DNA from: Nitrospirota bacterium | GTDB taxonomy: Bacteria > Nitrospirota > Thermodesulfovibrionia > Thermodesulfovibrionales > SM23-35 | Assembly: GCA_040754395.1 (NCBI GenBank) | Contig: JBFMCL010000019.1 | Coordinates: 1-64,000 of the forward strand | DNA length: 64,000 bases | Direction of reading: 5' to 3' | Shown: one piece after another, positions 1-64,000 of the stretch | Position numbering within the stretch: position 1 is the first letter of the stretch | Layout of the letters: the number at the start of each line of letters is the position of its first letter | Notes under the pieces: generated by a model | What the model was told of the DNA's origin: nothing | What the model saw: only the letters and a program-made list of their open reading frames with translations | Database searches by the model: none | Program-made: the position numbers and the translations under genes

Positions 1-390
1 CATCCCGTTTGAGACAGCTACAAGGGCGTTGTTCCGCTTCATGCCAGTTGCAAACGCATTCATGTCATCAGAGGGAAATATGGCAACCTCGGGCATTCCT
101 ATGCCCGCCCTGGAAGCAAGTTCTCCTGTCGTTTTGACGAGCCAACGCTCTGTTTCACTTGCAGGCGAAGTGATCACCTGCGCCCTTGTAAGTCTCTTTG
201 CGCTCCACTTCGAGAGCGCAAGACTTATGAATGCCCCGCCCATACCGAAAACAGCAGAAAATATAAGGAGAGACTGGTAATTGAGTCCGTACGCGGTCAG
301 ATAAGGTTCAACACCGAGAATTCTCAACACAATTCCCAGCACTATTACAATCGCCAGGTTGGTTATCAGGAAATATAGTACTCTGCGCAT
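1..390 (-). CDS. htpX: HtpX-type membrane zinc metalloprotease, N-terminal part only
   Basis: The 130 codons read leftwards from an ATG at 390 and run off the window edge, so the catalytic HExxH region is not visible. The protein starts with a hydrophobic segment (about residues 4-24) and a second one (about 38-60). A linker follows with SETERWLVKT, then the stretch around AGIGMPEVAIFPSDDMNAFATG, which is typical of HtpX just before the protease core. HtpX is a membrane-bound heat-shock protease that degrades damaged membrane proteins. A purine-rich ribosome site (GGAGGGAAC) lies directly upstream. The family call rests on the N-terminal third only, but the match is characteristic. Confidence 0.85.
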   Translation of the reverse strand, partial: MRRVLYFLITNLAIVIVLGIVLRILGVEPYLTAYGLNYQSLLIFSAVFGMGGAFISLALSKWSAKRLTRAQVITSPASETERWLVKTTGELASRAGIGMPEVAIFPSDDMNAFATGMKRNNALVAVSNGM

Positions 391-815
391 TGTTCCCTCC
401 TTTTCCGGCAAAGAATTTCCCCGTCTTTCATACAGACCGGAATCCTGCCTGTTTCATCCTGGATTATTCGTTTAATATCATATCCAGGACTTGTTTCTGG
501 ATAGAATTTCCAGTTCCATCATTGCTCAAATGCAATGAATTCTGATTGCTGATCCTGTGGAACCGACAATGTATAGTGTAGCAAAAAAAGCGCAGAACTT
601 CATTTCAATACAATGCCGAGAACCCAGTTGGCTATTGAAAAAAAACGATCATGCCCACAACGTCAAATAATGATGTAATCAGGGATTGTTTGCCACCGCC
701 AGATCTATATGATGGCTCTTTTAACCCTTTCCAGATATTTCATGCTTGCTCCTTTATTTCCTCTATTATTCTTATTCGTACAAGGTCTGGCATACCAGGA
801 AAATCGGTGATATGT
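391..815. other. Intergenic stretch without recognisable gene
   Basis: No convincing coding frame, RNA gene or repeat was seen here. Short frames on both strands are not supported by ribosome sites or recognisable protein patterns. The left end holds the promoter side of htpX and the right end adjoins the decayed phosphorylase. Confidence 0.5.
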
Positions 816-1227
816 TCAGAAATACGCTCTCAACACATACTCCAGCATCACTGGGTATTAAAGAAAGAACCGTTCAGAGCAATGGCAGAGCGCATTATTT
901 CGATGAAGCGGTCCCTGTCATGATAGAAAAGGGGAATAAAAACATTCTCCAAATTTATCATAAAGCGATGAGGCATCCTTAGACCAAGTACTGCTCCGGT
1001 TTCTCGGTTTGCATGCTGAATCAATCCATTTTTCGCCAAGGCAAGGCATGGGCCTCCCAGACCTCGTATTTCGGGATGCTTAGAAGCATATCAGAGGCTG
1101 AAATTGTCCTCTCTCCAGCCAGGTATATGCCTGTCATAAAGGTTCTGAAAGGGTTCTGTTGTCCAAGTCGCTGCATGAACTCCGTTCGTGATGGCATCGA
1201 TTATATACCCTTCGAACATCATCTGTG
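816..1227 (-). pseudogene. Decayed C-terminal fragments of an alpha-glucan (glycogen) phosphorylase
   Basis: Reading leftwards from 1225, the frame gives [20 protein letters not shown] then [14 protein letters not shown], a classic stretch of alpha-glucan phosphorylases. An in-frame TGA (CGA expected) follows. A shift then leads into SIPKYEVWEAH, and another into AKNGLIQHANRETGAVL. After an apparent internal deletion the frame continues with IPLFYHDRDRFIEIM and SAIALNGSFFNTQ. A further shift leads to MLEYVLRAYF and a stop at 816-818, which resembles the enzyme's normal C-terminus. At least one nonsense mutation, several frameshifts and a deletion show that the gene is dead. The family identification is from memory of the motifs. 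Confidence 0.8.
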
Positions 1228-1477
1228 AAACTTCCCCCCGTTTTTTTTGCTACTCCATTAATAAAACGTCTCATATTCAAAGCAAGATACGTCATATTTT
1301 ACAGTCCCCGATTTTTTCTTATAGATTCTTAAATAAGGCAACGAATCGTTTTTATATAGATTTTTGATGAGGCAATTCGCCCTGCCTGATGGCGTCAATT
1401 AAAGAGGCACCGGGCGGGTATAAGTTAGCGATTGCTTATTGGAAGGTCAGTCACATGCTTGTTTCCTGAATTCTCCC

Positions 1478-1506
1478 TTGACAAACGGCTTCCCGAATTT
1501 TTAGAT
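1478..1506 (+). promoter_or_regulatory. Sigma70-type promoter of the KaiC-like/XRE/cupin gene
   Basis: TTGACA at 1478-1483, a 17-bp spacer and TTAGAT at 1501-1506 make a good housekeeping-type promoter. Transcription would start near 1513, about 27 nt before the ATG at 1540. No clear Shine-Dalgarno sequence lies between them. Confidence 0.6.
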
Positions 1507-1518
1507 TAAAAGCCAATA

Positions 1519-1532
1519 GGCAACCGTTTACC
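1519..1532 (+). promoter_or_regulatory. Putative operator GGCAACCGTTTACC (dyad GGYAA-N4-TTRCC)
   Basis: The 14-mer lies just downstream of the predicted transcription start and is preceded by CAATA. Nearly the same string, CAATAGGTAACCGTTTGCCGA, recurs at 5781-5801 in the same position relative to another promoter. The arms GGYAA/TTRCC form an inverted repeat around CCGT. A repressor site is the natural reading. The binding protein is unknown; the XRE-cupin protein encoded next door and the NrpR-like proteins are candidates. Confidence 0.55.
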
Positions 1533-1539
1533 GATTACC

Positions 1540-2796
1540 ATGGCGAGAATTGACTCCGGCATAAAGGATCTGGACAGGCTTGTAGATTCGCTCTACGTCG
1601 GAGATAATGTCGTCTGGGAAGTGGAGGCGGGCACCGCCCCAGAAATCTTCATACTGAATTTCATACGGCAGTCCTTTTCCGAGAACAGGGATGTCATTTA
1701 TGTCAGCTTCAACAAATCGCCGCAGACGATCTTTCAGAAGATCGGAGACATTCCCTCGAAAGAGAAATTCATCCTTCTTGACTGCTTTACTTCAGGAAAA
1801 GGCAAGAATGACAGGGCGTTTACAAAGTTTTACGACAACAACACAGGGTATAACGTAATCAGGGTTGGAGACCCGAGAAATATCGATGATTTTACTTCCC
1901 TCCTCAATTCCCTTGAGGACAAATTCCAGTCAGGCGGCAGATATATCTTTGACAGCCTGACCGGCATGCAGGACCTCTGGGGAGATGAAAACAGGACGTA
2001 CAAATTTTTTACCTATATCTGCCCGCGGCTGTATGACCTCGGAACGGTCGCCTACTGGCTCCTCGAAAAGGACGCGCACAGTCAGAAGTTCAAGGCAAAT
2101 CTGCGGCATATTACCCAGGTAGTCCTTGAGTTGTACAAAAGAAAGGACAAACTCTGGATCAAGGCACTGAAACTTGAAGGGCGTCCCAACAGGGAAGCAT
2201 TCAAGCCGCATGCATACGAAATAAGCGAAAAAACCATATCGATCACGACCGTCAGAAAGGAGCCTGCCTACGATATAGGCACGAAAATAAAGGATCTGCG
2301 CACAAAAGCGGGAATGAGCCAGAAGGAGCTTGCAGAGAAGGTTGATCTGACCCCGAGTTTCATTTCGCAGATGGAAAACAACCAGATCACCCCGTCCCTG
2401 CATTCATTCATTCAGATCTGTAATGCCCTCGGGGTAAGCCTCTCGGACACCCTTGAAAAAAAATCAGGAGAGAAACCGTGGCTTATCAGAAAGGAAAAGG
2501 TCTTTGCCAATATCGTGCAGAAAGAGAGCGGCGCAAAAAGTTTTGGCATCGTCAGTAACGGCAAAATGTCCGGAACCCTGATTGTCATAGAACCTTATGC
2601 GAAAGTGAAAGGCCAGGTAATACCTGCCGGAGGGAAAAAATTATTACATGTCCTGAAAGGGGATATTTCGGTAGTGATTGACGGTAAAGGTGAGATGCTT
2701 GGAGCGGGGGATTCCCTGTTCCTGAGCAAGGAATCCGCATCTTTATTGAAAAACGAAGGGGGTGATAGCGCAGAAATCTTTTTGGTAAGCGCTTAA
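1540..2796 (+). CDS. KaiC/RAD55-like domain fused to XRE helix-turn-helix and cupin (418 aa)
   Basis: Residues about 1-225 resemble KaiC/RAD55-type RecA-fold domains: an opening of the type GIKDLDRLV, and a Walker B-like hydrophobic strand ending RYIFDSLTG. The Walker A position reads EVEAGTAPEIF and has no GxxxxGK(S/T), so ATP binding is doubtful. Residues about 247-305 are an XRE helix-turn-helix (KIKDLRTKAGMSQKELA, then SFISQMENNQITPSL). Residues about 325-418 are a cupin-like beta barrel (IPAGGKKLLHVLKGDISVVI). XRE-cupin proteins are ligand-sensing transcription regulators; the N-terminal fusion is unusual. The gene stands alone behind its own promoter and putative operator, directly upstream of the glutamate synthase cluster, so it may control that cluster and itself. 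The domain calls are fairly secure; the role is inference. Confidence 0.8.
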   Translation: MARIDSGIKDLDRLVDSLYVGDNVVWEVEAGTAPEIFILNFIRQSFSENRDVIYVSFNKSPQTIFQKIGDIPSKEKFILLDCFTSGKGKNDRAFTKFYDNNTGYNVIRVGDPRNIDDFTSLLNSLEDKFQSGGRYIFDSLTGMQDLWGDENRTYKFFTYICPRLYDLGTVAYWLLEKDAHSQKFKANLRHITQVVLELYKRKDKLWIKALKLEGRPNREAFKPHAYEISEKTISITTVRKEPAYDIGTKIKDLRTKAGMSQKELAEKVDLTPSFISQMENNQITPSLHSFIQICNALGVSLSDTLEKKSGEKPWLIRKEKVFANIVQKESGAKSFGIVSNGKMSGTLIVIEPYAKVKGQVIPAGGKKLLHVLKGDISVVIDGKGEMLGAGDSLFLSKESASLLKNEGGDSAEIFLVSA

Positions 2797-2840
2797 GCGC
2801 AGCATTTAAGTGCTGAAAAATGGTAGGGTTGTTCAGTCTG

Positions 2841-2900
2841 AAGGATTTTTTTTGCCCGGGAAGTTAATAAATACTGAAATTTAACATTTATCTGTTAAAT
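2841..2900 (+). promoter_or_regulatory. Leader block shared with the second glutamate-synthase gene, plus inverted repeat
   Basis: The 40 bases at 2841-2880 match 5923-5962 at a similar distance from the next start codon (47 versus 45 nt). Both carry AAGG...TTTTTTTGCC and end in AAATACTGAAAT. Just downstream, ATTTAACA (2879-2886) and TGTTAAAT (2893-2900) form a perfect 8-bp inverted repeat with a 6-nt spacer, 27 nt before the ATG. This looks like a regulated promoter region; no clear -35/-10 pair is visible. Confidence 0.45.
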
Positions 2901-2927
2901 AATACTAAACTATGAGGAGGAAAAAAG

Positions 2928-4529
2928 ATGAATTACGGAACACCGAACGCAAGCGCTGCGACAGGAACGAAAAACAGGGTACAGGACCCGGCGCCATATT
3001 CAGGCATATGTTCAGTCTGCCTTGACGGCTGCCCGGGTATATGCGAGATCGGAAAATCTTCCTACAGAGGCAGGGAGGTGCTGTATCCCCAGCCTTTCGG
3101 CAAGGTAACCGCCGGAGCAACAAAGGAGTACCCGGTGGACTATTCCCATCTGAACATCCAGGGGACATGTATCGGCGCAATAGGAATGGAAGCGGATTCT
3201 GACAAGGCGCTTTTTTCGAATGTTTCCACTGAAGTGACACTTGGAAGGGATCACAAGGTCAGCCTGAAAGTCCCGGTTTTCACCGGCGCGCTCGGATCGA
3301 CCAACATTGCGAAGGACAACTGGGAAGGGCTGGCAGTGGGTGCCGCCGTCTCGGGCATCATGGTGGTAATCGGCGAGAATGTCGTGGGCATGGACCCTGA
3401 TGCCGAGATCAAGAACGGGAGAGTGGTCAATTCCCCTGAACTTGCAAGAAGAGTAAAAACATTCAACGACTGGAAAGATACCCATGGCGCAATTATTCTT
3501 CAGCAGAACGTTGAGGATGCAAGGCTCAGCTCTCCTGAGTATGCGGTCGAAAAACTCGGGGTTGAATGCCTCGAGCTGAAATGGGGGCAGGGAGCAAAGA
3601 ATATCGGTGGAGAGGTGAAGCTGAAAACCCTCGACAGGGCGCTCGAACTGAAAAGGAGGGGATATGTCGTACTTCCCGACCCCGATGACAAGGTTGTCCA
3701 GAAGGCATTCAAGGAAGGGGCATTCAGGGAATTCGAAAGGCATTCAAGACTCGGGATGGTAGAGTATGAAGGGTTCATGAAGAGTGTCGAATATCTCAGG
3801 AAGATCGGGGCAAAGTTCGTTTCTCTGAAGACAGGCGCCTACAGGGTTGCGGATCTCGCCAGGGCGATGAAGTTTGCATCGGATGCCCAGATAGACCTTC
3901 TTACCATTGACGGTGCAGGCGGCGGAACCGGAATGAGCCCGTGGAGGATGATGAACGAATGGGGAATCCCGACCATTTACCTTGAAGCCCTCGCATACAA
4001 ATTCGCGGAAGAATTACGGGCAAGGGGCAAATATGTGCCGGATCTCGCGATTGCGGGAGGTTTTGCGCTTGAGGATCATGTGTTCAAGGCAATTGCGCTG
4101 GGCGCACCGTTCGTGAAAGCGGTATGCATGGGCAGAGCCACAATGGTACCTGCCATGGTCGGAAAGAATATCCAGAGATGGATCCAGGACGACAAGCTAC
4201 CTGCGGAAATCAAGAAATACGGTGACTCTGCGGAAAAAATATTCGTGAGCGCCGAGACATTGAAGGCAAAGTACGGGAAGGCCTACAAAAAGATCCCTCT
4301 CGGCGCGATCGGGATGTACACCTTCTGTGACAGACTGCAGATAGGCCTACAGCAGCTTATGGCTGGTGCAAGGAAATTTGCGATCCAGTACATCGACAGG
4401 TCCGACCTCGTATCACTGACGAAGGAAGCGACCGAGGTGACCGGTATTCCTTATGTAATGGAATCAGATATGGAAGAAGCTGACAGGATACTTTTCGGTA
4501 TTGAAACGATTGCAAAGGCAGCGGTATAG
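2928..4529 (+). CDS. Archaeal-type glutamate synthase FMN-binding subunit, copy 1 (533 aa)
   Basis: This belongs to the FMN-binding glutamate synthase (GltB central domain) family in its stand-alone archaeal form. In these proteins electrons reach FMN and 2-oxoglutarate is converted to glutamate with ammonia or glutamine nitrogen. Visible marks are an N-terminal Cys cluster (ICSVCLDGCPGIC, residues about 26-38), the FMN barrel stretch TIDGAGGGTGMSPWRMMNEW, and IAGGFALEDHVFKAIALGA near the C-terminal side. No glutaminase domain is present. GAGGAGG stands 7 nt upstream of the ATG. The paralogue at 6008 is similar throughout. The gene is followed by an NrpR-like repressor, which in archaea governs nitrogen assimilation. 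FMN family membership is secure; the physiological electron donor is not visible in this protein. Confidence 0.85.
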   Translation: MNYGTPNASAATGTKNRVQDPAPYSGICSVCLDGCPGICEIGKSSYRGREVLYPQPFGKVTAGATKEYPVDYSHLNIQGTCIGAIGMEADSDKALFSNVSTEVTLGRDHKVSLKVPVFTGALGSTNIAKDNWEGLAVGAAVSGIMVVIGENVVGMDPDAEIKNGRVVNSPELARRVKTFNDWKDTHGAIILQQNVEDARLSSPEYAVEKLGVECLELKWGQGAKNIGGEVKLKTLDRALELKRRGYVVLPDPDDKVVQKAFKEGAFREFERHSRLGMVEYEGFMKSVEYLRKIGAKFVSLKTGAYRVADLARAMKFASDAQIDLLTIDGAGGGTGMSPWRMMNEWGIPTIYLEALAYKFAEELRARGKYVPDLAIAGGFALEDHVFKAIALGAPFVKAVCMGRATMVPAMVGKNIQRWIQDDKLPAEIKKYGDSAEKIFVSAETLKAKYGKAYKKIPLGAIGMYTFCDRLQIGLQQLMAGARKFAIQYIDRSDLVSLTKEATEVTGIPYVMESDMEEADRILFGIETIAKAAV

Positions 4530-4591
4530 TGTTGAACAGGGCGGGGATACTGTGAAGGTATCCCCGCTGCTTGAAAAGGAGACGTGCGTTT

Positions 4592-5566
4592 ATGACGAAA
4601 ACGATGCTTGCCATTCTGAGCGTTCTCGACAAGGAGTCGGAAAAGATATGCGGTTCCAGGGCCATATCACGGCAGTTGAAGATGCACGGGCTGGACCTCA
4701 CCGAAAGGACGGTAAGGTACCATCTCAGAATCCTTGATGAGCGGGGGTTCACCAGGGTATTCGGCAAGGAGGGCAGAATGATCACCCCGAAGGGCAGGGA
4801 GGAACTCTCCCAGGCGCTTGTCTCCACAAAGATCGGTTTTGTGATCAGCAGGATTGAAACACTCTCCTATCTCACGGATTTCGATCTCGACACGCAGGAA
4901 GGAAACATTATCCTGAATCTCTCCTATTTTCCGGAAGACAGGATCAGCGAGGCGCTCAGGATCATGAAACCGGTATTTTCCTCTCCCTATGTCATGTCCG
5001 ATAAGGTTGTTCTGAAAAGGAGCGGCGAAAATATCGGGGATATACCCGTGCCCGAAGGCCAGGCAGGGTTCGGCACTGTCTGCAGTGTGACGATAAACGG
5101 AATATTTCTCAAGAACGGCATTCCGGTTTCTTCGAAATTCGGCGGAGTGCTCCAGATAAATTCAGACCCCCAGCGGTTTACCGCACTGATCGGGTATGAA
5201 GGATCGTCAATGGACCCCCTTGAGATATTCATAAAAAGCAGGATGACGGATGTTAAGGGCGCGGTGAAGAATCATTCAGGCAAGATACTTGCGAGCTTCA
5301 GGGAAATCCCTGTCGTCAGTGTCGAAAGGGCCGTACAGTTACAGAAGACGCTGCGGGAAAAAGGAATCGGTGGCATCCTTATGATCGGAAAACCGAATCA
5401 GCCGCTTCTTGAAATGCCGGTGAGCATGGACAAGGCGGGGATGATCATTGTAGGCGGGCTGAATCCGATCGCCGCGCTTGAGGAAGCAGGCATAACTACA
5501 GTAAGCAAGGCAATGTCAACGCTCTGCCGGTTTACTGACCTCGTGAAATTCAGGGAAATCCTGTAA
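4592..5566 (+). CDS. NrpR-like transcriptional repressor, copy 1 (single NrpR/DUF128 domain)
   Basis: NrpR is the 2-oxoglutarate-responsive repressor of nitrogen genes in methanogens; bacterial members usually have one regulatory domain. Residues about 1-70 form a winged helix (SRAISRQLKMHGLDLTERTV, RYHLRILDERGFTRV). The rest is the DUF128/NrpR domain, with GFGTVCSVTINGIFLKNGIP, the ASFREIPV stretch and the C-terminal GGLNPIAALEEAGI. The start at ATG 4592 is preferred because AAAAGGAG lies 10 nt upstream; an earlier TTG at 4571 is possible. The gene follows the glutamate synthase gene by about 60 nt, probably in one transcript. A close paralogue lies at 12714, so the two repressors bracket the second glutamate synthase operon. 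Confidence 0.85.
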   Translation: MTKTMLAILSVLDKESEKICGSRAISRQLKMHGLDLTERTVRYHLRILDERGFTRVFGKEGRMITPKGREELSQALVSTKIGFVISRIETLSYLTDFDLDTQEGNIILNLSYFPEDRISEALRIMKPVFSSPYVMSDKVVLKRSGENIGDIPVPEGQAGFGTVCSVTINGIFLKNGIPVSSKFGGVLQINSDPQRFTALIGYEGSSMDPLEIFIKSRMTDVKGAVKNHSGKILASFREIPVVSVERAVQLQKTLREKGIGGILMIGKPNQPLLEMPVSMDKAGMIIVGGLNPIAALEEAGITTVSKAMSTLCRFTDLVKFREIL

Positions 5567-5698
5567 CTGCCCGTATCCGGCGGTTCTCTGCACCGCTCTC
5601 CGGCATAGCCTTCCCCCCTGATGCTCCGGCAGTTTTTCGTTCAATCTCCACAGTACATACCTTAAGATAATTCCAAATTATTACATAATTAATGAACG

Positions 5699-5725
5699 CA
5701 GAAACCCTTCACTGAAGGGTTTCTG
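5699..5725. terminator. Near-perfect 12-bp hairpin between nrpR-like gene and next promoter
   Basis: CAGAAACCCTTC and GAAGGGTTTCTG are complementary over 12 bases around a 3-nt centre. There is no U-run directly after it, so it may be a weak or factor-assisted terminator, or a barrier hairpin. It lies only 17 nt before the -35 box of the next promoter. Confidence 0.45.
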
Positions 5726-5742
5726 AGCGCAACATTTTTTGC

Positions 5743-5771
5743 TTGACTTTTATGCATTCCTTTCATATGCT
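5743..5771 (+). promoter_or_regulatory. Sigma70-type promoter of the glutamate synthase/NuoEF operon
   Basis: TTGACT at 5743-5748, a 17-bp spacer and TATGCT at 5766-5771. The predicted start near 5778 leaves a leader of about 230 nt before the ATG at 6008. The arrangement of promoter and downstream operator copies the one at 1478-1532. Confidence 0.55.
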
Positions 5772-5785
5772 GTGAGAAAGCAATA

Positions 5786-5799
5786 GGTAACCGTTTGCC
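5786..5799 (+). promoter_or_regulatory. Putative operator GGTAACCGTTTGCC, second copy
   Basis: It starts 14 nt downstream of the -10 box, against 12 nt in the copy at 1519, and shares the flanking CAATA and CGA. The two single-base differences (C/T and A/G) are symmetric in the dyad, as expected of a true binding site. It links regulation of the KaiC-like/XRE/cupin gene with that of the second glutamate synthase operon. Confidence 0.55.
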
Positions 5800-6007
5800 G
5801 ACGAAAATGAAGACGGTCAGATACATAACACATTTTTGTGCCTTGCTTTCCTGCAAAAGTTGCCCTCAACGTATGTCCCTGAAGAAAAGGTGCCCCGATA
5901 ATGAAAAAAGGGGAGGTGATATAAGGGATTTTTTTGCCTTCGTGCACAAGAAATACTGAAATCACGTTCATGAAAATAAGAAATACTTACCACCAAAGGA
6001 GGAGAAC
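5800..6007 (+). promoter_or_regulatory. Long untranslated leader of the second glutamate synthase operon
   Basis: About 208 nt without a convincing reading frame. It contains the 40-base block 5923-5962 shared with 2841-2880, and a repeated AAGAAATACT at 5948-5957 and 5979-5988. I could not assign it to a known riboswitch class. AAAGGAGGAG immediately precedes the ATG at 6008. Confidence 0.4.
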
Positions 6008-7573
6008 ATGACTCTCAGCAAACCGAATGCAAGTGCCGCAACTGTAACAACGACGAGGGTATCCCCTTCGCCCATGTCCGGTCTGTGCGTCAACTGCGTT
6101 GACGGATGTCCCGGGTACTGCGAGGTGGGAAGATCCGCTCTTCGGGGGCGGGAAATCATCTATCCGCAGCCGTTTGGAAAGGTTATTTCCGGTTCTGAAA
6201 AGGATTATCCCGTGGATTTTTCTCACTTCAATATCCATGGAACCTGTGTCGGCGCAGTAGGTGCGGAAGCAGACCCTGACAAGGCGACGTTTCCTGCGGT
6301 AAGCGTTGAGACGGAAATCAGCGGTCAGGGGACAAAAATACCGATGAAGGTACCGGTCTTCACCGGCGCACTCGGGTCCACGGAGATTGCGCGGGTAAAC
6401 TGGGAGGGAACGGCGGTGGGCGCTGCCATCAGCGGTTCCATACTCGTCTGCGGGGAGAATGTCTGCGGAATGGACCCAAAGGCGGAAATCAAGAACGGAA
6501 GGATCACCAATTCCCCTGAACTCGCCAGAAGGGTGAAGATTTACAAGGACTGGTATGACGGATACGGGACCATGCTTGTGCAGCTGAATGTTGAAGATAC
6601 CCGACTCGGAGTTGCGGAATATGCGGTGGAAAAACTCGGTGTTGAGGGCATAGAGCTCAAATGGGGGCAGGGCGCAAAGTGCATCGGAGGTGAAGTGAAG
6701 CTCCCGACGCTGGACAGAGCGCTGCAGCTCAAGAAACGCGGGTACATTGTCCTCCCGGACCCTGAAAACAAGTCGGTGCAGGAAGCGCACAAACTGGGAG
6801 GTATCGCGGAATTCGAACGCCATTCGCGGCTTGGCATGGTGGATGAGGAGTCGTTTATGAAGGAAGCGGAACGGGTGCGGAAGATCGGCGCCAAATATGT
6901 AACACTCAAAACAGGCGCATACAGGCCGGTTGATCTGGCGCGTGCGGTGAAGTATTCGTCGATGGCAAAGATGGACCTCCTCACCGTCGACGGCGCAGGC
7001 GGAGGAACGGGCATGAGCCCATGGAGAATGATGAATGAATGGGGAATCCCGACCGTGTATCTTGAATGCCTGCTTTACAAATACCTCAGGAGGCTGAAAG
7101 AGAAAGGTGAATTCATTCCTTCAGTCGCCATCGCAGGCGGAATCGTGCTTGAGGACCATATTTTCAAGGCGATCGCGCTCGGCGCGCCTTTTGTAAAGGC
7201 GATCTGCATGGGGCGTTCGACACTGACCGCGGGCATGGTTGGCAAGACCCAGGGCCAGCTCATTGAAGAGGCATACGGAAAAGGAAAGGAATATGAGGAA
7301 GCGCTCATGAGAACCTTTAACGGGGCCGCACAGCTCAAGGAAAAATTCGGCAAGGATATTAAAAAGATACCTCCTGCGGCAATCGGCATCTACACCTATT
7401 ATGACAGGCTTGCGGTCGGGCTCAAACAGCTTATGGCAGGCACCCGCAAGTTCGCACTGAAATACATCGACAGGGACGACATCATGTCGCTGACAAGGGA
7501 AGCTGCCGAGGTTTCCGGGATTCCCTATCTCATGGACGTTGATATGAAAGAAGCTGAGAATATCCTGGGCTGA
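6008..7573 (+). CDS. Archaeal-type glutamate synthase FMN-binding subunit, copy 2 (521 aa)
   Basis: Paralogue of the protein at 2928 with the same architecture: N-terminal Cys group (LCVNCVDGCPGYC), FMN barrel with TVDGAGGGTGMSPWRMMNEW, and IAGGIVLEDHIFKAIALGA. The extreme N-terminus (KPNASAATVTTTRV) also mirrors copy 1. This copy heads a run of co-oriented, closely spaced genes for ferredoxin, NuoE, NuoF and a NuoG/FDH-like protein. That suggests those proteins feed it electrons in place of the usual GltD subunit. A strong ribosome site (AAAGGAGGAG) precedes the ATG. The family is secure; the complex with NuoEF is inference from gene order. Confidence 0.85.
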   Translation: MTLSKPNASAATVTTTRVSPSPMSGLCVNCVDGCPGYCEVGRSALRGREIIYPQPFGKVISGSEKDYPVDFSHFNIHGTCVGAVGAEADPDKATFPAVSVETEISGQGTKIPMKVPVFTGALGSTEIARVNWEGTAVGAAISGSILVCGENVCGMDPKAEIKNGRITNSPELARRVKIYKDWYDGYGTMLVQLNVEDTRLGVAEYAVEKLGVEGIELKWGQGAKCIGGEVKLPTLDRALQLKKRGYIVLPDPENKSVQEAHKLGGIAEFERHSRLGMVDEESFMKEAERVRKIGAKYVTLKTGAYRPVDLARAVKYSSMAKMDLLTVDGAGGGTGMSPWRMMNEWGIPTVYLECLLYKYLRRLKEKGEFIPSVAIAGGIVLEDHIFKAIALGAPFVKAICMGRSTLTAGMVGKTQGQLIEEAYGKGKEYEEALMRTFNGAAQLKEKFGKDIKKIPPAAIGIYTYYDRLAVGLKQLMAGTRKFALKYIDRDDIMSLTREAAEVSGIPYLMDVDMKEAENILG

Positions 7574-7625
7574 GATAATGATTGCACTGGTAAAAAACGC
7601 CTGAATCAATAGAGAGGAGAAAACA

Positions 7626-7847
7626 ATGCTTAATTTGATCTGCTATAAATTCTGTGCATCACCCTTTTGCATGGTCAGCTGTCCTGCCGGAGCAATCAGT
7701 ATCTCGGAGAAGGACAACAACGTATATGCGGATACCAACAAATGCAACAGATGCGGAATCTGCCGCGCAATGTGCTCCATACTCAGTTTTGACAAGAACC
7801 TCAGAAGGAAACGCGTATGGATGCGCGAGGATTTCGGAAAGAAGTAA
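7626..7847 (+). CDS. Small ferredoxin, 4Fe-4S type (73 aa)
   Basis: The protein has two Cys groups: CYKFC...CMVSCPAGAI near the N-terminus and CNRCGICRAMC at about residues 39-49. This would hold one or two 4Fe-4S clusters; the first group is irregular. It sits 52 nt after the second glutamate synthase gene and 15 nt before NuoE, with GAGAGGAGA upstream of the ATG. In archaeal-type glutamate synthases a ferredoxin-like polypeptide is often a separate subunit, so this is a good candidate for the link between the flavoprotein module and the FMN subunit. Confidence 0.8.
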   Translation: MLNLICYKFCASPFCMVSCPAGAISISEKDNNVYADTNKCNRCGICRAMCSILSFDKNLRRKRVWMREDFGKK

Positions 7848-7862
7848 GGAAAGGGCAAGAAC

Positions 7863-8342
7863 ATGGAAGAAGAGATCATAGACCAGATCCTGGCATCGTA
7901 CAGGGGAACAAGAAATGAGATTGTCCCGATCCTGCAGGAGGTGCAGGAGAACCTCGGGTACCTGCCTGAGGAGGTAATGCGGGAAATCGCGCGGTTTGTG
8001 AATGTCCCGGAGAGCCATCTGTATTCAATCGCATCCTTTTATGCCCAGTTCAGAACACTGCCACTGGGCAAAAAAAGAGTGGCGGTGTGCAGGGGCACTG
8101 CCTGTCATATTCGCGGCGCACCCCGGATCCTCCACGAGATCGAGGACTCGATTCATCTGAAGGAAGGCGAGACATCCGAGGACCTCGAATACACCCTTGA
8201 AACAGTTGCCTGTATTGGCTGCTGTGCGCTTGCCCCCTGCATACGGATAAACAGGGAAGTTGCAGGGGACATGACCCCGGAAAAGGCGAAAAACCTTTTC
8301 GACGGAAACGGAAATGGCAACGGAGGCACGAGTGCCGGATAA
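7863..8342 (+). CDS. NuoE-like 2Fe-2S subunit (159 aa)
   Basis: Thioredoxin-fold [2Fe-2S] protein of the NuoE/HoxE/HndA family. The four ligands are visible in CRGTAC (about residues 78-83) and CIGCC (about 119-123). The helical N-terminal part has the usual LQEVQENLGYLPEEVM and SFYAQFRTLPLGK stretches. The C-terminus is a Gly/Asn-rich tail. It overlaps the start region of NuoF. In such modules NuoE and NuoF form the NADH-oxidising or NAD-reducing unit. Confidence 0.9.
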   Translation: MEEEIIDQILASYRGTRNEIVPILQEVQENLGYLPEEVMREIARFVNVPESHLYSIASFYAQFRTLPLGKKRVAVCRGTACHIRGAPRILHEIEDSIHLKEGETSEDLEYTLETVACIGCCALAPCIRINREVAGDMTPEKAKNLFDGNGNGNGGTSAG

Positions 8343-9954
8343 CCAGCGTACGATCCTTATATGTCAGGGCACCGGCTGTGTTTCGGGAGGCGCCGAACAT
8401 CTCTGCACTGCGCTCACGGAGGAATTCAAAAGCGATGCGGAGAACGGTGACATCCTGGTAAAACGCACAGGATGCCACGGGTTCTGCCAGCAGGGACCGT
8501 TAGTGGTGATCGAACCGGAGGGTATTTTCTACACGAAGGTGAAAAACGAGGATTTGCCCGAGGTAGTCGAATCCCTTGCACCGGGACGCGTACCCGTGAA
8601 CCGGCTCCTGTATCATGATCCCCTTACCCATACCCCGATTGTGCACTACCGGAAGATTCCTTTCTACAGCAGGCAGGAAAGGACAATATTACAGCACTGC
8701 GGCAGCATTGATCCTGAAAATATTGACGACTACATTCAGGTTGGCGGGTACAAGGCATTGCATAAGGCGATCTCTCATATGACCCCTGAGGCAATTCTCG
8801 CGGAGGTGACCCGATCGGGGCTGAGGGGGCTGGGAGGAGCAGGCTTTCCCGCCGGCCGGAAATGGGAATCCTGCCGCAGCGCGCCGGGAGACATTAAGTA
8901 TGTCATCTGCAATGCCGATGAAGGTGACCCCGGAGCATTCCAGGACCGTTCGGTCATGGAGGGAAATCCTCATTCGGTCATTGAGGGAATGATTATTGCC
9001 GGCTACGCAATAGGAGCGCACAAGGGGTTCATCTATGTGAGGGCAGAGTATCCTCTTGCAGTCAGCCGGCTGAAGACCGCGATAGAACAGGCGAGGCAGG
9101 AAGGCCTGCTGGGAGAGAACATCCTGGACAGTGAGTTCAGCTTTGATCTGGAGATATTCCAGGGCGCGGGCGCATTTGTGTGCGGAGAATCAACAGCCCT
9201 GGTCCGCTCAATAGAAGGCAAGAGGGGGATGCCGAAACCGATGCCGCGTCCGCGGACTACAGAAGAAGGACTGTGGAACAGACCGACGCTTCTCAACAAT
9301 GTGAAAACTTTTGCGAATATCCCCTTGATTATCACGAACGGTTCAGAGTGGTTTGCCCGGAGGGGGACAGAGAAATGCAAGGGCACCGCGGTCTTTTCTC
9401 TTACCGGAAAGGTCAGGAACTGTGGTCTCATCGAGGTCCCGATGGGGGCAACGCTGAGAGAGATAATCTTTGATATCGGCGGCGGAGTTGAGGACGGAAA
9501 GGAACTGAAAGCGGTTCAGACCGGAGGACCCTCGGGCGGATGCCTCCCGGCAGATATGGTAGACATGCCGGTGGATTTCGACTCGCTTACGAAGGCTGGC
9601 TCGATCATGGGATCGGGGGGGCTGGTGGTAATGGACCAGGATACCTGCATGGTGGATGTCGCACGCTACTTCCTTGATTTTAACCAGAGAGAATCCTGCG
9701 GCCAGTGCATCCCTTGCAGGCTCGGGACCCGCCAGATGTTCGAGATACTGGAGGATATTACAAGGGGGAAAGGAAGGCCGGGGGACATCGGACTCCTCCT
9801 TGAAATGGGAGACTCTATAAAAAAGGGTTCGATATGCGGACTTGGCAAAACGGCTCCCAACCCCGTGATTACCACGATCCGCTATTTCCGGGATGAGTAT
9901 GAAGCGCATATACATGACAAACGTTGTCCGGCAGGAGTATGCGGCATAGAATGA
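8332..9954 (+). CDS. NuoF-like NADH-binding FMN/4Fe-4S subunit (about 540 aa)
   Basis: An N-terminal thioredoxin-like 2Fe-2S domain (CQGTGCVSGG and TGCHGFC) is followed by the NuoF core. The core shows the NADH/FMN signature GLGGAGFPAGRKWE, then NADEGDPGAFQDRSVMEGNP. The 4Fe-4S ligands are in ESCGQCIPCRLGTRQ and the following GSICGLGKTAPNP. It ends at KRCPAGVCGIE, without the extra C-terminal ferredoxin domain seen in HydB/HndC proteins. The GTG at 8332 has GGAGG 6 nt upstream and is preferred; an ATG at 8314 in the same frame is the alternative. It should oxidise or reduce NAD(H) and exchange electrons with the NuoE, ferredoxin and NuoG-like partners. Confidence 0.9.
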   Translation: MPDNQRTILICQGTGCVSGGAEHLCTALTEEFKSDAENGDILVKRTGCHGFCQQGPLVVIEPEGIFYTKVKNEDLPEVVESLAPGRVPVNRLLYHDPLTHTPIVHYRKIPFYSRQERTILQHCGSIDPENIDDYIQVGGYKALHKAISHMTPEAILAEVTRSGLRGLGGAGFPAGRKWESCRSAPGDIKYVICNADEGDPGAFQDRSVMEGNPHSVIEGMIIAGYAIGAHKGFIYVRAEYPLAVSRLKTAIEQARQEGLLGENILDSEFSFDLEIFQGAGAFVCGESTALVRSIEGKRGMPKPMPRPRTTEEGLWNRPTLLNNVKTFANIPLIITNGSEWFARRGTEKCKGTAVFSLTGKVRNCGLIEVPMGATLREIIFDIGGGVEDGKELKAVQTGGPSGGCLPADMVDMPVDFDSLTKAGSIMGSGGLVVMDQDTCMVDVARYFLDFNQRESCGQCIPCRLGTRQMFEILEDITRGKGRPGDIGLLLEMGDSIKKGSICGLGKTAPNPVITTIRYFRDEYEAHIHDKRCPAGVCGIE

Positions 9955-9986
9955 ATCAATTGCCTGACTGAGAAAAGGAGGGCCCG

Positions 9987-12656
9987 ATGGGAAGAGTTGG
10001 CTGCATAATTGACGGCAGAAAGACAGAGACCTGGCAGGGTGCAACCATCCTTGAAACGGCTTTGGAGAACAAAATCTATATCCCGCACCTCTGTTTTCAC
10101 CCGGATCTGAAACCTGCAGGGGCATGCCGTGTCTGCCTGGTCGCGCTTGACAACGGCAAACTGGTGACTTCCTGCCGAACCCCTGTGCAGGAAGGGATGA
10201 CGATATCCACTCACAGTGATGAGGTCGACAGGGCAAGACGGCCTGTAGTCGAGATGATCGTTGCCAACCATCATATGGACTGCAGGAACTGCCTGAAGAA
10301 AGGGCAGTGTGCGCTGCAGAAGATCATGGCATATATGAAGATCGACAAGCAGAAAATCCGTCAGAACCTGCGGCTGCCGCAGTCTGGATTGCCTGTTGAT
10401 GATTCAAATCCTTTTTTCCAGCGGGATCACAACAAGTGCATCCTCTGTGGCCTCTGTGTAAGTACCTGTCGTGAGATTGCGAAAGTCGATGCCATCGATT
10501 TTGCGGGAAGGGGCATTCATACAAAAATATCCGCATTTGGTGATAAGGCGATAGCAGAATCATCATGTGTTTCATGCGGAGAGTGCGTGATCCGCTGTCC
10601 TGTCGGCGCGCTTGCGGTAAGAAATCCGGAGAAACCGCTGCAGCAGATCAGGTCTGTATGCCCGCACTGCGGTGTAGGATGCGGGATCTATCTCGGCATC
10701 AGAGACCATAAAATCGTTCATGTGAAGGGTGATGCGGCAAACCCGGTCAATTATGGCAATCTCTGCGTAAGAGGAAGGTTTGGCATGGGGTTTGTGCATT
10801 CACCTGACAGACTGAAAAACCCCTTAATAAGAGGGAAGGCAGGTTCGGGAAAAGGGGAGTGTACAGAATCCTCCTGGGATGAAGCCCTCGGCCTGATCGC
10901 CAGAAATCTGCAGAAGTTCCAGGGAGACGAGTTTGCGCTCATCGCATCAGTACGTTTCAGCAATGAAGACGCCTATGTGGCGCAGAAATTCGCCCGGGCA
11001 GTTATGTCCAGCAATAACATCGACACCCCGGCAAGGCTGTACTATGGTCCGAATATCTCCGCATTCCGTAATACGGGACAATGTGTCGGGTTTGCTCCGC
11101 ATACTGCAGATGAAAACGGCTTCCCGGGTGCGGCCGGACACATTCCGGAGCAGATTGAACAGGCGGCTTCTGTCCTTGTTGCAGGTGCAAACATCACCCA
11201 ATCGCATCCTGTACTCGGACTGAAAATACTACGGGCCGTCGAACACGGTGCCAGTCTTCTTGTTATCAGCCCGAATGAAACTGACCTTTCCCTCCGCGCG
11301 GAAAAGTGGCTGAAGCCCTATCCCGGTACGGAACTGGCGGTTATTATGGGCATGTGCAGTGTAATCGTTGAAGAGGAGCTGTCTGACCGTGCATTCACAG
11401 AGATGTATTGCAGCAATTTCGGGGAGTTCAGGGAATCTGTCGATGAATTTTCCCTTGGAAGGGTTGAGAGAATAACCGGTGTTCCCCGGGATCTCATCGA
11501 GGATGCCGCACGGATATATGCATCTCGCAAGCCTGCAGCGGTTTTCTGGGGATCCGGAATTACCCAGTATTCTCACGGGACGGACAATGTACGTGCGCTG
11601 ATAAACCTTGCAATCCTTACCGCAAACATCATGCATCCCCTTGCGCTCAATCCCCTTGCGGAGCAGAGCAATGCACTGGGGGCGTGCGATATGGGATGCA
11701 TGCCGGATTACTATCCGTGCTATCAGCCTGTTGGTTCCCCGGAGATACGGGAAAAATTTGAATCGCTGTGGGACTGCACCCTGAATCCCGCTCCAGGTCT
11801 CACCCTTGCAGAAATATTCGATGCCACGCTCGCAGGAAGAATCAAGGCGCTCTATATTATCGGAGCGGACCCGGCTTCATCCCTTGCTCCCGCGAAAAAA
11901 GTGCACGCTGCGCTGAAAAAGGCTAAATTTGTCGTGTATCAGGATATGTTCCTTACTGAAACGGCAAAATATGCCCATGTGATCCTGCCGGCGGCGAGCT
12001 TTGCCGAAAAGAACGGCACGATCATCAATACTGAGGGAAAGGCGCAGAGCATAAGGAAAGCACTCGAGCCGGAAGGGAATTCGCGTGCTGACTGGGCGAT
12101 ACTGAGCGAACTGGCAACAAGGATGAAAAACACCGGCTTTGCCTACGGAAATGACGATGACATACTGTCCGAGGTGCTTTCCGTTATTCAGAGCATGCCC
12201 GAACAAATAGGCAGGTTCAGGCTGTTCCCTCTCCGGTATGCATCACCGGCCGAGGTAACCGATGTGGATTACCCGATTATCCTGACCACTGAATGCGATC
12301 TCTATTCTTCAGACATCGTGTCGGAGAAAGTCGGGGGGCTCTGCACGCTGAGGACGAAGAATTGTGTAGAGATCAATCAAAGGGATGCCGACGATTTTGA
12401 AATCCCTGATGGTGAGACGATTCGGATCATTTCCCGGCATGGCGCCATAGAGACCGATGCGCGGATATCGCATGGAACTCCTTCCGGGATTGCGGTCATA
12501 CGGATGGAGCAGGAAAAGATCAATCAGCTGATGAATCCGGTGCGTGATGAAATGTCCGGGACGCCGGAGATGAAAATATGCGCCGTCAGATTCGAAAAGG
12601 GAAGGCAACGCAGGAAAAGATCCGGAAACAGTGAAATTGCTGCCCGTGGTGTGTAA
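9987..12656 (+). CDS. NuoG/formate dehydrogenase alpha-like molybdopterin protein lacking the Mo-ligand Cys/Sec (889 aa)
   Basis: The N-terminus is NuoG-like: a 2Fe-2S domain (CFHP...GACRVC, then SC), a His/Cys 4Fe-4S group (HHMDCRNCLKKGQC), and two 4Fe-4S groups (CILCGLCVSTC, CVSCGECVIRCPVGA). The large MopB part starts with CPHCGVGCGIYLG (about residue 230). In formate dehydrogenases the Mo ligand lies in a motif like ARV-U/C-HGP. Here it reads ARLYYGP, with Tyr352-Tyr353 replacing both the Cys/Sec and the neighbouring His. Formate oxidation is therefore unlikely. Gene order suggests an electron-transfer scaffold for NuoEF, ferredoxin and glutamate synthase. A strong ribosome site (AAAGGAGGGC) precedes the ATG. 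A catalytic role on another substrate cannot be excluded. Confidence 0.85.
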   Translation: MGRVGCIIDGRKTETWQGATILETALENKIYIPHLCFHPDLKPAGACRVCLVALDNGKLVTSCRTPVQEGMTISTHSDEVDRARRPVVEMIVANHHMDCRNCLKKGQCALQKIMAYMKIDKQKIRQNLRLPQSGLPVDDSNPFFQRDHNKCILCGLCVSTCREIAKVDAIDFAGRGIHTKISAFGDKAIAESSCVSCGECVIRCPVGALAVRNPEKPLQQIRSVCPHCGVGCGIYLGIRDHKIVHVKGDAANPVNYGNLCVRGRFGMGFVHSPDRLKNPLIRGKAGSGKGECTESSWDEALGLIARNLQKFQGDEFALIASVRFSNEDAYVAQKFARAVMSSNNIDTPARLYYGPNISAFRNTGQCVGFAPHTADENGFPGAAGHIPEQIEQAASVLVAGANITQSHPVLGLKILRAVEHGASLLVISPNETDLSLRAEKWLKPYPGTELAVIMGMCSVIVEEELSDRAFTEMYCSNFGEFRESVDEFSLGRVERITGVPRDLIEDAARIYASRKPAAVFWGSGITQYSHGTDNVRALINLAILTANIMHPLALNPLAEQSNALGACDMGCMPDYYPCYQPVGSPEIREKFESLWDCTLNPAPGLTLAEIFDATLAGRIKALYIIGADPASSLAPAKKVHAALKKAKFVVYQDMFLTETAKYAHVILPAASFAEKNGTIINTEGKAQSIRKALEPEGNSRADWAILSELATRMKNTGFAYGNDDDILSEVLSVIQSMPEQIGRFRLFPLRYASPAEVTDVDYPIILTTECDLYSSDIVSEKVGGLCTLRTKNCVEINQRDADDFEIPDGETIRIISRHGAIETDARISHGTPSGIAVIRMEQEKINQLMNPVRDEMSGTPEMKICAVRFEKGRQRRKRSGNSEIAARGV

Positions 12657-12713
12657 CAGGAGCCTGCAGAGCTTTCCTGCGTGCACGGGGCGGCAGCGCA
12701 GAAGGAATGCATG

Positions 12714-13691
12714 ATGAACAGGACTATGCTGGCAATTCTGAAAATACTGGAACAGCACCAGGGTACTGTGCTCGGTTCACGGGAGATATCACGGCAGTTG
12801 AAGCTGCACGGGATTAATCTCACAGAAAGGACTGTCCGTTACCATCTCAGGATACTCGATGAACGGGGGTTTACCCGGGTGTTCGGAAAAGAGGGAAGAA
12901 TGATCACCGGGAAGGGCAGGGAGGAACTCCCGCAGGCGCTTGTATCAGAAAAGGTCGGGTTTGTGATCAGCAGGATCGAGACCCTCTCGTACCTTACAAA
13001 CCTGGACTTTGCACACAACCAGGGCGATGTCATCCTGAATGTCTCTTGGTTTCCTGAAGAGCATCTGAGTGACGCGATTGCCGTCATGGAACCGGTGTTT
13101 GCCTCCCCGTATGTGATGTCTGATAAAGTCATGCTCAGGAGGGCAGGTGAAAAGATCGGAGCGGTCGCTGTCCCTGAGGGACAGGTGGGATTCGGTACGG
13201 TATGCAGCGTGACGATTAACGGGATTTTCCTGAAGGCGGGTATCCCGGTCACATCCAGATTCGGAGGGGTGCTGCAGATTGAGGACTCCGAGCCCTCGCG
13301 ATACACGGCACTCATCAGTTACGAAGGTTCGTCTCTTGACCCGCTCGAGATATTCATAAAGAGCAGGATGACGGATGTTACAGGGGCAGTAAGAAATCAT
13401 TCGGGAAAGGTCCTGGCAAGCTTCAGGGAAATACCGGTGGTGAGCATGGAAAAGGCGGACGAGATGCGCAGAGTGATGGAGCAGAATAGCATCCGGGGCA
13501 TACTGCTTATCGGCAACCCCAATCAGCCGCTTCTGGAAATGCCGGTGGGTATGGATAAAGCGGGTATGGTAATCGTCGGAGGACTGAACCCGATCGCCGC
13601 ACTCGAAGAATCAGGGATACCGTCGGTCACAAAGGCGATGTCGACTCTGCATGCATTTGCGGACCTTGGGGACTTCAGAGAACTCCTTTAG
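12714..13691 (+). CDS. NrpR-like transcriptional repressor, copy 2
   Basis: A close paralogue of the regulator at 4592: winged helix with SREISRQLKLHGINLTERTV, then the NrpR/DUF128 domain with GFGTVCSVTINGIFLKAGIP, ASFREIPV and GGLNPIAALEESGI. It follows the NuoG-like gene by under 60 nt and probably ends the operon. The ATG at 12714 has GAAGGA 7 nt upstream; ATG 12711 and GTG 12681 are alternatives in the same frame. Two such regulators around one glutamate synthase operon suggest heteromeric or cross-regulation, though nothing in the sequence proves it. Confidence 0.85.
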   Translation: MNRTMLAILKILEQHQGTVLGSREISRQLKLHGINLTERTVRYHLRILDERGFTRVFGKEGRMITGKGREELPQALVSEKVGFVISRIETLSYLTNLDFAHNQGDVILNVSWFPEEHLSDAIAVMEPVFASPYVMSDKVMLRRAGEKIGAVAVPEGQVGFGTVCSVTINGIFLKAGIPVTSRFGGVLQIEDSEPSRYTALISYEGSSLDPLEIFIKSRMTDVTGAVRNHSGKVLASFREIPVVSMEKADEMRRVMEQNSIRGILLIGNPNQPLLEMPVGMDKAGMVIVGGLNPIAALEESGIPSVTKAMSTLHAFADLGDFRELL

Positions 13692-13705
13692 GACTTTGCG
13701 GCTTT

Positions 13706-14704
13706 TCATTCTTCTTCAACCGCTTCATACTTTGCTAACCGGTTCTTCAGCTCGCTGATCTCATTCTTCAGCTCAATCATCTTGAGTTCCCGTCCGATGG
13801 CGATATCATAGAATTCCTCGAGCTCCTTAATTCGCTTCTGCAGTTCCTTCTGTACTTTTTTCTGCTCGGTAATGTCACGCGCAACCCCTAAAACCAGCTT
13901 TTCTTCGACCATCGGGAAACAGTTCCATGAGATCCAACGGAAGGGGCCGTCTTTGCTGAGATAGCGGGTTTCAAAATCGCGGACTTCTTTCCCGTCTGAC
14001 AGCGCCTGCATGGCGATGACAGATGGCTGTCTGTCATCAGGATGCACAAACTCAAGAAAGGGCTTTGACATCAGTTCTTCTCTCGGCCAGCCGAGCACTT
14101 TTTCCCATTCAGGGTTCAACTGCCTGAAATAGCCGTCAAACCCGGCGATACAGAGCATGTCCAGCGAAAGATTGAAGAGGTAGTCCCTTTCATGTTCTGC
14201 CTTTTTGCGCTCGGAGATTTCCCTTTTCAGGTCTGCCATCTTCTGCTCCAGCTTGCTGATGAGCCGTTCATTGTAAAGCTTCAGTACCTCCTCGTGTTCC
14301 TCCTGTGCAGGCGGTTCGGAACGGACCCTGCCCTCGCCGGACTTTTCGATGAGATTACGGATAATCTCCAGCAACTCCGGAGGTTCGACCGGTTTTCTGA
14401 TATAGAGGTCGGCACCGATCTTCATCGCCAGTTCCTCGTCCCTGTCGTCCGTGTAGGAGGCGGTATAAAACGCAAAGGGGATGTTTTTCAGCGTTTCCTC
14501 GCCTTTCACTTTCCTGCATAGCTGGAACCCGTCCATTCTGGGCATGAGGATGTCAGAAATGATCATGTCAATCTTTTCTGTTTCCATGACCGCAAGCGCG
14601 TCTTCTCCGTTGCCTGCAGCGGCGACCTCGAACCCGCTGCCTTCAAGGAGGGTTTTCAGCATATATACATTGTCTTCCCTGTCATCCACAATAAGGATTT
14701 TCAT
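13706..14704 (-). CDS. Response regulator with PAS domain and coiled-coil tail (332 aa)
   Basis: Residues 1-120 are a receiver domain with the acidic pocket (IVDDRED), phospho-Asp in ISDILMPRMDGF and Lys in YIRKPVEP. A helical linker (about 145-175) leads to a PAS domain (about 175-285) ending RDITEQKK. A Lys/Glu-rich coiled coil follows (about 285-325). There is no kinase or DNA-binding output domain, so it probably signals by protein contact. It is the last gene of a five-gene minus-strand signalling cluster and begins 6 nt after the preceding receiver gene. Confidence 0.85.
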   Translation of the reverse strand: MKILIVDDREDNVYMLKTLLEGSGFEVAAAGNGEDALAVMETEKIDMIISDILMPRMDGFQLCRKVKGEETLKNIPFAFYTASYTDDRDEELAMKIGADLYIRKPVEPPELLEIIRNLIEKSGEGRVRSEPPAQEEHEEVLKLYNERLISKLEQKMADLKREISERKKAEHERDYLFNLSLDMLCIAGFDGYFRQLNPEWEKVLGWPREELMSKPFLEFVHPDDRQPSVIAMQALSDGKEVRDFETRYLSKDGPFRWISWNCFPMVEEKLVLGVARDITEQKKVQKELQKRIKELEEFYDIAIGRELKMIELKNEISELKNRLAKYEAVEEE

Positions 14705-14710
14705 CTTCCT

Positions 14711-15085
14711 TCATCCCTTTGCCTGAAGGTATTTCTCAAGTTCTTCCATAAATGTGTCAGGATTGATCGGCTTTTCGATGTATCCGGTGCAGCCTGCCTC
14801 GATCGCCTTCTCCCTGTCGCCGACCATGGCATAGGAGGTAAGGGCAACAACCGGAATCTGTTTCAGGTCATCCGATGCCCGTATTTTTTTAGTTGTCTCA
14901 AATCCGTCGATTCCCGGGAGCATGATGTCCATGACGATCAGGTCAGGCTTTTCCTTTCCGGCAAGCGCGATCCCTTCCTCACCTGTCCACGCCTGAATGA
15001 CCCCGTACCCTCTGTTTTTAAGAATGAAGGTAATGAGGTACATATTGTTCTCGTTGTCTTCCACGATCAAGATTCTCTTAGGCAT
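14711..15085 (-). CDS. Stand-alone CheY-like response regulator (124 aa)
   Basis: A single receiver domain: IVEDNENN, phospho-acceptor in IVMDIMLPGIDGF, then ALTSYAMVGD and the Lys in YIEKPINPD. The start overlaps the end of the kinase gene at 15078 by 8 nt, so the pair is probably translationally coupled. The kinase is its likely phosphodonor. There is no output domain, as in phosphorelay intermediates. Confidence 0.9.
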   Translation of the reverse strand: MPKRILIVEDNENNMYLITFILKNRGYGVIQAWTGEEGIALAGKEKPDLIVMDIMLPGIDGFETTKKIRASDDLKQIPVVALTSYAMVGDREKAIEAGCTGYIEKPINPDTFMEELEKYLQAKG

Positions 15086-17648
15086 AACCCCTCCGTACTG
15101 GGAGTGTAAAAGAAAAACGGCTCCCTTTGCCGAATTCGCTTGCGGCGGTTATGGTACCGCCAAGAAGCGCCGCAAGCTTTTTTGAGAGATACAGGCCGAG
15201 CCCTGTCCCCTCCTGAACCGGCATCCCTTCGACACGTACCATTCCAAAAGCGGTAAACAGCTTGTTCATATCTTCCTGCCGGATGCCGATGCCGGTATCC
15301 TCGACAGTGATTTCTATAAACCCGTCGTCCGAGGGTTCCCGGCCTTTCCTGTCTGTCCCCTGCTCCCCGTATCGCGCGACGATTTTTACCGAGCCTTTAT
15401 CCGTAAACTTAATGGCATTCCCGACGAGGTTGAGCATGACCTGTTGTATCCTTTTTCTGTCGCTCACGACCACAACGGAATCAGGCATGTGAAGGGAGAA
15501 CCCGAGACCTTTTTTCTCTGCTGAGTTCCTGAATGAACTGAAAACTTCCTGCATGAGGATGCTGAGGTCGAATTCCTCGACAAACAACTGCACTTTTCCC
15601 GCCTCGATCTTGCTCAGATCGATGATGTCGTTGATGAGATCAAGCAGGTGACGTGCGCTGTTTTTCACCATCGTAAGCTGTTTCTGCTGTTCTTCGTTCA
15701 GAGGACCGACCATGCCCTGGAGGATAATGCCGGTGAACCCGATGATGGAATTCAGCGGCGTCCTCAGTTCATGGCTCATGCTGGCGATGAACATGGACTT
15801 CAGACGGTCGAGTTCCCTCAGCCGCACATTCGCCTGTTCGAGTTCGGCAGTCCGTTCCTGGACCAGAGTTTCGAGGTGGTCCCTGTAGATGCGCAATTCC
15901 TTCTCTGCATGCTTCTGTTCGGTGATGTCCTGAAAGGAACCGCGCACTTTCACAACCTTGCCATCTTCGACAATCGGATGGCCGATCGTTCTGACCCATT
16001 TGTGATTTCCTTTCGGTGTGGTCATTTCCAGTTCAAGGTCATAGGGCTTTCCCATCTCAATCGCTTCTTTGACTGCCGTCTCAATCCTGGTGCGGGATTC
16101 ACCCTGATAATAACTCAGGCCTATTTCCACATTCGTCTCGTCATCCGGATCAAAATCGTGGATATGTGCCACTTCATCAGTCCATGTTCCTCTGAGACTT
16201 GCCGTGTCAAATTCCCAGCCCCCGACCTTTGCAATCCTTCCGGTTTCCTTTAAAAGAGCCTCTTGGTAATGCAACGCCTCCTCAGCCTGTTTGCGTTCGG
16301 TAATGTCATCGAATATGGCAACAAGCTCACCGGATGGCAGTTTATAGACATAATTGTGCACCCAGAATGATAATTTTTCATCCGTGTATCGTGTTGCCGG
16401 ATATGTTTCCGGAGTGCCGGATCTCCAGACCCTCTGGAAGACCTCGAGCAGGCCCATTTCTCTGATACCCGGAAATGCATCAGTGACATTTTCCCCAACA
16501 ATATCGGTCCGGCTTACATGGGTTATACGTTCTGCTGCATGGTTCATGTCAACAAAGAGAAAATTTTCTCCGTTATCCGTTGTCTCATATACCGCTACTC
16601 CGCTGCTCATGTTTTCAAACAACTGCCTGAATCTTTCCTCATGTCTGCGGTAGAATTGTGCCTGCTGATGCCGCCAGAGCATACCTGCGATTAATCCCAA
16701 AGCAATGATCAGAATGCCTGAGAGGGAGGCGATGAGCCTGAATTGTAAATGATGAAGTGAAAGGACCTCGCTTTTGTCCACTTTTGCAATAAGATGCCAC
16801 GGTGAATCATGGATATTTCTTATTGCTGCGAGGACCGGTACCCCCCGATAGTCGATGCCTTCAACCTCTCCTTTGATCCCTCTCGACGCCATTGCCGCAG
16901 GAAGGTCCTTTTTTGTGACAGGGAAACGCATGATAAAGGCAGTATTTTTCCTGTGGCGCAGTTCGTTCAGAAAGATGACCTCACCGCCTTCATGCCGGAT
17001 CAGTAAGCTCTCGGCGGTTGTGCTCGGTACAGGCCACGACAGGATCAGGGGATACAGGAAATCATTCGGGTTTATCCTGAGTACGACAAAACCGGCTATC
17101 GGGGTATCCTCCCCGGCAGGTGCAATAAGAGGAATCACAATATCCATGTAAATATGTAATGCCCTGTTCCGGAAAAGATCAGTCATGAGGACACGTTTTG
17201 TATGCATTGCCTGTTCAAGATGCATCTTCATTTCCGGACAGAACTCGCCGTGCTGTTCCGGGAGAGCAATCAGGACATTCATCTCTCTGTCGAAAAGGTA
17301 CATTTGTTCATAATGCCGGTTCTCTTGCACAGGCTTCATCCATCCAAGAATATCTCTCCTGTGTACTGAAGATGAAGGGTTTTTCTGCAAATGCATGATC
17401 TGGTCGGCAATCACGGGATTATTGTAAATGTAGCTTGCATCAATCATCCGTTCTTCGCGCCAGTGTTCTATCTGTTCGACTTTCAGGTCGGCGATGGCAC
17501 TGAGTTCTTTCATTTTTTCTTTCATTGCGTTTTCCAGCTGACCCCTGTAATAGTAGTACCCTATTGCACCAATGCCTGTAGAAAGCACCAGAAAAAAGAT
17601 AATGAGGTGCCAGGGAATGCCGGACGGTTTTTTGTGCCTGTTGTTCAT
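15078..17648 (-). CDS. Membrane sensor histidine kinase with two PAS domains (856 aa)
   Basis: A membrane segment at about residues 14-32 and another at about 306-326 enclose a periplasmic sensing region of about 270 residues. Two PAS domains follow (about 335-455 and 460-585, each ending in an ITEQK/ITERK-type motif), then a coiled coil. The HisKA domain has the phospho-His in SMSHELRTPLNSIIGF. The HATPase domain has the N box around MLNLVGNAIKFTD and G boxes VEDTGIGIRQED and GTGLGLYLSKKL. The periplasmic domain resembles that of the kinase at 19207 in sequence, so the two may sense related signals. The next gene is a CheY-like partner. Confidence 0.9.
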   Translation of the reverse strand: MNNRHKKPSGIPWHLIIFFLVLSTGIGAIGYYYYRGQLENAMKEKMKELSAIADLKVEQIEHWREERMIDASYIYNNPVIADQIMHLQKNPSSSVHRRDILGWMKPVQENRHYEQMYLFDREMNVLIALPEQHGEFCPEMKMHLEQAMHTKRVLMTDLFRNRALHIYMDIVIPLIAPAGEDTPIAGFVVLRINPNDFLYPLILSWPVPSTTAESLLIRHEGGEVIFLNELRHRKNTAFIMRFPVTKKDLPAAMASRGIKGEVEGIDYRGVPVLAAIRNIHDSPWHLIAKVDKSEVLSLHHLQFRLIASLSGILIIALGLIAGMLWRHQQAQFYRRHEERFRQLFENMSSGVAVYETTDNGENFLFVDMNHAAERITHVSRTDIVGENVTDAFPGIREMGLLEVFQRVWRSGTPETYPATRYTDEKLSFWVHNYVYKLPSGELVAIFDDITERKQAEEALHYQEALLKETGRIAKVGGWEFDTASLRGTWTDEVAHIHDFDPDDETNVEIGLSYYQGESRTRIETAVKEAIEMGKPYDLELEMTTPKGNHKWVRTIGHPIVEDGKVVKVRGSFQDITEQKHAEKELRIYRDHLETLVQERTAELEQANVRLRELDRLKSMFIASMSHELRTPLNSIIGFTGIILQGMVGPLNEEQQKQLTMVKNSARHLLDLINDIIDLSKIEAGKVQLFVEEFDLSILMQEVFSSFRNSAEKKGLGFSLHMPDSVVVVSDRKRIQQVMLNLVGNAIKFTDKGSVKIVARYGEQGTDRKGREPSDDGFIEITVEDTGIGIRQEDMNKLFTAFGMVRVEGMPVQEGTGLGLYLSKKLAALLGGTITAASEFGKGSRFSFTLPVRRGYA

Positions 17649-17695
17649 GTCGTTATCTGCAGCGTTATGAAAATGTTCTTTATCCTGAGCCGCCG

Positions 17696-19105
17696 TTATA
17701 TTGCCGGCCCTTCCAGGATCGTGACGAACAGCCCGGCAATCTCAGCATCGAATTGGGTGCCGGCACAGCGTCTGAGTTCGGATATCGCATATTCCCTTCC
17801 TGGCGCCGGCCTGTAGGGACGGTCTGCGGTCATTGAGTCGAATGAATCGGCAATATGGACTATCCGCGAGCCAAGAGGAATTTCGTCACCTTTCAGTCCA
17901 TGAGGGTATCCTCTCCCGTCTATTCGTTCATGATGATGCCTGATGACGGGCACAAGATGGCTCAACTGTTTGACTGGTTTCAGGATATCAGCCCCTTTTG
18001 CAGGATGCATCTTCACGAGGGCGAATTCCTCGTCGGTAAGACGGTCGGGCTTGTCGAGAATAGTGTCGTAGGTGCCTATCTTGCCGATATCATGGAGTAG
18101 TGCGGCAATCCTCAGTTCCTCGATATCCTTGTCTTTAATTCCCATACTTTTTGCTATGGTTACCGAATAATGCGTCACCCGTTCTGAATGACCCTTAGTC
18201 CATGGGCTTTTTGCGTCAATGGCATTGACAAAGGCATGGATAAGACCGGTGTATATTGTCTGCAGTTCCTTGTATGCGAAATCGGTTTCCTTAAGCATAT
18301 TGAAAAATGCGTTACGGCTATCCAGGAGTTTTTTTTCCTTTTCTTTGGCTTCTGTGATGTCAAGCAGCGACAATATGTATCCTTTAACCGCACCTGCGTC
18401 ATCATATATAATCGTACTGTATCCCTGAAAATGCTTTTCCATCCGGGTCTCGCGGAAATCCACTTCTGCGGTTTTCCTTGTGGCACTGAGTTTGGGCAGC
18501 GGGCATTCTTCTATCGGGCTCTTCCCGTTATGGATGATCTCGTGACATTTTTTCCCCAGCACTTGATCGAGCGGTACCCCGAAAAGCGCAGAAATAGACT
18601 GATTTGCCCGTGTAATATTCAGGTCAGCGTCGATGAGCATTACCCCGTAAGGCATTGAATCGAAGGTCTCTCTCCATTCTGTCGCTGCCTGCCTGATTTT
18701 TTCCTCTGCCTGTTTTTTCTCCCTGTGTTCCGCAGATTCCTTCAATGCCCGTTTCACGACCGGGACGAGCCGCAGCAGCCGCTGTTTCATTACATAGTCA
18801 GTCGCGCCGCTCTTCAGTGTCTCGATCGCAGTTTCTTCACCCATTGTGCCGGTCACAAAAATAAACGGGGTATCCGGACACTTTTCCTTTGCGATCTCGA
18901 GTGCTTCGATGCCGTCAAAGGCGGGAAGCCGGTAGTCGCCAAGGATCAGGTCGAATTCGCACCGGGTAAGACTTTGGAGGAACTCTTCGCGTGTTTCTGC
19001 CCGCACGATGCGGCAGTCAATTCCCCCTGCGACAAGGGTTGACTGCACCAGTTCCACATCATTCGGCTCATCTTCAAGATACAGGATATGTAAAGATGTT
19101 TTCAT
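17696..19105 (-). CDS. Response regulator: receiver, PAS and HD-GYP phosphodiesterase (469 aa)
   Basis: Receiver domain (about 1-125; phospho-Asp in LILGDYRLPAFDG), PAS domain (about 140-255), then an HD-GYP domain (about 285-460). The HD-GYP marks are AALLHDIGKIGTYD and HHERIDGRGYPHGL. HD-GYP domains hydrolyse cyclic di-GMP, so this protein would turn a two-component signal into a lower second-messenger level. It lies between two large sensor kinases on the same strand with short gaps, presumably in one operon. Confidence 0.9.
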   Translation of the reverse strand: MKTSLHILYLEDEPNDVELVQSTLVAGGIDCRIVRAETREEFLQSLTRCEFDLILGDYRLPAFDGIEALEIAKEKCPDTPFIFVTGTMGEETAIETLKSGATDYVMKQRLLRLVPVVKRALKESAEHREKKQAEEKIRQAATEWRETFDSMPYGVMLIDADLNITRANQSISALFGVPLDQVLGKKCHEIIHNGKSPIEECPLPKLSATRKTAEVDFRETRMEKHFQGYSTIIYDDAGAVKGYILSLLDITEAKEKEKKLLDSRNAFFNMLKETDFAYKELQTIYTGLIHAFVNAIDAKSPWTKGHSERVTHYSVTIAKSMGIKDKDIEELRIAALLHDIGKIGTYDTILDKPDRLTDEEFALVKMHPAKGADILKPVKQLSHLVPVIRHHHERIDGRGYPHGLKGDEIPLGSRIVHIADSFDSMTADRPYRPAPGREYAISELRRCAGTQFDAEIAGLFVTILEGPAI

Positions 19106-19206
19106 CTAACGGTGCTTTATCCCTGCATAAGATGCTATCAAAAAAGTAAAGCCGCGGCAACATATCGTGCCATGTTATCCGCAGGAAACCGCGGCAGGGA
19201 AAAAGA

Positions 19207-22200
19207 CTATGGGATATTGTCTGTGGTATCTTGTCCGGAGTCCGCTATTGTTTTTTCCCCTGGCAGTGAAAAAAAGAACGTTGCCCCTCCGTCAACCTTT
19301 CCTTCTGCCCGGGTCCTGCCGCCGTGGCGGTGGACAATGCGCCTGACATTGGCAAGCCCGATGCCGGTACCCTCGAAATCCTCCTGGTGGTGCAAGCGCT
19401 GGAACACGCCGAAGAGTTTGTCCGCATATCTCATATCGAATCCGACGCCGTTGTCCTTAATGAAAAATTCGTATTCATTGTTCTTTATATTACAACCGAT
19501 CTCAATCCGCGCCTGTTCCCTTGTTCGCGTAAATTTCAGCGCATTCGAAAGGAGGTTTTCCAATACGAGCCGGAGCATTGAGCGGTCTGCTGACACTTCA
19601 GGCAATGGTGCGATGTCCCAATGGACATCCCTCTCCTTCAGGTCAGGCTGGAAAGCCCGGATTACTTCTTTCAGCAGATACATGACATCAATCTTTGTCT
19701 TTTGCAGTTCAGCGCGGCCTATGCGTGAGAACGCAAGCAGGTCATCAATAAGATTCCCCATCCGTTTGGCGGAATCTGAAATGATGTTAAGGTAATGACG
19801 TCCTGTGTCGTCCAGAAGAGAAGATGTCCTGACATTCAGCAGATCGATAAACCCGCTTATGTGGCGAAGCGGGGCACGAAGGTCATGGGACACTGAGTAA
19901 CTGAATGCCTCGAGTTCTTTATTGGCGGCAAACAGGTTCTGCACCTGCTGTTCGAGTTCCCTGTTAAGTATGTGAATTATCCTTTCTGCGCGCTTCCGGT
20001 TCAGTACCTCAACAAAAGCGGCTGATACAGTCTCGATCGCCTGCTGATCATTACGGTCATACCCTGTTTCCTTGTTTGCGAGTCCGATCAGTCCGATCGT
20101 TTTCCCCTTGTATCTCAGAGGAACTCCCATGAATGAGGTGATCGTGGGATGTCCTTCGGGAATCCCCCGGCTGTCAGGGTCAGAATCCGGATTATTGACT
20201 ATCTGGGATTTCTCTTCTCTCAGCACCCTTCCCCAATAGCTCAGTATTTCCATATTTCTGAGAGATTCAACCGCGACTGAATGCGGCATGGCACATGCAT
20301 CCCATCCGGGATTGCTTATCGCAAGCGTGTCTGCCCGGCTTTTGGTAGTAATCTTTGCGACAAAACCGAACCTGCTTCCGGTAAGATTCTCGGCTATGGC
20401 AAGGAATGCTTTCGCGACTTCTTCTTCTGTCTCGTACTGAACGGTTTCAAAAAGTATCCTGTTGATTGCCGATAATACGGTATTTTGCATTTGAATCTGC
20501 ACTTCAGCCTGTTTCCTCACATCGATTTCACGAAGAAGAATGTCCTTGGATTTTTCCAGTTCGGCTGTCCGTTCTTTTACGAGTTCCTCGAGATGCTCGT
20601 GATATCTCTTTATGTCTTCCTCTGCACGTTTTCTTTCGGTGATGTCCAGCGCCGCAAAGGTAACGCCGAGTGACAGCCTGGAAGGATCGATCGGAGATGA
20701 GCTGAGGATAACATCGAGGATGCTCCCGTCTTTCCGTTTCCACCGGGTTTCTACGGTGCCGATCCCCTTTTCCTGTATCTGACGGTATTTTTCCCTGCCG
20801 ACATACTCAAAGTCTTCCTTTGTCGGATAAAGCATCTCAGCGCTTTTTCCAATAAGCTCTTCGGGCAGATAGCCGAGCATTTCGCATACACTGTCATTCA
20901 CCTGAAGCAGTATCCTGTCCGGAGACGAGACGAGGCCTATCCCAACCGGCGCGGCCCGGAAGATGCTCTGGAGCCTTGCCTCGCTCTCCTGAAGCTTTTC
21001 CTCTGATATCTGGCGTCTTTTTTCCTGTGCCAGATTATCGAGTCCGTATGAGATATCCATGGTTACCTCTTCAAGGAGCCTGACTTCCTGTTCGCTGAAG
21101 AAATGCGCTTCTGATGAATAGAGACTGAAGACTCCTGTTACTGTGCCGCCGGTTTTGAGCGGGAATGCCGCAAAAGAACGGTAGTGGCGCTGCGTTGCCT
21201 CTTCGCGCCATGGGGCCATGTCAGGGTCGTTTATGATATAGTTGCATACATAATGTCTTCCCTCACGGATCGCCCTGCCCGCCGGGCCGACATTTTCAGG
21301 CAGGTTTTCGTAGGAAGTACGCATCATTTCCAGATACCCGTCCTCAATTCCGCTGCCAGACACCGGTGTTACTTTTTTCGAGAGAGGATCTGTAAGGCCG
21401 ACCCATGCCATCCTGAACCCGCCATATTCAACCGCTACCCTGCATACCTCCTGCAAAAGGTGTTCCCGGTCATGCGTTCGTACGATAACCTGGTTGATCT
21501 GGCTCAGTACCGCGTACAGCCTGTTTGCATGGAACAATCTCCTTTCGTTCTCCTTGCGTTCCGAGATGTCCCGTATGATATGCTGATAGTACTTATTCCC
21601 TCCGACCTCCATAACGCGTGAGCTATCTTCCACAGGGAATGCCGATCCGTCTTTCCGCTGATGTTCGGTTTCGTATATCAGGCCGTTGAGCGCTTCAACC
21701 GATTTCATCTGCCCGTTCAGGTGGGGGCGGGCTGCAGAGGTCCGCAAATCCCTGAGATTCAGGCGCAGCAGTTCATCATATGAATATCCGTAAAAGGCAG
21801 AAGCGCGTTTATTTGCATCCAGGATCTTTCCGGCTTTGTCAGTCAGCAGGATGATATCATTGGCATGCTTTGTGAGATATTCGTAGCGCTGTGCAAACAG
21901 GAGGCGTTCTGCTTCAGTCTCGTACTGCCTGCGGTAGAATTCAGACTGCTGGTGTCGCCACATGGCGACTATTACCAGTCCTGCTCCTGCGATCAGTGAG
22001 AATATGAGTATCGGGATGAGCCTGAAACGGAGACTGTAAAATGCATATATCTCCTTCTGATCGATTTTGGAGACAATGAACCATGGCGAGTCAGGGACGG
22101 CTTTGAGGGCTGCAAGCACAGGGACACCACGATAATCAACCCCTGAAACGATGCCTTCCTTGCCAAGGACTGCCATCGCTGCCGGAAGGGTCTTCTGTGC

Positions 22201-22944
22201 GAGCGGTAAGCGGAGCAGAAGCGCGGTATTTTTCTGATGACGAAGTTCGTTCAGGAAAACAACCTCTTCCCCTTCCCGCCTCACCAGCAGTGTCTCCGCT
22301 GTCTTGCTCGGCGAAGGCCAGGTCTGGATGAGTGGATAAAGGAACTGGCCGGGATCAATCAGGAAAAGAAACATGCCGATTGTAATGGCACGGGAATTTT
22401 CTGCATCAATGACCGGGACCACCAGCCCGATGCTGATATCCCCGGTCTTTTCACTGCGGTGGAAATCTGTGAGCAGAACCTTCCACGACTGCAATGCGTC
22501 ATGCACCAGCTGTTGCGTGTGAGGCCCGGATATTTCTTCGTCGCGATCAGTCGATAGCAAAAGTGTTCCCGTACCGTCAAAAAGAACGACGCTCCTGTAA
22601 TCGTAAATATCTTTTATTGATGTCATCCATCCGAGCAGCGCACGTTGAGTTTCTGCGTCTGCCGGCTCACGGATTAACTGCCGGATGTGAGAGGCAAAAA
22701 AAGGTGTCTTGAAAAGAACGGTGGCATCTGCGAGGCGTTCCTTGCGCCACCTTGAAATCTCGCCGACCTTCAAATCTGCGACAGTCGCGAGTTCCTTTTC
22801 CCGGAGATCTCTGACCTTTTTCTGCTGGTCTGTGTAGAAAAGGTATCCGAGGAGACCGATGCCAATGGACAGGAAAAGAAAGACGGCGATCAGATTACGG
22901 GGAGTCTTTGTGTTAGGCTGAGATGCCAAGGCTTCCCTTCCCAC
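19207..22944 (-). CDS. Large membrane sensor histidine kinase with PAS and GAF domains (1245 aa)
   Basis: Two membrane segments (about residues 18-37 and 312-330) flank a periplasmic sensing region. In order follow a PAS domain (about 355-475), a GAF domain (about 490-640), a second PAS (about 650-775), a coiled coil, and a second GAF (about 825-985). HisKA has the phospho-His in SVSHDLRAPLRHISGF. HATPase has KDNGVGFDMRYADKLFGVF and GTGIGLANVRRIV. This C-terminal type resembles phytochrome-like kinases. It is probably the first gene of the signalling operon. No receiver domain is fused; partners are encoded downstream. Confidence 0.9.
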   Translation of the reverse strand: MGREALASQPNTKTPRNLIAVFLFLSIGIGLLGYLFYTDQQKKVRDLREKELATVADLKVGEISRWRKERLADATVLFKTPFFASHIRQLIREPADAETQRALLGWMTSIKDIYDYRSVVLFDGTGTLLLSTDRDEEISGPHTQQLVHDALQSWKVLLTDFHRSEKTGDISIGLVVPVIDAENSRAITIGMFLFLIDPGQFLYPLIQTWPSPSKTAETLLVRREGEEVVFLNELRHQKNTALLLRLPLAQKTLPAAMAVLGKEGIVSGVDYRGVPVLAALKAVPDSPWFIVSKIDQKEIYAFYSLRFRLIPILIFSLIAGAGLVIVAMWRHQQSEFYRRQYETEAERLLFAQRYEYLTKHANDIILLTDKAGKILDANKRASAFYGYSYDELLRLNLRDLRTSAARPHLNGQMKSVEALNGLIYETEHQRKDGSAFPVEDSSRVMEVGGNKYYQHIIRDISERKENERRLFHANRLYAVLSQINQVIVRTHDREHLLQEVCRVAVEYGGFRMAWVGLTDPLSKKVTPVSGSGIEDGYLEMMRTSYENLPENVGPAGRAIREGRHYVCNYIINDPDMAPWREEATQRHYRSFAAFPLKTGGTVTGVFSLYSSEAHFFSEQEVRLLEEVTMDISYGLDNLAQEKRRQISEEKLQESEARLQSIFRAAPVGIGLVSSPDRILLQVNDSVCEMLGYLPEELIGKSAEMLYPTKEDFEYVGREKYRQIQEKGIGTVETRWKRKDGSILDVILSSSPIDPSRLSLGVTFAALDITERKRAEEDIKRYHEHLEELVKERTAELEKSKDILLREIDVRKQAEVQIQMQNTVLSAINRILFETVQYETEEEVAKAFLAIAENLTGSRFGFVAKITTKSRADTLAISNPGWDACAMPHSVAVESLRNMEILSYWGRVLREEKSQIVNNPDSDPDSRGIPEGHPTITSFMGVPLRYKGKTIGLIGLANKETGYDRNDQQAIETVSAAFVEVLNRKRAERIIHILNRELEQQVQNLFAANKELEAFSYSVSHDLRAPLRHISGFIDLLNVRTSSLLDDTGRHYLNIISDSAKRMGNLIDDLLAFSRIGRAELQKTKIDVMYLLKEVIRAFQPDLKERDVHWDIAPLPEVSADRSMLRLVLENLLSNALKFTRTREQARIEIGCNIKNNEYEFFIKDNGVGFDMRYADKLFGVFQRLHHQEDFEGTGIGLANVRRIVHRHGGRTRAEGKVDGGATFFFSLPGEKTIADSGQDTTDNIP

Positions 22945-23125
22945 AAATCGTCAGATGAAGTATCTGCAATGGATTTTTCATGGGTGCATTACGAAAAATA
23001 CCCTCATTCAATAGTAGCAGAATCCCGGGGAATTTCAAGGACATTATCATTTTGCTGTTACCGGTTTGCTTTTTTTATATACAATTTACTATGCTAAATC
23101 AATATACTTTTGGAGGTACGAAGGA

Positions 23126-23470
23126 ATGACAATTACAGATAAGGCTGCGGAAAAGGCCAAGGCGGTGCTGGCCAATGAAGGCAAAGCTGACTGGGGCATA
23201 AAGATATTTGTTGCTGGACAAAGCTGCTGTGGTCCGTCCTATGGACTTGATCTGCAGGAAAAGAAAATGCCGCATGATGAGGTTGTGGAGAAGAACGGCC
23301 TCAGGATCTATATGGATAAACAGACACTGGATACCCTCGAGGGAAGAGAGCTCGATTACTATGTCGGCGAGGAGGGAGAAGGATTTATCTTTACCGGAGG
23401 AGTTTCCTCATGCAATCCCGGCGCGTCAGGATGCGGCACCGACAATTCAGGGTGCAGCTCCTGCGGATAG
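23126..23470 (+). CDS. A-type Fe-S carrier (HesB/IscA family) with Cys-rich tail
   Basis: 114 residues with the IscA/HesB fold and the first ligand-type Cys in GQSCCGPSYGLDLQ. The tail is rich in Cys (CNPGASGCGTDNSGCSSC), more than the usual CGC motif. A-type proteins carry or deliver Fe-S clusters. The start at ATG 23126 is favoured by GGAGGTACGAAGGA just upstream; an in-frame start at 23066 has no support. The gene stands alone before hemB. In a genome full of Fe-S and haem proteins, a maturation role is natural. Confidence 0.85.
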   Translation: MTITDKAAEKAKAVLANEGKADWGIKIFVAGQSCCGPSYGLDLQEKKMPHDEVVEKNGLRIYMDKQTLDTLEGRELDYYVGEEGEGFIFTGGVSSCNPGASGCGTDNSGCSSCG

Positions 23471-23592
23471 TAATTTGCTCCGAAACCCCTTCCCTTTGCG
23501 GGAGGGGATAAAGGGGGATTGGGGAGGGAATGCTTCTGGCGCCCGCCTGTTTTCCCCCGGTAGGGTGAAGGTCATAACCCACAGAAAAAAAC
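23471..23592. repeat. Possible interspersed repeat rich in CCCC/GGGG arms
   Basis: The interval includes CCCCTTCCCTTTGCGGGAGG followed by GGGGGATTGGGGAGGGA (about 23487-23529), with partly complementary arms. This style of sequence is common in dispersed intergenic repeats, but no second copy occurs in this window. It may simply act as the transcript end of the preceding gene. Confidence 0.3.
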
Positions 23593-24564
23593 ATGTTTCC
23601 AATCCACAGGCCGAGACGGTTACGTAAGAATCCCGCGATCAGGAGAATGGTGCGTGAGACGTCACTTTCTCCTGATAATTTCATCTATCCCCTTTTTGTC
23701 ACTTTCGGCAAAGGCGTGAAAAAAGAGATTTCATCGATGCCGGGCTGCTTCCAGGAATCGGTTGACAGGGTTGTAAGGCATGCCAGAGAAGTCCATTCGC
23801 TCGGTATCCCTTCTGTGCTTCTTTTTGGCATTCCGGAATATAAGGACGAAACCGGATCAGGCGCATATGACGAGCATGGGGTTGTGCAGAGGGCAGTAAG
23901 GGCAATAAAGGACAAAATCCCCGACCTTTACGTCATTACCGATGTCTGCATGTGCGAATATACCAGCCACGGCCACTGCGGAATCATAGAATCCGGGGAT
24001 GTCCGGAATGACCCGACCCTCGAACTTCTGGCAAAGGAGGCGGTGTCACACGCGCGGGCAGGGGCTGATATGGTTGCCCCGTCGGATATGATGGACGGAA
24101 GGGTTGAGGCAATTCGCATTGCACTGGATGAAGAAGGAATGCCCGAAATCCCGATAATGTCGTATGCGGCAAAATACGCGTCGGCGTTTTACGGGCCTTT
24201 CAGGGAAGCTGCAGAGTCAGCCCCTCAGTTCGGCGACAGGCGTTCCTACCAAATGGACCCCGCAAACAGAAGGGAAGCGCTGAAAGAGGTTGCACTCGAT
24301 ATCGAAGAAGGTGCGGATATTGTAATGGTAAAGCCTGCCCTGTCGTATCTTGATGTCATTTCCGACGTGAGAAATACCTTTGACATCCCGGTTGCAGCCT
24401 ACAATGTCAGCGGCGAGTATTCACTTGTGAAAGCTGCCGGCAGGCTTGGCTGGATTGACGAACAGCGTGTCATGATGGAGATACTTACTTCGATCAGGAG
24501 GGCAGGTGCAGACCTGATTCTTACCTATTTCGCGAAAGAAGCAGCAAAAATTCTGAACGCGTAA
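23593..24564 (+). CDS. hemB: Delta-aminolevulinic acid dehydratase (porphobilinogen synthase)
   Basis: Condenses two 5-aminolevulinate molecules to porphobilinogen in haem and sirohaem synthesis. At 323 residues it has normal length. The Schiff-base lysines are seen in [18 protein letters not shown] and [12 protein letters not shown]. The metal-binding Cys stretch [13 protein letters not shown] is of the zinc type. The N-terminus [18 protein letters not shown] is typical. The many multihaem cytochromes downstream make demand for this enzyme clear. Confidence 0.95.
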
Positions 24565-24577
24565 ACAAGATTTTTGC

Positions 24578-24607
24578 TTGACCCCGCCATCGCTTTCCTT
24601 TTACAAT
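24578..24607 (+). promoter_or_regulatory. Sigma70-type promoter of the eight-haem cytochrome gene
   Basis: TTGACC at 24578-24583, an 18-bp spacer and TACAAT at 24602-24607. An AT-rich leader follows, with GGAGG 8 nt before the ATG at 24660. Confidence 0.55.
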
Positions 24608-24659
24608 TACCTTGTACATAAAATTATAATTATTATATAAACTAAATCGGAGGTTATTT

Positions 24660-25715
24660 ATGAAACTAAGACTGCTCCTTCTGCTGTGCATATCCTGTCT
24701 GTTAGGGAGTGCTGGCGTGCATTCAGTGTATCCCGGGGAGATGACGAAAGAGGACTGCTTTTACCTTTCCAGTCTGCACTACACCACACGGGGGATGGCA
24801 TACTGGTATGACAAAAAGAACGGCGGGCTGGAGACTCTCACCGGCATACCGTATACCAGTGACAGGCTTGACTGCATCAGTTGCCATGTGTCTTCATGCG
24901 ATACCTGTCATAAAACAGGAAACGGAAGTGCACAGGCGTATTCAGTGAAGGAGGCGCGAAACCAGGAAATATGCCTCCGTTGCCACAAGCGTGAAAAGAC
25001 AATCATGAAGATCGACAAGGATTTAAACCAGACAGATGTGCATGTCATCAGGCAGATGCAGTGCATGGACTGTCATACGGCAAGAGAAGTTCACGGCGAT
25101 GGAACAGAATATCAATCCATGAAACAGCAGGGGGCGCTTGACGCACGATGCGGGAATTGTCATCAGGAGGTGAGGAAGAGCACTGCGCATACTGTACATG
25201 GAGATAAACTGGACTGCACCGCATGCCATGTGCGGCATGTAGTCAGTTGCACGAACTGTCATATCGGCACGCTGGTGAATGAACGCGTGCGCGTTGATAT
25301 CAAGCTTTCCGGATGGGTCTATCTCATGAACTATAACGGCAGGGTTACCTCCGCGACCATGCAGACCTATGTCGTTCCTGAAAACAGAACCTTTCTCATG
25401 TTTGCGCCCCAGAACAGCCACTCCATTATGAAAGATGGCAGGAAATGCGATGATTGCCATGCTACTGAGGTTGTCCGGCAGGTGCTGAAAGGATCGCTGG
25501 ATCTGACCTGGCTCGAAAACGGGGAACTCAAGCATATAAAGGCAGTGATCCCGGTTGCTGAAGGGGTAACGTATAACTCTGTCTATCAGGATTACCGGGA
25601 CGGCAGATGGATTCCGATCAAGAATCCCCCGAAGCCGCTTCTTCAGTATGCCGGATACGGGACCCCGCTGTCTGAGACACAGATGAAAAAACTGGCGATG
25701 CCGATGGGCAAGTAA
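24660..25715 (+). CDS. Secreted eight-haem c-type cytochrome (351 aa)
   Basis: A signal peptide (about residues 1-24) is followed by eight CxxCH haem motifs: CISCH, CDTCH, CLRCH, CMDCH, CGNCH, CTACH, CTNCH and CDDCH. The first seven lie in the N-terminal 200 residues. The eighth sits alone after an insertion, before a C-terminal domain without haem motifs. I do not recognise a named family; it is not hydroxylamine oxidoreductase or octahaem tetrathionate reductase by any motif I can see. It precedes the CGGC-protein gene and the propeller/HmcF-like pair on the same strand and may exchange electrons with that system in the periplasm. Confidence 0.8.
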   Translation: MKLRLLLLLCISCLLGSAGVHSVYPGEMTKEDCFYLSSLHYTTRGMAYWYDKKNGGLETLTGIPYTSDRLDCISCHVSSCDTCHKTGNGSAQAYSVKEARNQEICLRCHKREKTIMKIDKDLNQTDVHVIRQMQCMDCHTAREVHGDGTEYQSMKQQGALDARCGNCHQEVRKSTAHTVHGDKLDCTACHVRHVVSCTNCHIGTLVNERVRVDIKLSGWVYLMNYNGRVTSATMQTYVVPENRTFLMFAPQNSHSIMKDGRKCDDCHATEVVRQVLKGSLDLTWLENGELKHIKAVIPVAEGVTYNSVYQDYRDGRWIPIKNPPKPLLQYAGYGTPLSETQMKKLAMPMGK

Positions 25716-25826
25716 AATTATCTGATTGACTGTTCTTTGAATGGATCAGGAATGCACGAAAGCTGCTCTGATACCGTATCAGATCTGATGAAGCAGGTGT
25801 GACTGAATACCGCAAGGGAGGAATTC

Positions 25827-26195
25827 ATGGCAAAGAAAAGAATCGCAGTCATTGCATGCAGGAATGTAAAAGGAGTCAGTTGTGTCGGGGGCTGCCTGAA
25901 ATGTTTTAAAGGCGTGTCCGAGAAGGCCGGAGAGTACGAACGCTGGAAGGATTACGATATCGAGATTATCGGGATGGATGACTGCGGCGGCTGCCCCGGG
26001 GTGATTATGCCGAAGGTAGCCCTCATGATGGATATGGGAAAACTCTACGACAGGGACTTTGACGCGATTCATTTGGGGACCTGCATGATGAAGGCAACAA
26101 AAACCGCGAAATGCCCGATCGATTTCGAGGATCTCAAGAATAAAATAGAGGCAAATTTCAAAAAAGAGGTGATCATGGGGACGCATCCCTATTAA
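25827..26195 (+). CDS. CGGC-domain protein (122 aa)
   Basis: A small cytosolic protein with Cys motifs CVGGCLKC (about 16-23) and DDCGGCPGV (about 52-60), plus CMMKATKTAKCP near residue 90. This pattern defines the CGGC domain family, thought to bind a metal or Fe-S cluster; its function is not established. A strong ribosome site (AAGGGAGGAA) precedes the ATG. It directly precedes the propeller/HmcF-like selenoprotein pair, so it may help mature or regulate it. Confidence 0.8.
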   Translation: MAKKRIAVIACRNVKGVSCVGGCLKCFKGVSEKAGEYERWKDYDIEIIGMDDCGGCPGVIMPKVALMMDMGKLYDRDFDAIHLGTCMMKATKTAKCPIDFEDLKNKIEANFKKEVIMGTHPY

Positions 26196-26226
26196 CCCAG
26201 AGTATTCATGAAGCGTGGAATAGCAG

Positions 26227-27486
26227 ATGAGCGTGTCAGAAGACTGGGATACTAAACAGAAATGTATTGCGGACATTTCCGGATGGCGGGAGAGGTTCCC
26301 TGTCGTACATGAACTGGCGGTCAGCGGCGACGGGGAAAAGATAGCCGCTGTCGTCGAAATCGGACAAAAGCAGGTTGCTCCCTGTCTGAACGGGGATCTC
26401 TGGCATGATACCTATGAAAGGGCGTGGTCGCTCAGATTTACCCCTGATGCCCGCCTCGCATGTGCAGTCCTGCGTGATTTTGCATGGACCGTTGCGGTGG
26501 ATGAAGTACCGTGGGAACAGCGGTATGATTACGTGTGGAATATGACCTTCAGCCCTGAAGGGAGGGACATCGCGGTGAATATCAAAGAGGAAAACGAATT
26601 CGGGGTGTCTCTGAACGGAAGAGCCTGGTCGCACAGATTTCCTGAAGCGCGTGATCTCGCCATCAGTCCTGACGGAAGAAAAACCGCATCACGTGTAAAA
26701 GTGAAGAGAATTGCGGAACAGGACATCTTCGGTTTTGCAGAGAAGATCATATCAGTTGCGGTGAACGGAGAGAAATGGAATGACAATTTCCTGAGCGTCT
26801 CCGGTATGACCTTCAGCAATGACAGTACAGGGGTAGCAGCAGGAATCAGGACGGACCGGATGGAATTTTCTGTGTCGGTCGATGGGAAGCCATGGCACGA
26901 GCGTTTTCTCCAGGTGTGGGAACCGGTGTTCCATCCCCATTGCAAAGATGTTATCGCTCCGGTAAAGACGGAATGGGGGTGGACTCTTGCGAGAAACGGG
27001 GAGATCATCTGGAACCGGAGGTTCACCCAGCTCTGGGGGCAGAGATGGAGCCCCGATGGCGAGAGGATCGCTGCGGTAGTAGCAACGAAATTCGGCGACT
27101 GGACGATTGCGGTTGACGGCCTGCCATGGAAACGGACGTTCAGTGACGCGGTGCTGTTCCCTGTGTTCAGTCCGGATGGAAGCAGGGTTGCGGCAATCGT
27201 GAAGGAGAAGAACCGATATACCATCGCGGTAGACGGGAAACCATGGGAGAAGGATTTCGACATGATATGGGACCCTCTTTTCAGCCCGGACGGAAGGAAA
27301 GCTGCTGCAAGGGCCGAAAAGAACGGGAGGTTCTTCCTGGTGATAAACGGAAAGACCGGCAGCGAATCATATGAGATGCTCTGGGATCCGGTGTTCAGCG
27401 GAGACGGGGAGAAGATCTTGTTGAGATATATTGAAGGCGGCAGGTATTACCGGAGAATATCTCTGGTCGGAGAATATCAATGTTAG
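26227..27486 (+). CDS. Trp-rich beta-propeller protein, TmcD-like, copy 1 (419 aa)
   Basis: About ten repeats of roughly 41 residues, each ending in a phrase like W.PVFSPDG..VAA and followed by a TIAVDG.PW strand, as in WD40-like/PD40 beta propellers. No signal peptide is seen, so it is probably cytosolic. Two paralogues lie at 29275 and 46830, and all three are linked to HmcF-like genes. Its stop overlaps the start of the HmcF-like gene by 7 nt. The Tmc complex of Desulfovibrio has a Trp-rich propeller-type subunit, TmcD, which this recalls. A structural role docking the HdrD-like subunit to partners is plausible but inferred. Confidence 0.75.
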   Translation: MSVSEDWDTKQKCIADISGWRERFPVVHELAVSGDGEKIAAVVEIGQKQVAPCLNGDLWHDTYERAWSLRFTPDARLACAVLRDFAWTVAVDEVPWEQRYDYVWNMTFSPEGRDIAVNIKEENEFGVSLNGRAWSHRFPEARDLAISPDGRKTASRVKVKRIAEQDIFGFAEKIISVAVNGEKWNDNFLSVSGMTFSNDSTGVAAGIRTDRMEFSVSVDGKPWHERFLQVWEPVFHPHCKDVIAPVKTEWGWTLARNGEIIWNRRFTQLWGQRWSPDGERIAAVVATKFGDWTIAVDGLPWKRTFSDAVLFPVFSPDGSRVAAIVKEKNRYTIAVDGKPWEKDFDMIWDPLFSPDGRKAAARAEKNGRFFLVINGKTGSESYEMLWDPVFSGDGEKILLRYIEGGRYYRRISLVGEYQC

Positions 27487-28814
27487 AGGTCAGAAGGAAA
27501 CCTGTTTCCGATCCGGGCATGGATGAAACGGCCAGAAACCTTACCCCAGAAAAAATCGGAAGAGTAATCAAATGGGTCCTTGAAAAAGAAGCTGATCCGA
27601 GGTTTCAGACATTTGTCGAGACCTGCATCCACTGCAGTCTCTGTTCGGAGGCATGTCATTTTTACCGCTCATACAGAAGGGATCCCACCTATGCACCGGT
27701 CAGCAAGGTGAGACAGACCCTGTGGGACATGCTGAAGCATAAGGGCAGAATGGACGGAGAACGCATAAAAAGGTATGCGAGGATAGCTTTTACTGAGTGC
27801 AATCTCTGCAAGCGCTGCAGCATGTACTGCCCCTTTGGTATAGACATCGCGTACCTGATGTCACTGGTGCGGCGTATCTGCGGACTTCTGGAGGTTGTTC
27901 CCCGGGCCCTCCAGGATCAGGCAAACAGCCACATGTATACTTATACCCAGGCATGGGTTGCCCAGGACGACTGGGTGGACACGGTACAGTTTGTTGAGGA
28001 TGAACTCAGGATGGAACTCAGGAACGCCCGCATCCCCCTTGACAGGACAGGCGCGGAGATCATGTATTCCCCGCACAGCCTTGAGACGAAGTTCAAGACC
28101 AATATCCTGTCGAATATCGCGAAAATCATGACGGTTGCAGGGGTTGACTGGACGATGCCGTCCGCCGACGGCTGGGACAGCACCAACCAGGCTATGCATA
28201 TGGGAGACTACGAGACAATGGCCATGGTCGAGAAAAAGCATTTTGAAGCTGCCATGAGGCTTAAGGTGAAAAAAATCATGACCAGTGAATGAGGCCACTC
28301 ATTCAGGGCCGCAGTGTATGACGGCTCACGGTGGTTAGGATGGAGGCAACCGCCTCTGGAGTATCTCCAGCCGACGCAATTTTTCTATGAGCTTATAAGG
28401 GACGAAAGACTGAAGATCGCAAAGAAAATTCAGGAACCTGTTACAGTGCAGGAACCGTGCAGCATCGTCCGGAACAGGGGGCTGGGGGATATGCTCCGTT
28501 CCATCATCGAGGCGACCTGCGAGGACTTCAGGGATGTGACCCCCCGGTATGAGCATAATTACTGCTGCGGTGCGGGTTCGGGGGTGATCAACTACGGCCC
28601 TCCCTGGAAATTCATCAGGATGGAAGGCGGACGCGTGAAAATGAAACAGCTCAGGGATACAGGGGCAAAGACCGTGATTGCGCCGTGCCACAGCTGTCAT
28701 AAGACCATAGAGGAAATGATGCATCATTACCACGCTGACATGAACGTCATTTTCATCAGTGAGCTGCTTGTCAGAACAATGGAGATCCCGGAGCCCCTCA
28801 GGGTATCCGGCTGA
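27480..28814 (+). CDS. HmcF/TmcB/DsrK-like iron-sulfur subunit, predicted selenoprotein with one Sec (444 aa)
   Basis: A cytoplasmic HdrD-family subunit that couples quinone- or cytochrome-linked electrons to a thiol/disulfide-type partner. Residues about 56-67 and 105-115 hold two 4Fe-4S groups (CIHCSLCSEAC, CNLCKRCSMYC). The C-terminal CCG domain has EPCSIV, NYCCGAGSG and PCHSCH (Cys403). Codon 271 is TGA at 28290-28292 inside SE-(TGA)-GHSFRAAVYDG. The paralogue at 31320 has Cys271 in GE-C-GHAFRAAVYDG. The frame continues intact for 173 codons beyond it. A SECIS-like hairpin follows at 28306-28327. Selenocysteine insertion is therefore more likely than a nonsense mutation. Without Sec machinery it would stop at 270 residues. 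Its start overlaps the propeller gene. Confidence 0.8.
28306..28327 (+). promoter_or_regulatory. Candidate bacterial SECIS hairpin for the UGA at 28290
   Basis: GGGCCGCA pairs with UG-a-CGGCUC (8 bp, one bulged A and one G-U pair) around the 5-nt loop GUGUA. The loop begins with G and 21 nt separate it from the UGA, within the spacing known for bacterial SECIS elements. The same codons in the Cys paralogue at 32130 cannot form the stem. Confidence 0.65.
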
Positions 28815-28824
28815 GTGCGCCTCA

Positions 28825-28857
28825 TTGACATAATTATGGGCATATGCCTATAATTAT
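28825..28857 (+). promoter_or_regulatory. Promoter of the DUF134 gene overlapped by a 28-bp dyad
   Basis: TTGACA at 28825-28830, an 18-bp spacer and TATAAT at 28849-28854 are perfect consensus boxes. The -10 box ends 5 nt before the ATG at 28860, so the mRNA would be essentially leaderless. The dyad 28830-28857 has half-sites ATAATTATGGGCAT and ATGCCTATAATTAT (13 of 14 positions match), covering the spacer and the -10 box. It is a likely operator, perhaps for self-repression by the DUF134 protein. Confidence 0.65.
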
Positions 28858-28859
28858 CC

Positions 28860-29156
28860 ATGGCAAGACCCAAAAAATGCAGGTGTGTAAAATATACACC
28901 TCATGCGACGTATTTCAAGCCGAGGGCGATCCCTCTGTCAGAACTCGAAGAGGTCTCTCTCAGTATCGATGAGTTCGAGGCCGTCAGGCTTGCTGACTAT
29001 GAAGGGCTTTATCATCAGGATGCAGCTGGGAGGATGAAAATATCACGACAGACATTCGGCAGAATTCTGGAACAGGCCCGCAGAAAGGTTGCAGAATGCC
29101 TGGTGAAAGGCAGGGCACTGCGCATAGAGAAACGACAGTCGGCACCTGTTTCATGA
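28860..29156 (+). CDS. DUF134-family helix-turn-helix regulator (98 aa)
   Basis: The N-terminus MARPKKCRCVKYTPHATYFKP and the phrase SIDEFEAVRLADYEGLYHQDAA are characteristic of DUF134. A sigma-factor-like helix-turn-helix follows (AAGRMKISRQTFGRILEQARRKV). DUF134 proteins are small DNA-binding proteins often found near Fe-S or redox genes. The gene interrupts the run between the first propeller/HmcF-like pair and Hmc operon 1. It starts without a Shine-Dalgarno sequence directly at its promoter, under a dyad that probably serves autoregulation. Confidence 0.85.
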   Translation: MARPKKCRCVKYTPHATYFKPRAIPLSELEEVSLSIDEFEAVRLADYEGLYHQDAAGRMKISRQTFGRILEQARRKVAECLVKGRALRIEKRQSAPVS

Positions 29157-29274
29157 TGATGTTCCAGAACAATGCATTCTTCAGCATTGTCGCGAAATAC
29201 CCGCAAACGGAAGCGAGTGCGGGCACCGGGCACCTGTGCTATCATAGATTTTCAAGAAATCACTTCACTGTACA

Positions 29275-30534
29275 ATGACAGAAAAAAATCACTGGGACTG
29301 GGATACCGCGGAAAAAATGGTTTCTGACGTCAGGGAATGGCGGGACAGATTTCCCGTTGTCCAGGAATTTGTAGTAAGCAATGACGGTGAAAAGGTCGCA
29401 GCGGTTGTTGAGCAGGAGAAACAGAAGGTTGCTCCTTGCGTGAACGGAAAAATCTGGGGCGAGGCGTATGAGAGGGTATGGTCACTGAAATTTTTGCCTG
29501 ATCACCGGCTTGCCTGTGCAGTGCTCCGTGACTACGAATGGACTGTTGTCGTCGACGGGACCCCCTGGGAAGAGACATATGATTTTGTATGGAATATGAC
29601 TTTCAGTGCTGACGGAGAGGGGATCGCGGTAAACATCAAGAAAGACAACGGGTTCGGTGTTGCCCTGAACGGCAACACATGGGAACACAGGTTCGTTGAA
29701 ACACGGGATCTGGTCATGAGCCCTAACGGCAGGAGTACGGCAACACGGGTTAAGACGAAAAGGATTGCCACTCTCGACATAGCAGGTTTCGCAGAGAAAG
29801 CACTTACTGTTGCGGTTGACGGGAAGGCGTGGGACAGCCATTTTCTCGGAATCTGGGGCATGACCTTCAGTTCCGACAGTGCGAGTATTGCAGCCGGGGT
29901 GAAGCTGGACCACCTCGATTTTTCGGTTGCGGTTGATGGAAATATCTGGGGAACGTCATTCCCCGGAATATGGGAGCCGGTCTTCAGACCGGGGAACAGA
30001 GATGCAGTGGCTCCGGTCAAAACAGGGAAGGGGTGGACCCTTGCCATAAACGGGAGGCTGCTCTGGGAAAAAAGGTTCTCGCAGGTTTGGGGGCAAAGGT
30101 GCAGCCCTGACGGACAGCACATCGCAGCGGTTGTTGCCCCTGAATTCGGTGTATGGACGATTGCAGTTGACGGGTTGCCATGGGAAATGACGTTCGGAGA
30201 CGCGGTGCTTTTTCCTGCGTTCAGTCCGGACAGCGGGAGAGTCGCTGCAGTCGTGAAGGATAAGGACAGATATACGATTGCAGTGGACGGAATTCCATGG
30301 AAAGAGAATTTCGACATGATATGGGACCCTGTGTTCAGTCCGGACAGCAGGAGAGTCGCTGCCAAAGCCAGAAAAAACGGGAGGCATATGGTCGTGGTTG
30401 ACGGAAGGGCCGGACAGAGGACCTTTGAAGAGATGTGGGAGCCGGTATTCAGCCCTGATGGCGCGAAAATGCTCATGCGTTATATTGAGGACGGGAAATT
30501 TTACCGGAAAGTGGTGAAGGTTGAAGAGATTTAA
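29275..30534 (+). CDS. Trp-rich beta-propeller protein, TmcD-like, copy 2 (419 aa)
   Basis: A close paralogue of the protein at 26227 with the same length and repeat layout: about ten repeats with W.PVFSPD...VAA and TIAVDG.PW phrases, and a terminal RYIEDGKFYRKV. It begins Hmc operon 1, followed by the cytochrome b subunit at 30578. No signal peptide is visible. It is probably the cytosolic propeller subunit of this complex. Confidence 0.75.
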   Translation: MTEKNHWDWDTAEKMVSDVREWRDRFPVVQEFVVSNDGEKVAAVVEQEKQKVAPCVNGKIWGEAYERVWSLKFLPDHRLACAVLRDYEWTVVVDGTPWEETYDFVWNMTFSADGEGIAVNIKKDNGFGVALNGNTWEHRFVETRDLVMSPNGRSTATRVKTKRIATLDIAGFAEKALTVAVDGKAWDSHFLGIWGMTFSSDSASIAAGVKLDHLDFSVAVDGNIWGTSFPGIWEPVFRPGNRDAVAPVKTGKGWTLAINGRLLWEKRFSQVWGQRCSPDGQHIAAVVAPEFGVWTIAVDGLPWEMTFGDAVLFPAFSPDSGRVAAVVKDKDRYTIAVDGIPWKENFDMIWDPVFSPDSRRVAAKARKNGRHMVVVDGRAGQRTFEEMWEPVFSPDGAKMLMRYIEDGKFYRKVVKVEEI

Positions 30535-30577
30535 TTAAAAGGGATGCGGTGAGCAAGAAATGGTATGAAAAATATTT

Positions 30578-31255
30578 ATGTATGACTTTCTGACAGGCAT
30601 GGAGTTCTACAGATTTCTGAAGGGACCGATGGTCTGGTTCGCGTTCATTATTTTCACCGGTGGAAGCGCATACCGTGTCATCTCCCTTGTGTACCGTTCA
30701 AGAAACGCAAAAGTCATTTATACATACATGGATCTGAAGTACAGCCTCCGTTCCATCCTCCACTGGATCATTCCGTTTGCCAGCACGAATATGAGAAACC
30801 ATCCATGGATGACGATCATTACCTTTCTGTTCCACGGCTGCCTCATCTTTACCCCCGTATTCCTTCTGGCGCACAATATGCTCATACAGGAATCATGGAA
30901 CATTGCGTGGTGGACACTTCCCGAAAGGACCGCTGATGCAATGACCTTCATTGTCATCATGTGCGTCGTGTTTTTTGCGATCAGGAGGCTTGTCTCGCCT
31001 GAAGTCCGTTTTGTGACGTCCGCCTCAGATTTTGTGATCCTCTCGATCGCTGCGGCTCCGTTTGTGACAGGTTTTCTGGCGTTCCATCATCTCATGATTG
31101 ATTACAGGCTTGCGCTCAATATCCATATCCTTGCAGGGGAAATTATGCTGATTGCGATACCGTTTACCAGATTGAGCCATATGCTCTTTTTCTGGCTTAT
31201 CCGGGCATATACCGGTTCGGACTTCGGGGCTGTCCGTCATTCGAAGGACTATTAA
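30578..31255 (+). CDS. hmcE: HmcE-like membrane cytochrome b subunit (225 aa)
   Basis: A NarI/DsrM-type integral membrane protein with about five membrane segments (near residues 17-37, 80-105, 122-142, 152-172, 180-205). Conserved His residues in or near them are candidate haem b ligands. Its length matches HmcE of Desulfovibrio. The start of the protein (MYDFLTGMEFYRFLKGPMVW) matches the copy at 48102. It would accept or donate quinone electrons and pass them to the HmcF-like subunit encoded next. Its stop lies in a 13-bp tandem duplication (31244-31269). Confidence 0.8.
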   Translation: MYDFLTGMEFYRFLKGPMVWFAFIIFTGGSAYRVISLVYRSRNAKVIYTYMDLKYSLRSILHWIIPFASTNMRNHPWMTIITFLFHGCLIFTPVFLLAHNMLIQESWNIAWWTLPERTADAMTFIVIMCVVFFAIRRLVSPEVRFVTSASDFVILSIAAAPFVTGFLAFHHLMIDYRLALNIHILAGEIMLIAIPFTRLSHMLFFWLIRAYTGSDFGAVRHSKDY

Positions 31256-31319
31256 TAAGGACTATTAATAATGATACAGAAACATATCAGTGATGAATCG
31301 TTTTTTCGGGGAGTAACGA

Positions 31320-32681
31320 GTGTTTAAGGTTGAGCGAAAACCCGTCGCCGATCTCGGTATGGATGACACGGCGAAAGGGCTTGCCCCCGAAAGGATCGAA
31401 AAGGTTATGCGGTGGGTTCTTGAGAGGGAATCAGATGCGAGACTGAGGACGTATGTGGAGACCTGTATCCACTGCGGGCTCTGCTCCGAGGCCTGCCACT
31501 ATTACCTGTCATACAAGAGAGACCCGAGCTATGCCCCGGTCAGCAAAGTCAGGCAGACCCTTTGGGACATATTGGGCAGGAAGCATCCGGCTGACGGAGA
31601 AACCGTGAAGAAATATGCCAGGATTGCCTTTGCCGAATGCAATCTCTGCAGGCGCTGCAGCATGTACTGTCCTTTCGGCATCGATATCGCGTACCTGCTT
31701 GCATTGGTGCGCCGCATCTGCGGGCTCCTCAATGTCGCACCCCAGTATCTCCAGGACAATACGAACAGCCATATCCATACCTTTACGCAGTCATGGGTGG
31801 GCCAGGATGACTATGTGGATACGCTCCAGTTTCTCGAGGAAGAACTCAGGATGGATATCCTCAACGCCCGCATCCCCCTTGACAAAACGGGAGCCGAGTA
31901 CATGTATACGCCCCACAGCCACGAGGTTACATTCAAGACACATCTTTTGGCCAACATGGCAAGGATACTGAATGTGGCAGGGATTGACTGGACCATGCCG
32001 TCCACGGACGGATGGGAAAATACCAATCAGGCGATGCATGCAGGTTACTACGAGACCATGGGGATGATCGAACGGAAGCATTTCGAGGCTGCGTTCCGTC
32101 TGAAGGTCAGAAGAATCCTCGCAGGCGAATGCGGGCATGCATTCAGGGCTGCGGTCTACGACGGGACCCGCTGGCTCGGATGGAAAACCCCGCCGGTACC
32201 CTATGTGTCCGCAATCCAGTTTTTTTACGAGCTTGTCAGGGACGGAAGGATCAGAATAGCCCGGAAAATCCAGGAGCCTGTAACGGTGCAGGACCCGTGC
32301 AGTTTTGTGCGGAACAGGGGACTCGGAGAGATGCTCCGGTATATCATCAGGGCAACCTGCGAGGATTTTAGGGAGGTGACCCCGAAGCTGGAGCATAATT
32401 ACTGCTGCTGTGCAGGCGGAGGAGTGATCAACTACGGACCGCCATGGAAATTCATCAGGATGGAGGGCGGGAGAATAAAGGTCAGGCAGTTCAGGGAAAC
32501 CGGTGCAAAGATCGTTATCGCCCCTTGCCACAGCTGCCACAAGACAATCGAAGAGATGAGCGATTTCTACAAGCTCGGACTTCATGTGCTGTTTGCAAAT
32601 GAATTGATAGTGAAAACCATGGAGGTTCCCGAAGCAATGAGAGCGGTGCAGCAAAAAAATGAAGGAACGGGCGGTGTATAA
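31320..32681 (+). CDS. hmcF: HmcF/TmcB/DsrK-like iron-sulfur subunit, cysteine form (453 aa)
   Basis: The uninterrupted paralogue of the proteins at 27480 and 48817. It has two 4Fe-4S groups (CIHCGLCSEAC, CNLCRRCSMYC), Cys271 in GECGHAFRAA, and a CCG domain with DPCSFV, NYCCCAGGG and APCHSCH (Cys403). This domain binds the special catalytic 4Fe-4S cluster in HdrB/HdrD/DsrK relatives. It serves as the cysteine reference for the two UGA-containing copies. GTG is the start codon. The last 23 nt overlap the 16-haem cytochrome gene, and the cytochrome b gene lies upstream, as in hmc operons. Confidence 0.85.
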   Translation: MFKVERKPVADLGMDDTAKGLAPERIEKVMRWVLERESDARLRTYVETCIHCGLCSEACHYYLSYKRDPSYAPVSKVRQTLWDILGRKHPADGETVKKYARIAFAECNLCRRCSMYCPFGIDIAYLLALVRRICGLLNVAPQYLQDNTNSHIHTFTQSWVGQDDYVDTLQFLEEELRMDILNARIPLDKTGAEYMYTPHSHEVTFKTHLLANMARILNVAGIDWTMPSTDGWENTNQAMHAGYYETMGMIERKHFEAAFRLKVRRILAGECGHAFRAAVYDGTRWLGWKTPPVPYVSAIQFFYELVRDGRIRIARKIQEPVTVQDPCSFVRNRGLGEMLRYIIRATCEDFREVTPKLEHNYCCCAGGGVINYGPPWKFIRMEGGRIKVRQFRETGAKIVIAPCHSCHKTIEEMSDFYKLGLHVLFANELIVKTMEVPEAMRAVQQKNEGTGGV

Positions 32682-34248
32682 GAGGATACTGTATTTCTCC
32701 ATTATCCTGGCATTTTTTGGTGCAGCACTCTTTGTGGTGCTGACAGGGGACACCTATTCCCGGGAAGAGACAAAAACACATGACGGGAAGCCGGAAGACA
32801 GACTGATAATTGCACATGCAGACATATTCGGGAGGCTGGAGCGTCCGGGTGTGCTGTTTGACCACGGACTTCATGTGGAGGCATCCGAAAAGGAAAGCTG
32901 TGACACCTGTCATCCGGGAACTGATGACGGCAATCTCATCTTCGCATTTCCTTTCAGGCTGATGGACAGAAACAGGGAACATGTCATGGATGGATTTCAT
33001 AAAAAATGCATCGGCTGCCATAACAGGATGACCGAGGCAAAGAAGAAGGCGGGCCCTGTGCGCTGTGGGGAGTGTCATGCGGAAGAGAAGCATTCCCTGC
33101 GCACTGTATATCCACGCGTTGATTTTGATTTTACCACTCATGAGAAGCATGTGAGGAGCCTTCAGAAGCGCTGCATCCTGTGCCATCACAGCTACAATGA
33201 AGAACTCGTCTATGAGGAAGGAACCGAGCAGTCCTGCTATTATTGCCATGATGCACAGGAACAGAGAGGGCCTTCGCTGGCTGAAGAGACAAAGCTGACG
33301 CTTGCAAAGGGGCTCAGTATCAGAAATGTCTCTCATGCGCGGTGCGTCAACTGTCATCTGGATCGTGCAAAGGAGGGCGCAAAGGCAGGTCCTGTTGCAT
33401 GTGCGCAGTGCCATACCGGCAGATACAGGACGATTGAAGAACTTTCAAAGGTGTCGCGTCCGGACCGGGACCAGCCTGAAACACACCTTATTCATAGCGA
33501 AAATGGAAGGATGAAGGGAGTGCAGTTTGACCATGCGTTCCATGAAAAGAATACCCCTCATTGCAGGTGCTGCCATCATGAGACATTACGCGCATGCAGG
33601 GAGTGTCATGGGCCGAAGGGGAGTTCGAAAGGCGCATGGATTTCTGCGGCACATGCATACCATGACATATTTTCCGGTTACAGTTGTGCAGGATGTCACA
33701 ATGCCAGAAAGGCGGACACGCAGTGCGCGGGATGCCATCATCATCTCACTGGTCTGGATATGCAGAAGAAAGGCCAACAAAGGGAGTACTGCGGGGTATG
33801 CCACAGCGGGAAAAGAGAGGTTCCTGTACAGACAGGAATGCGTGCGCTTTCTGAACTGACCCCGGAGAAGGTTCCTGAGAAAGTAACGGTAAACGTGCTC
33901 GAAAAGGAATATGAGCCTGCAGTGTTTCCCCATCTCAGGATTATCAGGAAACTGGCTGCCATATCGAATGAATCGAAGATGGCGTCGTATTTCCATCAGG
34001 ACGTCAGGACGCTCTGCAGGGGCTGCCATCACAGGAGCGATGCAGGGGCGGAGGCAGCGCGGAATAAGCCGCCGTATTGCAGGAACTGCCATTCCGTAAC
34101 TTTTGATCCGAAGGACATGAACAGGCCGAGGCTGCTTGCGGTCTATCACCGGCAGTGCATGGCATGCCATGAAAAGATGAAGATACGAGCGGTGGGATGT
34201 GAGGACTGTCACAAGGCGAAAAAAACAGGACCGGATGATATTTTTTAA
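32659..34248 (+). CDS. hmcA: HmcA-like 16-haem cytochrome c (529 aa)
   Basis: An N-terminal hydrophobic signal or anchor (residues about 7-27) is followed by exactly 16 CxxCH motifs, from CDTCH near residue 86 to CEDCH near the end. That is the haem number of the high-molecular-weight cytochrome HmcA. His pairs directly after several motifs (CILCHH, CRGCHH, CRCCHHE) fit cytochrome c3-like bis-His domains. It would act in the periplasm, taking electrons from hydrogenases or small cytochromes to the membrane complex. The start overlaps the HmcF-like gene. The length is close to the Desulfovibrio protein. Confidence 0.9.
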   Translation: MKERAVYKRILYFSIILAFFGAALFVVLTGDTYSREETKTHDGKPEDRLIIAHADIFGRLERPGVLFDHGLHVEASEKESCDTCHPGTDDGNLIFAFPFRLMDRNREHVMDGFHKKCIGCHNRMTEAKKKAGPVRCGECHAEEKHSLRTVYPRVDFDFTTHEKHVRSLQKRCILCHHSYNEELVYEEGTEQSCYYCHDAQEQRGPSLAEETKLTLAKGLSIRNVSHARCVNCHLDRAKEGAKAGPVACAQCHTGRYRTIEELSKVSRPDRDQPETHLIHSENGRMKGVQFDHAFHEKNTPHCRCCHHETLRACRECHGPKGSSKGAWISAAHAYHDIFSGYSCAGCHNARKADTQCAGCHHHLTGLDMQKKGQQREYCGVCHSGKREVPVQTGMRALSELTPEKVPEKVTVNVLEKEYEPAVFPHLRIIRKLAAISNESKMASYFHQDVRTLCRGCHHRSDAGAEAARNKPPYCRNCHSVTFDPKDMNRPRLLAVYHRQCMACHEKMKIRAVGCEDCHKAKKTGPDDIF

Positions 34249-34261
34249 CCCGGAGGACTGA

Positions 34262-34396
34262 ATGTATATCATAGACCAGATTTTTTCCGGCAAGGGGTAT
34301 GAATACGCGATCGCTGTCGGTTTTCTGTTTGTCTTTATCATCTTCTACAGATTCCTCTGCACTGACAGGACAGAGGAAGAAGACGAGGGGATATGA
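34262..34396 (+). CDS. hmcD: HmcD-like single-span membrane peptide (44 aa)
   Basis: A short gene starting with ATG behind CCGGAGGA. The peptide has one membrane segment (about residues 14-31, rich in F, V and I) and an acidic C-terminus (DRTEEEDEGI). In Desulfovibrio hmc operons a peptide of similar size, HmcD, is encoded between the other subunits. The same kind of peptide ends operon 2 at 54060. Confidence 0.7.
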   Translation: MYIIDQIFSGKGYEYAIAVGFLFVFIIFYRFLCTDRTEEEDEGI

Positions 34397-34478
34397 ACCC
34401 GTGTGTCCCGGAATGTGCGAGGCTTAGTCTGCTGTGCACAGGAACCAGGCGCACCAGAGTGCAGGGCGGAGAGCATTA

Positions 34479-35423
34479 ATGGGTATCAGCAGAAGAAATT
34501 TTCTGATAAGGTCCGCAGCGCTTGCAGGTGCGGCAGTTGTCGGCTCTATCACGAAGGTGCGAGCTGGCCAGACTCCTGACAGCAGGGGAGAGGGCTATGG
34601 AGTGCTCATCGATACGACCTTCTGCAACGGCTGCAGAAAGTGTGAATGGGCATGCAATGAATGGAACAAAAATCCCAACCAGCCCATAAAGGCGTATGAG
34701 AACAAGTCTGTGTTTGAGACCTACAGACGCACTCATGCGCATACGTTTACCGTTGTGAACAGGTTCATCAATCCCCTGAATGCAGAGCCTGTATATGTAA
34801 AAAAACAGTGTATGCACTGTCAGGACCCCGCCTGTGTTTCAGCATGCTTTGTGGAAGCATTCACAAAAACAGGAAGGGGAGCGGTGATCTACAATCCCGA
34901 TGTCTGTGTGGGATGCCGCTACTGCATGATCGCGTGCCCTTTTGACATCCCTGCATATGAATACCACGAACCGGTGAGCCCGGGGGTGACCAAATGCACG
35001 CTCTGTTATGACAGGATACGCAGGGATGGCGGTCTGCCGGCATGTGTTGAAGTCTGTCCCACGGAAACGCTCAGGTTCGGTCCACGAAAAGAACTGATTG
35101 CAGTGGCACATGAAAGGATACGAAACAACCTGAAAAAATATGTGGATTACGTGTACGGAGAGCATGAGGTCGGAGGCACAAGCTGGCTTTATCTGTCTGC
35201 AGTGCCTTTTGAAGAGATAGGATTGAGACAGGATCTCGGCACCAGGCCGATACCGGATACAGGCAAAGGGTTTATGTTTATGGTGAAGGTTCTCGAAATT
35301 GTCGCTGCATGGCCGCTTGTCTTTGCAGCCTTTCATGCAATTGCACGATTACGGAAAAAGAACGCTGATACCCGGGTGTCAGCAGACGATAAAAATGCAG
35401 AAGAACATGACAGAAAAAGCTGA
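34479..35423 (+). CDS. hmcB: HmcB-like periplasmic ferredoxin subunit with Tat signal and C-terminal anchor (314 aa)
   Basis: The N-terminus has a twin-arginine signal (SRRNFLIRSAALAGAA). Four 4Fe-4S groups follow in DmsB/NrfC style: CNGCRKCEWAC, CMHCQDPACVSAC, CVGCRYCMIAC and CTLCYDR...CVEVC. A hydrophobic helix near the C-terminus (about 272-292) would anchor it. The ATG at 34479 has GGCGGAGAG upstream and places the Tat motif at the start; an earlier in-frame start is unlikely. It connects HmcA haems with the NrfD-type subunit. Its end overlaps the next start. Confidence 0.9.
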   Translation: MGISRRNFLIRSAALAGAAVVGSITKVRAGQTPDSRGEGYGVLIDTTFCNGCRKCEWACNEWNKNPNQPIKAYENKSVFETYRRTHAHTFTVVNRFINPLNAEPVYVKKQCMHCQDPACVSACFVEAFTKTGRGAVIYNPDVCVGCRYCMIACPFDIPAYEYHEPVSPGVTKCTLCYDRIRRDGGLPACVEVCPTETLRFGPRKELIAVAHERIRNNLKKYVDYVYGEHEVGGTSWLYLSAVPFEEIGLRQDLGTRPIPDTGKGFMFMVKVLEIVAAWPLVFAAFHAIARLRKKNADTRVSADDKNAEEHDRKS

Positions 35424-36621
35424 TTCATCGTCCTGGGTCCGGAAAAAGATATTCATGGGAATGACATTCCGTGAATATCTGAAGAGCTGTGTTACCCTCA
35501 CGAATGGTATTGCAGCGCTGATCCTGATCGTCTCTGTCCCGGTAATGATCTACAGGCTGGTCTACGGACTCGGCCCGTCTACCAATCTTTCTGATACCAA
35601 TCCATGGGGGATATGGATCGGTATCGATGTGTTGAGCGGGATTGCACTGGCTGCCGGAGGGCTGGTCATAGGGACAGCATATTACCTTTTCGGCATGAAA
35701 GAATACCATCATTTTGTGAGGCCTGCCATTCTCACGAGCCTGCTCGGCTACCTCTTCGCAGTTCTGGGGCTTCTCTTTGACCTCGGCCGCTATTATCGCC
35801 TTCCTTATCCGATGGTCGTCTCATTCGGCCTGTCTTCGATCATGTTTCTCATCGCATGGCATTTCGCACTCTATATCATGGTGCTTTTCGTGGAGTGGAG
35901 CCCTGCATTGTGGGAATGGCTCAACATGAGAAAGGCCCGGCAGTGGTTCAGCAGAATGGCTGTGTGGGCGACTGTGTTCGGGGTCATTATTGCGGGAGGG
36001 CATCAGTCTGCGCTTGGCGCATTGTTTCTCATTGCGCCGGGCAAGCTGCATCCGCTCTGGTATTCTGAACTGCTTCCGCTTTATTTCCTGATATCGGCGA
36101 TTATCGCCGGCCTTTCGATCGTTATTTTTGAGAGTGCACTGACCCGCCGAATTTTCACAGAAAAGGTTGAACATTTTGATTCAGGCCGGTTTGACAGGCT
36201 GACGATCAGCCTTGGAAAGGCCTCTTCAGCTGCGCTGTTCACCTATTTTTTCCTCAAGCTCCTCGGACTGGCACATGCGCATACCTGGCCTCTCCTGAGT
36301 ACACCATATGGATTCTGGTTCCTGTTCGAAATGCTGGCATGCGTGCTTCTTCCCGCATTTCTTTTTGCCTATGGGGTCAGATACCGCAATGCGAAAGTCA
36401 CGAGATGGACAGCCCTTCTTGCGATTACCGGCATTGTCCTCAACCGGGTCAATACCTCGATCATCGCCTTTAACTGGAATGCGCCGGAACGGTATTACCC
36501 CCTCTGGTCTGAAGTGGTCATCACGGTCGGCATCATTACCATGGCGGTCATTGCGTTCCGCTGGATTGTCAATCGCATGGCAATCCTGCATGAGCATCCG
36601 GACTATGAATCATCACACTGA
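35407..36621 (+). CDS. hmcC: HmcC-like NrfD/PsrC-family membrane subunit (404 aa)
   Basis: A polytopic protein with about nine to ten membrane segments, of the NrfD/PsrC/HybB type that binds quinone without haem. Typical phrases are NPWGIWIGIDVLSGIALAAG, RYYRLPYPM and HQSALGALFLIAPGKLHPLW. The ATG at 35407 is preferred: it follows AGAAG and overlaps the end of HmcB by 17 nt. Upstream in-frame starts would add residues from the HmcB region. It completes a full Hmc set (E, F, A, D, B, C plus the propeller). Confidence 0.9.
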   Translation: MTEKADSSSWVRKKIFMGMTFREYLKSCVTLTNGIAALILIVSVPVMIYRLVYGLGPSTNLSDTNPWGIWIGIDVLSGIALAAGGLVIGTAYYLFGMKEYHHFVRPAILTSLLGYLFAVLGLLFDLGRYYRLPYPMVVSFGLSSIMFLIAWHFALYIMVLFVEWSPALWEWLNMRKARQWFSRMAVWATVFGVIIAGGHQSALGALFLIAPGKLHPLWYSELLPLYFLISAIIAGLSIVIFESALTRRIFTEKVEHFDSGRFDRLTISLGKASSAALFTYFFLKLLGLAHAHTWPLLSTPYGFWFLFEMLACVLLPAFLFAYGVRYRNAKVTRWTALLAITGIVLNRVNTSIIAFNWNAPERYYPLWSEVVITVGIITMAVIAFRWIVNRMAILHEHPDYESSH

Positions 36622-36668
36622 CCGCATCCCATCTGTATTGAGGAAGAAGATTATGAATATACAAGTTA

Positions 36669-37142
36669 GTGACTGCGAGGAAACGGGTGAGAATACTGGT
36701 TCTTGGCATAGGTAACCCTCTCAGGTCTGATGACGGCGCAGGGCTGCACGTGATTGAGGCGCTCAGAAAGGAACGTCTGCGCGGAGATATTGATCTGCAG
36801 GAAGCGCTAACAGGACTTGATATCCTGGATGCAATTAAGGGATACGACAGGATTATTCTGGTCGATGCGATTCAGTGCGGGGGCGCCCCTGGCACTGTGT
36901 ATCAGTTGTCTCCCCAGGATTTTAGAGACAGGCAGACCGCACACTCCTTTTCAGCACATCTCAATATGGACTTCTCTGAAATGCTTGAGCTGGGGAAAAG
37001 GGTCTTCCCCGGCATGATCGCGGAGGATATACGTATCATCGCCATTGAAGCAGAAGACATTACCACGATTTCCGACATGTGCACTCCCGCGGTCGAAAAG
37101 GCGATACCCCTTGCGGTTGACCTCATTAAAGGACTTGTGTAA
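36669..37142 (+). CDS. Hydrogenase maturation protease-like protein, M52 (HybD/HycI) family (157 aa)
   Basis: The N-terminal LVLGIGNPLRSDDGAGLHVI is the hallmark of nickel-hydrogenase maturation endopeptidases, with the metal-binding Asp in RSDDG. ILVDAIQCGGAPGTV corresponds to the second conserved region. Such enzymes trim the large subunit C-terminus after nickel insertion. No hydrogenase gene occurs in this window. Both possible starts are GTG (36669 or 36687); the latter has GAGGAAA upstream. It follows HmcC by about 50 nt, which fits the known functional link of Hmc with periplasmic hydrogenases. Confidence 0.85.
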   Translation: MTARKRVRILVLGIGNPLRSDDGAGLHVIEALRKERLRGDIDLQEALTGLDILDAIKGYDRIILVDAIQCGGAPGTVYQLSPQDFRDRQTAHSFSAHLNMDFSEMLELGKRVFPGMIAEDIRIIAIEAEDITTISDMCTPAVEKAIPLAVDLIKGLV

Positions 37143-39102
37143 TCAATTCCCACAGCCGGGGGTATTCGTCCTTTACAGGCATAGCATCCTGTTTCAGCAG
37201 CCGCAGGCCTTCCGGAATATATTTAAGGAAATAGTTTTTCCCCTTCACCGCTGACAAGAAACCATATGCGCCGAGCGCCTGCATATGACGCTGGAGCCGG
37301 CAGGAGAGGAGGCTTTCCCTGAATTCGCTTTCTGACAACTCACGCGTAGCTTCATCCTGAGAAATTACTCTGAGATATCCAGCGGTCCCCCGTGAGTCGT
37401 TTTCTCCATCCGGAGAAGAGGAGTAACCCTTCTGAATATAATAATCCAGCAGGGATTCTCGCACAACTTCATCAAGACGGTAATAAGGGTCCCAAAGAAG
37501 AGAAACGACATCATAGGCCGGAGGCCCGACCCTTGCCCCCTGATAATCCAGGAGTCCCGGGACATCTCCCGGAGTAATCATGATATTCTGTGACTGAAAA
37601 TCCCTGTGGATCACAGTCTTTGGAAATGAATCTGTGATTAATGCAAGTCTGTGGAGTTCTTCATTCAACGCGGAAAGATTCCGGAGTCTGATATTCCTGA
37701 TTCCTGCAACATACCGTTCAAGGAAATAGGTTGTTTCCCATCTCAGGTGCCCGTAGTCAAAAACCCTTTCCAGAAGTGGAGGGCATTCTGCGACATGCCC
37801 GGTGACTGATGTATGGAGCAGGACAAGGATATCGATTGCCTTCCTGTACACGGTGTCTATTTTCTCCCTGCTTCGGGGACACCGCAGCCAGCTGTAGAGG
37901 GAAAGGTCACCGAGGTCTTCGAAGGTAGCGCTTTTGCCGTCAGCATGTTCCCTGATCAATGCCGGCACCGGCACAGAGTATTTCCGGAAAAAGCGGGTAT
38001 ATTCAATGTGCCGAAGGAAGTCGGGATCGTGTTCAGAACACTGCATGAGAATCTCTGTCCGGCCGTTCTTCCTTATCCTGTAGTACTGCCTGTCAGACCC
38101 GCCGGTTCCTGTCAGGATCGCTTCTTCTCCGGAGATTCCGAATACCTCTTCTTCGCTGAAGTTCAGCCGGAAGCCTGAACCGAGAATGCAGTTTTCAAGT
38201 ATTTCCCCTCCGCTCTCCGGGGCGGACGCATACGCGGTAGCGTCCTGCTGGACACCGTGAAAGGTTGTTTCGGGCAGCAGGACACAGTTGCGCAGCGATA
38301 TGCCGCGACGCAATACCGCCTGGCTTTCTATCACCACATACCCGTCCATAGCTGCGTCTGCGCAGTTCTTTGCGGAAGGATGGATATACACCGACTCGCC
38401 GTTTTTTCTCAACTCCTGAAAGAGAGTCCTTACATAGGACGCCGGGGTTCCGATGTCACTCCAGGAAGAGCCGCTCACGTCGAATGTCCCGATCCTGTTC
38501 CCTGCGTCGATTGCCCTGAACCAGGCATCAACGACACTTGATACCCCGTCCGGCAGGAATTGGAGAAAATCCGGCTCGTATACTGCAATGCCGGTAAAGG
38601 CGGCCGGTTTCCATCCTCCCTCTGCCCATTTCCTGCAGGAGATAAAGCCTGTAAGAATCCCGTCCCCGTTGACCTCGAGACGGTTGAATTCCGGATGGGT
38701 ATGCACGGCGAGAGTGGCAAGGTTCCCAGAATTCAGATGGAAGGCAAAGAGTTTCTCAAGATCAATGTCGGATACGATATCCCCGTTGTGCACAAGAAAC
38801 GCTGACTGTTTCAGGAACCCGCCTGCGTTTTTCAATGCGCCTCCGGTCCCCAGGATCGGGTCTTCCGGAAAGCACACAAGCATTTTGTTGAAGGGAGACT
38901 CTGCAATCCACTTCTCAAGAAGCGGTTTTTTATGGTGGAGGTTTATCCCTATATTCGTTACCGGCAGGGCTGATATTTTTTCGAGGATCCTTTCAAGTAC
39001 AGGTGTGCCGAGCAGGGGGAGCAACGGTTTCGGAATAAGATCGGTGACCGGCCTCAGACGTTTACCCAAACCGGCAGCAAGGATGAATGCTGAGACATTC
39101 AT
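37126..39102 (-). CDS. MurU-AmgK fusion: MurNAc-1-P uridylyltransferase plus sugar kinase (658 aa)
   Basis: Residues about 1-235 form a sugar-nucleotidyltransferase (LAAGLGKRLRPVTDLIPKP, LVHNGDIVSDID). A beta-helix-like linker comes next (about 240-310). The aminoglycoside phosphotransferase-type kinase spans about 320-650, with IHRDFQSQNIMI and LLDYQGARVGPPAYDV as catalytic and metal-binding motifs. In Pseudomonas, AmgK phosphorylates MurNAc and MurU makes UDP-MurNAc; here the order is MurU-AmgK on one chain. The next gene upstream is a NamZ-type muramidase, supporting cell-wall sugar salvage. The ATG at 39102 starts directly at MNVSAFILAAG; a longer frame reaches 39129. It overlaps the M52 protease gene tail to tail. 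Confidence 0.8.
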   Translation of the reverse strand: MNVSAFILAAGLGKRLRPVTDLIPKPLLPLLGTPVLERILEKISALPVTNIGINLHHKKPLLEKWIAESPFNKMLVCFPEDPILGTGGALKNAGGFLKQSAFLVHNGDIVSDIDLEKLFAFHLNSGNLATLAVHTHPEFNRLEVNGDGILTGFISCRKWAEGGWKPAAFTGIAVYEPDFLQFLPDGVSSVVDAWFRAIDAGNRIGTFDVSGSSWSDIGTPASYVRTLFQELRKNGESVYIHPSAKNCADAAMDGYVVIESQAVLRRGISLRNCVLLPETTFHGVQQDATAYASAPESGGEILENCILGSGFRLNFSEEEVFGISGEEAILTGTGGSDRQYYRIRKNGRTEILMQCSEHDPDFLRHIEYTRFFRKYSVPVPALIREHADGKSATFEDLGDLSLYSWLRCPRSREKIDTVYRKAIDILVLLHTSVTGHVAECPPLLERVFDYGHLRWETTYFLERYVAGIRNIRLRNLSALNEELHRLALITDSFPKTVIHRDFQSQNIMITPGDVPGLLDYQGARVGPPAYDVVSLLWDPYYRLDEVVRESLLDYYIQKGYSSSPDGENDSRGTAGYLRVISQDEATRELSESEFRESLLSCRLQRHMQALGAYGFLSAVKGKNYFLKYIPEGLRLLKQDAMPVKDEYPRLWELITQVL

Positions 39103-39144
39103 ACCAAGATTTCTCTGAATATCACCCAATCGAAAGCGTTATCT

Positions 39145-40338
39145 TCAGGCATAGAACAAATACTTCTCCCGGGTATTTTTGCGGAAATTTCTGCACTCCT
39201 CCTGCCACCATGCTTCCATTTCTTCAAGCGTCTCGCCGCGTGCAATATCCTTCCTGAGTCTGTCAGTGCCTGCAAGGATATCGATCGGCATCTTTTCCGT
39301 CTCATATTCGTACGGGGGCGTTTTCCATGCGAATTGATCAGGATACAGATCATGTGTCGCTTTCAGTATGGCAACACCGGTCTTGAAGGGTTTGAATCTC
39401 TCTTTCTGCGTAACATGTATTTGGGCGCCGCCGCACAATCTGCCCGCATGTTTTTGAAACGCCGGCTGAAAAAAAGCCGGCCTGAAGACTACACCCGGAA
39501 GCCTGTATTCCATGAGCAGCGTGACAAGTCTGTCGGGGTCTATGAACGGAGCGCCGAATATCTCAAAAGGTCTTGTCGTTCCCCTCCCTTCGCTGAGTTC
39601 AGTTCCTTCAAGAAGGCACATGCCGGGGTAAACGCGCGCAGTATCCGGGGTCGGCATGTTTGGCGAAGGCATGACCCACGGAAGCCCGGTATCCTCATAC
39701 CACATCGTCCTTTGCCAACCATGCATCGGGATCACATGAAAGTCCAGCGAAGGATACCATTCTTTGCGCAAGTACCCGCAGATTTCTCCGGCGGTCATCC
39801 CGTGGCGCACCGGCAAAGGGCGCTGTCCCACAAACGATGCAAAGGACATATCCAGGACAGGTCCCTCGGTGAGATGCCCGCCGATTGGATTCGGCCTGTC
39901 CAGAATGACCAGTGACTTCTTCGCTACCATACAGGCCTGCATGCAGAGTTCCATCGTCCAGATGAAGGTATAATATCGCGAACCTGCATCCTGCAGGTCA
40001 ATGATAAGGACATCGAAATTGTTCAGCATCGAAGGTTCAGGCTTGCGGATACGGCCGTAAAGGCTGAATACGGGTAACCCTGTCTGTCTGTCGGTGAAGC
40101 CTTCCCATTCGATCATGTTATCCTGCGTTTCTCCCCTGATTCCGTGCTGCGGCCCGAAAAGGGCTTTAACCATGATTTTTTTTGATTTCATGAGCACCGA
40201 AACAGAATGTGCGAGCCGCCTGTTCACAGAGGCCGGATGGACAAGAAGTCCGGCGCGGCAGCCTTTCAGGGAACGGGGCCATTTTTTTTCACACAGATCG
40301 ATACCTGCCAGAACCGGTTGTTCAGTCATTGTCTTCAA
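39145..40338 (-). CDS. namZ: NamZ-type exo-N-acetylmuramidase (DUF1343, 397 aa)
   Basis: A full-length DUF1343 protein with the conserved phrases LFGPQHGIRGE, DLQDAGSRYYTFIWTM, LDRPNPIGG, MPSPNMPTPDTARVYPGMCL and EGTELSEGRGTTRPFE. NamZ releases terminal MurNAc from peptidoglycan chains. I see no clear signal peptide, so it may act on imported fragments, or its start may be misplaced. It lies 42 nt before the MurU-AmgK gene and its start overlaps the OsmC gene by 17 nt, suggesting one operon. Confidence 0.85.
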   Translation of the reverse strand: MKTMTEQPVLAGIDLCEKKWPRSLKGCRAGLLVHPASVNRRLAHSVSVLMKSKKIMVKALFGPQHGIRGETQDNMIEWEGFTDRQTGLPVFSLYGRIRKPEPSMLNNFDVLIIDLQDAGSRYYTFIWTMELCMQACMVAKKSLVILDRPNPIGGHLTEGPVLDMSFASFVGQRPLPVRHGMTAGEICGYLRKEWYPSLDFHVIPMHGWQRTMWYEDTGLPWVMPSPNMPTPDTARVYPGMCLLEGTELSEGRGTTRPFEIFGAPFIDPDRLVTLLMEYRLPGVVFRPAFFQPAFQKHAGRLCGGAQIHVTQKERFKPFKTGVAILKATHDLYPDQFAWKTPPYEYETEKMPIDILAGTDRLRKDIARGETLEEMEAWWQEECRNFRKNTREKYLFYA

Positions 40339-40810
40339 TCACATAACTTACAGTAATGTTCATGTCTTTCCGGAGGGAATGGTGCACAGAGCAGTATTTC
40401 TCCTGTGAGAGTGAAATTGCGCGGTCGAGCTTTTTGGGAGTAATGCCTTTGCCTGCTATCCGGATCTTCATATGTACTGCCGTGAAATATTTCGGCGGCA
40501 CAGGGTTTCTCTCCCCGATGGTTTCGATATCGAACCTGGTGATTTCCATTTTCATTTTTTTCAGGAACAAGACCATGTCTATTCCCAGACAACCCGGCAG
40601 ACTCATGAGGAGACTGTCTGTCGGTATGCATCCTTCCTTCGCATCTGCGTCGAAGTCTATCGCGTATCCCCGTATTCTGGCGGTAAACACCAGGTCTTTC
40701 TCCCACGTAAGAATTCCCCTGCTGATATTCGCCACGTTTTCCTTATATCCTTCACCGGTCAGGGATTGTTCCAGCCCGGTATCAGTACCTTCGAGATCTC
40801 TTGCCTCCAT
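40322..40810 (-). CDS. OsmC/Ohr-family protein (162 aa)
   Basis: OsmC-type fold with the first reactive Cys in LMSLPGCLGIDMVLFLKKM and the second in YCSVHHSLRKD, the arrangement of thiol peroxidases that reduce organic hydroperoxides. AAGGAG precedes the ATG. It overlaps the NamZ gene downstream by 17 nt and may be co-transcribed with it, with no obvious functional tie. Confidence 0.85.
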   Translation of the reverse strand: MEARDLEGTDTGLEQSLTGEGYKENVANISRGILTWEKDLVFTARIRGYAIDFDADAKEGCIPTDSLLMSLPGCLGIDMVLFLKKMKMEITRFDIETIGERNPVPPKYFTAVHMKIRIAGKGITPKKLDRAISLSQEKYCSVHHSLRKDMNITVSYVIEDND

Positions 40811-40950
40811 TCGATATTTCTCCTTTTCATAAGATTCATTCCGATGTTATGCGTACCTATTATAGCGGACAGAAAGGGAATGCAGGGATGCGCACCGTAT
40901 TTGCCCCCTCTGTGAAGGAAACCCGGTCTTAATGGAAAAAGTCTGCTGTC

Positions 40951-41706
40951 TTACGGAATGGTATCCACAGAAGCAAACCCGGGCTCGTGGAGCGGAATCA
41001 GGATATCGGCCATCTCCTTCACTTTCATTACGATGTCGTATGCCTCATAACTGTTGACGTGAGTGCCCGGCGGAATGACCTCCATTTCCATCGCGCGTAT
41101 CCTCGGCGGCGGGGTAAAGTTTTCCATGATGAGACAGAACCCGGTTATGGCAGCTGTTCCCCCGGCGGTATCGACCAGGACCGTCAACCCGCCTTCGGTA
41201 TGCGCAGGGGTATGCATAACCCGTATTCCCGGGACGATTTCCGCATCTCCCGTGAGCGTTCTGACCTGCCCTTTCTTTTCCACGTCTGCAATGAAATCCT
41301 CATTATAGCGGAAATCCAGAGGATGAGGGTTGTGTATCCGTTCCAGTTCCTTTGCATGGACATAGATCTCGGCATTCACGCACTTGTCATCGTTTTCGCA
41401 GTGGTCATTATGCAGATGCGTATGGATTACGATATCGATATCTTCAGGTTTCAGTCCCCAGCGCGCAAGCCCTTCTTCGAACGTATAAATCCTGCCGCCG
41501 ATCGCGCTTTCCCTTTCCTGCGACTGCAGCGGGCTCATCTCTCCCGTATCCACAAGGATTTTCCTGTCGCTGCCTTCGAGATACCAGCAGTAGATGGGAA
41601 TAGTGTAAGGCTGCCCGTAGTCATGCTGATAAGTCATCATCCCCTTATCAAATGCCTTAGTCCCCATCACGATCGGATGAATTCTGTACTGAACCGGATT
41701 TCCCAT
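40951..41706 (-). CDS. Metallo-beta-lactamase-fold hydrolase, AHL-lactonase-like (251 aa)
   Basis: Zinc ligands are visible in HTHLHNDHC (HxHxDH), HTPAHTEGG and a late LHEPG. The overall pattern (WYLEGSDRKILVDTGE near the start, then the ligand set) resembles N-acyl homoserine lactonases and related lactonases. The true substrate cannot be told from the sequence. A ribosome site (AAGGAGAAA) precedes the ATG. Confidence 0.8.
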   Translation of the reverse strand: MGNPVQYRIHPIVMGTKAFDKGMMTYQHDYGQPYTIPIYCWYLEGSDRKILVDTGEMSPLQSQERESAIGGRIYTFEEGLARWGLKPEDIDIVIHTHLHNDHCENDDKCVNAEIYVHAKELERIHNPHPLDFRYNEDFIADVEKKGQVRTLTGDAEIVPGIRVMHTPAHTEGGLTVLVDTAGGTAAITGFCLIMENFTPPPRIRAMEMEVIPPGTHVNSYEAYDIVMKVKEMADILIPLHEPGFASVDTIP

Positions 41707-41737
41707 GATTTCTCCTTCTGACAGTTTATTTAATGCC

Positions 41738-41879
41738 CAGATCCAGCGATAAACAACTCAAACGTTTGGCAAACAGGTCATTGCGAGCCCCGAAAGCATT
41801 CGGAGCGTGGCAATCTCAGATGATAAAGCGAGATTGCTTCATTACACTCGCAATGACTATGCGTATCGCTGGAACTGGG
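41738..41879. repeat. MITE-like nested inverted repeat (142 bp)
   Basis: Outer arms CCCAGATCCAGCGATA (41738-41753) and TATCGCTGGAACTGGG (41864-41879) match at 15 of 16 positions as an inverted repeat. Inner arms GTCATTGCGAG (41777-41787) and CTCGCAATGAC (41847-41857) are perfect. The internal GCGTGGCAATCTC and GAGATTGCTTC also pair. There is no coding capacity. The inner sequence has the style of widely dispersed bacterial intergenic repeats. Only one copy lies in this window. Confidence 0.7.
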
Positions 41880-42032
41880 TACTATATCACTCAATATACA
41901 CAGACCTCTCCTAATAGTATAAAACATAACAAGCGGTATTGTTTGATGATTGATTGGCGCGACTGACAGTAACGGACCTGCTGATTCAGAGATTCCCCGC
42001 GCTGCAGTTCAGTGCATTATTGATACCAAGGG

Positions 42033-42782
42033 TCAGGCGATCCACTCCTCACTGAACACGGTGAAGCCGGCCTCTTTGAGCCTTCTGATTGTATCCGGCT
42101 GGGGAATGCAGGTTTCTTCCTCAAGGAAATCCCTGTAGCCGGTTTCTGCCAATTTTTTTGCAAGAGCCGATTTTTCATCAGCCGGCATGATTCGTGTGTC
42201 GGTCATGGATGCCACATGAAAAGACATTTTATATTTTATAAGAGAACTCACGGCATTGAAAGGAAGCTGATAGAACTCTCCATGTGCGCCGGTGATCCTT
42301 TGAAATCCTGCTGCTGTCCCTGCTTTTACGGATACCCTGACATGGAACTGATTGAATTTGCTCAGCCTCTTCACATATTCCTCGTCAGCACCGAGAAGAA
42401 TGCCGTTTGTTTCGAGAGTGAGTATGGAATCCGTTCCCTGCATGGCATCCAGAAGACCGAAGAGATGATCACGGCAGGCAGTCGGTTCACCACCTGACAA
42501 CCTCAGTCTTTTTACTCCCTTCGGATTGGCATATTTCAAGAGTTCCCCAAGTGCCTCTTCCGGAGAATAGAATCTGCCGAATTTTTCGGGATCATCCCTT
42601 GACTGGTCAGCCCAGCAGAAGATGCATCTGAGACAGCAGCCTGCAGAGTACCCTGTGGATATCCCTCCGTGGGGCCCGGAACGGCAGAAGACAGTATATT
42701 TCATGCCGGAGTTTTTGCAGACTGCCTCAGCAAGGGATAAAGAGAGAGCGACAGGATCAAACGGCTTCTGGGGTTGTTTCAT
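42033..42782 (-). CDS. Radical SAM protein of unknown specificity (249 aa)
   Basis: The SAM/4Fe-4S motif CCLRCIFC (a CxxxCxxC) lies near residues 49-56 in STGYSAGCCLRCIFCWADQ. It is followed by LRLSGGEPTACRDH (the SAM-binding GGE) and LTLETNGILLG. The protein has no extra Fe-S domain and resembles activase-like or Elp3-independent archaeal-type radical SAM proteins. I cannot name the substrate. The neighbours (DsrC-like genes behind it in the direction of transcription) give no firm hint. Confidence 0.75.
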   Translation of the reverse strand: MKQPQKPFDPVALSLSLAEAVCKNSGMKYTVFCRSGPHGGISTGYSAGCCLRCIFCWADQSRDDPEKFGRFYSPEEALGELLKYANPKGVKRLRLSGGEPTACRDHLFGLLDAMQGTDSILTLETNGILLGADEEYVKRLSKFNQFHVRVSVKAGTAAGFQRITGAHGEFYQLPFNAVSSLIKYKMSFHVASMTDTRIMPADEKSALAKKLAETGYRDFLEEETCIPQPDTIRRLKEAGFTVFSEEWIA

Positions 42783-42864
42783 GCTGTCCCCTTAAAAAAG
42801 AGTGTTGTGCGGCTTACGGGATAAGGGCATCGAGCCAGGCTCGCTGCACTATAAAATTATTTCA

Positions 42865-43224
42865 TCATAATCCGCCGAGCAGATAGGAAAGCTCTTTCTT
42901 GGGCTGAGGAAGACCCGCCATTTTCCATGCCACCGCATGGCTGCCGAAAAGCCTGAGAACACTTCCGGTCGACTTGTGCATGCTCTTGGCGACCATGGTG
43001 AGTGAAGGGAAAATATAATTTTGCTTGTAATATCCTCGTATGAAATAGAGTATCTCCAGCATATCGGGGGTTATTTCTTTTTTGAAGAGAGTTTTTGCAA
43101 GAGCACACGCCACAAATTCATTCCAGTCGTCCGGATTCAGAAGATATCCTTCGTTGTCTATCTTGAACTCAATTCCTTCACAGTGGATTGTCTGTTGTTG
43201 ATCAAATTTATCTTCCATGTTCAT
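42865..43224 (-). CDS. DsrC/TusE-like protein without C-terminal cysteines, copy 2 (119 aa)
   Basis: The DsrC fold is recognisable: DNEGYLLNPDDWNEFVACALA, then LEILYFIRGYYKQNYIFPSL, and the end AWKMAGLPQPKKELSYLLGGL. True DsrC carries one or two Cys after the AGLPxP motif, used as a disulfide or trisulfide carrier; here there are none. It is therefore a DsrC-like protein with another role, perhaps regulatory. Its start overlaps the first paralogue by 17 nt, so the two are coupled. Confidence 0.8.
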   Translation of the reverse strand: MNMEDKFDQQQTIHCEGIEFKIDNEGYLLNPDDWNEFVACALAKTLFKKEITPDMLEILYFIRGYYKQNYIFPSLTMVAKSMHKSTGSVLRLFGSHAVAWKMAGLPQPKKELSYLLGGL

Positions 43225-43579
43225 AATTATGTATGCCGGATAGGGGTTCTTTTGGCTGAGGAAGTCCGGCTATTTTCCATGCTGTTGCATGATTTCCAAA
43301 GATTGCCATGACGTTTCCTGTCGGTTTTTCGAGACTTCGGGCAACGAAACTGAGAGACGGAAACGAGTTTTTATTCTGATAGTGGTCTCTGATGAAATAC
43401 AGAATGCCCAGCATGACAGGGGAGAGTTCCTTTTTCCCTTCTTTTTTTGCAAGGGCGCATGCGACAAATTCGTTCCAGTCCGCAGGGTTCAGAAGAAACC
43501 CCTGATCGTCAACATGAAAGACGATCCCGTCGCAATTGATTTTCTGGATGCCTGATGGCCTGAATGATATCGGTGACAT
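43208..43579 (-). CDS. DsrC/TusE-like protein without C-terminal cysteines, copy 1 (123 aa)
   Basis: A paralogue of the neighbouring gene: DDQGFLLNPADWNEFVACALA, LGILYFIRDHYQNKNSFPSL, AWKIAGLPQPKEPLSG. Again no Cys follows AGLPQP. The frame is open further upstream to 43633, but that extension overlaps the promoter, so ATG 43579 is preferred. Two tandem cysteine-less DsrC homologues in a genome with three DsrK/HmcF-like proteins is notable, because DsrC is the classical DsrK partner. Confidence 0.8.
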   Translation of the reverse strand: MSPISFRPSGIQKINCDGIVFHVDDQGFLLNPADWNEFVACALAKKEGKKELSPVMLGILYFIRDHYQNKNSFPSLSFVARSLEKPTGNVMAIFGNHATAWKIAGLPQPKEPLSGIHNYEHGR

Positions 43580-43615
43580 ATATATTATTAATTTATAATT
43601 ATATTGATAATCAAA

Positions 43616-43644
43616 ATTATAGTTAATATGCAAATCAAAATCAA
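43616..43644 (-). promoter_or_regulatory. Promoter of the DsrC-like pair
   Basis: On the minus strand: TTGATT (43644-43639), a 17-bp spacer and a perfect TATAAT (43621-43616). The start would be near 43609, about 30 nt before the ATG at 43579. The surroundings are very AT-rich. Confidence 0.55.
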
Positions 43645-44021
43645 GCTTTTTTTATAAAGGGGTTGCATACTGGTATTATCCGCATCCGTAAAGTGTTTTT
43701 GCATTCAGGGGGCAGATAGCGGGATTCATCACCGCACAGTGAAATACATGGAAAAGATACCGGGAAAACCGCTGTGTCAGCTTCCCGGTATCTTCCTGCT
43801 GTCCCTTGCAACTTCGGTCTTTTTCAGGAGGTGCCATTCAGCAGGTCCCTGAGTATCGACTGATAAATAACTCATCATCAGTGCCGGAAGAAATAAGTCT
43901 TACAAACCTAGCGATTGTATGTTTAAATGTTGCCATACGGACACAGAGGGGTTGATGAGTTCCCGGATAATTTTTGGCGTAAAATTATAAATATAATGTA
44001 TTTTAAAAGCAAAAATTTACG
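43645..44021. other. Intergenic region between divergent genes, with a 13-bp stem hairpin
   Basis: No gene seen. AAGATACCGGGAA (43754-43766) and TTCCCGGTATCTT (43782-43794) are perfectly complementary around a 15-nt loop. The genes on both sides point away from it, so it is not an ordinary terminator of either, and its role is unknown. The remainder is plain intergenic sequence leading to the promoter at 44022. Confidence 0.5.
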
Positions 44022-44050
44022 TTGACAAACACCCTCATTAGAATTAATCT
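44022..44050 (+). promoter_or_regulatory. Sigma70-type promoter of the SQR-like gene
   Basis: TTGACA at 44022-44027, a 17-bp spacer and TAATCT at 44045-44050. The ATG lies about 60 nt downstream with AGGGGGTAA before it. Confidence 0.6.
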
Positions 44051-44111
44051 ATTTAATCTATATAAGCCTGGTTAACCATCAGATTTAAATATCAAACAGG
44101 GGGTAAATGAA

Positions 44112-45272
44112 ATGAGACTGTTAGTTTTAGGCGGCGGATGTGCTGGTACAATGATTGCGAACAAGATGAGAAGGAAGTTTCACAAGGATGAACTGGAGAT
44201 CGTAGTTATCGAAAGAAGCGAAAAACACCTCTATCAGCCCGGGTATACACTTCTCTGCTTTGATCTTGTGGAACCGGAAGACCTGATAAGACCGACGAGG
44301 GACCAGTTCCTGGATGGTATTAATCTTATTTTCGACGAGGCGTTGAAGATAGATTCACAGAACAACAAGGTGGTGACAAAAGAGCACGGAGAATTATCGT
44401 ACGATTATCTTGTCATCGCAACAGGCGCAACCTATGTGTATGGCGAACCGGAAGGAGCAAAAGAGGCGCTCGATAAAGGCGGTGATTTCGGCATGTTCTA
44501 TACCTTTGACGGTGCTCTGAAGATGAGGGATGCCATTAAGAATATCGATGGGGGCACGATCGTCTCCCTGATAACCGACCTCCCGATCAAATGCCCTGCT
44601 GCTCCGATAAAATTCATCGCGATGGCTGAAGACACGATGAGAAGGATGGGGAAAAGGGATAAATTCAGATTCATCATCACAAGCCCGATGCCGAAAAGTT
44701 TTTCGAGAGAGCCGTATGCGTCAAAGCTGAGCAAGATTTTTGAAAACAGGGATATTGAGGTTGTTGCAAACTATGTCCCCGCAGAGATCGACCACGAGAA
44801 AAAGATTATCAAAGGCTATGACGGAAGAGAACTGCGGTATGACCTCTGCTGCTTTACTCCTTCCCACGAAGGCGAGCAGGTTATTCAGGAATCTGAAGGA
44901 ATCGGGGATGCCTCCGGCTATGTCGCGGCGGATAAATTCAAGATGAACAGCAAACATGCTGCCAATATTTTTACTCTCGGTGATGCTTCAGATTTTCCGA
45001 CATCGAAGACAGCATCCGGTGCAAGAAAGCAGGCAGCCATATTATCGAACAGGCTGAGTTCGCTGATTAAGGGCGAACCGATGTCTGACAAGGATATTTA
45101 TGATGGTGAGATCATATGCCCGATTCTGACCAGGGACAAGAGAGTCATGTTTGCGCACTTCAACTACACCGAGAGCATATCAGCAGCGCAGGAAAGCTAT
45201 ATCAACTGGGTGCTCAAGGTATATATGCTGAGAGGCCTTTACTGGAATCTCATGATGCCGGGCTTAATGTAG
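44112..45272 (+). CDS. Sulfide:quinone reductase-like FAD oxidoreductase (386 aa)
   Basis: A two-dinucleotide-fold flavoprotein: FAD-binding LVLGGGCAGTMIANKM at the start, LVIATGATYVYG in the middle, and ANIFTLGDASDFPTSKTASG as the second FAD contact. Cys in IKCPAAPIKF and DLCCFTPSHEG are in the regions where SQR has redox cysteines. The C-terminal YINWVLKVYMLRGLYWNLMMPG looks amphipathic, as in membrane-bound SQRs. Substrate assignment (sulfide) is likely but not certain; other persulfide or NADH oxidoreductases share the fold. The DUF1641 gene downstream is a common partner of such flavoproteins. Confidence 0.75.
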   Translation: MRLLVLGGGCAGTMIANKMRRKFHKDELEIVVIERSEKHLYQPGYTLLCFDLVEPEDLIRPTRDQFLDGINLIFDEALKIDSQNNKVVTKEHGELSYDYLVIATGATYVYGEPEGAKEALDKGGDFGMFYTFDGALKMRDAIKNIDGGTIVSLITDLPIKCPAAPIKFIAMAEDTMRRMGKRDKFRFIITSPMPKSFSREPYASKLSKIFENRDIEVVANYVPAEIDHEKKIIKGYDGRELRYDLCCFTPSHEGEQVIQESEGIGDASGYVAADKFKMNSKHAANIFTLGDASDFPTSKTASGARKQAAILSNRLSSLIKGEPMSDKDIYDGEIICPILTRDKRVMFAHFNYTESISAAQESYINWVLKVYMLRGLYWNLMMPGLM

Positions 45273-45326
45273 GCCGTCATTAGCTGATTTTTTAACAAGT
45301 GACAAATTTTTTTTAAAGGAGCTAAG

Positions 45327-46442
45327 ATGGCAGAGAAACCTACGCTGAAACCGTCAAATGGCGACGAAAAGATGGCTGCCCAGGTTAATGAGATATACAG
45401 CAAATTCCACATGGTAGAGAATCTGCTCGCTGACCTGAGTCCGGCCCTAGAGAAGATTTCGAAGGATTTACATCCGACCATAAAGGACTTAAGAGAGAAA
45501 TATGAGCGTGATGAAACCGTTGAACTGATCCGTAAAGTAGGCGACAACATCCCGACATTCCTGCAGCTTTTCGAGATGATGAAGATTGTGAAGGGGCTGC
45601 TTGCGGACATGATGCCTGCGGTGGAGAAGATCGCTGACGACGCATCGCCGGTCATCAAGGACATGCGTGAGCGGTTCGAGCGGGAGGAAACATTGGCCCT
45701 GCTGAAGAAGGTGGGCGACAACATCCCGCTGTTCCTGCAGCTGTTCGACATGATGAAGATCGGACAGGGAATGCTTGCGGACCTGATGCCTGCGGTGGAA
45801 AAGATCGTTGACGACGCATCGCCGGTCATCAAGGACATGCGTGAGCGGTTCGAGCGGGAGGAAACATTGGCCCTGCTGAAGAAGGTGGGCGACAACATCC
45901 CGCTGTTCCTGCAGCTGATGAGCTTGATCCCGGTCGGTAAAGGACTGGTCGAAGATATGCTTCCCGCTGTCGACAAAATTACTCATGACATCTCTCCGAC
46001 AATAACTCAACTGAGGGAGAAGTACGAACGCGAAGAGACACTTGAGATGATTATGAAGCTCGGGGATGATATTCCCGTACTGATTATCCTTCTCGACTTG
46101 TTGGGGAAGCAGGAGATCCCGGGCATGCTTAATAAGCTTGGGGAGCAGATGGCGATGTTTGAAAAACTCGTTGATTTTCTCGATGAGTTCGGAAAGACAG
46201 GCATACTTGACGTGGTGACAAAGCTGATGGTGTCAAAAGAAATGAACTTCATGATCAGAGGAATCGACAAGTGTGCCATTACTGCGTTGCAGGATATCAG
46301 AAGCAATCCCGTGAAACCCGGAATCAAGAATCTCATCACCGCTGTCATGGACCCGGAAGTACAAAAAGGTCTTTTGATATTGACCAAGTTCGCAAAATAT
46401 CTGCCAAGGAGCTTGGCAGAGGCACAGAAGGAAGTCGGATAG
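45327..46442 (+). CDS. DUF1641 protein with expanded internal repeats (371 aa)
   Basis: A helical protein made of about four 58-residue repeats with the phrase LADxMPAVEKIxDDASPVIK then EREETLALLKKVGDNIPLFL, ending in a typical DUF1641 C-terminal region (GILDVVTKLMVSKEMNFMIRG). Normal DUF1641 proteins are much shorter. AAAGGAGC precedes the ATG. The gene follows the SQR-like gene by 55 nt and ends at a strong terminator, so the two form an operon. The function of DUF1641 is unknown; partnership with the flavoprotein is inferred. Confidence 0.75.
   Translation: MAEKPTLKPSNGDEKMAAQVNEIYSKFHMVENLLADLSPALEKISKDLHPTIKDLREKYERDETVELIRKVGDNIPTFLQLFEMMKIVKGLLADMMPAVEKIADDASPVIKDMRERFEREETLALLKKVGDNIPLFLQLFDMMKIGQGMLADLMPAVEKIVDDASPVIKDMRERFEREETLALLKKVGDNIPLFLQLMSLIPVGKGLVEDMLPAVDKITHDISPTITQLREKYEREETLEMIMKLGDDIPVLIILLDLLGKQEIPGMLNKLGEQMAMFEKLVDFLDEFGKTGILDVVTKLMVSKEMNFMIRGIDKCAITALQDIRSNPVKPGIKNLITAVMDPEVQKGLLILTKFAKYLPRSLAEAQKEVG
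45636..45917 (+). repeat. In-gene tandem repeat, 174-bp period
   Basis: The stretch beginning GACGACGCATCGCCGGTCAT at 45636 recurs at 45810 with near-perfect identity over more than 100 bases, including silent positions. The period equals 58 codons. Such identity at the DNA level implies recent duplication or gene conversion between repeat units. Confidence 0.85.
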
Positions 46443-46474
46443 TTTTTTCCACCGCCCTCTGTTACTGGAATTTA

Positions 46475-46509
46475 AAAAACCCTGCAGAAATACTGCAGGG
46501 TTTTTTTTT
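46475..46509 (+). terminator. Strong intrinsic terminator after the SQR/DUF1641 operon
   Basis: AAAAACCCTGCAG, a short AAATA loop and CTGCAGGGTTTTTTTTT: a perfect stem of 8 GC-containing pairs (extended by A-T pairs) and a run of nine T. Confidence 0.9.
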
Positions 46510-46739
46510 ACATCAAATGCCCACACCATGATCGGGAAAGCTCGACCGGACCCGGCTCTATAGTAATGATAACAAAGCACGTCGATTCAAGCTCGTAACC
46601 CTGTATATAAGCGAACATCGGATGGTATGGGGCGGGTCTTCTGAGCAGTTTTTCCGCATTCAGCATGAAAATATATAACCTAAATTTACAATTTTAATTA
46701 ACATATAAAAATAATTTTAATTTATCTACTAAAAATATC

Positions 46740-46768
46740 TTGACAAAGAGTAAAACTATATGTACAAT
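46740..46768 (+). promoter_or_regulatory. Promoter of Hmc operon 2
   Basis: TTGACA at 46740-46745, a 17-bp spacer and TACAAT at 46763-46768, in a strongly AT-rich region (about 46670-46800). AAAGGAGG stands before the ATG at 46830. The remainder between 46510 and 46739 holds no gene that I can see. Confidence 0.65.
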
Positions 46769-46829
46769 TTTTCTAAAAATATATTTAGCATTTCCAATTT
46801 TATGAAAAGGAGGTTTCACTATACGACAA

Positions 46830-48086
46830 ATGGCGGATATAGCGGAGTGGGATTGGGATACAGGTCAAAAGAAAGTAGCGGACATAAATCAGTGGAAGAA
46901 GACATTCCACGCAGTCCGTGAATTGGTCGCCAGCGATGACGGCGAAAAAATCGCAGCGGTAGTAGAAACCGATGACAAGAGATTTACCACGTGCGTGAAC
47001 GGTGAAGCATGGGAAGAAACCTTCGAACGTCTCTGGTTCCTGAGATTCAACATGGATAATCAGCTTTATTCCCTGGCGTACAGGGATTATGAATGGGCGG
47101 TCGCAGTTGATCATGAAATGTGGGAAGAGAAATTTGACACAATATGGAATCTCCAGCTTACTCCCGACAGAAAAGGCGCGGTAGCCAACTGCAAGAAAGA
47201 CAATACGTACGGGATTGTCCTGAACGGAAACGTCTGGGAAAACAGGTTTGCTGATGCACGGAACCTCGCTATCAGTTCTGACGGGCAGAAGACCGCTGCC
47301 AACGTCCAGACGAAATCAATCAAGGTTGCAGATATCTTTGCGTTTGCAGAAGGAATCTATTCCATTGCAGTAAACGGGGAGCCATGGGACAGGAATTTCA
47401 TGAGCGTATGGAGTTTCACGTTCAGTCCTGACGGGAGCAAGGTTGCTGCGGAGGTAATGCTGGATGTGGGTGCCTTTACCATTGCGGTTGACGGGACCCC
47501 ATGGGAGCAGACGTTCGGCTGCGTATGGGAGCCTCTTTTTGTTCCGGGAACCTCAGATGTCATTGCGCCTGTAAAAAGAGGAGCGGTATGGACGCTGGCC
47601 GTAAACGGCAAACCGGTATGGGGAGATTTTTTCCAGTTGTGGGGACAGAAGTACAGCAATGACAGAAAAAAATTGGCTGCGATTGTTGCGACAGATTTCG
47701 CGAAATGGACGATAGCAGTTGACGGTATCCCGTGGAACAGGACATGGGATGAAACTGTCTTGTCTCCTTTTTTCAGCCCTGACAGCAAAAGAGTTGCCGC
47801 AATTGTGAAAGAGCATAACAGATGGACGATAGCAGTTGACGGCGCTCCATGGGCCAGTACCTTTGACATGGTATGGGACCCCATATTTGCCCCCGGAGGA
47901 GATAAGGTAATCGCAAAGGCGGAAAAGGACAAAAAATATTACATGGTCGTTGACGGCAGGATAGGAAAAAAGGGACACGATGCGCTCTGGAATCCGGTCT
48001 TCAGCCCTGACGGCAGCAAGGTGTTGTTCAGATGCGTGGAGGGCGGAAAATATTATCGCAGAGTCGTTCCGGTAAACGAAATATAA
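46830..48086 (+). CDS. Trp-rich beta-propeller protein, TmcD-like, copy 3 (418 aa)
   Basis: The third paralogue of the propeller family, with about ten repeats of W.P.FSPD...VAA and WTIAVDG.PW phrases and a terminal RCVEGGKYYRRV. It heads Hmc operon 2 behind a clear promoter and is 15 nt from the cytochrome b gene. It starts MADIAEWDWDTGQKKVADI, close to the other copies (DWDT..K). No signal peptide. Its constant linkage to HmcF-like genes marks it as a probable complex subunit. Confidence 0.75.
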   Translation: MADIAEWDWDTGQKKVADINQWKKTFHAVRELVASDDGEKIAAVVETDDKRFTTCVNGEAWEETFERLWFLRFNMDNQLYSLAYRDYEWAVAVDHEMWEEKFDTIWNLQLTPDRKGAVANCKKDNTYGIVLNGNVWENRFADARNLAISSDGQKTAANVQTKSIKVADIFAFAEGIYSIAVNGEPWDRNFMSVWSFTFSPDGSKVAAEVMLDVGAFTIAVDGTPWEQTFGCVWEPLFVPGTSDVIAPVKRGAVWTLAVNGKPVWGDFFQLWGQKYSNDRKKLAAIVATDFAKWTIAVDGIPWNRTWDETVLSPFFSPDSKRVAAIVKEHNRWTIAVDGAPWASTFDMVWDPIFAPGGDKVIAKAEKDKKYYMVVDGRIGKKGHDALWNPVFSPDGSKVLFRCVEGGKYYRRVVPVNEI

Positions 48087-48101
48087 GGCAGGGAGAAAGA
48101 C

Positions 48102-48776
48102 ATGTATGACTTTATAAAAGATCCGTCTCTGTATAGTTTCGTCAGAGGCCCCCTGGTCTGGATTGCATTTTTTGTATTCATCGGCGGGAGCGTATACAAA
48201 ATAAGGGAATTGTATCTGCTCGCCAAAAAAGAAAAAGTGGTGATACCGTTTCTCGATATCAAATACAGCCTGCGGTCGATTGTTCACTGGGTGCTCCCTT
48301 TCGGGAGCGTGAACTGGAGAAAGCGCTGGGTGATGACCACCATGACTTTTGCGTTTCACATATGCCTTGTATTTACCCCGATATTCCTGCTTTCCCACAA
48401 TGTTCTCTGGTACGAATCCTGGGGCATAACCTGGTGGACGCTCCCCGAAAGTCTTGCTGATATCATGACTCTCATTGTCATTGTCACCTGTGTCTTCTTC
48501 TTCCTGAGAAGGATTCTTGCCCCGCAGGTAAGATTCGTTACCTTTTCTTCCGATTACCTTATTCTTGCTATCGCATTCGCCCCGTTCATAACCGGTTTTC
48601 TTGCGTATCACCAATGGCTTCTTCCGTATAAGATAATGGTTATTCTCCATATAATTGCCGGTGCAGGTATGCTTATCGCGATACCTTTTACCAGATTGGG
48701 ACATATGTTCTATTTCTTTTTGACAAGGGCATATCTGGGATCTGAAATCGCATTCCGGAAAGGGACAGACTGGTAA
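48102..48776 (+). CDS. hmcE: HmcE-like membrane cytochrome b subunit, operon 2 (224 aa)
   Basis: A NarI/DsrM-type protein with about five membrane helices, parallel to the protein at 30578 (MYDFIKDPSLYSFVRGPLVW versus MYDFLTGMEFYRFLKGPMVW). Conserved His residues lie in the helices (AFHICLVFTP, AYHQWLLPYK, LHIIAG). GCAGGGAGA precedes the ATG. It is expected to bind two haems b and interact with quinone and with the HmcF-like subunit encoded next. Confidence 0.8.
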   Translation: MYDFIKDPSLYSFVRGPLVWIAFFVFIGGSVYKIRELYLLAKKEKVVIPFLDIKYSLRSIVHWVLPFGSVNWRKRWVMTTMTFAFHICLVFTPIFLLSHNVLWYESWGITWWTLPESLADIMTLIVIVTCVFFFLRRILAPQVRFVTFSSDYLILAIAFAPFITGFLAYHQWLLPYKIMVILHIIAGAGMLIAIPFTRLGHMFYFFLTRAYLGSEIAFRKGTDW

Positions 48777-48816
48777 CCATGAGGAAATGTATTAATGTGT
48801 GTGAGGAGGATAATAA

Positions 48817-50133
48817 ATGATAACCTACGAAAGGACCCCTATTGCCGATCTGGGCATCGATGAATCGGCAAAACGACTGACACCAGAAAAGATCGAAAAA
48901 ACGATTAATGCAGTTCTCAAGGGAACAGGGGCACGGCTGAAGGCGTATCTTGAAACCTGTATTCACTGTGCATTATGTTCAGAGGCCTGTCACTATTATC
49001 TCTCGCATGACAAGGATCCGACTTACTCGCCAGTTGCCAAGGTTAAACTGACCTTATGGGAAATGGTCAAAAAGAAAGGCAAGGTGAGTCCTGATTTCAT
49101 CCGCCAATGCTCAAGGATCGCATACACTGAATGCAACCGTTGCCGGAGGTGCAGTCTCTACTGCCCTTATGGCATAGACATATGGTATCTGATGGCGCTC
49201 GTCCGCCGTATCTGCCTGCTTCTCAAAGTAGTGCCGCAGTATGAAATGGATACAAACTATAGTCATGCGGCGACACTCAACATGATGTGGCTGAAACAGG
49301 ATGACTGGGTTGACACCGTTCAGTGGCAGGAAGAAGAAGTCAGAATGGAATATCCCACCGCCCGCATTCCGTTTGACAAGGAGGGAGCGGAAATCATGTA
49401 TACGCCGATTGCGCCTGAACCGAAATTCAAACCGCAGCTCCTTGCGGCAACGGCAAAAATATTCCATGCTGCCGGGGTTGACTGGACGATGCCGTCGTTC
49501 GATGGCTGGGACAACAGTGACATATCAATGCATGTTGCCGATTTCGAGACCATGGCGCGGGTTGAAAGAAAACACTTTGAGGCAGCCTTCAAACTGAAAG
49601 TCAAGCGAATAGTAATGTGCGAGTGAGGGCACGCATTTAACGCCGCAAGTTATGTGGCACCGCAATGGTTAGGATGGAAGCAGTCACCGATAGAATATGT
49701 TCATGCAGTGAAATTCTATTATGAACTCATCAGGGACGGAAGAATAAAAATCATCAGGAAGATCACGGAACCCGTTACCTATCAGGAGCCATGCAATATT
49801 GTCAGGAATGCCGGTTACAAGGATATGCTCCGGTATATCATCGAGGCGGTATGTGAAGACATACGGGATCCGTATCCCAACGGCATGCATAATTACTGCT
49901 GTATTGCCGGCGGAGGCGTGATCAACTGCGGACCTCCGTACAAGATGACGAGGATGATCGGCAACAGGGTCAAGGCCGAGCAGTTTGCTGCCACGGGCGC
50001 TCATATTATCATATCCCCTTGACACAACTGCCATAGTGGGATTGAAGATCTCACCAAGCATTACAAGCTGAAAATGCATGCGGTATTTTTCTCGGACGTA
50101 CTGCTCCAGTGTATGGAGCTGCCAAAGGAGTGA
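48817..50133 (+). CDS. HmcF/TmcB/DsrK-like iron-sulfur subunit, predicted selenoprotein with two Sec (438 aa)
   Basis: Same family as 27480 and 31320: 4Fe-4S groups CIHCALCSEAC and CNRCRRCSLYC, then the CCG-type C-terminal domain with EPCNIV and NYCCIAGGG. Two in-frame TGA codons interrupt it. TGA at 49624-49626 (codon 270) lies in CE-(TGA)-GHAFNAA, where the Cys form has GE-C-GHAF. TGA at 50020-50022 (codon 402) lies in SP-(TGA)-HNCH, where the others have AP-C-HSCH, a cluster-ligand CxxC. Between and after them the frame is intact and conserved to the stop at 50131. Each TGA has a SECIS-like hairpin 20-21 nt on. Double Sec in a cluster-binding domain is the best reading; the alternative, two nonsense mutations exactly at conserved Cys codons, is improbable. 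Confidence 0.85.
49642..49658 (+). promoter_or_regulatory. Candidate bacterial SECIS hairpin for the UGA at 49624
   Basis: GCCGCA pairs with UGUGGC (6 bp, one G-U) around the loop AGUUA, with G at loop position two. The loop starts 21 nt after the UGA, exactly as in the copy at 28306. The stem region aligns codon for codon with that hairpin. Confidence 0.65.
50036..50054 (+). promoter_or_regulatory. Candidate bacterial SECIS hairpin for the UGA at 50020
   Basis: GUGGGAU pairs with AUCUCAC (7 bp, one G-U) around the loop UGAAG, with G at loop position two; 20 nt separate UGA and loop. Neither homologous Cys copy (28686 or 32526) can form this stem. Confidence 0.65.
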
Positions 50134-50167
50134 AAACCATCAGGAATAAACCGGGAAGGATTGAATC

Positions 50168-51868
50168 ATGAACAGAAAGATAATTATCTTGGGAGTAAGC
50201 ATAGTGTATCTTATCCTGCTTATTTACGGTTTAAGTACCGTTTATTCTGTGGGGAATCCTGTTCCTCCGAAGATGCTGAAGGTCGAAAAACCCGAAAACC
50301 TGATAGCAATTGCGCATACGGAAATCTTTGGCAGACTCGAGCGTCCCCAGGTCATATTCAATCACAAGAAGCATGAAGAGGCCCTGAAGGCAGATGGGTG
50401 CAATGCCTGCCATACGGAAGCTGAGGATGGCTCGGTAAAGTTCGATTTTCCGAAGGATGTCAAGAAAAAAGACAAAAAGTCTGTAATGAATGCCTACCAT
50501 GACGAATGCATCGACTGTCATAAAAAGAAAAGCAGCGAAAACAAGGAAACCGGACCTGTAATATGCGCTGACTGTCATTCGAACAGAACCGCGCACCTGG
50601 AAATTATCTATCCGGTCGTTGAGTTTGATTTTGCGCATCACGACACGCATGTCACGAAGCTCAGGGAGAAGATCGGCAAGGATGACTGCAGCCTCTGTCA
50701 TCATATGTACGATATTTATGAAGAGGATGAGGCACTGCGGCTGGTGTATGAAGAAGGCGCAGAGGAATCCTGCTATTACTGTCACGAGCTCGGGAAAAAA
50801 CGGGGACCTGAACACGCCGAGATCACCCGTGTGGCAGCCGGGAAAGGGCTTTCGATCCGTACGGCCTCCCACCGGCAATGTCTCAACTGCCATTTAAAAT
50901 ATCAAGAAGAATATATCAAAAAGGGAGAAAAGGATGCATGTCCTACTGAATGCATAAAATGCCATACGGGAAAGTATAAAACGGTCTCAGAACTTGAAAA
51001 AATTTCCCGTCCTGACCGCAACCAGAAGAATACGCTGTTTATAGATATTGAGAACTCGAAAATGAAGGGAGTTACATTTGATCATAAGTCTCATGAAACG
51101 AGTTCAAGGACATGCCGGAGCTGTCACCATGAGACATTAAAGGCATGCAAGGAGTGTCACAGCCTGACTGGCAAGCCTGAAGGAAGCGGAATTAATATTG
51201 CGCGAGCATATCATGATGTGTTTTCTGAACACAGTTGTGCGGGCTGCCATAACAGGAAGAAAGCAGACAAGAAGTGCGCGGGCTGCCATTACTATATATC
51301 CGATATGGACATTGAGACGATGAACCCGAAAAAAGAAACCTGCGCCATATGTCATAACGGCAGGAAGGATAAGGTGGTAATGCCGAAACCCCTTTCTGCT
51401 GCCGGACTCGACCAGCAGAAGGTGAAGAAAGATGTTGAGATTAAGATACTGGAAAAGGAATTCGAACCATCGAAGTTTCCTCACCGTGACATCATCGACA
51501 AACTGGTAAAGGTTTCAAACGACAGCAGGCTTGCAACGTACTTTCACCGGGATATTCAAACGATTTGTGAGGGCTGTCATCACAGGAGCGATACCCGGGC
51601 TGAAGCGCAGAAAGACACTCCCCCGTACTGCAGGAACTGCCATATGGCTGCATATGACCGCCAGAACCTCAACAAAACCAGACTGCTTTCTGCATATCAC
51701 CGTCAGTGCCTGGGCTGCCATGAAAAGATGGAACTTGAAAAAGGCAGAAAGTGCAGCGAATGCCATAAGGAGAAACAGGAAGGTCCTGCTGAGATCACTT
51801 CTCTGAAGAACGAACAGGTCGTATCTCAGAATACGCGCAAGACCTTGAACGTCTGGAGACCAAAATGA
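50168..51868 (+). CDS. hmcA: HmcA-like 16-haem cytochrome c, operon 2 (566 aa)
   Basis: An N-terminal hydrophobic segment (about residues 4-25) is followed by 16 CxxCH motifs, from CNACH (about residue 79) to CSECH near 530. The repeated spacing mirrors the protein at 32659, including CYYCH, CRSCHHE, CAGCHNRKKADKKCAGCH and CEGCHHR. Insertions make it about 37 residues longer. It is a periplasmic electron carrier for the membrane complex. GGGAAGG precedes the ATG at 50168. Confidence 0.9.
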   Translation: MNRKIIILGVSIVYLILLIYGLSTVYSVGNPVPPKMLKVEKPENLIAIAHTEIFGRLERPQVIFNHKKHEEALKADGCNACHTEAEDGSVKFDFPKDVKKKDKKSVMNAYHDECIDCHKKKSSENKETGPVICADCHSNRTAHLEIIYPVVEFDFAHHDTHVTKLREKIGKDDCSLCHHMYDIYEEDEALRLVYEEGAEESCYYCHELGKKRGPEHAEITRVAAGKGLSIRTASHRQCLNCHLKYQEEYIKKGEKDACPTECIKCHTGKYKTVSELEKISRPDRNQKNTLFIDIENSKMKGVTFDHKSHETSSRTCRSCHHETLKACKECHSLTGKPEGSGINIARAYHDVFSEHSCAGCHNRKKADKKCAGCHYYISDMDIETMNPKKETCAICHNGRKDKVVMPKPLSAAGLDQQKVKKDVEIKILEKEFEPSKFPHRDIIDKLVKVSNDSRLATYFHRDIQTICEGCHHRSDTRAEAQKDTPPYCRNCHMAAYDRQNLNKTRLLSAYHRQCLGCHEKMELEKGRKCSECHKEKQEGPAEITSLKNEQVVSQNTRKTLNVWRPK

Positions 51869-51915
51869 CGGGTTTTAAATACTGGAAAAAAGCGAATGAA
51901 TAGAGAGGAGCGAGG

Positions 51916-52803
51916 ATGGACAGAAGGGCATTTCTAAAACTGATGGGAGCAACGATGGCAGGAACTGCCGGAGGATCCCTCTGGTCACCACGCCTGTCTG
52001 GAGCTCAGGGGCATAATCCGGAAGGGAAGGAATTTTACGGTATTCTTGTGGATACCACACGATGCATCGGCTGCAGGCGATGCGAAAAAGCGTGTGCAGA
52101 AGTGAACGGTCTGCCGATTCCCGACATATCAGAATCGACCAATGAATCTGTTCTGAAAACGAAGCGGAAGACTACCGATACCCAGTATACGGTCATAAGC
52201 CGGTACGAGACAGACAGCGGAACAGTTTTCGTGCCAAGGAGATGCATGCACTGCAACCAGCCTGGATGCACTGCGGCATGCCTGGTGAAAGCCATGAAGA
52301 AACGGAAGACCGGGCAGGTGACCTGGGACCTGAACTGCATCGGCTGCAGATTATGCATGATTTCATGTCCTTTTGACATTCCGAAGTTTGAATATGGCAA
52401 AGCAATACCGAGAATTCAGAAATGCAATCTCTGCTGGGACAGGTTTAATCAGGGCGGACTCCCGGGATGTGTTGAGGTATGTCCTACACAGGCATTGATG
52501 TTCGGTACGAGGAGACAGATTCTTGAAGAAGGGAAGAGGAGGATCGCCACGGGACCTGACAAATATATTGACCATATCTTCGGTGAATATGAGGTTGGCG
52601 GTACCTCGCACCTGTATCTTTCTTCTGTCCCCTTCGAGCAGATAGGGTTCCGGAAAGACCTCGGAACTGTTCCATATCCGGAGTACAGTACCGGATTCCT
52701 TTATGCAGTACCCTTTATTTTCGTGCTCTGGCCTATTGTTATGCTTGGCATTAACCGGGCAACAAAAGGAAATGGTAAAGGAAAGGATGAACATCATGGA
52801 TGA
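51916..52803 (+). CDS. hmcB: HmcB-like periplasmic ferredoxin subunit, operon 2 (295 aa)
   Basis: A Tat signal (DRRAFLKLMGATMAGTAGG) is followed by four 4Fe-4S groups: CIGCRRCEKAC, CMHCNQPGCTAAC, CIGCRLCMISC and CNLCWDR...CVEVC. A C-terminal hydrophobic anchor (about 262-282, FLYAVPFIFVLWPIVML) precedes a charged tail. GAGAGGAGCGAGG precedes the ATG. It overlaps the HmcC gene by 8 nt. Confidence 0.9.
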   Translation: MDRRAFLKLMGATMAGTAGGSLWSPRLSGAQGHNPEGKEFYGILVDTTRCIGCRRCEKACAEVNGLPIPDISESTNESVLKTKRKTTDTQYTVISRYETDSGTVFVPRRCMHCNQPGCTAACLVKAMKKRKTGQVTWDLNCIGCRLCMISCPFDIPKFEYGKAIPRIQKCNLCWDRFNQGGLPGCVEVCPTQALMFGTRRQILEEGKRRIATGPDKYIDHIFGEYEVGGTSHLYLSSVPFEQIGFRKDLGTVPYPEYSTGFLYAVPFIFVLWPIVMLGINRATKGNGKGKDEHHG

Positions 52804-54031
52804 AAAAACTGCGGCAGTTGAAATAAAGAGCTTTGGAGAATTCTGGACCTACCTGAAAGGTGAACTGAGACCGAGAGGGCATATCGCTACTCCTTTTAAT
52901 ATCATTTCACTTCCAATCATGCTGCTCGGTTACGTCTTTATCGTACTCCGTCTTGTGTATGGTCTTGGACAACCCATAACAAACCTGAATCAGGAATACC
53001 CGTGGGGACTCTGGATCGGGTTTGATGTCGTAACCGGCGTTGCCTTTGCAGGGGGCGCATATGTGCTGTGTTTCATTGTGTATATCCTGAGAGCTGAAAA
53101 ATACCATCCTATTATAAGAGCAACAGTGCTCAACGGATTCCTTGCATATCTTTTTTACGCCGGTGCGATCGTGCTCGATATCGGGCGCTGGTGGAATATC
53201 TACAACCCGATGGTCGGGAATGACTTTGGTGTGAATGCCGTCATGTTCCTTGTAGCATGGCATTTCTTCCTCTATATGCTCGCAGAACTCGTTGAATTTT
53301 CTCCCGCCATCGCAGAATGGCTCGGTCTGCGCAGGGTGCGAAAAATACTTGGTGGCCTCACACTCGGTGCGGTCATATTTGGCATTACCCTCTCGACGCT
53401 CCACCAGTCAGGTCTCGGTGCGCTCATGATGATGGCCAAGAGCAAGATACATCCCCTGTGGTATACCGATTTTATCCCGATCCTTTATTTTGTATCGAGT
53501 ATCTTCGCCGGGCTGTCGATGGTGATCTTTGAAGGTTCGATAAGCCATAAAGTCTTTGCCTATCAGATAGATGCAGAACATCATCATTCCTATGAGGATA
53601 TCCTGGTTGGACTCGCAAGGATATGTGCGGTGGCGATGTTCGGGTACCTCTTCCTGAAGGCAATCCTTCTTGTGCACGAACATGCCGTTCCCTATTTAAA
53701 CAGCACGATGGGATTCTGGTACCTTTTTGAGGTCATCGGATTTGTGCTCATTCCCTGTCTCATGTTCGTCAGCGGCGCGACGCGGAAAGATATATCGATT
53801 ATCAAGTTTGCTGCAATCCTGACAATGCTTGGCATCATACTCAACAGGCTTAACTATACTTTTATCGCATATAACTGGTATGTGCCGTTAAGCGAAAAAT
53901 ACTGGCCTTCAGCGATTGAATTGATTATCACGGCGTCTATTATCCTTACCGAAGTCTGGGTGTTCAGGTGGATGGTAAACAGGATGCCGGTGCTCAGAAA
54001 GCCTCCTGAATGGGCTGCGAAACTGCATTGA
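52796..54031 (+). CDS. hmcC: HmcC-like NrfD/PsrC-family membrane subunit, operon 2 (411 aa)
   Basis: A polytopic quinone-interacting subunit like that at 35407: YPWGLWIGFDVVTGVAFAGG, GRWWNIYNPM and HQSGLGALMMMAKSKIHPLW match it closely. About ten membrane segments. The ATG at 52796 follows GGAAAGGA and is preferred over earlier in-frame starts that overlap HmcB extensively. Confidence 0.9.
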   Translation: MDEKTAAVEIKSFGEFWTYLKGELRPRGHIATPFNIISLPIMLLGYVFIVLRLVYGLGQPITNLNQEYPWGLWIGFDVVTGVAFAGGAYVLCFIVYILRAEKYHPIIRATVLNGFLAYLFYAGAIVLDIGRWWNIYNPMVGNDFGVNAVMFLVAWHFFLYMLAELVEFSPAIAEWLGLRRVRKILGGLTLGAVIFGITLSTLHQSGLGALMMMAKSKIHPLWYTDFIPILYFVSSIFAGLSMVIFEGSISHKVFAYQIDAEHHHSYEDILVGLARICAVAMFGYLFLKAILLVHEHAVPYLNSTMGFWYLFEVIGFVLIPCLMFVSGATRKDISIIKFAAILTMLGIILNRLNYTFIAYNWYVPLSEKYWPSAIELIITASIILTEVWVFRWMVNRMPVLRKPPEWAAKLH

Positions 54032-54059
54032 GAAAAAAGACAAGTTGAAGGAGGGGTCT

Positions 54060-54185
54060 ATGGAAGAACTCTTCACCTATTACGATATGTTTGCATCAAA
54101 GGGCGCTGAATATCTGATTATCATCGCTTTTCTGATCGTTATACTGGCATTCTGGAGATTTGTGAACATGAATGACCTTCGGTGA
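54060..54185 (+). CDS. hmcD: HmcD-like single-span membrane peptide, operon 2 (41 aa)
   Basis: A short gene behind GAAGGAGG. The peptide MEELFTYYDMFASKGAEYLI has a membrane segment (about residues 18-33) and ends FVNMNDLR. It resembles the peptide at 34262 in the KG.EY.I...FL phrase. In operon 2 it is last instead of between HmcA and HmcB. Confidence 0.7.
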   Translation: MEELFTYYDMFASKGAEYLIIIAFLIVILAFWRFVNMNDLR

Positions 54186-54275
54186 ATATTTTCCGAATGT
54201 CTGTGCGGTAATTCCCTCTCATGTCAAATCCTCAGTGAAGGGAGGGGAAGATGCGGCGGATCTTAACAGAGGACG

Positions 54276-54321
54276 GCCGAGTTTCCGAAAGAAGGAACCT
54301 TTAGGTAAATTCGGCTTTTTT
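54276..54321 (+). terminator. Terminator-like hairpin in the leader of the two-CW gene
   Basis: GCCGAGTTT (54276-54284) pairs with AAATTCGGC (54307-54315), followed by six T. The 22-nt loop contains a smaller possible helix (CC...GG). It ends Hmc operon 2 or forms an attenuator for the gene at 54356. The preceding 90 nt (54186-54275) also contain complementary CCCTC/GAGGG arms. Confidence 0.6.
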
Positions 54322-54355
54322 CTTTTGCAAGAAATGATATTGACAGAGGTAAATC

Positions 54356-54637
54356 GTGCCTGTTCTTAATTGTTGGGAATTTAAGAAGTGCGGCAGGGAA
54401 CCCGGTGGTGCAAAAGTAGAGGAACTGGGAGTCTGCCCCGCGGCTGTTGATGACAAATATGAGGGTGTTAACCGCGGCAAGAGATGCGGCAGGTCATGCT
54501 GGTTAGTATCTGGCACAATGTGTGATATAAAGATGAAGGGGAAACGGCTTAAGAAGCAATGGGAATGTTCACAATGTATGGTTTTTCAGGTTGTCAGAGA
54601 AGAAGAAGGCGATAATTTTATCTATCATATCGGATAA
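54356..54637 (+). CDS. Two-CW domain protein, Cys-rich (93 aa)
   Basis: A small protein with CWEFKKCGREPGG near the start, CPAA at about 27, and GKRCGRSCWLVSGTMC in the middle: the repeated CW pattern for which two-CW proteins are named. Four or more Cys could bind a metal or cluster. The start codon is GTG; the TTGACAGAGG before it gives only a weak ribosome site. Function unknown. Related Cys spacing occurs in the MerR regulator at 55680. Confidence 0.75.
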   Translation: MPVLNCWEFKKCGREPGGAKVEELGVCPAAVDDKYEGVNRGKRCGRSCWLVSGTMCDIKMKGKRLKKQWECSQCMVFQVVREEEGDNFIYHIG

Positions 54638-54708
54638 TGCAGGGGACACAGAAAAAATCTGAGGTCTCTTTTCCCGGGGTCCCGCCGAACCGGCAGGCAA
54701 TTCTGTTA

Positions 54709-55263
54709 TCAGCATCCGCACAGGTAAGTGGGTGAAGCAGGGGGAGTCTTTCCTTTCAATTCGTCACAATAGTAGGCATAACTCATCGGCTTGTCAGTCT
54801 TCAGCAGCTCTGCGTCGATAACTTTTCCAATAAACAGGGTATGGGTTTCACAGTCAAAACTGTTCGTCACCTGACAATCCAGATAGGCAACAGTGTGTTC
54901 CAGTATAATCGGGGTCCCTGAAACACCTGTCTTGAAACTGAGCTCCTTGAACTTGTCGGATTGCCTTCCGCTTCTGAAGCCCAGAAGCATGATAAATTTC
55001 TTAGGTGTATTTGATGAAAGCACCGACACGCTGAATACCTTGCTCTCCTGGATATATTCATGGGTCAGGGCTTCCTTATTGACAGTCACCAGAACCTTTG
55101 GAGGAGTTGACGAAACCTGAATAAGGGAATTGGCGATCTGGCAGTTATATTTATCTCCCTTTCTGGAGCTGATTACATACATGCCGCAGCCAACCAGAGC
55201 AAGCGCCCTGGCTTCCACCATCGTTTTTTTGTCGAGAGCACAAAACTCACCTACTACAGCCAT
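54709..55263 (-). CDS. Flavin reductase-family FMN protein (184 aa)
   Basis: The flavin reductase-like/flavoredoxin fold is indicated by YVISSRKGDKYNCQIANSLIQVSSTPP, then LVTVNKEALTHEYIQ and SVSVLSS near mid-protein, and SFDCETHTLFIGKVID toward the end. Such proteins bind FMN and serve as NAD(P)H:flavin reductases or flavoredoxins. An in-frame ATG about 14 codons downstream is an alternative start. The neighbouring MerR-type gene on the same strand may regulate it. Confidence 0.8.
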   Translation of the reverse strand: MAVVGEFCALDKKTMVEARALALVGCGMYVISSRKGDKYNCQIANSLIQVSSTPPKVLVTVNKEALTHEYIQESKVFSVSVLSSNTPKKFIMLLGFRSGRQSDKFKELSFKTGVSGTPIILEHTVAYLDCQVTNSFDCETHTLFIGKVIDAELLKTDKPMSYAYYCDELKGKTPPASPTYLCGC

Positions 55264-55679
55264 ATGCCACCACTCCGGAATATGCAGTATTCTAATATAT
55301 AAATTTTAAATTTATATATCATATATTATTCTAATATATATAGCTTATCTTGTCTATCCATAATCAGGAATCAAAAAAATTGGAAACTGCCTTTGGAGAG
55401 CAGACAAGGTGAGCCTTCTTTCATGCCGAAAGATAATGTTTTGATGTCAGTGAATATCCCTGAGGTCGTGGCGGATGTACAAGGCATATGACCGGCAGGG
55501 TATCATTCAGTACGTGTGTTGGAATCCCGCTTTCTAAGAGTATTATTTGCAGCAGGATTCCGGGCCGGGTTCAGTATGACTGTCTGCCGGATAGCATGTG
55601 CTGCTCCAGGGGTGCTGTAGATTTGGTATGTGCATGATACACCACTACTGATACACCACTACTCCAGTTTTGCCGCAGG
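55264..55679. other. Intergenic region with AT-rich direct and inverted repeats
   Basis: ATTCTAATATATA occurs at 55289-55301 and 55328-55340 (39 bp apart, about four helical turns). Between them ATAAATTTTAAATTTAT (55299-55315) is an almost perfect palindrome. This lies just upstream of the flavin reductase gene on the minus strand and looks like promoter/operator DNA. The remainder, to 55679, holds no gene that I recognise. Confidence 0.45.
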
Positions 55680-56231
55680 TTACACGGAATCTTCAGACCC
55701 GTTACCGTTGCCGTTTCCGTCTTCTTTTGGTTCTCTCCCTGGCTGTCCTTTTGAGAGCAGCACAATACAGTCATCACAGGTGTCTGAAGGTTTCCTTTTG
55801 CAGATCATGTGATTGTATTCCCAGCAAGGCTTGATATTATTGATATACGCCCGGCATTCGCTTTTCATTTTTTCCGGGCAGCCGGTAATTTCCCAGCAGG
55901 GAGCGTACTCGAGAAGCTTTTTGATGCCTTCGATGCTGATCTTCTTTTTGTGAATCAGCAGGCGTAAACAGAGGAGCCATCTGATATCGTTTTCAGAATA
56001 GAACCTGTTCTTGTTCTTGCGGTCCGGTTTTACAAGGCCGTGCTTTTCATAAAGACGCAGTGTCTGGTTTGTCGTACCGACTAATTCTGAAACAATTCCT
56101 ATGGTATACAGCGGAAGATCTTTTTTGTCTTTTTCCTCAATGAAGTCGAAGCTCCTTTTTCTGTTGGCCATACAGTCTTGCTCCCCCTCTAATAAAAGTT
56201 TTTTATGAGCAAAGTGCTCTATTACGTTCAA
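55680..56231 (-). CDS. MerR-family regulator with CW-type Cys-rich C-terminus (183 aa)
   Basis: Residues about 40-105 are a MerR winged helix (LYTIGIVSELVGTTNQTLRL, YEKHGLVKPDRKNKNRFYSE). The C-terminal part, about 108-160, has CWEITGCPEKMKSEC, then PCWEYNHMIC and CDDC: eight or more Cys in a pattern like two-CW proteins. It may sense redox state or a metal. A Gly/Asn-rich tail ends the protein. In-frame starts at 56231 and 56174 (MANRKRSF) are both possible; the second is closer to normal MerR length. Confidence 0.8.
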   Translation of the reverse strand: MNVIEHFAHKKLLLEGEQDCMANRKRSFDFIEEKDKKDLPLYTIGIVSELVGTTNQTLRLYEKHGLVKPDRKNKNRFYSENDIRWLLCLRLLIHKKKISIEGIKKLLEYAPCWEITGCPEKMKSECRAYINNIKPCWEYNHMICKRKPSDTCDDCIVLLSKGQPGREPKEDGNGNGNGSEDSV

Positions 56232-56722
56232 AATATACCCTTATTACGCTTCGGTTTAGCGACTGCGCTCTTTGCACATATCTTCGTCAACGTGCCGGCG
56301 CCGTATTTTTGACATATATTATATATTTAAATATAAGTTACATGCATATTGCAATACTTAAATAATATAATAACATATTTTTATAACTACATGTTGACTA
56401 ATTTTATCTGAGCGATATCCTTGTATCCCGTCATGTCTCAACCCCGGCATCACAGGACCGGATTGTCACATTGCTCCGCGTGCTGTTTTGGCTGTCTTTT
56501 CAGGGTGATGAGCGCACCCTGAGGACAGAATCTGCCGAAATATTCGGATGCCTTCGGACCGGAAAATCCGGGATGACGGGAAAGCGTTCGCCGGAGAAGT
56601 TTGTATTGTTCCGGATGCAGGACTACCGGGATTCCGAACGATCGCAATGCGGGCTGGGTGATTACCATCTCAGAAACTATTTATGGTAAAATGATGTAAT
56701 TTCCAAAGGAGCAGATTGTCAT
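56232..56722. other. Intergenic region upstream of ilvB
   Basis: An AT-rich tract at about 56310-56400 probably holds the promoters of the divergent MerR-like and ilvB genes. The segment 56440-56690 is GC-richer and has short open frames on both strands without recognisable similarity. No leader peptide with a branched-chain residue run or classic T-box was seen before ilvB. Confidence 0.4.
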
Positions 56723-58453
56723 ATGAAAATATCAGGCGCCGAAATATTTGTTGAGAGTTTAAAACGTGAAGGGGTCAAGCATATTTTTGGATACCCCGGT
56801 GGGGTAATCCTGAATATTTTTGACCTGCTCTATGATGACAAGGACATCCAGCTCATCCTTACAAGACATGAGCAGGGTGCGGTACACGCAGCGGATGGCT
56901 ATGCACGTTCGACCGGCAGGCCGGGTGTCGTGCTGGTGACATCGGGGCCCGGCGCCACCAATACAATCACAGGGATCGCAACCGCTTCCATGGATTCAAT
57001 TCCATTGGTAGTTTTTTCCGGTCAGGTGCCGACGATGCTTATCGGAAATGACGCATTTCAGGAGGCTGATATTGTCGGTATTTCAAGGCCATGCACAAAA
57101 TATAATTTTCTCGCCAAAGATGTGAAAGACATTGCGAAGATTGTCAGGGAATCATTTCATATCGCATCCACCGGCCGTCCAGGACCGGTTCTTATTGATC
57201 TTCCCAAGGACGTGACCTCTGCGAAGGCGGAATTCATATGGCCTGAAATAAAGATCCGGAGCTATAATCCGACTTATGAGGGCAACAGGTGGATGATCAG
57301 CCAGGCAGCGCATTTGATCGCGAAATCGAGGAAGGCGCTGATCATAGCCGGAGGCGGCGTTGTCCTTTCAGGCGCAGCCAGAGAGCTCAAAGAGCTTGCC
57401 GAGATCACCGAATTGCCGGTTACCATGACACTCATGGGACTTGGGTCATTTCCCGGAAGCAACAAGCTTTCCTTGGGCATGCCGGGAATGCACGGCACCT
57501 ATTATGCAAACAAGGCGATCCAGGATTCAGATCTTCTGATAGCCATAGGAATGCGTTTTGACGACAGGGTAACAGGCAAGCTTGATGCCTTTGCGCCGAA
57601 TGCAAAGATAATCCATATTGATATTGATCCGACATCAATCAAGAAAAATGTGCGGGTGGATATCCCCATTGTGGGTGATGTCAAAAGGGTGCTGACAGTG
57701 CTCAACAGGATACTCAAAGAAGAGATCAAGGAGCAGTGGGGTGAGGTCCGCAAGGCCTGGCTGAGACAGATAGAAATATGGAAGCAGGAAAGGCCAATGA
57801 CCTACACATACAGCGATGAGGTAATAAAGCCCCAGTTTGTCGTAGAGAAGATCTATGAACTCACCAAGGGAGATGCGATTATCTCGACCGAGGTTGGTCA
57901 GAACCAAATGTGGGCTGCCCAGTTCTACAAGTTTGACAAGCCAAGAATGTGGCTGACATCCGGCGGATTAGGCACTATGGGGTACGGGTTTCCTGCAGCC
58001 ATTGGTGCCCAGATTTCACATCCCAACAAACTTGTGATTGATATCGCAGGTGACGGAAGCATACAGATGAACATTCAGGAGCTTGCAACAGCGGTAATAA
58101 ACAAGCTTCCGGTGAAAGTGGCGATACTGAACAACCGTTATCTTGGCATGGTCCGCCAGTGGCAGGAACTCTTCTTCGGAGAAAGGTATTCGCATACCCA
58201 TCTCGAGGTTGTCCCCGACTTCGTGAAACTGGCTGAAGCATACGGTGCAATCGGCCTGAGGGCAACAAAACCCAGCGAAGTTGAACCTGTGCTTAAGGAG
58301 GCATTCAAAATCAAGAAAACCGTTTTCATGGATTTCGTGGTCCACTGGAAGGAAAAGGTTTTCCCGATGGTGCCTGCAGGCGCACCAATAGATCAGATGC
58401 TTTTTGAGGAAGTAAAAGAGAAGCCAGAGAAGAAATTAAAGGCGGTGAAATAG
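56723..58453 (+). CDS. ilvB: Acetolactate synthase large (catalytic) subunit (576 aa)
   Basis: A ThDP- and FAD-dependent enzyme that makes 2-acetolactate or 2-aceto-2-hydroxybutyrate, the first common step of valine, leucine and isoleucine synthesis. Marks: [13 protein letters not shown], the catalytic Glu in [32 protein letters not shown], and the ThDP/Mg motif [15 protein letters not shown]...NN. Normal length. AAAGGAGC precedes the ATG. The small subunit follows with no gap. Confidence 0.95.
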
Positions 58454-58942
58454 ATGAGGCATACAATTTCCCTTCTCGTAGAAAATAAATTCGGGGTTCT
58501 CTCACGCATTGCGGGTCTCTTCAGTGGACGGGGTTATAACATTGAAAGCCTTTCTGTCGGTGAGACAATTGACCCCCAGATCTCGACTATGACGATCGTT
58601 ACGAGCGGTGACGACAAGATCATCGAACAGATCAACAAACAGCTGAATAAGCTGATCGACGTCATTAAGGTTATCGATATGACTGAACTCGCCCACGTTG
58701 AACGGGAAATGGTGCTCATAAAAGTTGCTCCCCGGCAGGAGGACAAGGCAGAGGTTTTGCGGTTGACAGAAATATTCAGGGGAAGAGTCCTGGATTCGAG
58801 CAAGACCACCTATACGATAGAAGTCACCGGCGATGAAAAGAAGATCGAGGCGCTTGTGGAATTGCTGAAACCCTTCGGCATTAAGGAGTTTGTCAGAACC
58901 GGCAAAATCGCAATGGGACGGGAAGGCATCAGGAAGACCTGA
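58454..58942 (+). CDS. ilvH: Acetolactate synthase small (regulatory) subunit (162 aa)
   Basis: An N-terminal ACT domain ([33 protein letters not shown]), then the second domain with [14 protein letters not shown] and [20 protein letters not shown]. It binds valine for feedback control and raises activity of IlvB. Its ATG directly follows the ilvB stop, so the two are translationally coupled. Confidence 0.95.
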
Positions 58943-59103
58943 TACCGGTCAGCATATAAGCAGTCGAACTATAGTGTGCCCTCACCTGCGTATTTCCTTC
59001 CTGAAGAACTAATCACGTATTTCCTGCGCCCCCGGTGATTGAGGCGGACTTCTGAATGAGAGCTGTGCAGTCGGCGTATAATAGCGAAAAGATCAAAGAC
59101 CCT

Positions 59104-59123
59104 CCCGCCGCAGAGACGGCGGG
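59104..59123. other. GC-rich hairpin between ilvH and the DUF502 gene
   Basis: CCCGCCG and CGGCGGG form a perfect 7-bp stem around CAGAGA. There is no U-run, so it is either a weak terminator or part of the leader of the next gene. Confidence 0.35.
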
Positions 59124-59161
59124 ATATCGTAAAAATCCCATAAACAGTTGAAGGAGATTTC

Positions 59162-59704
59162 ATGAAAACTCTTACGCAATACTTTTTTAAAGGCCTGCTC
59201 TTCCTTGCGCCTATTGTTGTAACCCTTTACGTCCTGTTTGTGATTATTTCTGCTGTTGACCAGATTTTCAGAGTGAGGATTCCGGGGATGGGCATTCTGA
59301 TTACAGTAGCGCTTGTCACAGCCATAGGATTTCTTGTCTCAACTTTTCTCGCGAGGGGTGCTGCAAAGCTCATAGACAGACTGTTCAGCCGCATGCCTAT
59401 CGTGAAAATGATTTATTCCGCGATTAAAGACCTCGTGAATGCCTTCGTGGGTGAAAAGAAGAGATTCGACAGGCCGGTATTGGTGAACCTCCTGCCGGAA
59501 AGTACCGTACAGATTATCGGGTTTGTCACACGAGACAGTCTGGAGAATATCGGGATGGCCGGGAGTATGGCAGTGTATATCCCGCAATCCTATAATTTCG
59601 CGGGAAATCTGATAGTCGTTCCCAAAGAGCAGGTTTTCCCGCTCGATGTGGAAAGCGGCAGAATCATGACATTCATTGTCTCGGGCGGGGTGTCAGACGT
59701 GTAA
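59162..59704 (+). CDS. DUF502 membrane protein (180 aa)
   Basis: Two membrane segments (about 11-34 and 43-63) are followed by a soluble domain with DRLFSRMPIVKMIYSAIKDLVNAF, PESTVQIIGFVTRDSL and VPKEQVFPLDVE. These are typical of the DUF502 family, whose function is unknown. GAAGGAGA precedes the ATG. The gene seems to be monocistronic. Confidence 0.85.
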   Translation: MKTLTQYFFKGLLFLAPIVVTLYVLFVIISAVDQIFRVRIPGMGILITVALVTAIGFLVSTFLARGAAKLIDRLFSRMPIVKMIYSAIKDLVNAFVGEKKRFDRPVLVNLLPESTVQIIGFVTRDSLENIGMAGSMAVYIPQSYNFAGNLIVVPKEQVFPLDVESGRIMTFIVSGGVSDV

Positions 59705-59868
59705 CCCTCCTGATTGGCCTTGAGAAAATCTGATAAGGGGTTGTCCGCAGAGATGCCCGATGAGTCTTATGTACTGTTTACGGAAACCCCTGTTCCTGTC
59801 TGTCGGGGCATTATACCAGTCATCCCCTCGGACAAAAATTGAGGAATTCCTCAATTGTATGAGAAGAA

Positions 59869-60171
59869 TTAGTTATCTACCAGCCCGGCGAGATGTTCGG
59901 AATCAAAAATATCGATTTTTTCCCGTAACTCAGTCTTTTTTGTCTCAATTTCCTTCTTTTCACTGCTCCAGTCGAGCGGGCAAGCTTTTTCCAGTTTGCT
60001 GTTCATCATCGAAAGGTGTTCTATGAGCGCGTGCAATTCTGCCAATTGCGCGACGGATGCCTTTTTCTTCCTGCCCTTCGTTTTCTCAACTGCCCGCATA
60101 ATGTCATATACCCTTGCTTTCAGGGAGTTGATTTCGGTGTACATCACACTGCAGAACGAGTTCACATCCAT
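59869..60171 (-). CDS. Hypothetical helical protein (100 aa)
   Basis: I do not recognise a family. The sequence is almost wholly helical, with Lys/Glu-rich coiled-coil character (KTKGRKKKASVAQLAELHAL, SSEKKEIETKKTELREKI). GGAGGATAA lies upstream of the ATG and the gap to the glycosyltransferase gene upstream is only 3 nt, supporting a real gene at the end of that operon. Confidence 0.65.
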   Translation of the reverse strand: MDVNSFCSVMYTEINSLKARVYDIMRAVEKTKGRKKKASVAQLAELHALIEHLSMMNSKLEKACPLDWSSEKKEIETKKTELREKIDIFDSEHLAGLVDN

Positions 60172-60174
60172 GGG

Positions 60175-61218
60175 TTATCCTCCTTGTAAAAGGTTTTTAC
60201 GTTGTACGGAATGTATTATTTCCAATACCCTGCCTGCAGACAGGTTTTTCATGCATATGATATCCTGACATGTTTTTTTGAAACAGGGGGCGCATGCCAC
60301 ATCCTCCCGGATAATTGTGTGGCCCTTGCCATAGGGACCTGTCCTCGATGGGTCGGTCGGGCCGAAGATGGCATATACCGGTTTGCCGAGCGCAGCAGCG
60401 ATATGCATCGGCCCCGAGTCGTTGCTGACGACAAACCGCGCGCCCCGTATTATTTCTATCAGTTCTTGCAGACTTGTCCTGCCGGCAAGCGAGATTGCGT
60501 TCCCATCTGAATACGATGCAACGGTATCAGCGATATCCCTGTCGCTTCTGCTCCCGACGATCAGTGAACGAAGCGGCAGGAGTCTTGACAGTTCCCCGAA
60601 CTTCTCAGGGGGCCACTGTTTTGTTTTCCAGCGGGCGCCCGGGACAAGAACCGCATATTCTTCAGAGGGGAAAGGATGAGGGACCGGGGACGCAGGCTTT
60701 GCAGAAAGGGGAAAAGGAAACACCACCTCCGAGACATCACATCCCAAACACGCTGCAATCTTCAGGTATCTGTCGACCGCATGGATATCTTTCCCGCCAG
60801 TTACCTTGTGCGTATAAAACAGACGGCTTCCCTCTCTTGCCTCAGCGAATCCCACCCGCACCGGAGAGCCGGTTGCTGCAGTGATGATGCCGCTTCTCAA
60901 AAGCCCCTGCAGATCGATAACCAGGTCATAATGTTCCTGTTTCAGAGACCTGAAGAGCCCTTTTATCTCTGACATGGTGCTTGTCGCATATCGGAGATTT
61001 TTCCAGGCGTCCTTATTGATGATCCAGAGCCTGTCAATCATCGGGTGTCCCGCGAGAAGACCTTCAAAGCCTTTTGCTACAACCCAGTGAATCCGTGATC
61101 CGGAGAAGCAGGTATTTACCACTTTGAGAAACGGAAGGCTATGCACGATATCGCCGAGAGAACTCGGTTTGACGATAAGGATTTTCCCCGGAGGGTTACG
61201 AAGTGTTATCGTTTCCAT
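60175..61218 (-). CDS. Glycosyltransferase family 9 (heptosyltransferase-like, 347 aa)
   Basis: A GT9 enzyme that transfers heptose from ADP-heptose to the LPS inner core. N-terminal ILIVKPSSLGDIVHSLPFL, mid VIDLQGLLRSGIITAATG, and C-terminal VSNDSGPMHIAAALGKPVYA with FGPTDPSRTGPYG are the family hallmarks. Conserved Cys near the end (CAPCFKKTCQDIICM) are seen in many GT9 proteins. It probably corresponds to WaaC-type heptosyltransferase I, but the exact acceptor cannot be told. Confidence 0.85.
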   Translation of the reverse strand: METITLRNPPGKILIVKPSSLGDIVHSLPFLKVVNTCFSGSRIHWVVAKGFEGLLAGHPMIDRLWIINKDAWKNLRYATSTMSEIKGLFRSLKQEHYDLVIDLQGLLRSGIITAATGSPVRVGFAEAREGSRLFYTHKVTGGKDIHAVDRYLKIAACLGCDVSEVVFPFPLSAKPASPVPHPFPSEEYAVLVPGARWKTKQWPPEKFGELSRLLPLRSLIVGSRSDRDIADTVASYSDGNAISLAGRTSLQELIEIIRGARFVVSNDSGPMHIAAALGKPVYAIFGPTDPSRTGPYGKGHTIIREDVACAPCFKKTCQDIICMKNLSAGRVLEIIHSVQRKNLLQGG

Positions 61219-61404
61219 TGAACATCTGATTCTTTGTTTGATTCACCTTAATAATGAGAAGAGAAAAGGCTTGACAGAGTATTCCTCTTATATGCATATT
61301 TCTCCTTATTCTACGCCATGAGACTGATTCTTATCCAATCTGCCCTGAGCATGCCGGTTTCAATGGCAGATTCCCGTTTTTCGGGGAACCGCAACATGCG
61401 AACA

Positions 61405-62964
61405 TCATTCAGAGATCCCGCGATGTTCCAGAATAACTCTTACCGCCTCACCGAGGTCCTTCACAATGAAATCGGCGTGAGGGGATTCCTTTGTTTCGCC
61501 TGTCTGTACCAGTATCCCCAAAGCGCCTGCTGCCTTTGCAAGGAGCATGTCTGCTTCCTTGTCTCCTACCATGAACGATCTCCTCAGGTCAATTCTGTGT
61601 CGGGCCCTTGCCCGGAAAAGCATCTCAGGTTCGGGTTTCCTGCACGCGCAATGGTCAGACGGATGATGGGGGCAATAGTAAAAATCATCAAACCCGTACT
61701 GCGCGAGAAAGATGCTGTTGGCATCTTTTACAAACGTCTCGTCAACGATGCCCCTCGCGATCCCTGACTGATTGCTTACACCGATAAGCTTGAACCCTTT
61801 TCCCCTGAGCAGTCTCAGGTGTTCGATCTCGGGGAAAATCCGGAAGTCTTCCCAGGAGTTGATGTAGCCCGTATCTCTGCAGAGCGTCCCGTCTCTGTCA
61901 AAAAAGACCGCGGGGCTGTCAGGAAGCAGTTTTTTGACGGCATAGAAAACTTCGTCCGATGTGACTGCATGCATGCAGAGCATATCGTTGCGGCTGCAGG
62001 TACGATCGAAACACGGGCTGCACGGCACGTTAGGGGTTATCACCACGCTTTCATCCGCAAACCCTTCGGGGGGAGGGCCTGTCGTCAGGGGATTGGTGGA
62101 ACCGAATATCGCAACCAGGGGAGTCCTCACTGCATAGGCAAGATGCATGGGGCCTGAGTCATTGGTGACAATGGCATCACAATCCGAGATGAGCGCGATG
62201 AGGTCTCTCAGGGATGTCTTCCCTGCCATATTCAGCAGAGCGCCTGAAGTCCTAACCTCAGGGATGACTTTTTTATATATTTCGTCGGTTATATCGATTT
62301 CTGAATTTCCTCCGAACAGCACGACACTTCCGCCGGTATCACCTATGAACCATGTTGCAACTTCCGCAAACCTTTCCGGGAACCATCTCTTTGCTGAGCC
62401 ATAGGTTGCTCCTGGATTGATGGCGAGAACAGGCTTCCGCAGGCTTTTCAGCAGTTCTCTTGCCCGCATTCTTTCATTGAGTGTGAGATGAATGTAAGGG
62501 ACTGAATATCCGGCTTTCATCCCCGACTGTTCGAGAAGATTCAGGTAATAATAAATCTGGTGAGCATGGTGTTCATTCTCTGGCAGAGGTACAGCCCTGG
62601 TGAGAAGAAACCCCCTTCCGTCCCTGTTGTAGCCCACCCTTTTTTTTATCCCTGCAAGAAACGCGATCAGGGCGGCGTCAAAGGCATTTTGCAGGAGTAT
62701 CGAACCGCAGAAATGCTTCCTGCGCAACAGGCTTGCAAGCTTCATTTTCCCCCACAGCCCATTGTGAGTGTTCTCATAAGAGATTATTTCATCAATATCC
62801 GGGTTGTTTTTGAAGACAGCGGCAACCCATGGTTTTACGAGCAGGGTAATCCTGGTGTCGGGCAGAGCACTTTTCAGGGCCTTAAGTGCAGGGAGCGTCA
62901 TCACGCTGTCACCGATCCAGTTAACCCCGCGCACAAGAAGATTTTTGCAGGCTGAGTCGAACAT
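61405..62964 (-). CDS. Fusion: heptosyltransferase (WaaF-like GT9) and GmhB-like HAD phosphatase (519 aa)
   Basis: Residues about 1-340 are GT9: LLVRGVNWIGDSVMTLPALK, INPGATYGSAKRWFPERFAE, and VTNDSGPMHLAYAVRTPLVA with FGSTNPLTTGPP. Residues about 350-515 are a histidinol-phosphatase-type HAD enzyme: FFDRDGTLCRDTGYI, GVSNQSGIARG, CPHHPSDHCACRKPEP (zinc loop), and FMVGDKEADMLLAK. The latter matches D-glycero-D-manno-heptose-1,7-bisphosphate 7-phosphatase (GmhB). One chain thus joins a step of ADP-heptose synthesis with heptose transfer. The ATG at 62964 gives a proper GT9 N-terminus; the frame is open to 63141, but that extension lacks similarity. Confidence 0.85.
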   Translation of the reverse strand: MFDSACKNLLVRGVNWIGDSVMTLPALKALKSALPDTRITLLVKPWVAAVFKNNPDIDEIISYENTHNGLWGKMKLASLLRRKHFCGSILLQNAFDAALIAFLAGIKKRVGYNRDGRGFLLTRAVPLPENEHHAHQIYYYLNLLEQSGMKAGYSVPYIHLTLNERMRARELLKSLRKPVLAINPGATYGSAKRWFPERFAEVATWFIGDTGGSVVLFGGNSEIDITDEIYKKVIPEVRTSGALLNMAGKTSLRDLIALISDCDAIVTNDSGPMHLAYAVRTPLVAIFGSTNPLTTGPPPEGFADESVVITPNVPCSPCFDRTCSRNDMLCMHAVTSDEVFYAVKKLLPDSPAVFFDRDGTLCRDTGYINSWEDFRIFPEIEHLRLLRGKGFKLIGVSNQSGIARGIVDETFVKDANSIFLAQYGFDDFYYCPHHPSDHCACRKPEPEMLFRARARHRIDLRRSFMVGDKEADMLLAKAAGALGILVQTGETKESPHADFIVKDLGEAVRVILEHRGISE

Positions 62965-63164
62965 AAAAATATTGTAACATTTCGATTGGAAACCTTTGAA
63001 AACCTTTCTTTTTCGATATTTCGCCATGACCGGTTGTTGCAGTCGGGTGAGTTTCCCGTGTGAATCTTTCAGGGTATGGAACCAGTACATGGATCCTTTT
63101 CTGCATTCACAGTCCCCTGTATCCCCTTGTTGTGATTCCATAATGCTGGAGCTATAATTCAGAC

Positions 63165-63596
63165 ATGTACAGGAAAATCCTCGCCGGGGTAAACGAGTTT
63201 ACCAATTCGGAGACAGCAGCGCGGTATGCGATAGCCCTTGCAAAATCCTGCAAGGCATCTCTCTCCCTTGTGCATATTACTGACGACAGGACAGGAAAGG
63301 AGGCTTTCATGCATGCTGAATCAGCACTGGAAAGGCTTTTTCTTGAAGCGGAAAGGCACGATGTGGAAGTCGAAAGTGTCACTGAGAGAGGGAACCCGCG
63401 TGAAAAGATCATGAAAATCGTCAGGGAGAAACAGATTGATATTGTGTTTATTGCAACGCGAAGGGAGGATGTCGAAAAGAGATTTTTCGTGAAGAGCCTT
63501 GCAAGGGAATGTATCATCAAGTTGCCGTGCTCAGTAGCAGTGGTCAGAGCGGTACGCATGGGCAAGGCATTGCCAAAGGATATTCTCGTTCCTTAG
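63165..63596 (+). CDS. Universal stress protein (UspA-family) domain (143 aa)
   Basis: The Usp fold is indicated by YRKILAGVNEFTNSETAARY, AIALAKSCKASLSLVHI, and VEKRFFVKSLARECIIKLPCSVAVVR. It ends MGKALPKDILVP-stop (TAG at 63594). ILVP is the usual first strand of a second Usp domain, which points to a tandem-Usp ancestor cut short. The ATP-binding GxxGx9G(S/T) motif is absent in this domain. A remnant of the second domain follows. Confidence 0.75.
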   Translation: MYRKILAGVNEFTNSETAARYAIALAKSCKASLSLVHITDDRTGKEAFMHAESALERLFLEAERHDVEVESVTERGNPREKIMKIVREKQIDIVFIATRREDVEKRFFVKSLARECIIKLPCSVAVVRAVRMGKALPKDILVP

Positions 63597-63726
63597 AAAC
63601 GATCTTATTATCATGGGAGCAAGTGAAAGAAGTTTGCTCGGGGGGATTGTGAGGGGTAATCCGGTTGAAGAGGTGCTCAGAGAGACCCCCTGCAATCTTA
63701 TTATTCTGGGACCAAAACGTGACTGA
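63597..63726 (+). pseudogene. Remnant of a second Usp domain, +1 frame
   Basis: From 63598, in the +1 frame relative to the Usp gene, NDLIIMGASERSLLGGIVRG and NPVEEVLRETPCNLIILGPK are read. This is the C-terminal ATP-binding part of a Usp domain. It stops at 63724-63726. The roughly 90 residues that should come before it are missing, so a deletion with frame change has removed the N-terminal part of the second domain. Confidence 0.7.
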
Positions 63727-63728
63727 CA

Positions 63729-64000
63729 GTGAGAATCCAGAGCCTGTCAAAAGAAGAGTTGTTCAGGACTTTTGTTACTTCAGAGAGGGGACTGACTGAA
63801 GCAGAAGTAAGGAAGAGGCTTGGTGAGTATGGAAGGAACGAAATCAGGGAAGCAAGGAAAAAACCTCTCTGGATGAAATTCTTTTCACAGTTTACCCATT
63901 TCCTGGCTGTTCTCCTGTGGTGTGCTGCGGTTCTGAGTTTTATATCGGAATATTTGCATCCAGGTGAGGGCATGATAACGCTCGGCACTGCAATTGTAGC
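63729..64000 (+). CDS. Cation-transporting P-type ATPase, N-terminal part only
   Basis: The 90 codons run off the window. The N-terminus (LSKEELFRTFVTSERGLTEA, then EVRKRLGEYGRNEI) is the cation-ATPase N-terminal domain. It is followed by KKPLWMKFFSQFTHFLAVLL, entering the first membrane segment. The GTG at 63729 is the only good start after an in-frame stop at 63720; it sits 2 nt after the Usp remnant's stop. The ion specificity is not visible; Ca or other P2-type pumps are most likely. Confidence 0.75.
   Translation, partial: MRIQSLSKEELFRTFVTSERGLTEAEVRKRLGEYGRNEIREARKKPLWMKFFSQFTHFLAVLLWCAAVLSFISEYLHPGEGMITLGTAIV

Follow-up and report, generated by a model that had tools for sequence, protein, structure and literature searches.

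Two in-frame UGA codons in a gene from a sulfate-reducer-type Nitrospirota bacterium are likely to specify selenocysteine (Sec), and we read its product as the TmcB-type catalytic subunit of a Tmc/Hmc-like transmembrane redox complex. The gene lies in the 64,000-nucleotide stretch of DNA analyzed here, called the window (contig JBFMCL010000019.1 of assembly GCA_040754395.1). The first UGA codon (site 270) belongs to a set of homologous sites at which UGA and Cys codons alternate. The weakest link of the two-selenocysteine reading is the second UGA codon (site 402), for which the evidence comes from a single assembly.

The TmcB-type gene and its in-frame UGA codons

When TGA is read as selenocysteine, the frame is open over its full length (Table 1), internal TGA codons occur at codons 270 and 402 only, and the terminal stop is the TGA at 50131. 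The initial annotation had placed both internal TGA codons at positions where a nearby paralog carries cysteine, and our alignment with that paralog (57% identity) agrees. The same annotation had labeled the product an HmcF/DsrK-type subunit. This label was replaced because the best NCBIfam family is TmcB (671 bits), followed by HmcF (361 bits) and DsrK (184 bits). The HmcF (NF045711, 360.8 bits) and DsrK (NF045796, 183.6 bits) assignments were rejected against curated cutoffs of 750 and 400, respectively. The TmcB match (NF045724, 670.6 bits) covers model positions 3 to 429 of 430 and is also under its curated cutoff (735), as is that of the Cys-only paralog (596.7 bits). Judged by sequence, the product is a TmcB-type CCG-domain subunit that stops short of a strict equivalog. 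Purifying selection acts over the gene, because its codon differences from an 88%-identical ortholog comprise 217 synonymous and 51 nonsynonymous changes.

Genes for tmcD, tmcC, the TmcB-type subunit, an HmcA-type cytochrome, an HmcB-like subunit, and an NrfD/HmcC-like subunit follow one another in this order and make up a tmcDCB-hmcABC-like cluster. Adjoining tmcC and tmcD genes, the neighborhood by which TmcB is recognized, are therefore present, with the scores given in Table 1.

Table 1. Coordinates of the gene, its UGA sites and hairpins, and neighboring or paralogous genes in the window
Feature	Position	Strand	Comment
TmcD-family subunit	46830..48086	+	NF045725, 510 bits, above cutoff
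TmcC-family membrane anchor	48102..48776	+	NF045723, 289 bits, above cutoff
tmcB-type gene with two in-frame UGA codons	48817..50133	+	438 residues if both UGA codons are Sec
UGA-270	49624..49626	+	Motif E-U-G-H; UGA and Cys alternate
SECIS-like hairpin 1	49642..49658	+	GCCGCA-AGUUA-UGUGGC; conserved at the same offset in UGA homologs
UGA-402	50020..50022	+	Motif P-U-H-N-C; predicted noncubane cluster ligand
SECIS-like hairpin 2	50036..50054	+	GUGGGAU-UGAAG-AUCUCAC; absent from Cys ortholog
HmcA-type multiheme cytochrome c	50168..51868	+	NF045713, 485 bits, above cutoff
HmcB-like 4Fe-4S subunit	51916..52803	+	NF045715, 337 bits, under cutoff (420)
HmcC/NrfD-like membrane subunit	52703..54031	+	NF045714, 378 bits, under cutoff (550); Pfam NrfD
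Cys-only tmcB paralog	31320..32681	+	In a parallel tmcDCB-hmcABC-like set, 29275-36621
Third tmcB paralog	27480..28814	+	One in-frame UGA (28290-28292), aligned with UGA-270

Three tmcB paralogs in this genome form a series with zero, one, and two predicted selenocysteines (genes starting at 31320, 27480, and 48817, respectively). The one-TGA member had been overlooked in the initial annotation. It is directly preceded by a tmcD gene (26227-27486), and an interrupted version of hairpin 1 lies downstream of its UGA codon. A scan of the window for read-through UGA codons, whose length filter site 402 did not reach, returned no coherent gene beyond the tmcB sites, and the other hits look spurious.

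Several further features were recorded during this survey. A 371-amino-acid open frame (45327-46442, + strand) just upstream of tmcD matches no NCBIfam family, and its Pfam matches are all dubious. For the flavoprotein encoded at 44112-45272 (+ strand), the best match is NF049943 (322 bits, cutoff 525), which describes type III sulfide:quinone reductases of the selenoprotein subtype; its gene is devoid of in-frame UGA codons. In a relative (genome G011, contig C86), the tmcB homolog L123 ends mid-contig after about residue 238 and is followed by unrelated sequence.

UGA and cysteine codons alternate at site 270

Alternation between UGA and Cys codons in homologs, which had been suggested as a check, is found at site 270. 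Among the homologs examined, 16 distinct genes carry UGA and 102 carry a Cys codon at this position, and the homolog tree requires at least four switches between Sec and Cys. A scan of named genomes yielded 80 loci, with UGA-270 in one that is itself from Nitrospirota.

The initial annotation had also described a hairpin after each UGA codon, and both are present. Hairpin 1 has a 6-bp stem and hairpin 2 a 7-bp stem, each with one G-U pair; their loops begin 21 and 20 nucleotides past the respective UGA, and the second loop nucleotide is G in both. Hairpins with 6 or more stem base pairs and a G at the start of the loop are present at the same offset in 13 of the 16 UGA-270 genes, compared to only 1 of the 102 Cys genes. 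In the remaining three UGA genes, the hairpin is interrupted by a bulge or mismatch. Between the present gene and the 88%-identical ortholog (75% DNA identity), the pair closing the loop of hairpin 1 differs on both sides, A-U versus G-C, which is a compensatory change. Over the 16 UGA-270 sites, 87.5% of the pair cells are paired, compared to 15% to 55% when the partner strand is slid. Formal covariation is modest because the 16 sites are closely related, and the covariance model built from them is dominated by TmcB-specific codons. Although an Rfam scan of sites 270 and 402 gave no SECIS match, we predict that both hairpins are SECIS-like, with conservation across homologs at site 270 only. 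Given these comparisons among homologous sequences, we regard UGA-270 as a secure selenocysteine site.

An additional cysteine (Cys268) precedes U270 in this gene (C-E-U-G-H, 49618-49626 of the window) and in the 88%-identical ortholog (L105), whereas other homologs listed have G, S, or T at position 268. A selenenylsulfide pair between Cys268 and U270 is conceivable.

A second selenocysteine was probably gained recently at site 402

Position 402 is Cys in all 115 other homologs examined, and UGA occurs there in this genome only. Among the matches in 231 genomes of the class, there is no second gene with two TGA codons. The 88%-identical ortholog carries TGT at this position and has no hairpin, with a folding energy of 0.0 kcal/mol compared to -6.8 kcal/mol in the present gene. 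Between the two genes, the stem of hairpin 2 differs by A to G (which removes an A-C mismatch) and by two U to C changes (each converting a G-U pair to G-C), such that all three differences favor pairing. One of them contributes to the substitution I413T, and T413 is not shared by the closest homologs. Hairpin 2 is probably derived, since an outgroup homolog (L025) also has no such stem.

This distribution raises the prospect that only U270 is a genuine selenocysteine and that UGA-402 reflects an error of sequencing or assembly, a polymorphism among strains, or a newly arisen nonsense mutation. Confinement of the codon to one assembly, with Cys in every other homolog including the closest ortholog, is what such an event would produce. 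However, a one-base error would leave hairpin 2 unexplained, including the further stem differences that improve pairing. With this geometry, stems of 7 bp or more arose in 0.55% of synonymous resamplings, occur at 0.54% of 11,564 codons in the window, and are found at site 402 in none of the 115 Cys homologs; so long a stem at this site thus has a chance of about 0.5%. The local folding energy was equaled in 0.3% of synonymous resamplings. Furthermore, the 36 codons past UGA-402 remain in frame and conserved, as the initial annotation had maintained. We therefore consider error or fresh mutation at site 402 unlikely.

UGA-402 could instead be decoded as cysteine by a tRNA-Cys that resembles tRNA-Sec (the selC* class), or it could serve as a regulated stop that yields a truncated product. 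Nitrospirae are known to contain tRNA-Cys of the selC* class, some with a UCA anticodon (PMC7609411). A Sec-like tRNA of 100 nucleotides that resembles this class is indeed present in the genome (C16:80860-80959, with U73). Its anticodon, however, is GCA, both here and in the relative G018, and so reads UGC and UGU rather than UGA. The Cys-inserting tRNA was rejected as the decoder of UGA-402 on account of this anticodon. Truncation at codon 402 would remove two of the five predicted cluster ligands described below. Both versions of this alternative are very unlikely in our estimation. In G018, a second selB gene (L156:2593-4536) overlaps at its start with a similar tRNA-Cys (L156:4505-4600) and adjoins YedF/TusA-like and cysteine desulfurase-like genes.

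We thus favor, with good confidence, the interpretation that UGA-402 is a recently gained second selenocysteine codon. The comparison with homologs suggests that the gain occurred in the lineage of this genome, once it had split from the closest relative compared.

Selenocysteine machinery

The initial annotation had made its proposal depend on the presence of selenocysteine machinery, and this expectation is borne out in part. A tRNA-Sec gene with a UCA anticodon is present at C1:231988 of the genome assembly (C1:231988-232081), and selD is present at C11:63923 with a UGA codon near its own start. In contrast, selA and selB were not found in this assembly, which is scored as 99.96% complete. 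Matches to SelB in the genome were rejected because the proteins involved were judged to be IF2, BipA, and LepA. The tRNA-Sec gene is located about 1.3 kb from a contig end and beside transposase-like open frames.

These absences would be expected if the lineage had lost the selenocysteine pathway, leaving its two UGA-bearing tmcB genes as decaying pseudogenes. However, selA, purF, a peptidase gene, and selB form one block of about 6 kb in the three relatives examined, and the whole block is missing here. The purF part of the query matches only a 609-amino-acid frame with 26% identity in this assembly, which is probably GlmS. Because purF is missing along with its neighbors in the block, the absence of selA and selB is probably an assembly gap. 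EF-Tu is likewise represented only by fragments at contig ends. The surroundings of YggS-ProC and DnaJ are uninformative regarding this gap because their gene order differs between genomes. Moreover, selB is above the cutoff in 58 of the 61 genomes searched, and selA is above the cutoff in 15 of the 20 genomes of the family. The persistence of tRNA-Sec, a UGA-containing selD, two UGA-bearing tmcB genes, and purifying selection also argues against pathway loss, which we judge to be extremely improbable. The simplest explanation for the absence of selA and selB is that a single block is missing from the assembly, in addition to gaps of the usual kind.

Five relatives from the same family (G003, G007, G011, G013, and G018) each carry two selB genes that are complete or almost so, and members of the family may commonly possess a dual SelB system.

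Predicted cluster ligands and a proposed mechanism

Among solved structures, EtfD (9OJN) and HdrB (5ODC) are the best matches in both sequence and fold, and the structural model of the product has a pLDDT of 86. In EtfD, the noncubane cluster is bound by C637, C672, C673, C709, C712, and H583, and the linear cluster by C503, C538, C581, and C584 (PMC13083937). Ligands were mapped by counting along printed alignments, at 18% structural similarity and with remote sequence similarity. On this basis, C326, C361, C362, U402, and C405 align with EtfD C637, C672, C673, C709, and C712, such that all five of these ligand positions are occupied, while U270 aligns with C581 and H272 with H583. Residue 402 had previously been assigned to the CxxC of the CCG domain, and its alignment with EtfD Cys709 and with the first Cys of the HdrB CxxC supports this placement.

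The bridging, displaceable cysteine of this half of HdrB is Cys234, the second of the CxxC, whose counterpart here is C405. Therefore, U402 is predicted to be a terminal selenolate ligand of the noncubane [4Fe-4S] cluster. U270 appears to stand alone beside the probable sixth ligand (H272), because the other linear-cluster cysteines are without counterparts. This arrangement predicts that U270 is adjacent to the histidine that binds the noncubane cluster.

In the mechanism we propose, electrons from periplasmic multiheme cytochromes would traverse the membrane via the NrfD-like, HmcB-like, and TmcC subunits. They would then pass through two [4Fe-4S] clusters of TmcB to one noncubane [4Fe-4S] cluster in the CCG domain. 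The noncubane cluster would reduce a disulfide or persulfide in the cytoplasm, with DsrC as the most plausible carrier. U270, as the only remnant of the ligand set of a degenerate N-terminal CCG half, would provide a selenol that attacks or holds the substrate, and both selenium atoms would act on one catalytic center. Under selenium shortage, the Cys-only paralog located 17 kb from this gene may take its place.

The choice of DsrC as substrate draws on the literature, in which Tmc is predicted to reduce cytoplasmic DsrC (PMC10553843). The genome encodes a canonical DsrC (C32:6263) that has both cysteines at its C terminus, and a DsrK-like gene is near it on the same contig. In the window, two adjoining DsrC/TusE-family genes (42865-43224 and 43208-43633, - strand) are close to the tmc clusters, and both encode proteins without the C-terminal cysteines of canonical DsrC.

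Relation to known systems

A 2026 review lists an Fe-S oxidoreductase-like selenoprotein (PTHR43551, e.g., WP_174406253.1) with the motif UGH and one selenocysteine (PMC13188914). Its likeness to the present protein, judged from the listed motif and family, consists of the U-G-H motif at site 270 and membership among Fe-S oxidoreductases, whereas no selenocysteine is listed for it at the CCG CxxC. The novelty of selenocysteine in this subunit type, which the initial annotation had implied, is accordingly not supported: selenocysteine at site 270 is known in kind, and the second selenocysteine at site 402 is the new part.

TmcB of the Tmc complex (NF045724) has in common with our gene a full-length match and TmcC and TmcD neighbors. 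The present gene differs by its score under the cutoff, by its two predicted selenocysteines, and by an adjacent HmcA-type cytochrome, with none reaching the TmcA cutoff. HdrB and EtfD share the fold and the five C-terminal CCG ligand positions with the product. Their ligands, however, are all Cys, whereas U402 takes the place of EtfD C709 here and the N-terminal CCG ligands have been lost except for U270. Selenocysteine-containing Hdr proteins of Desulfobacterium autotrophicum (HdrA, HdrL, HdrD4, and HdrF2) are likewise electron-transfer proteins with Cys paralogs in the same genome, although they are other subunits, and the part of that source available to us does not list TmcBCA among the selenoproteins (PMC2702500).

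What would distinguish the present system is a native, catalytic noncubane [4Fe-4S] cluster ligated by U402 and accompanied by a second selenol (U270), with the UGA codon and SECIS element recently gained jointly and with zero- and one-selenocysteine paralogs alongside. We lean toward this fuller picture, with less confidence than toward the two-selenocysteine reading itself. The best-known roles of selenocysteine are those of a free catalytic residue and of a ligand to nickel, molybdenum, or tungsten. A limited search of the open-access literature found no description of a noncubane Fe-S cluster with selenocysteine among its ligands.

If U402 is real, it would represent a natural selenolate-for-thiolate swap on a catalytic iron-sulfur cluster. 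Matched paralogs with zero, one, and two selenocysteines in one background would make the effect of selenocysteine on potential, reactivity, and oxygen sensitivity directly comparable. Furthermore, site 402 seems to show a Cys-to-Sec conversion at an early stage, together with its SECIS element.
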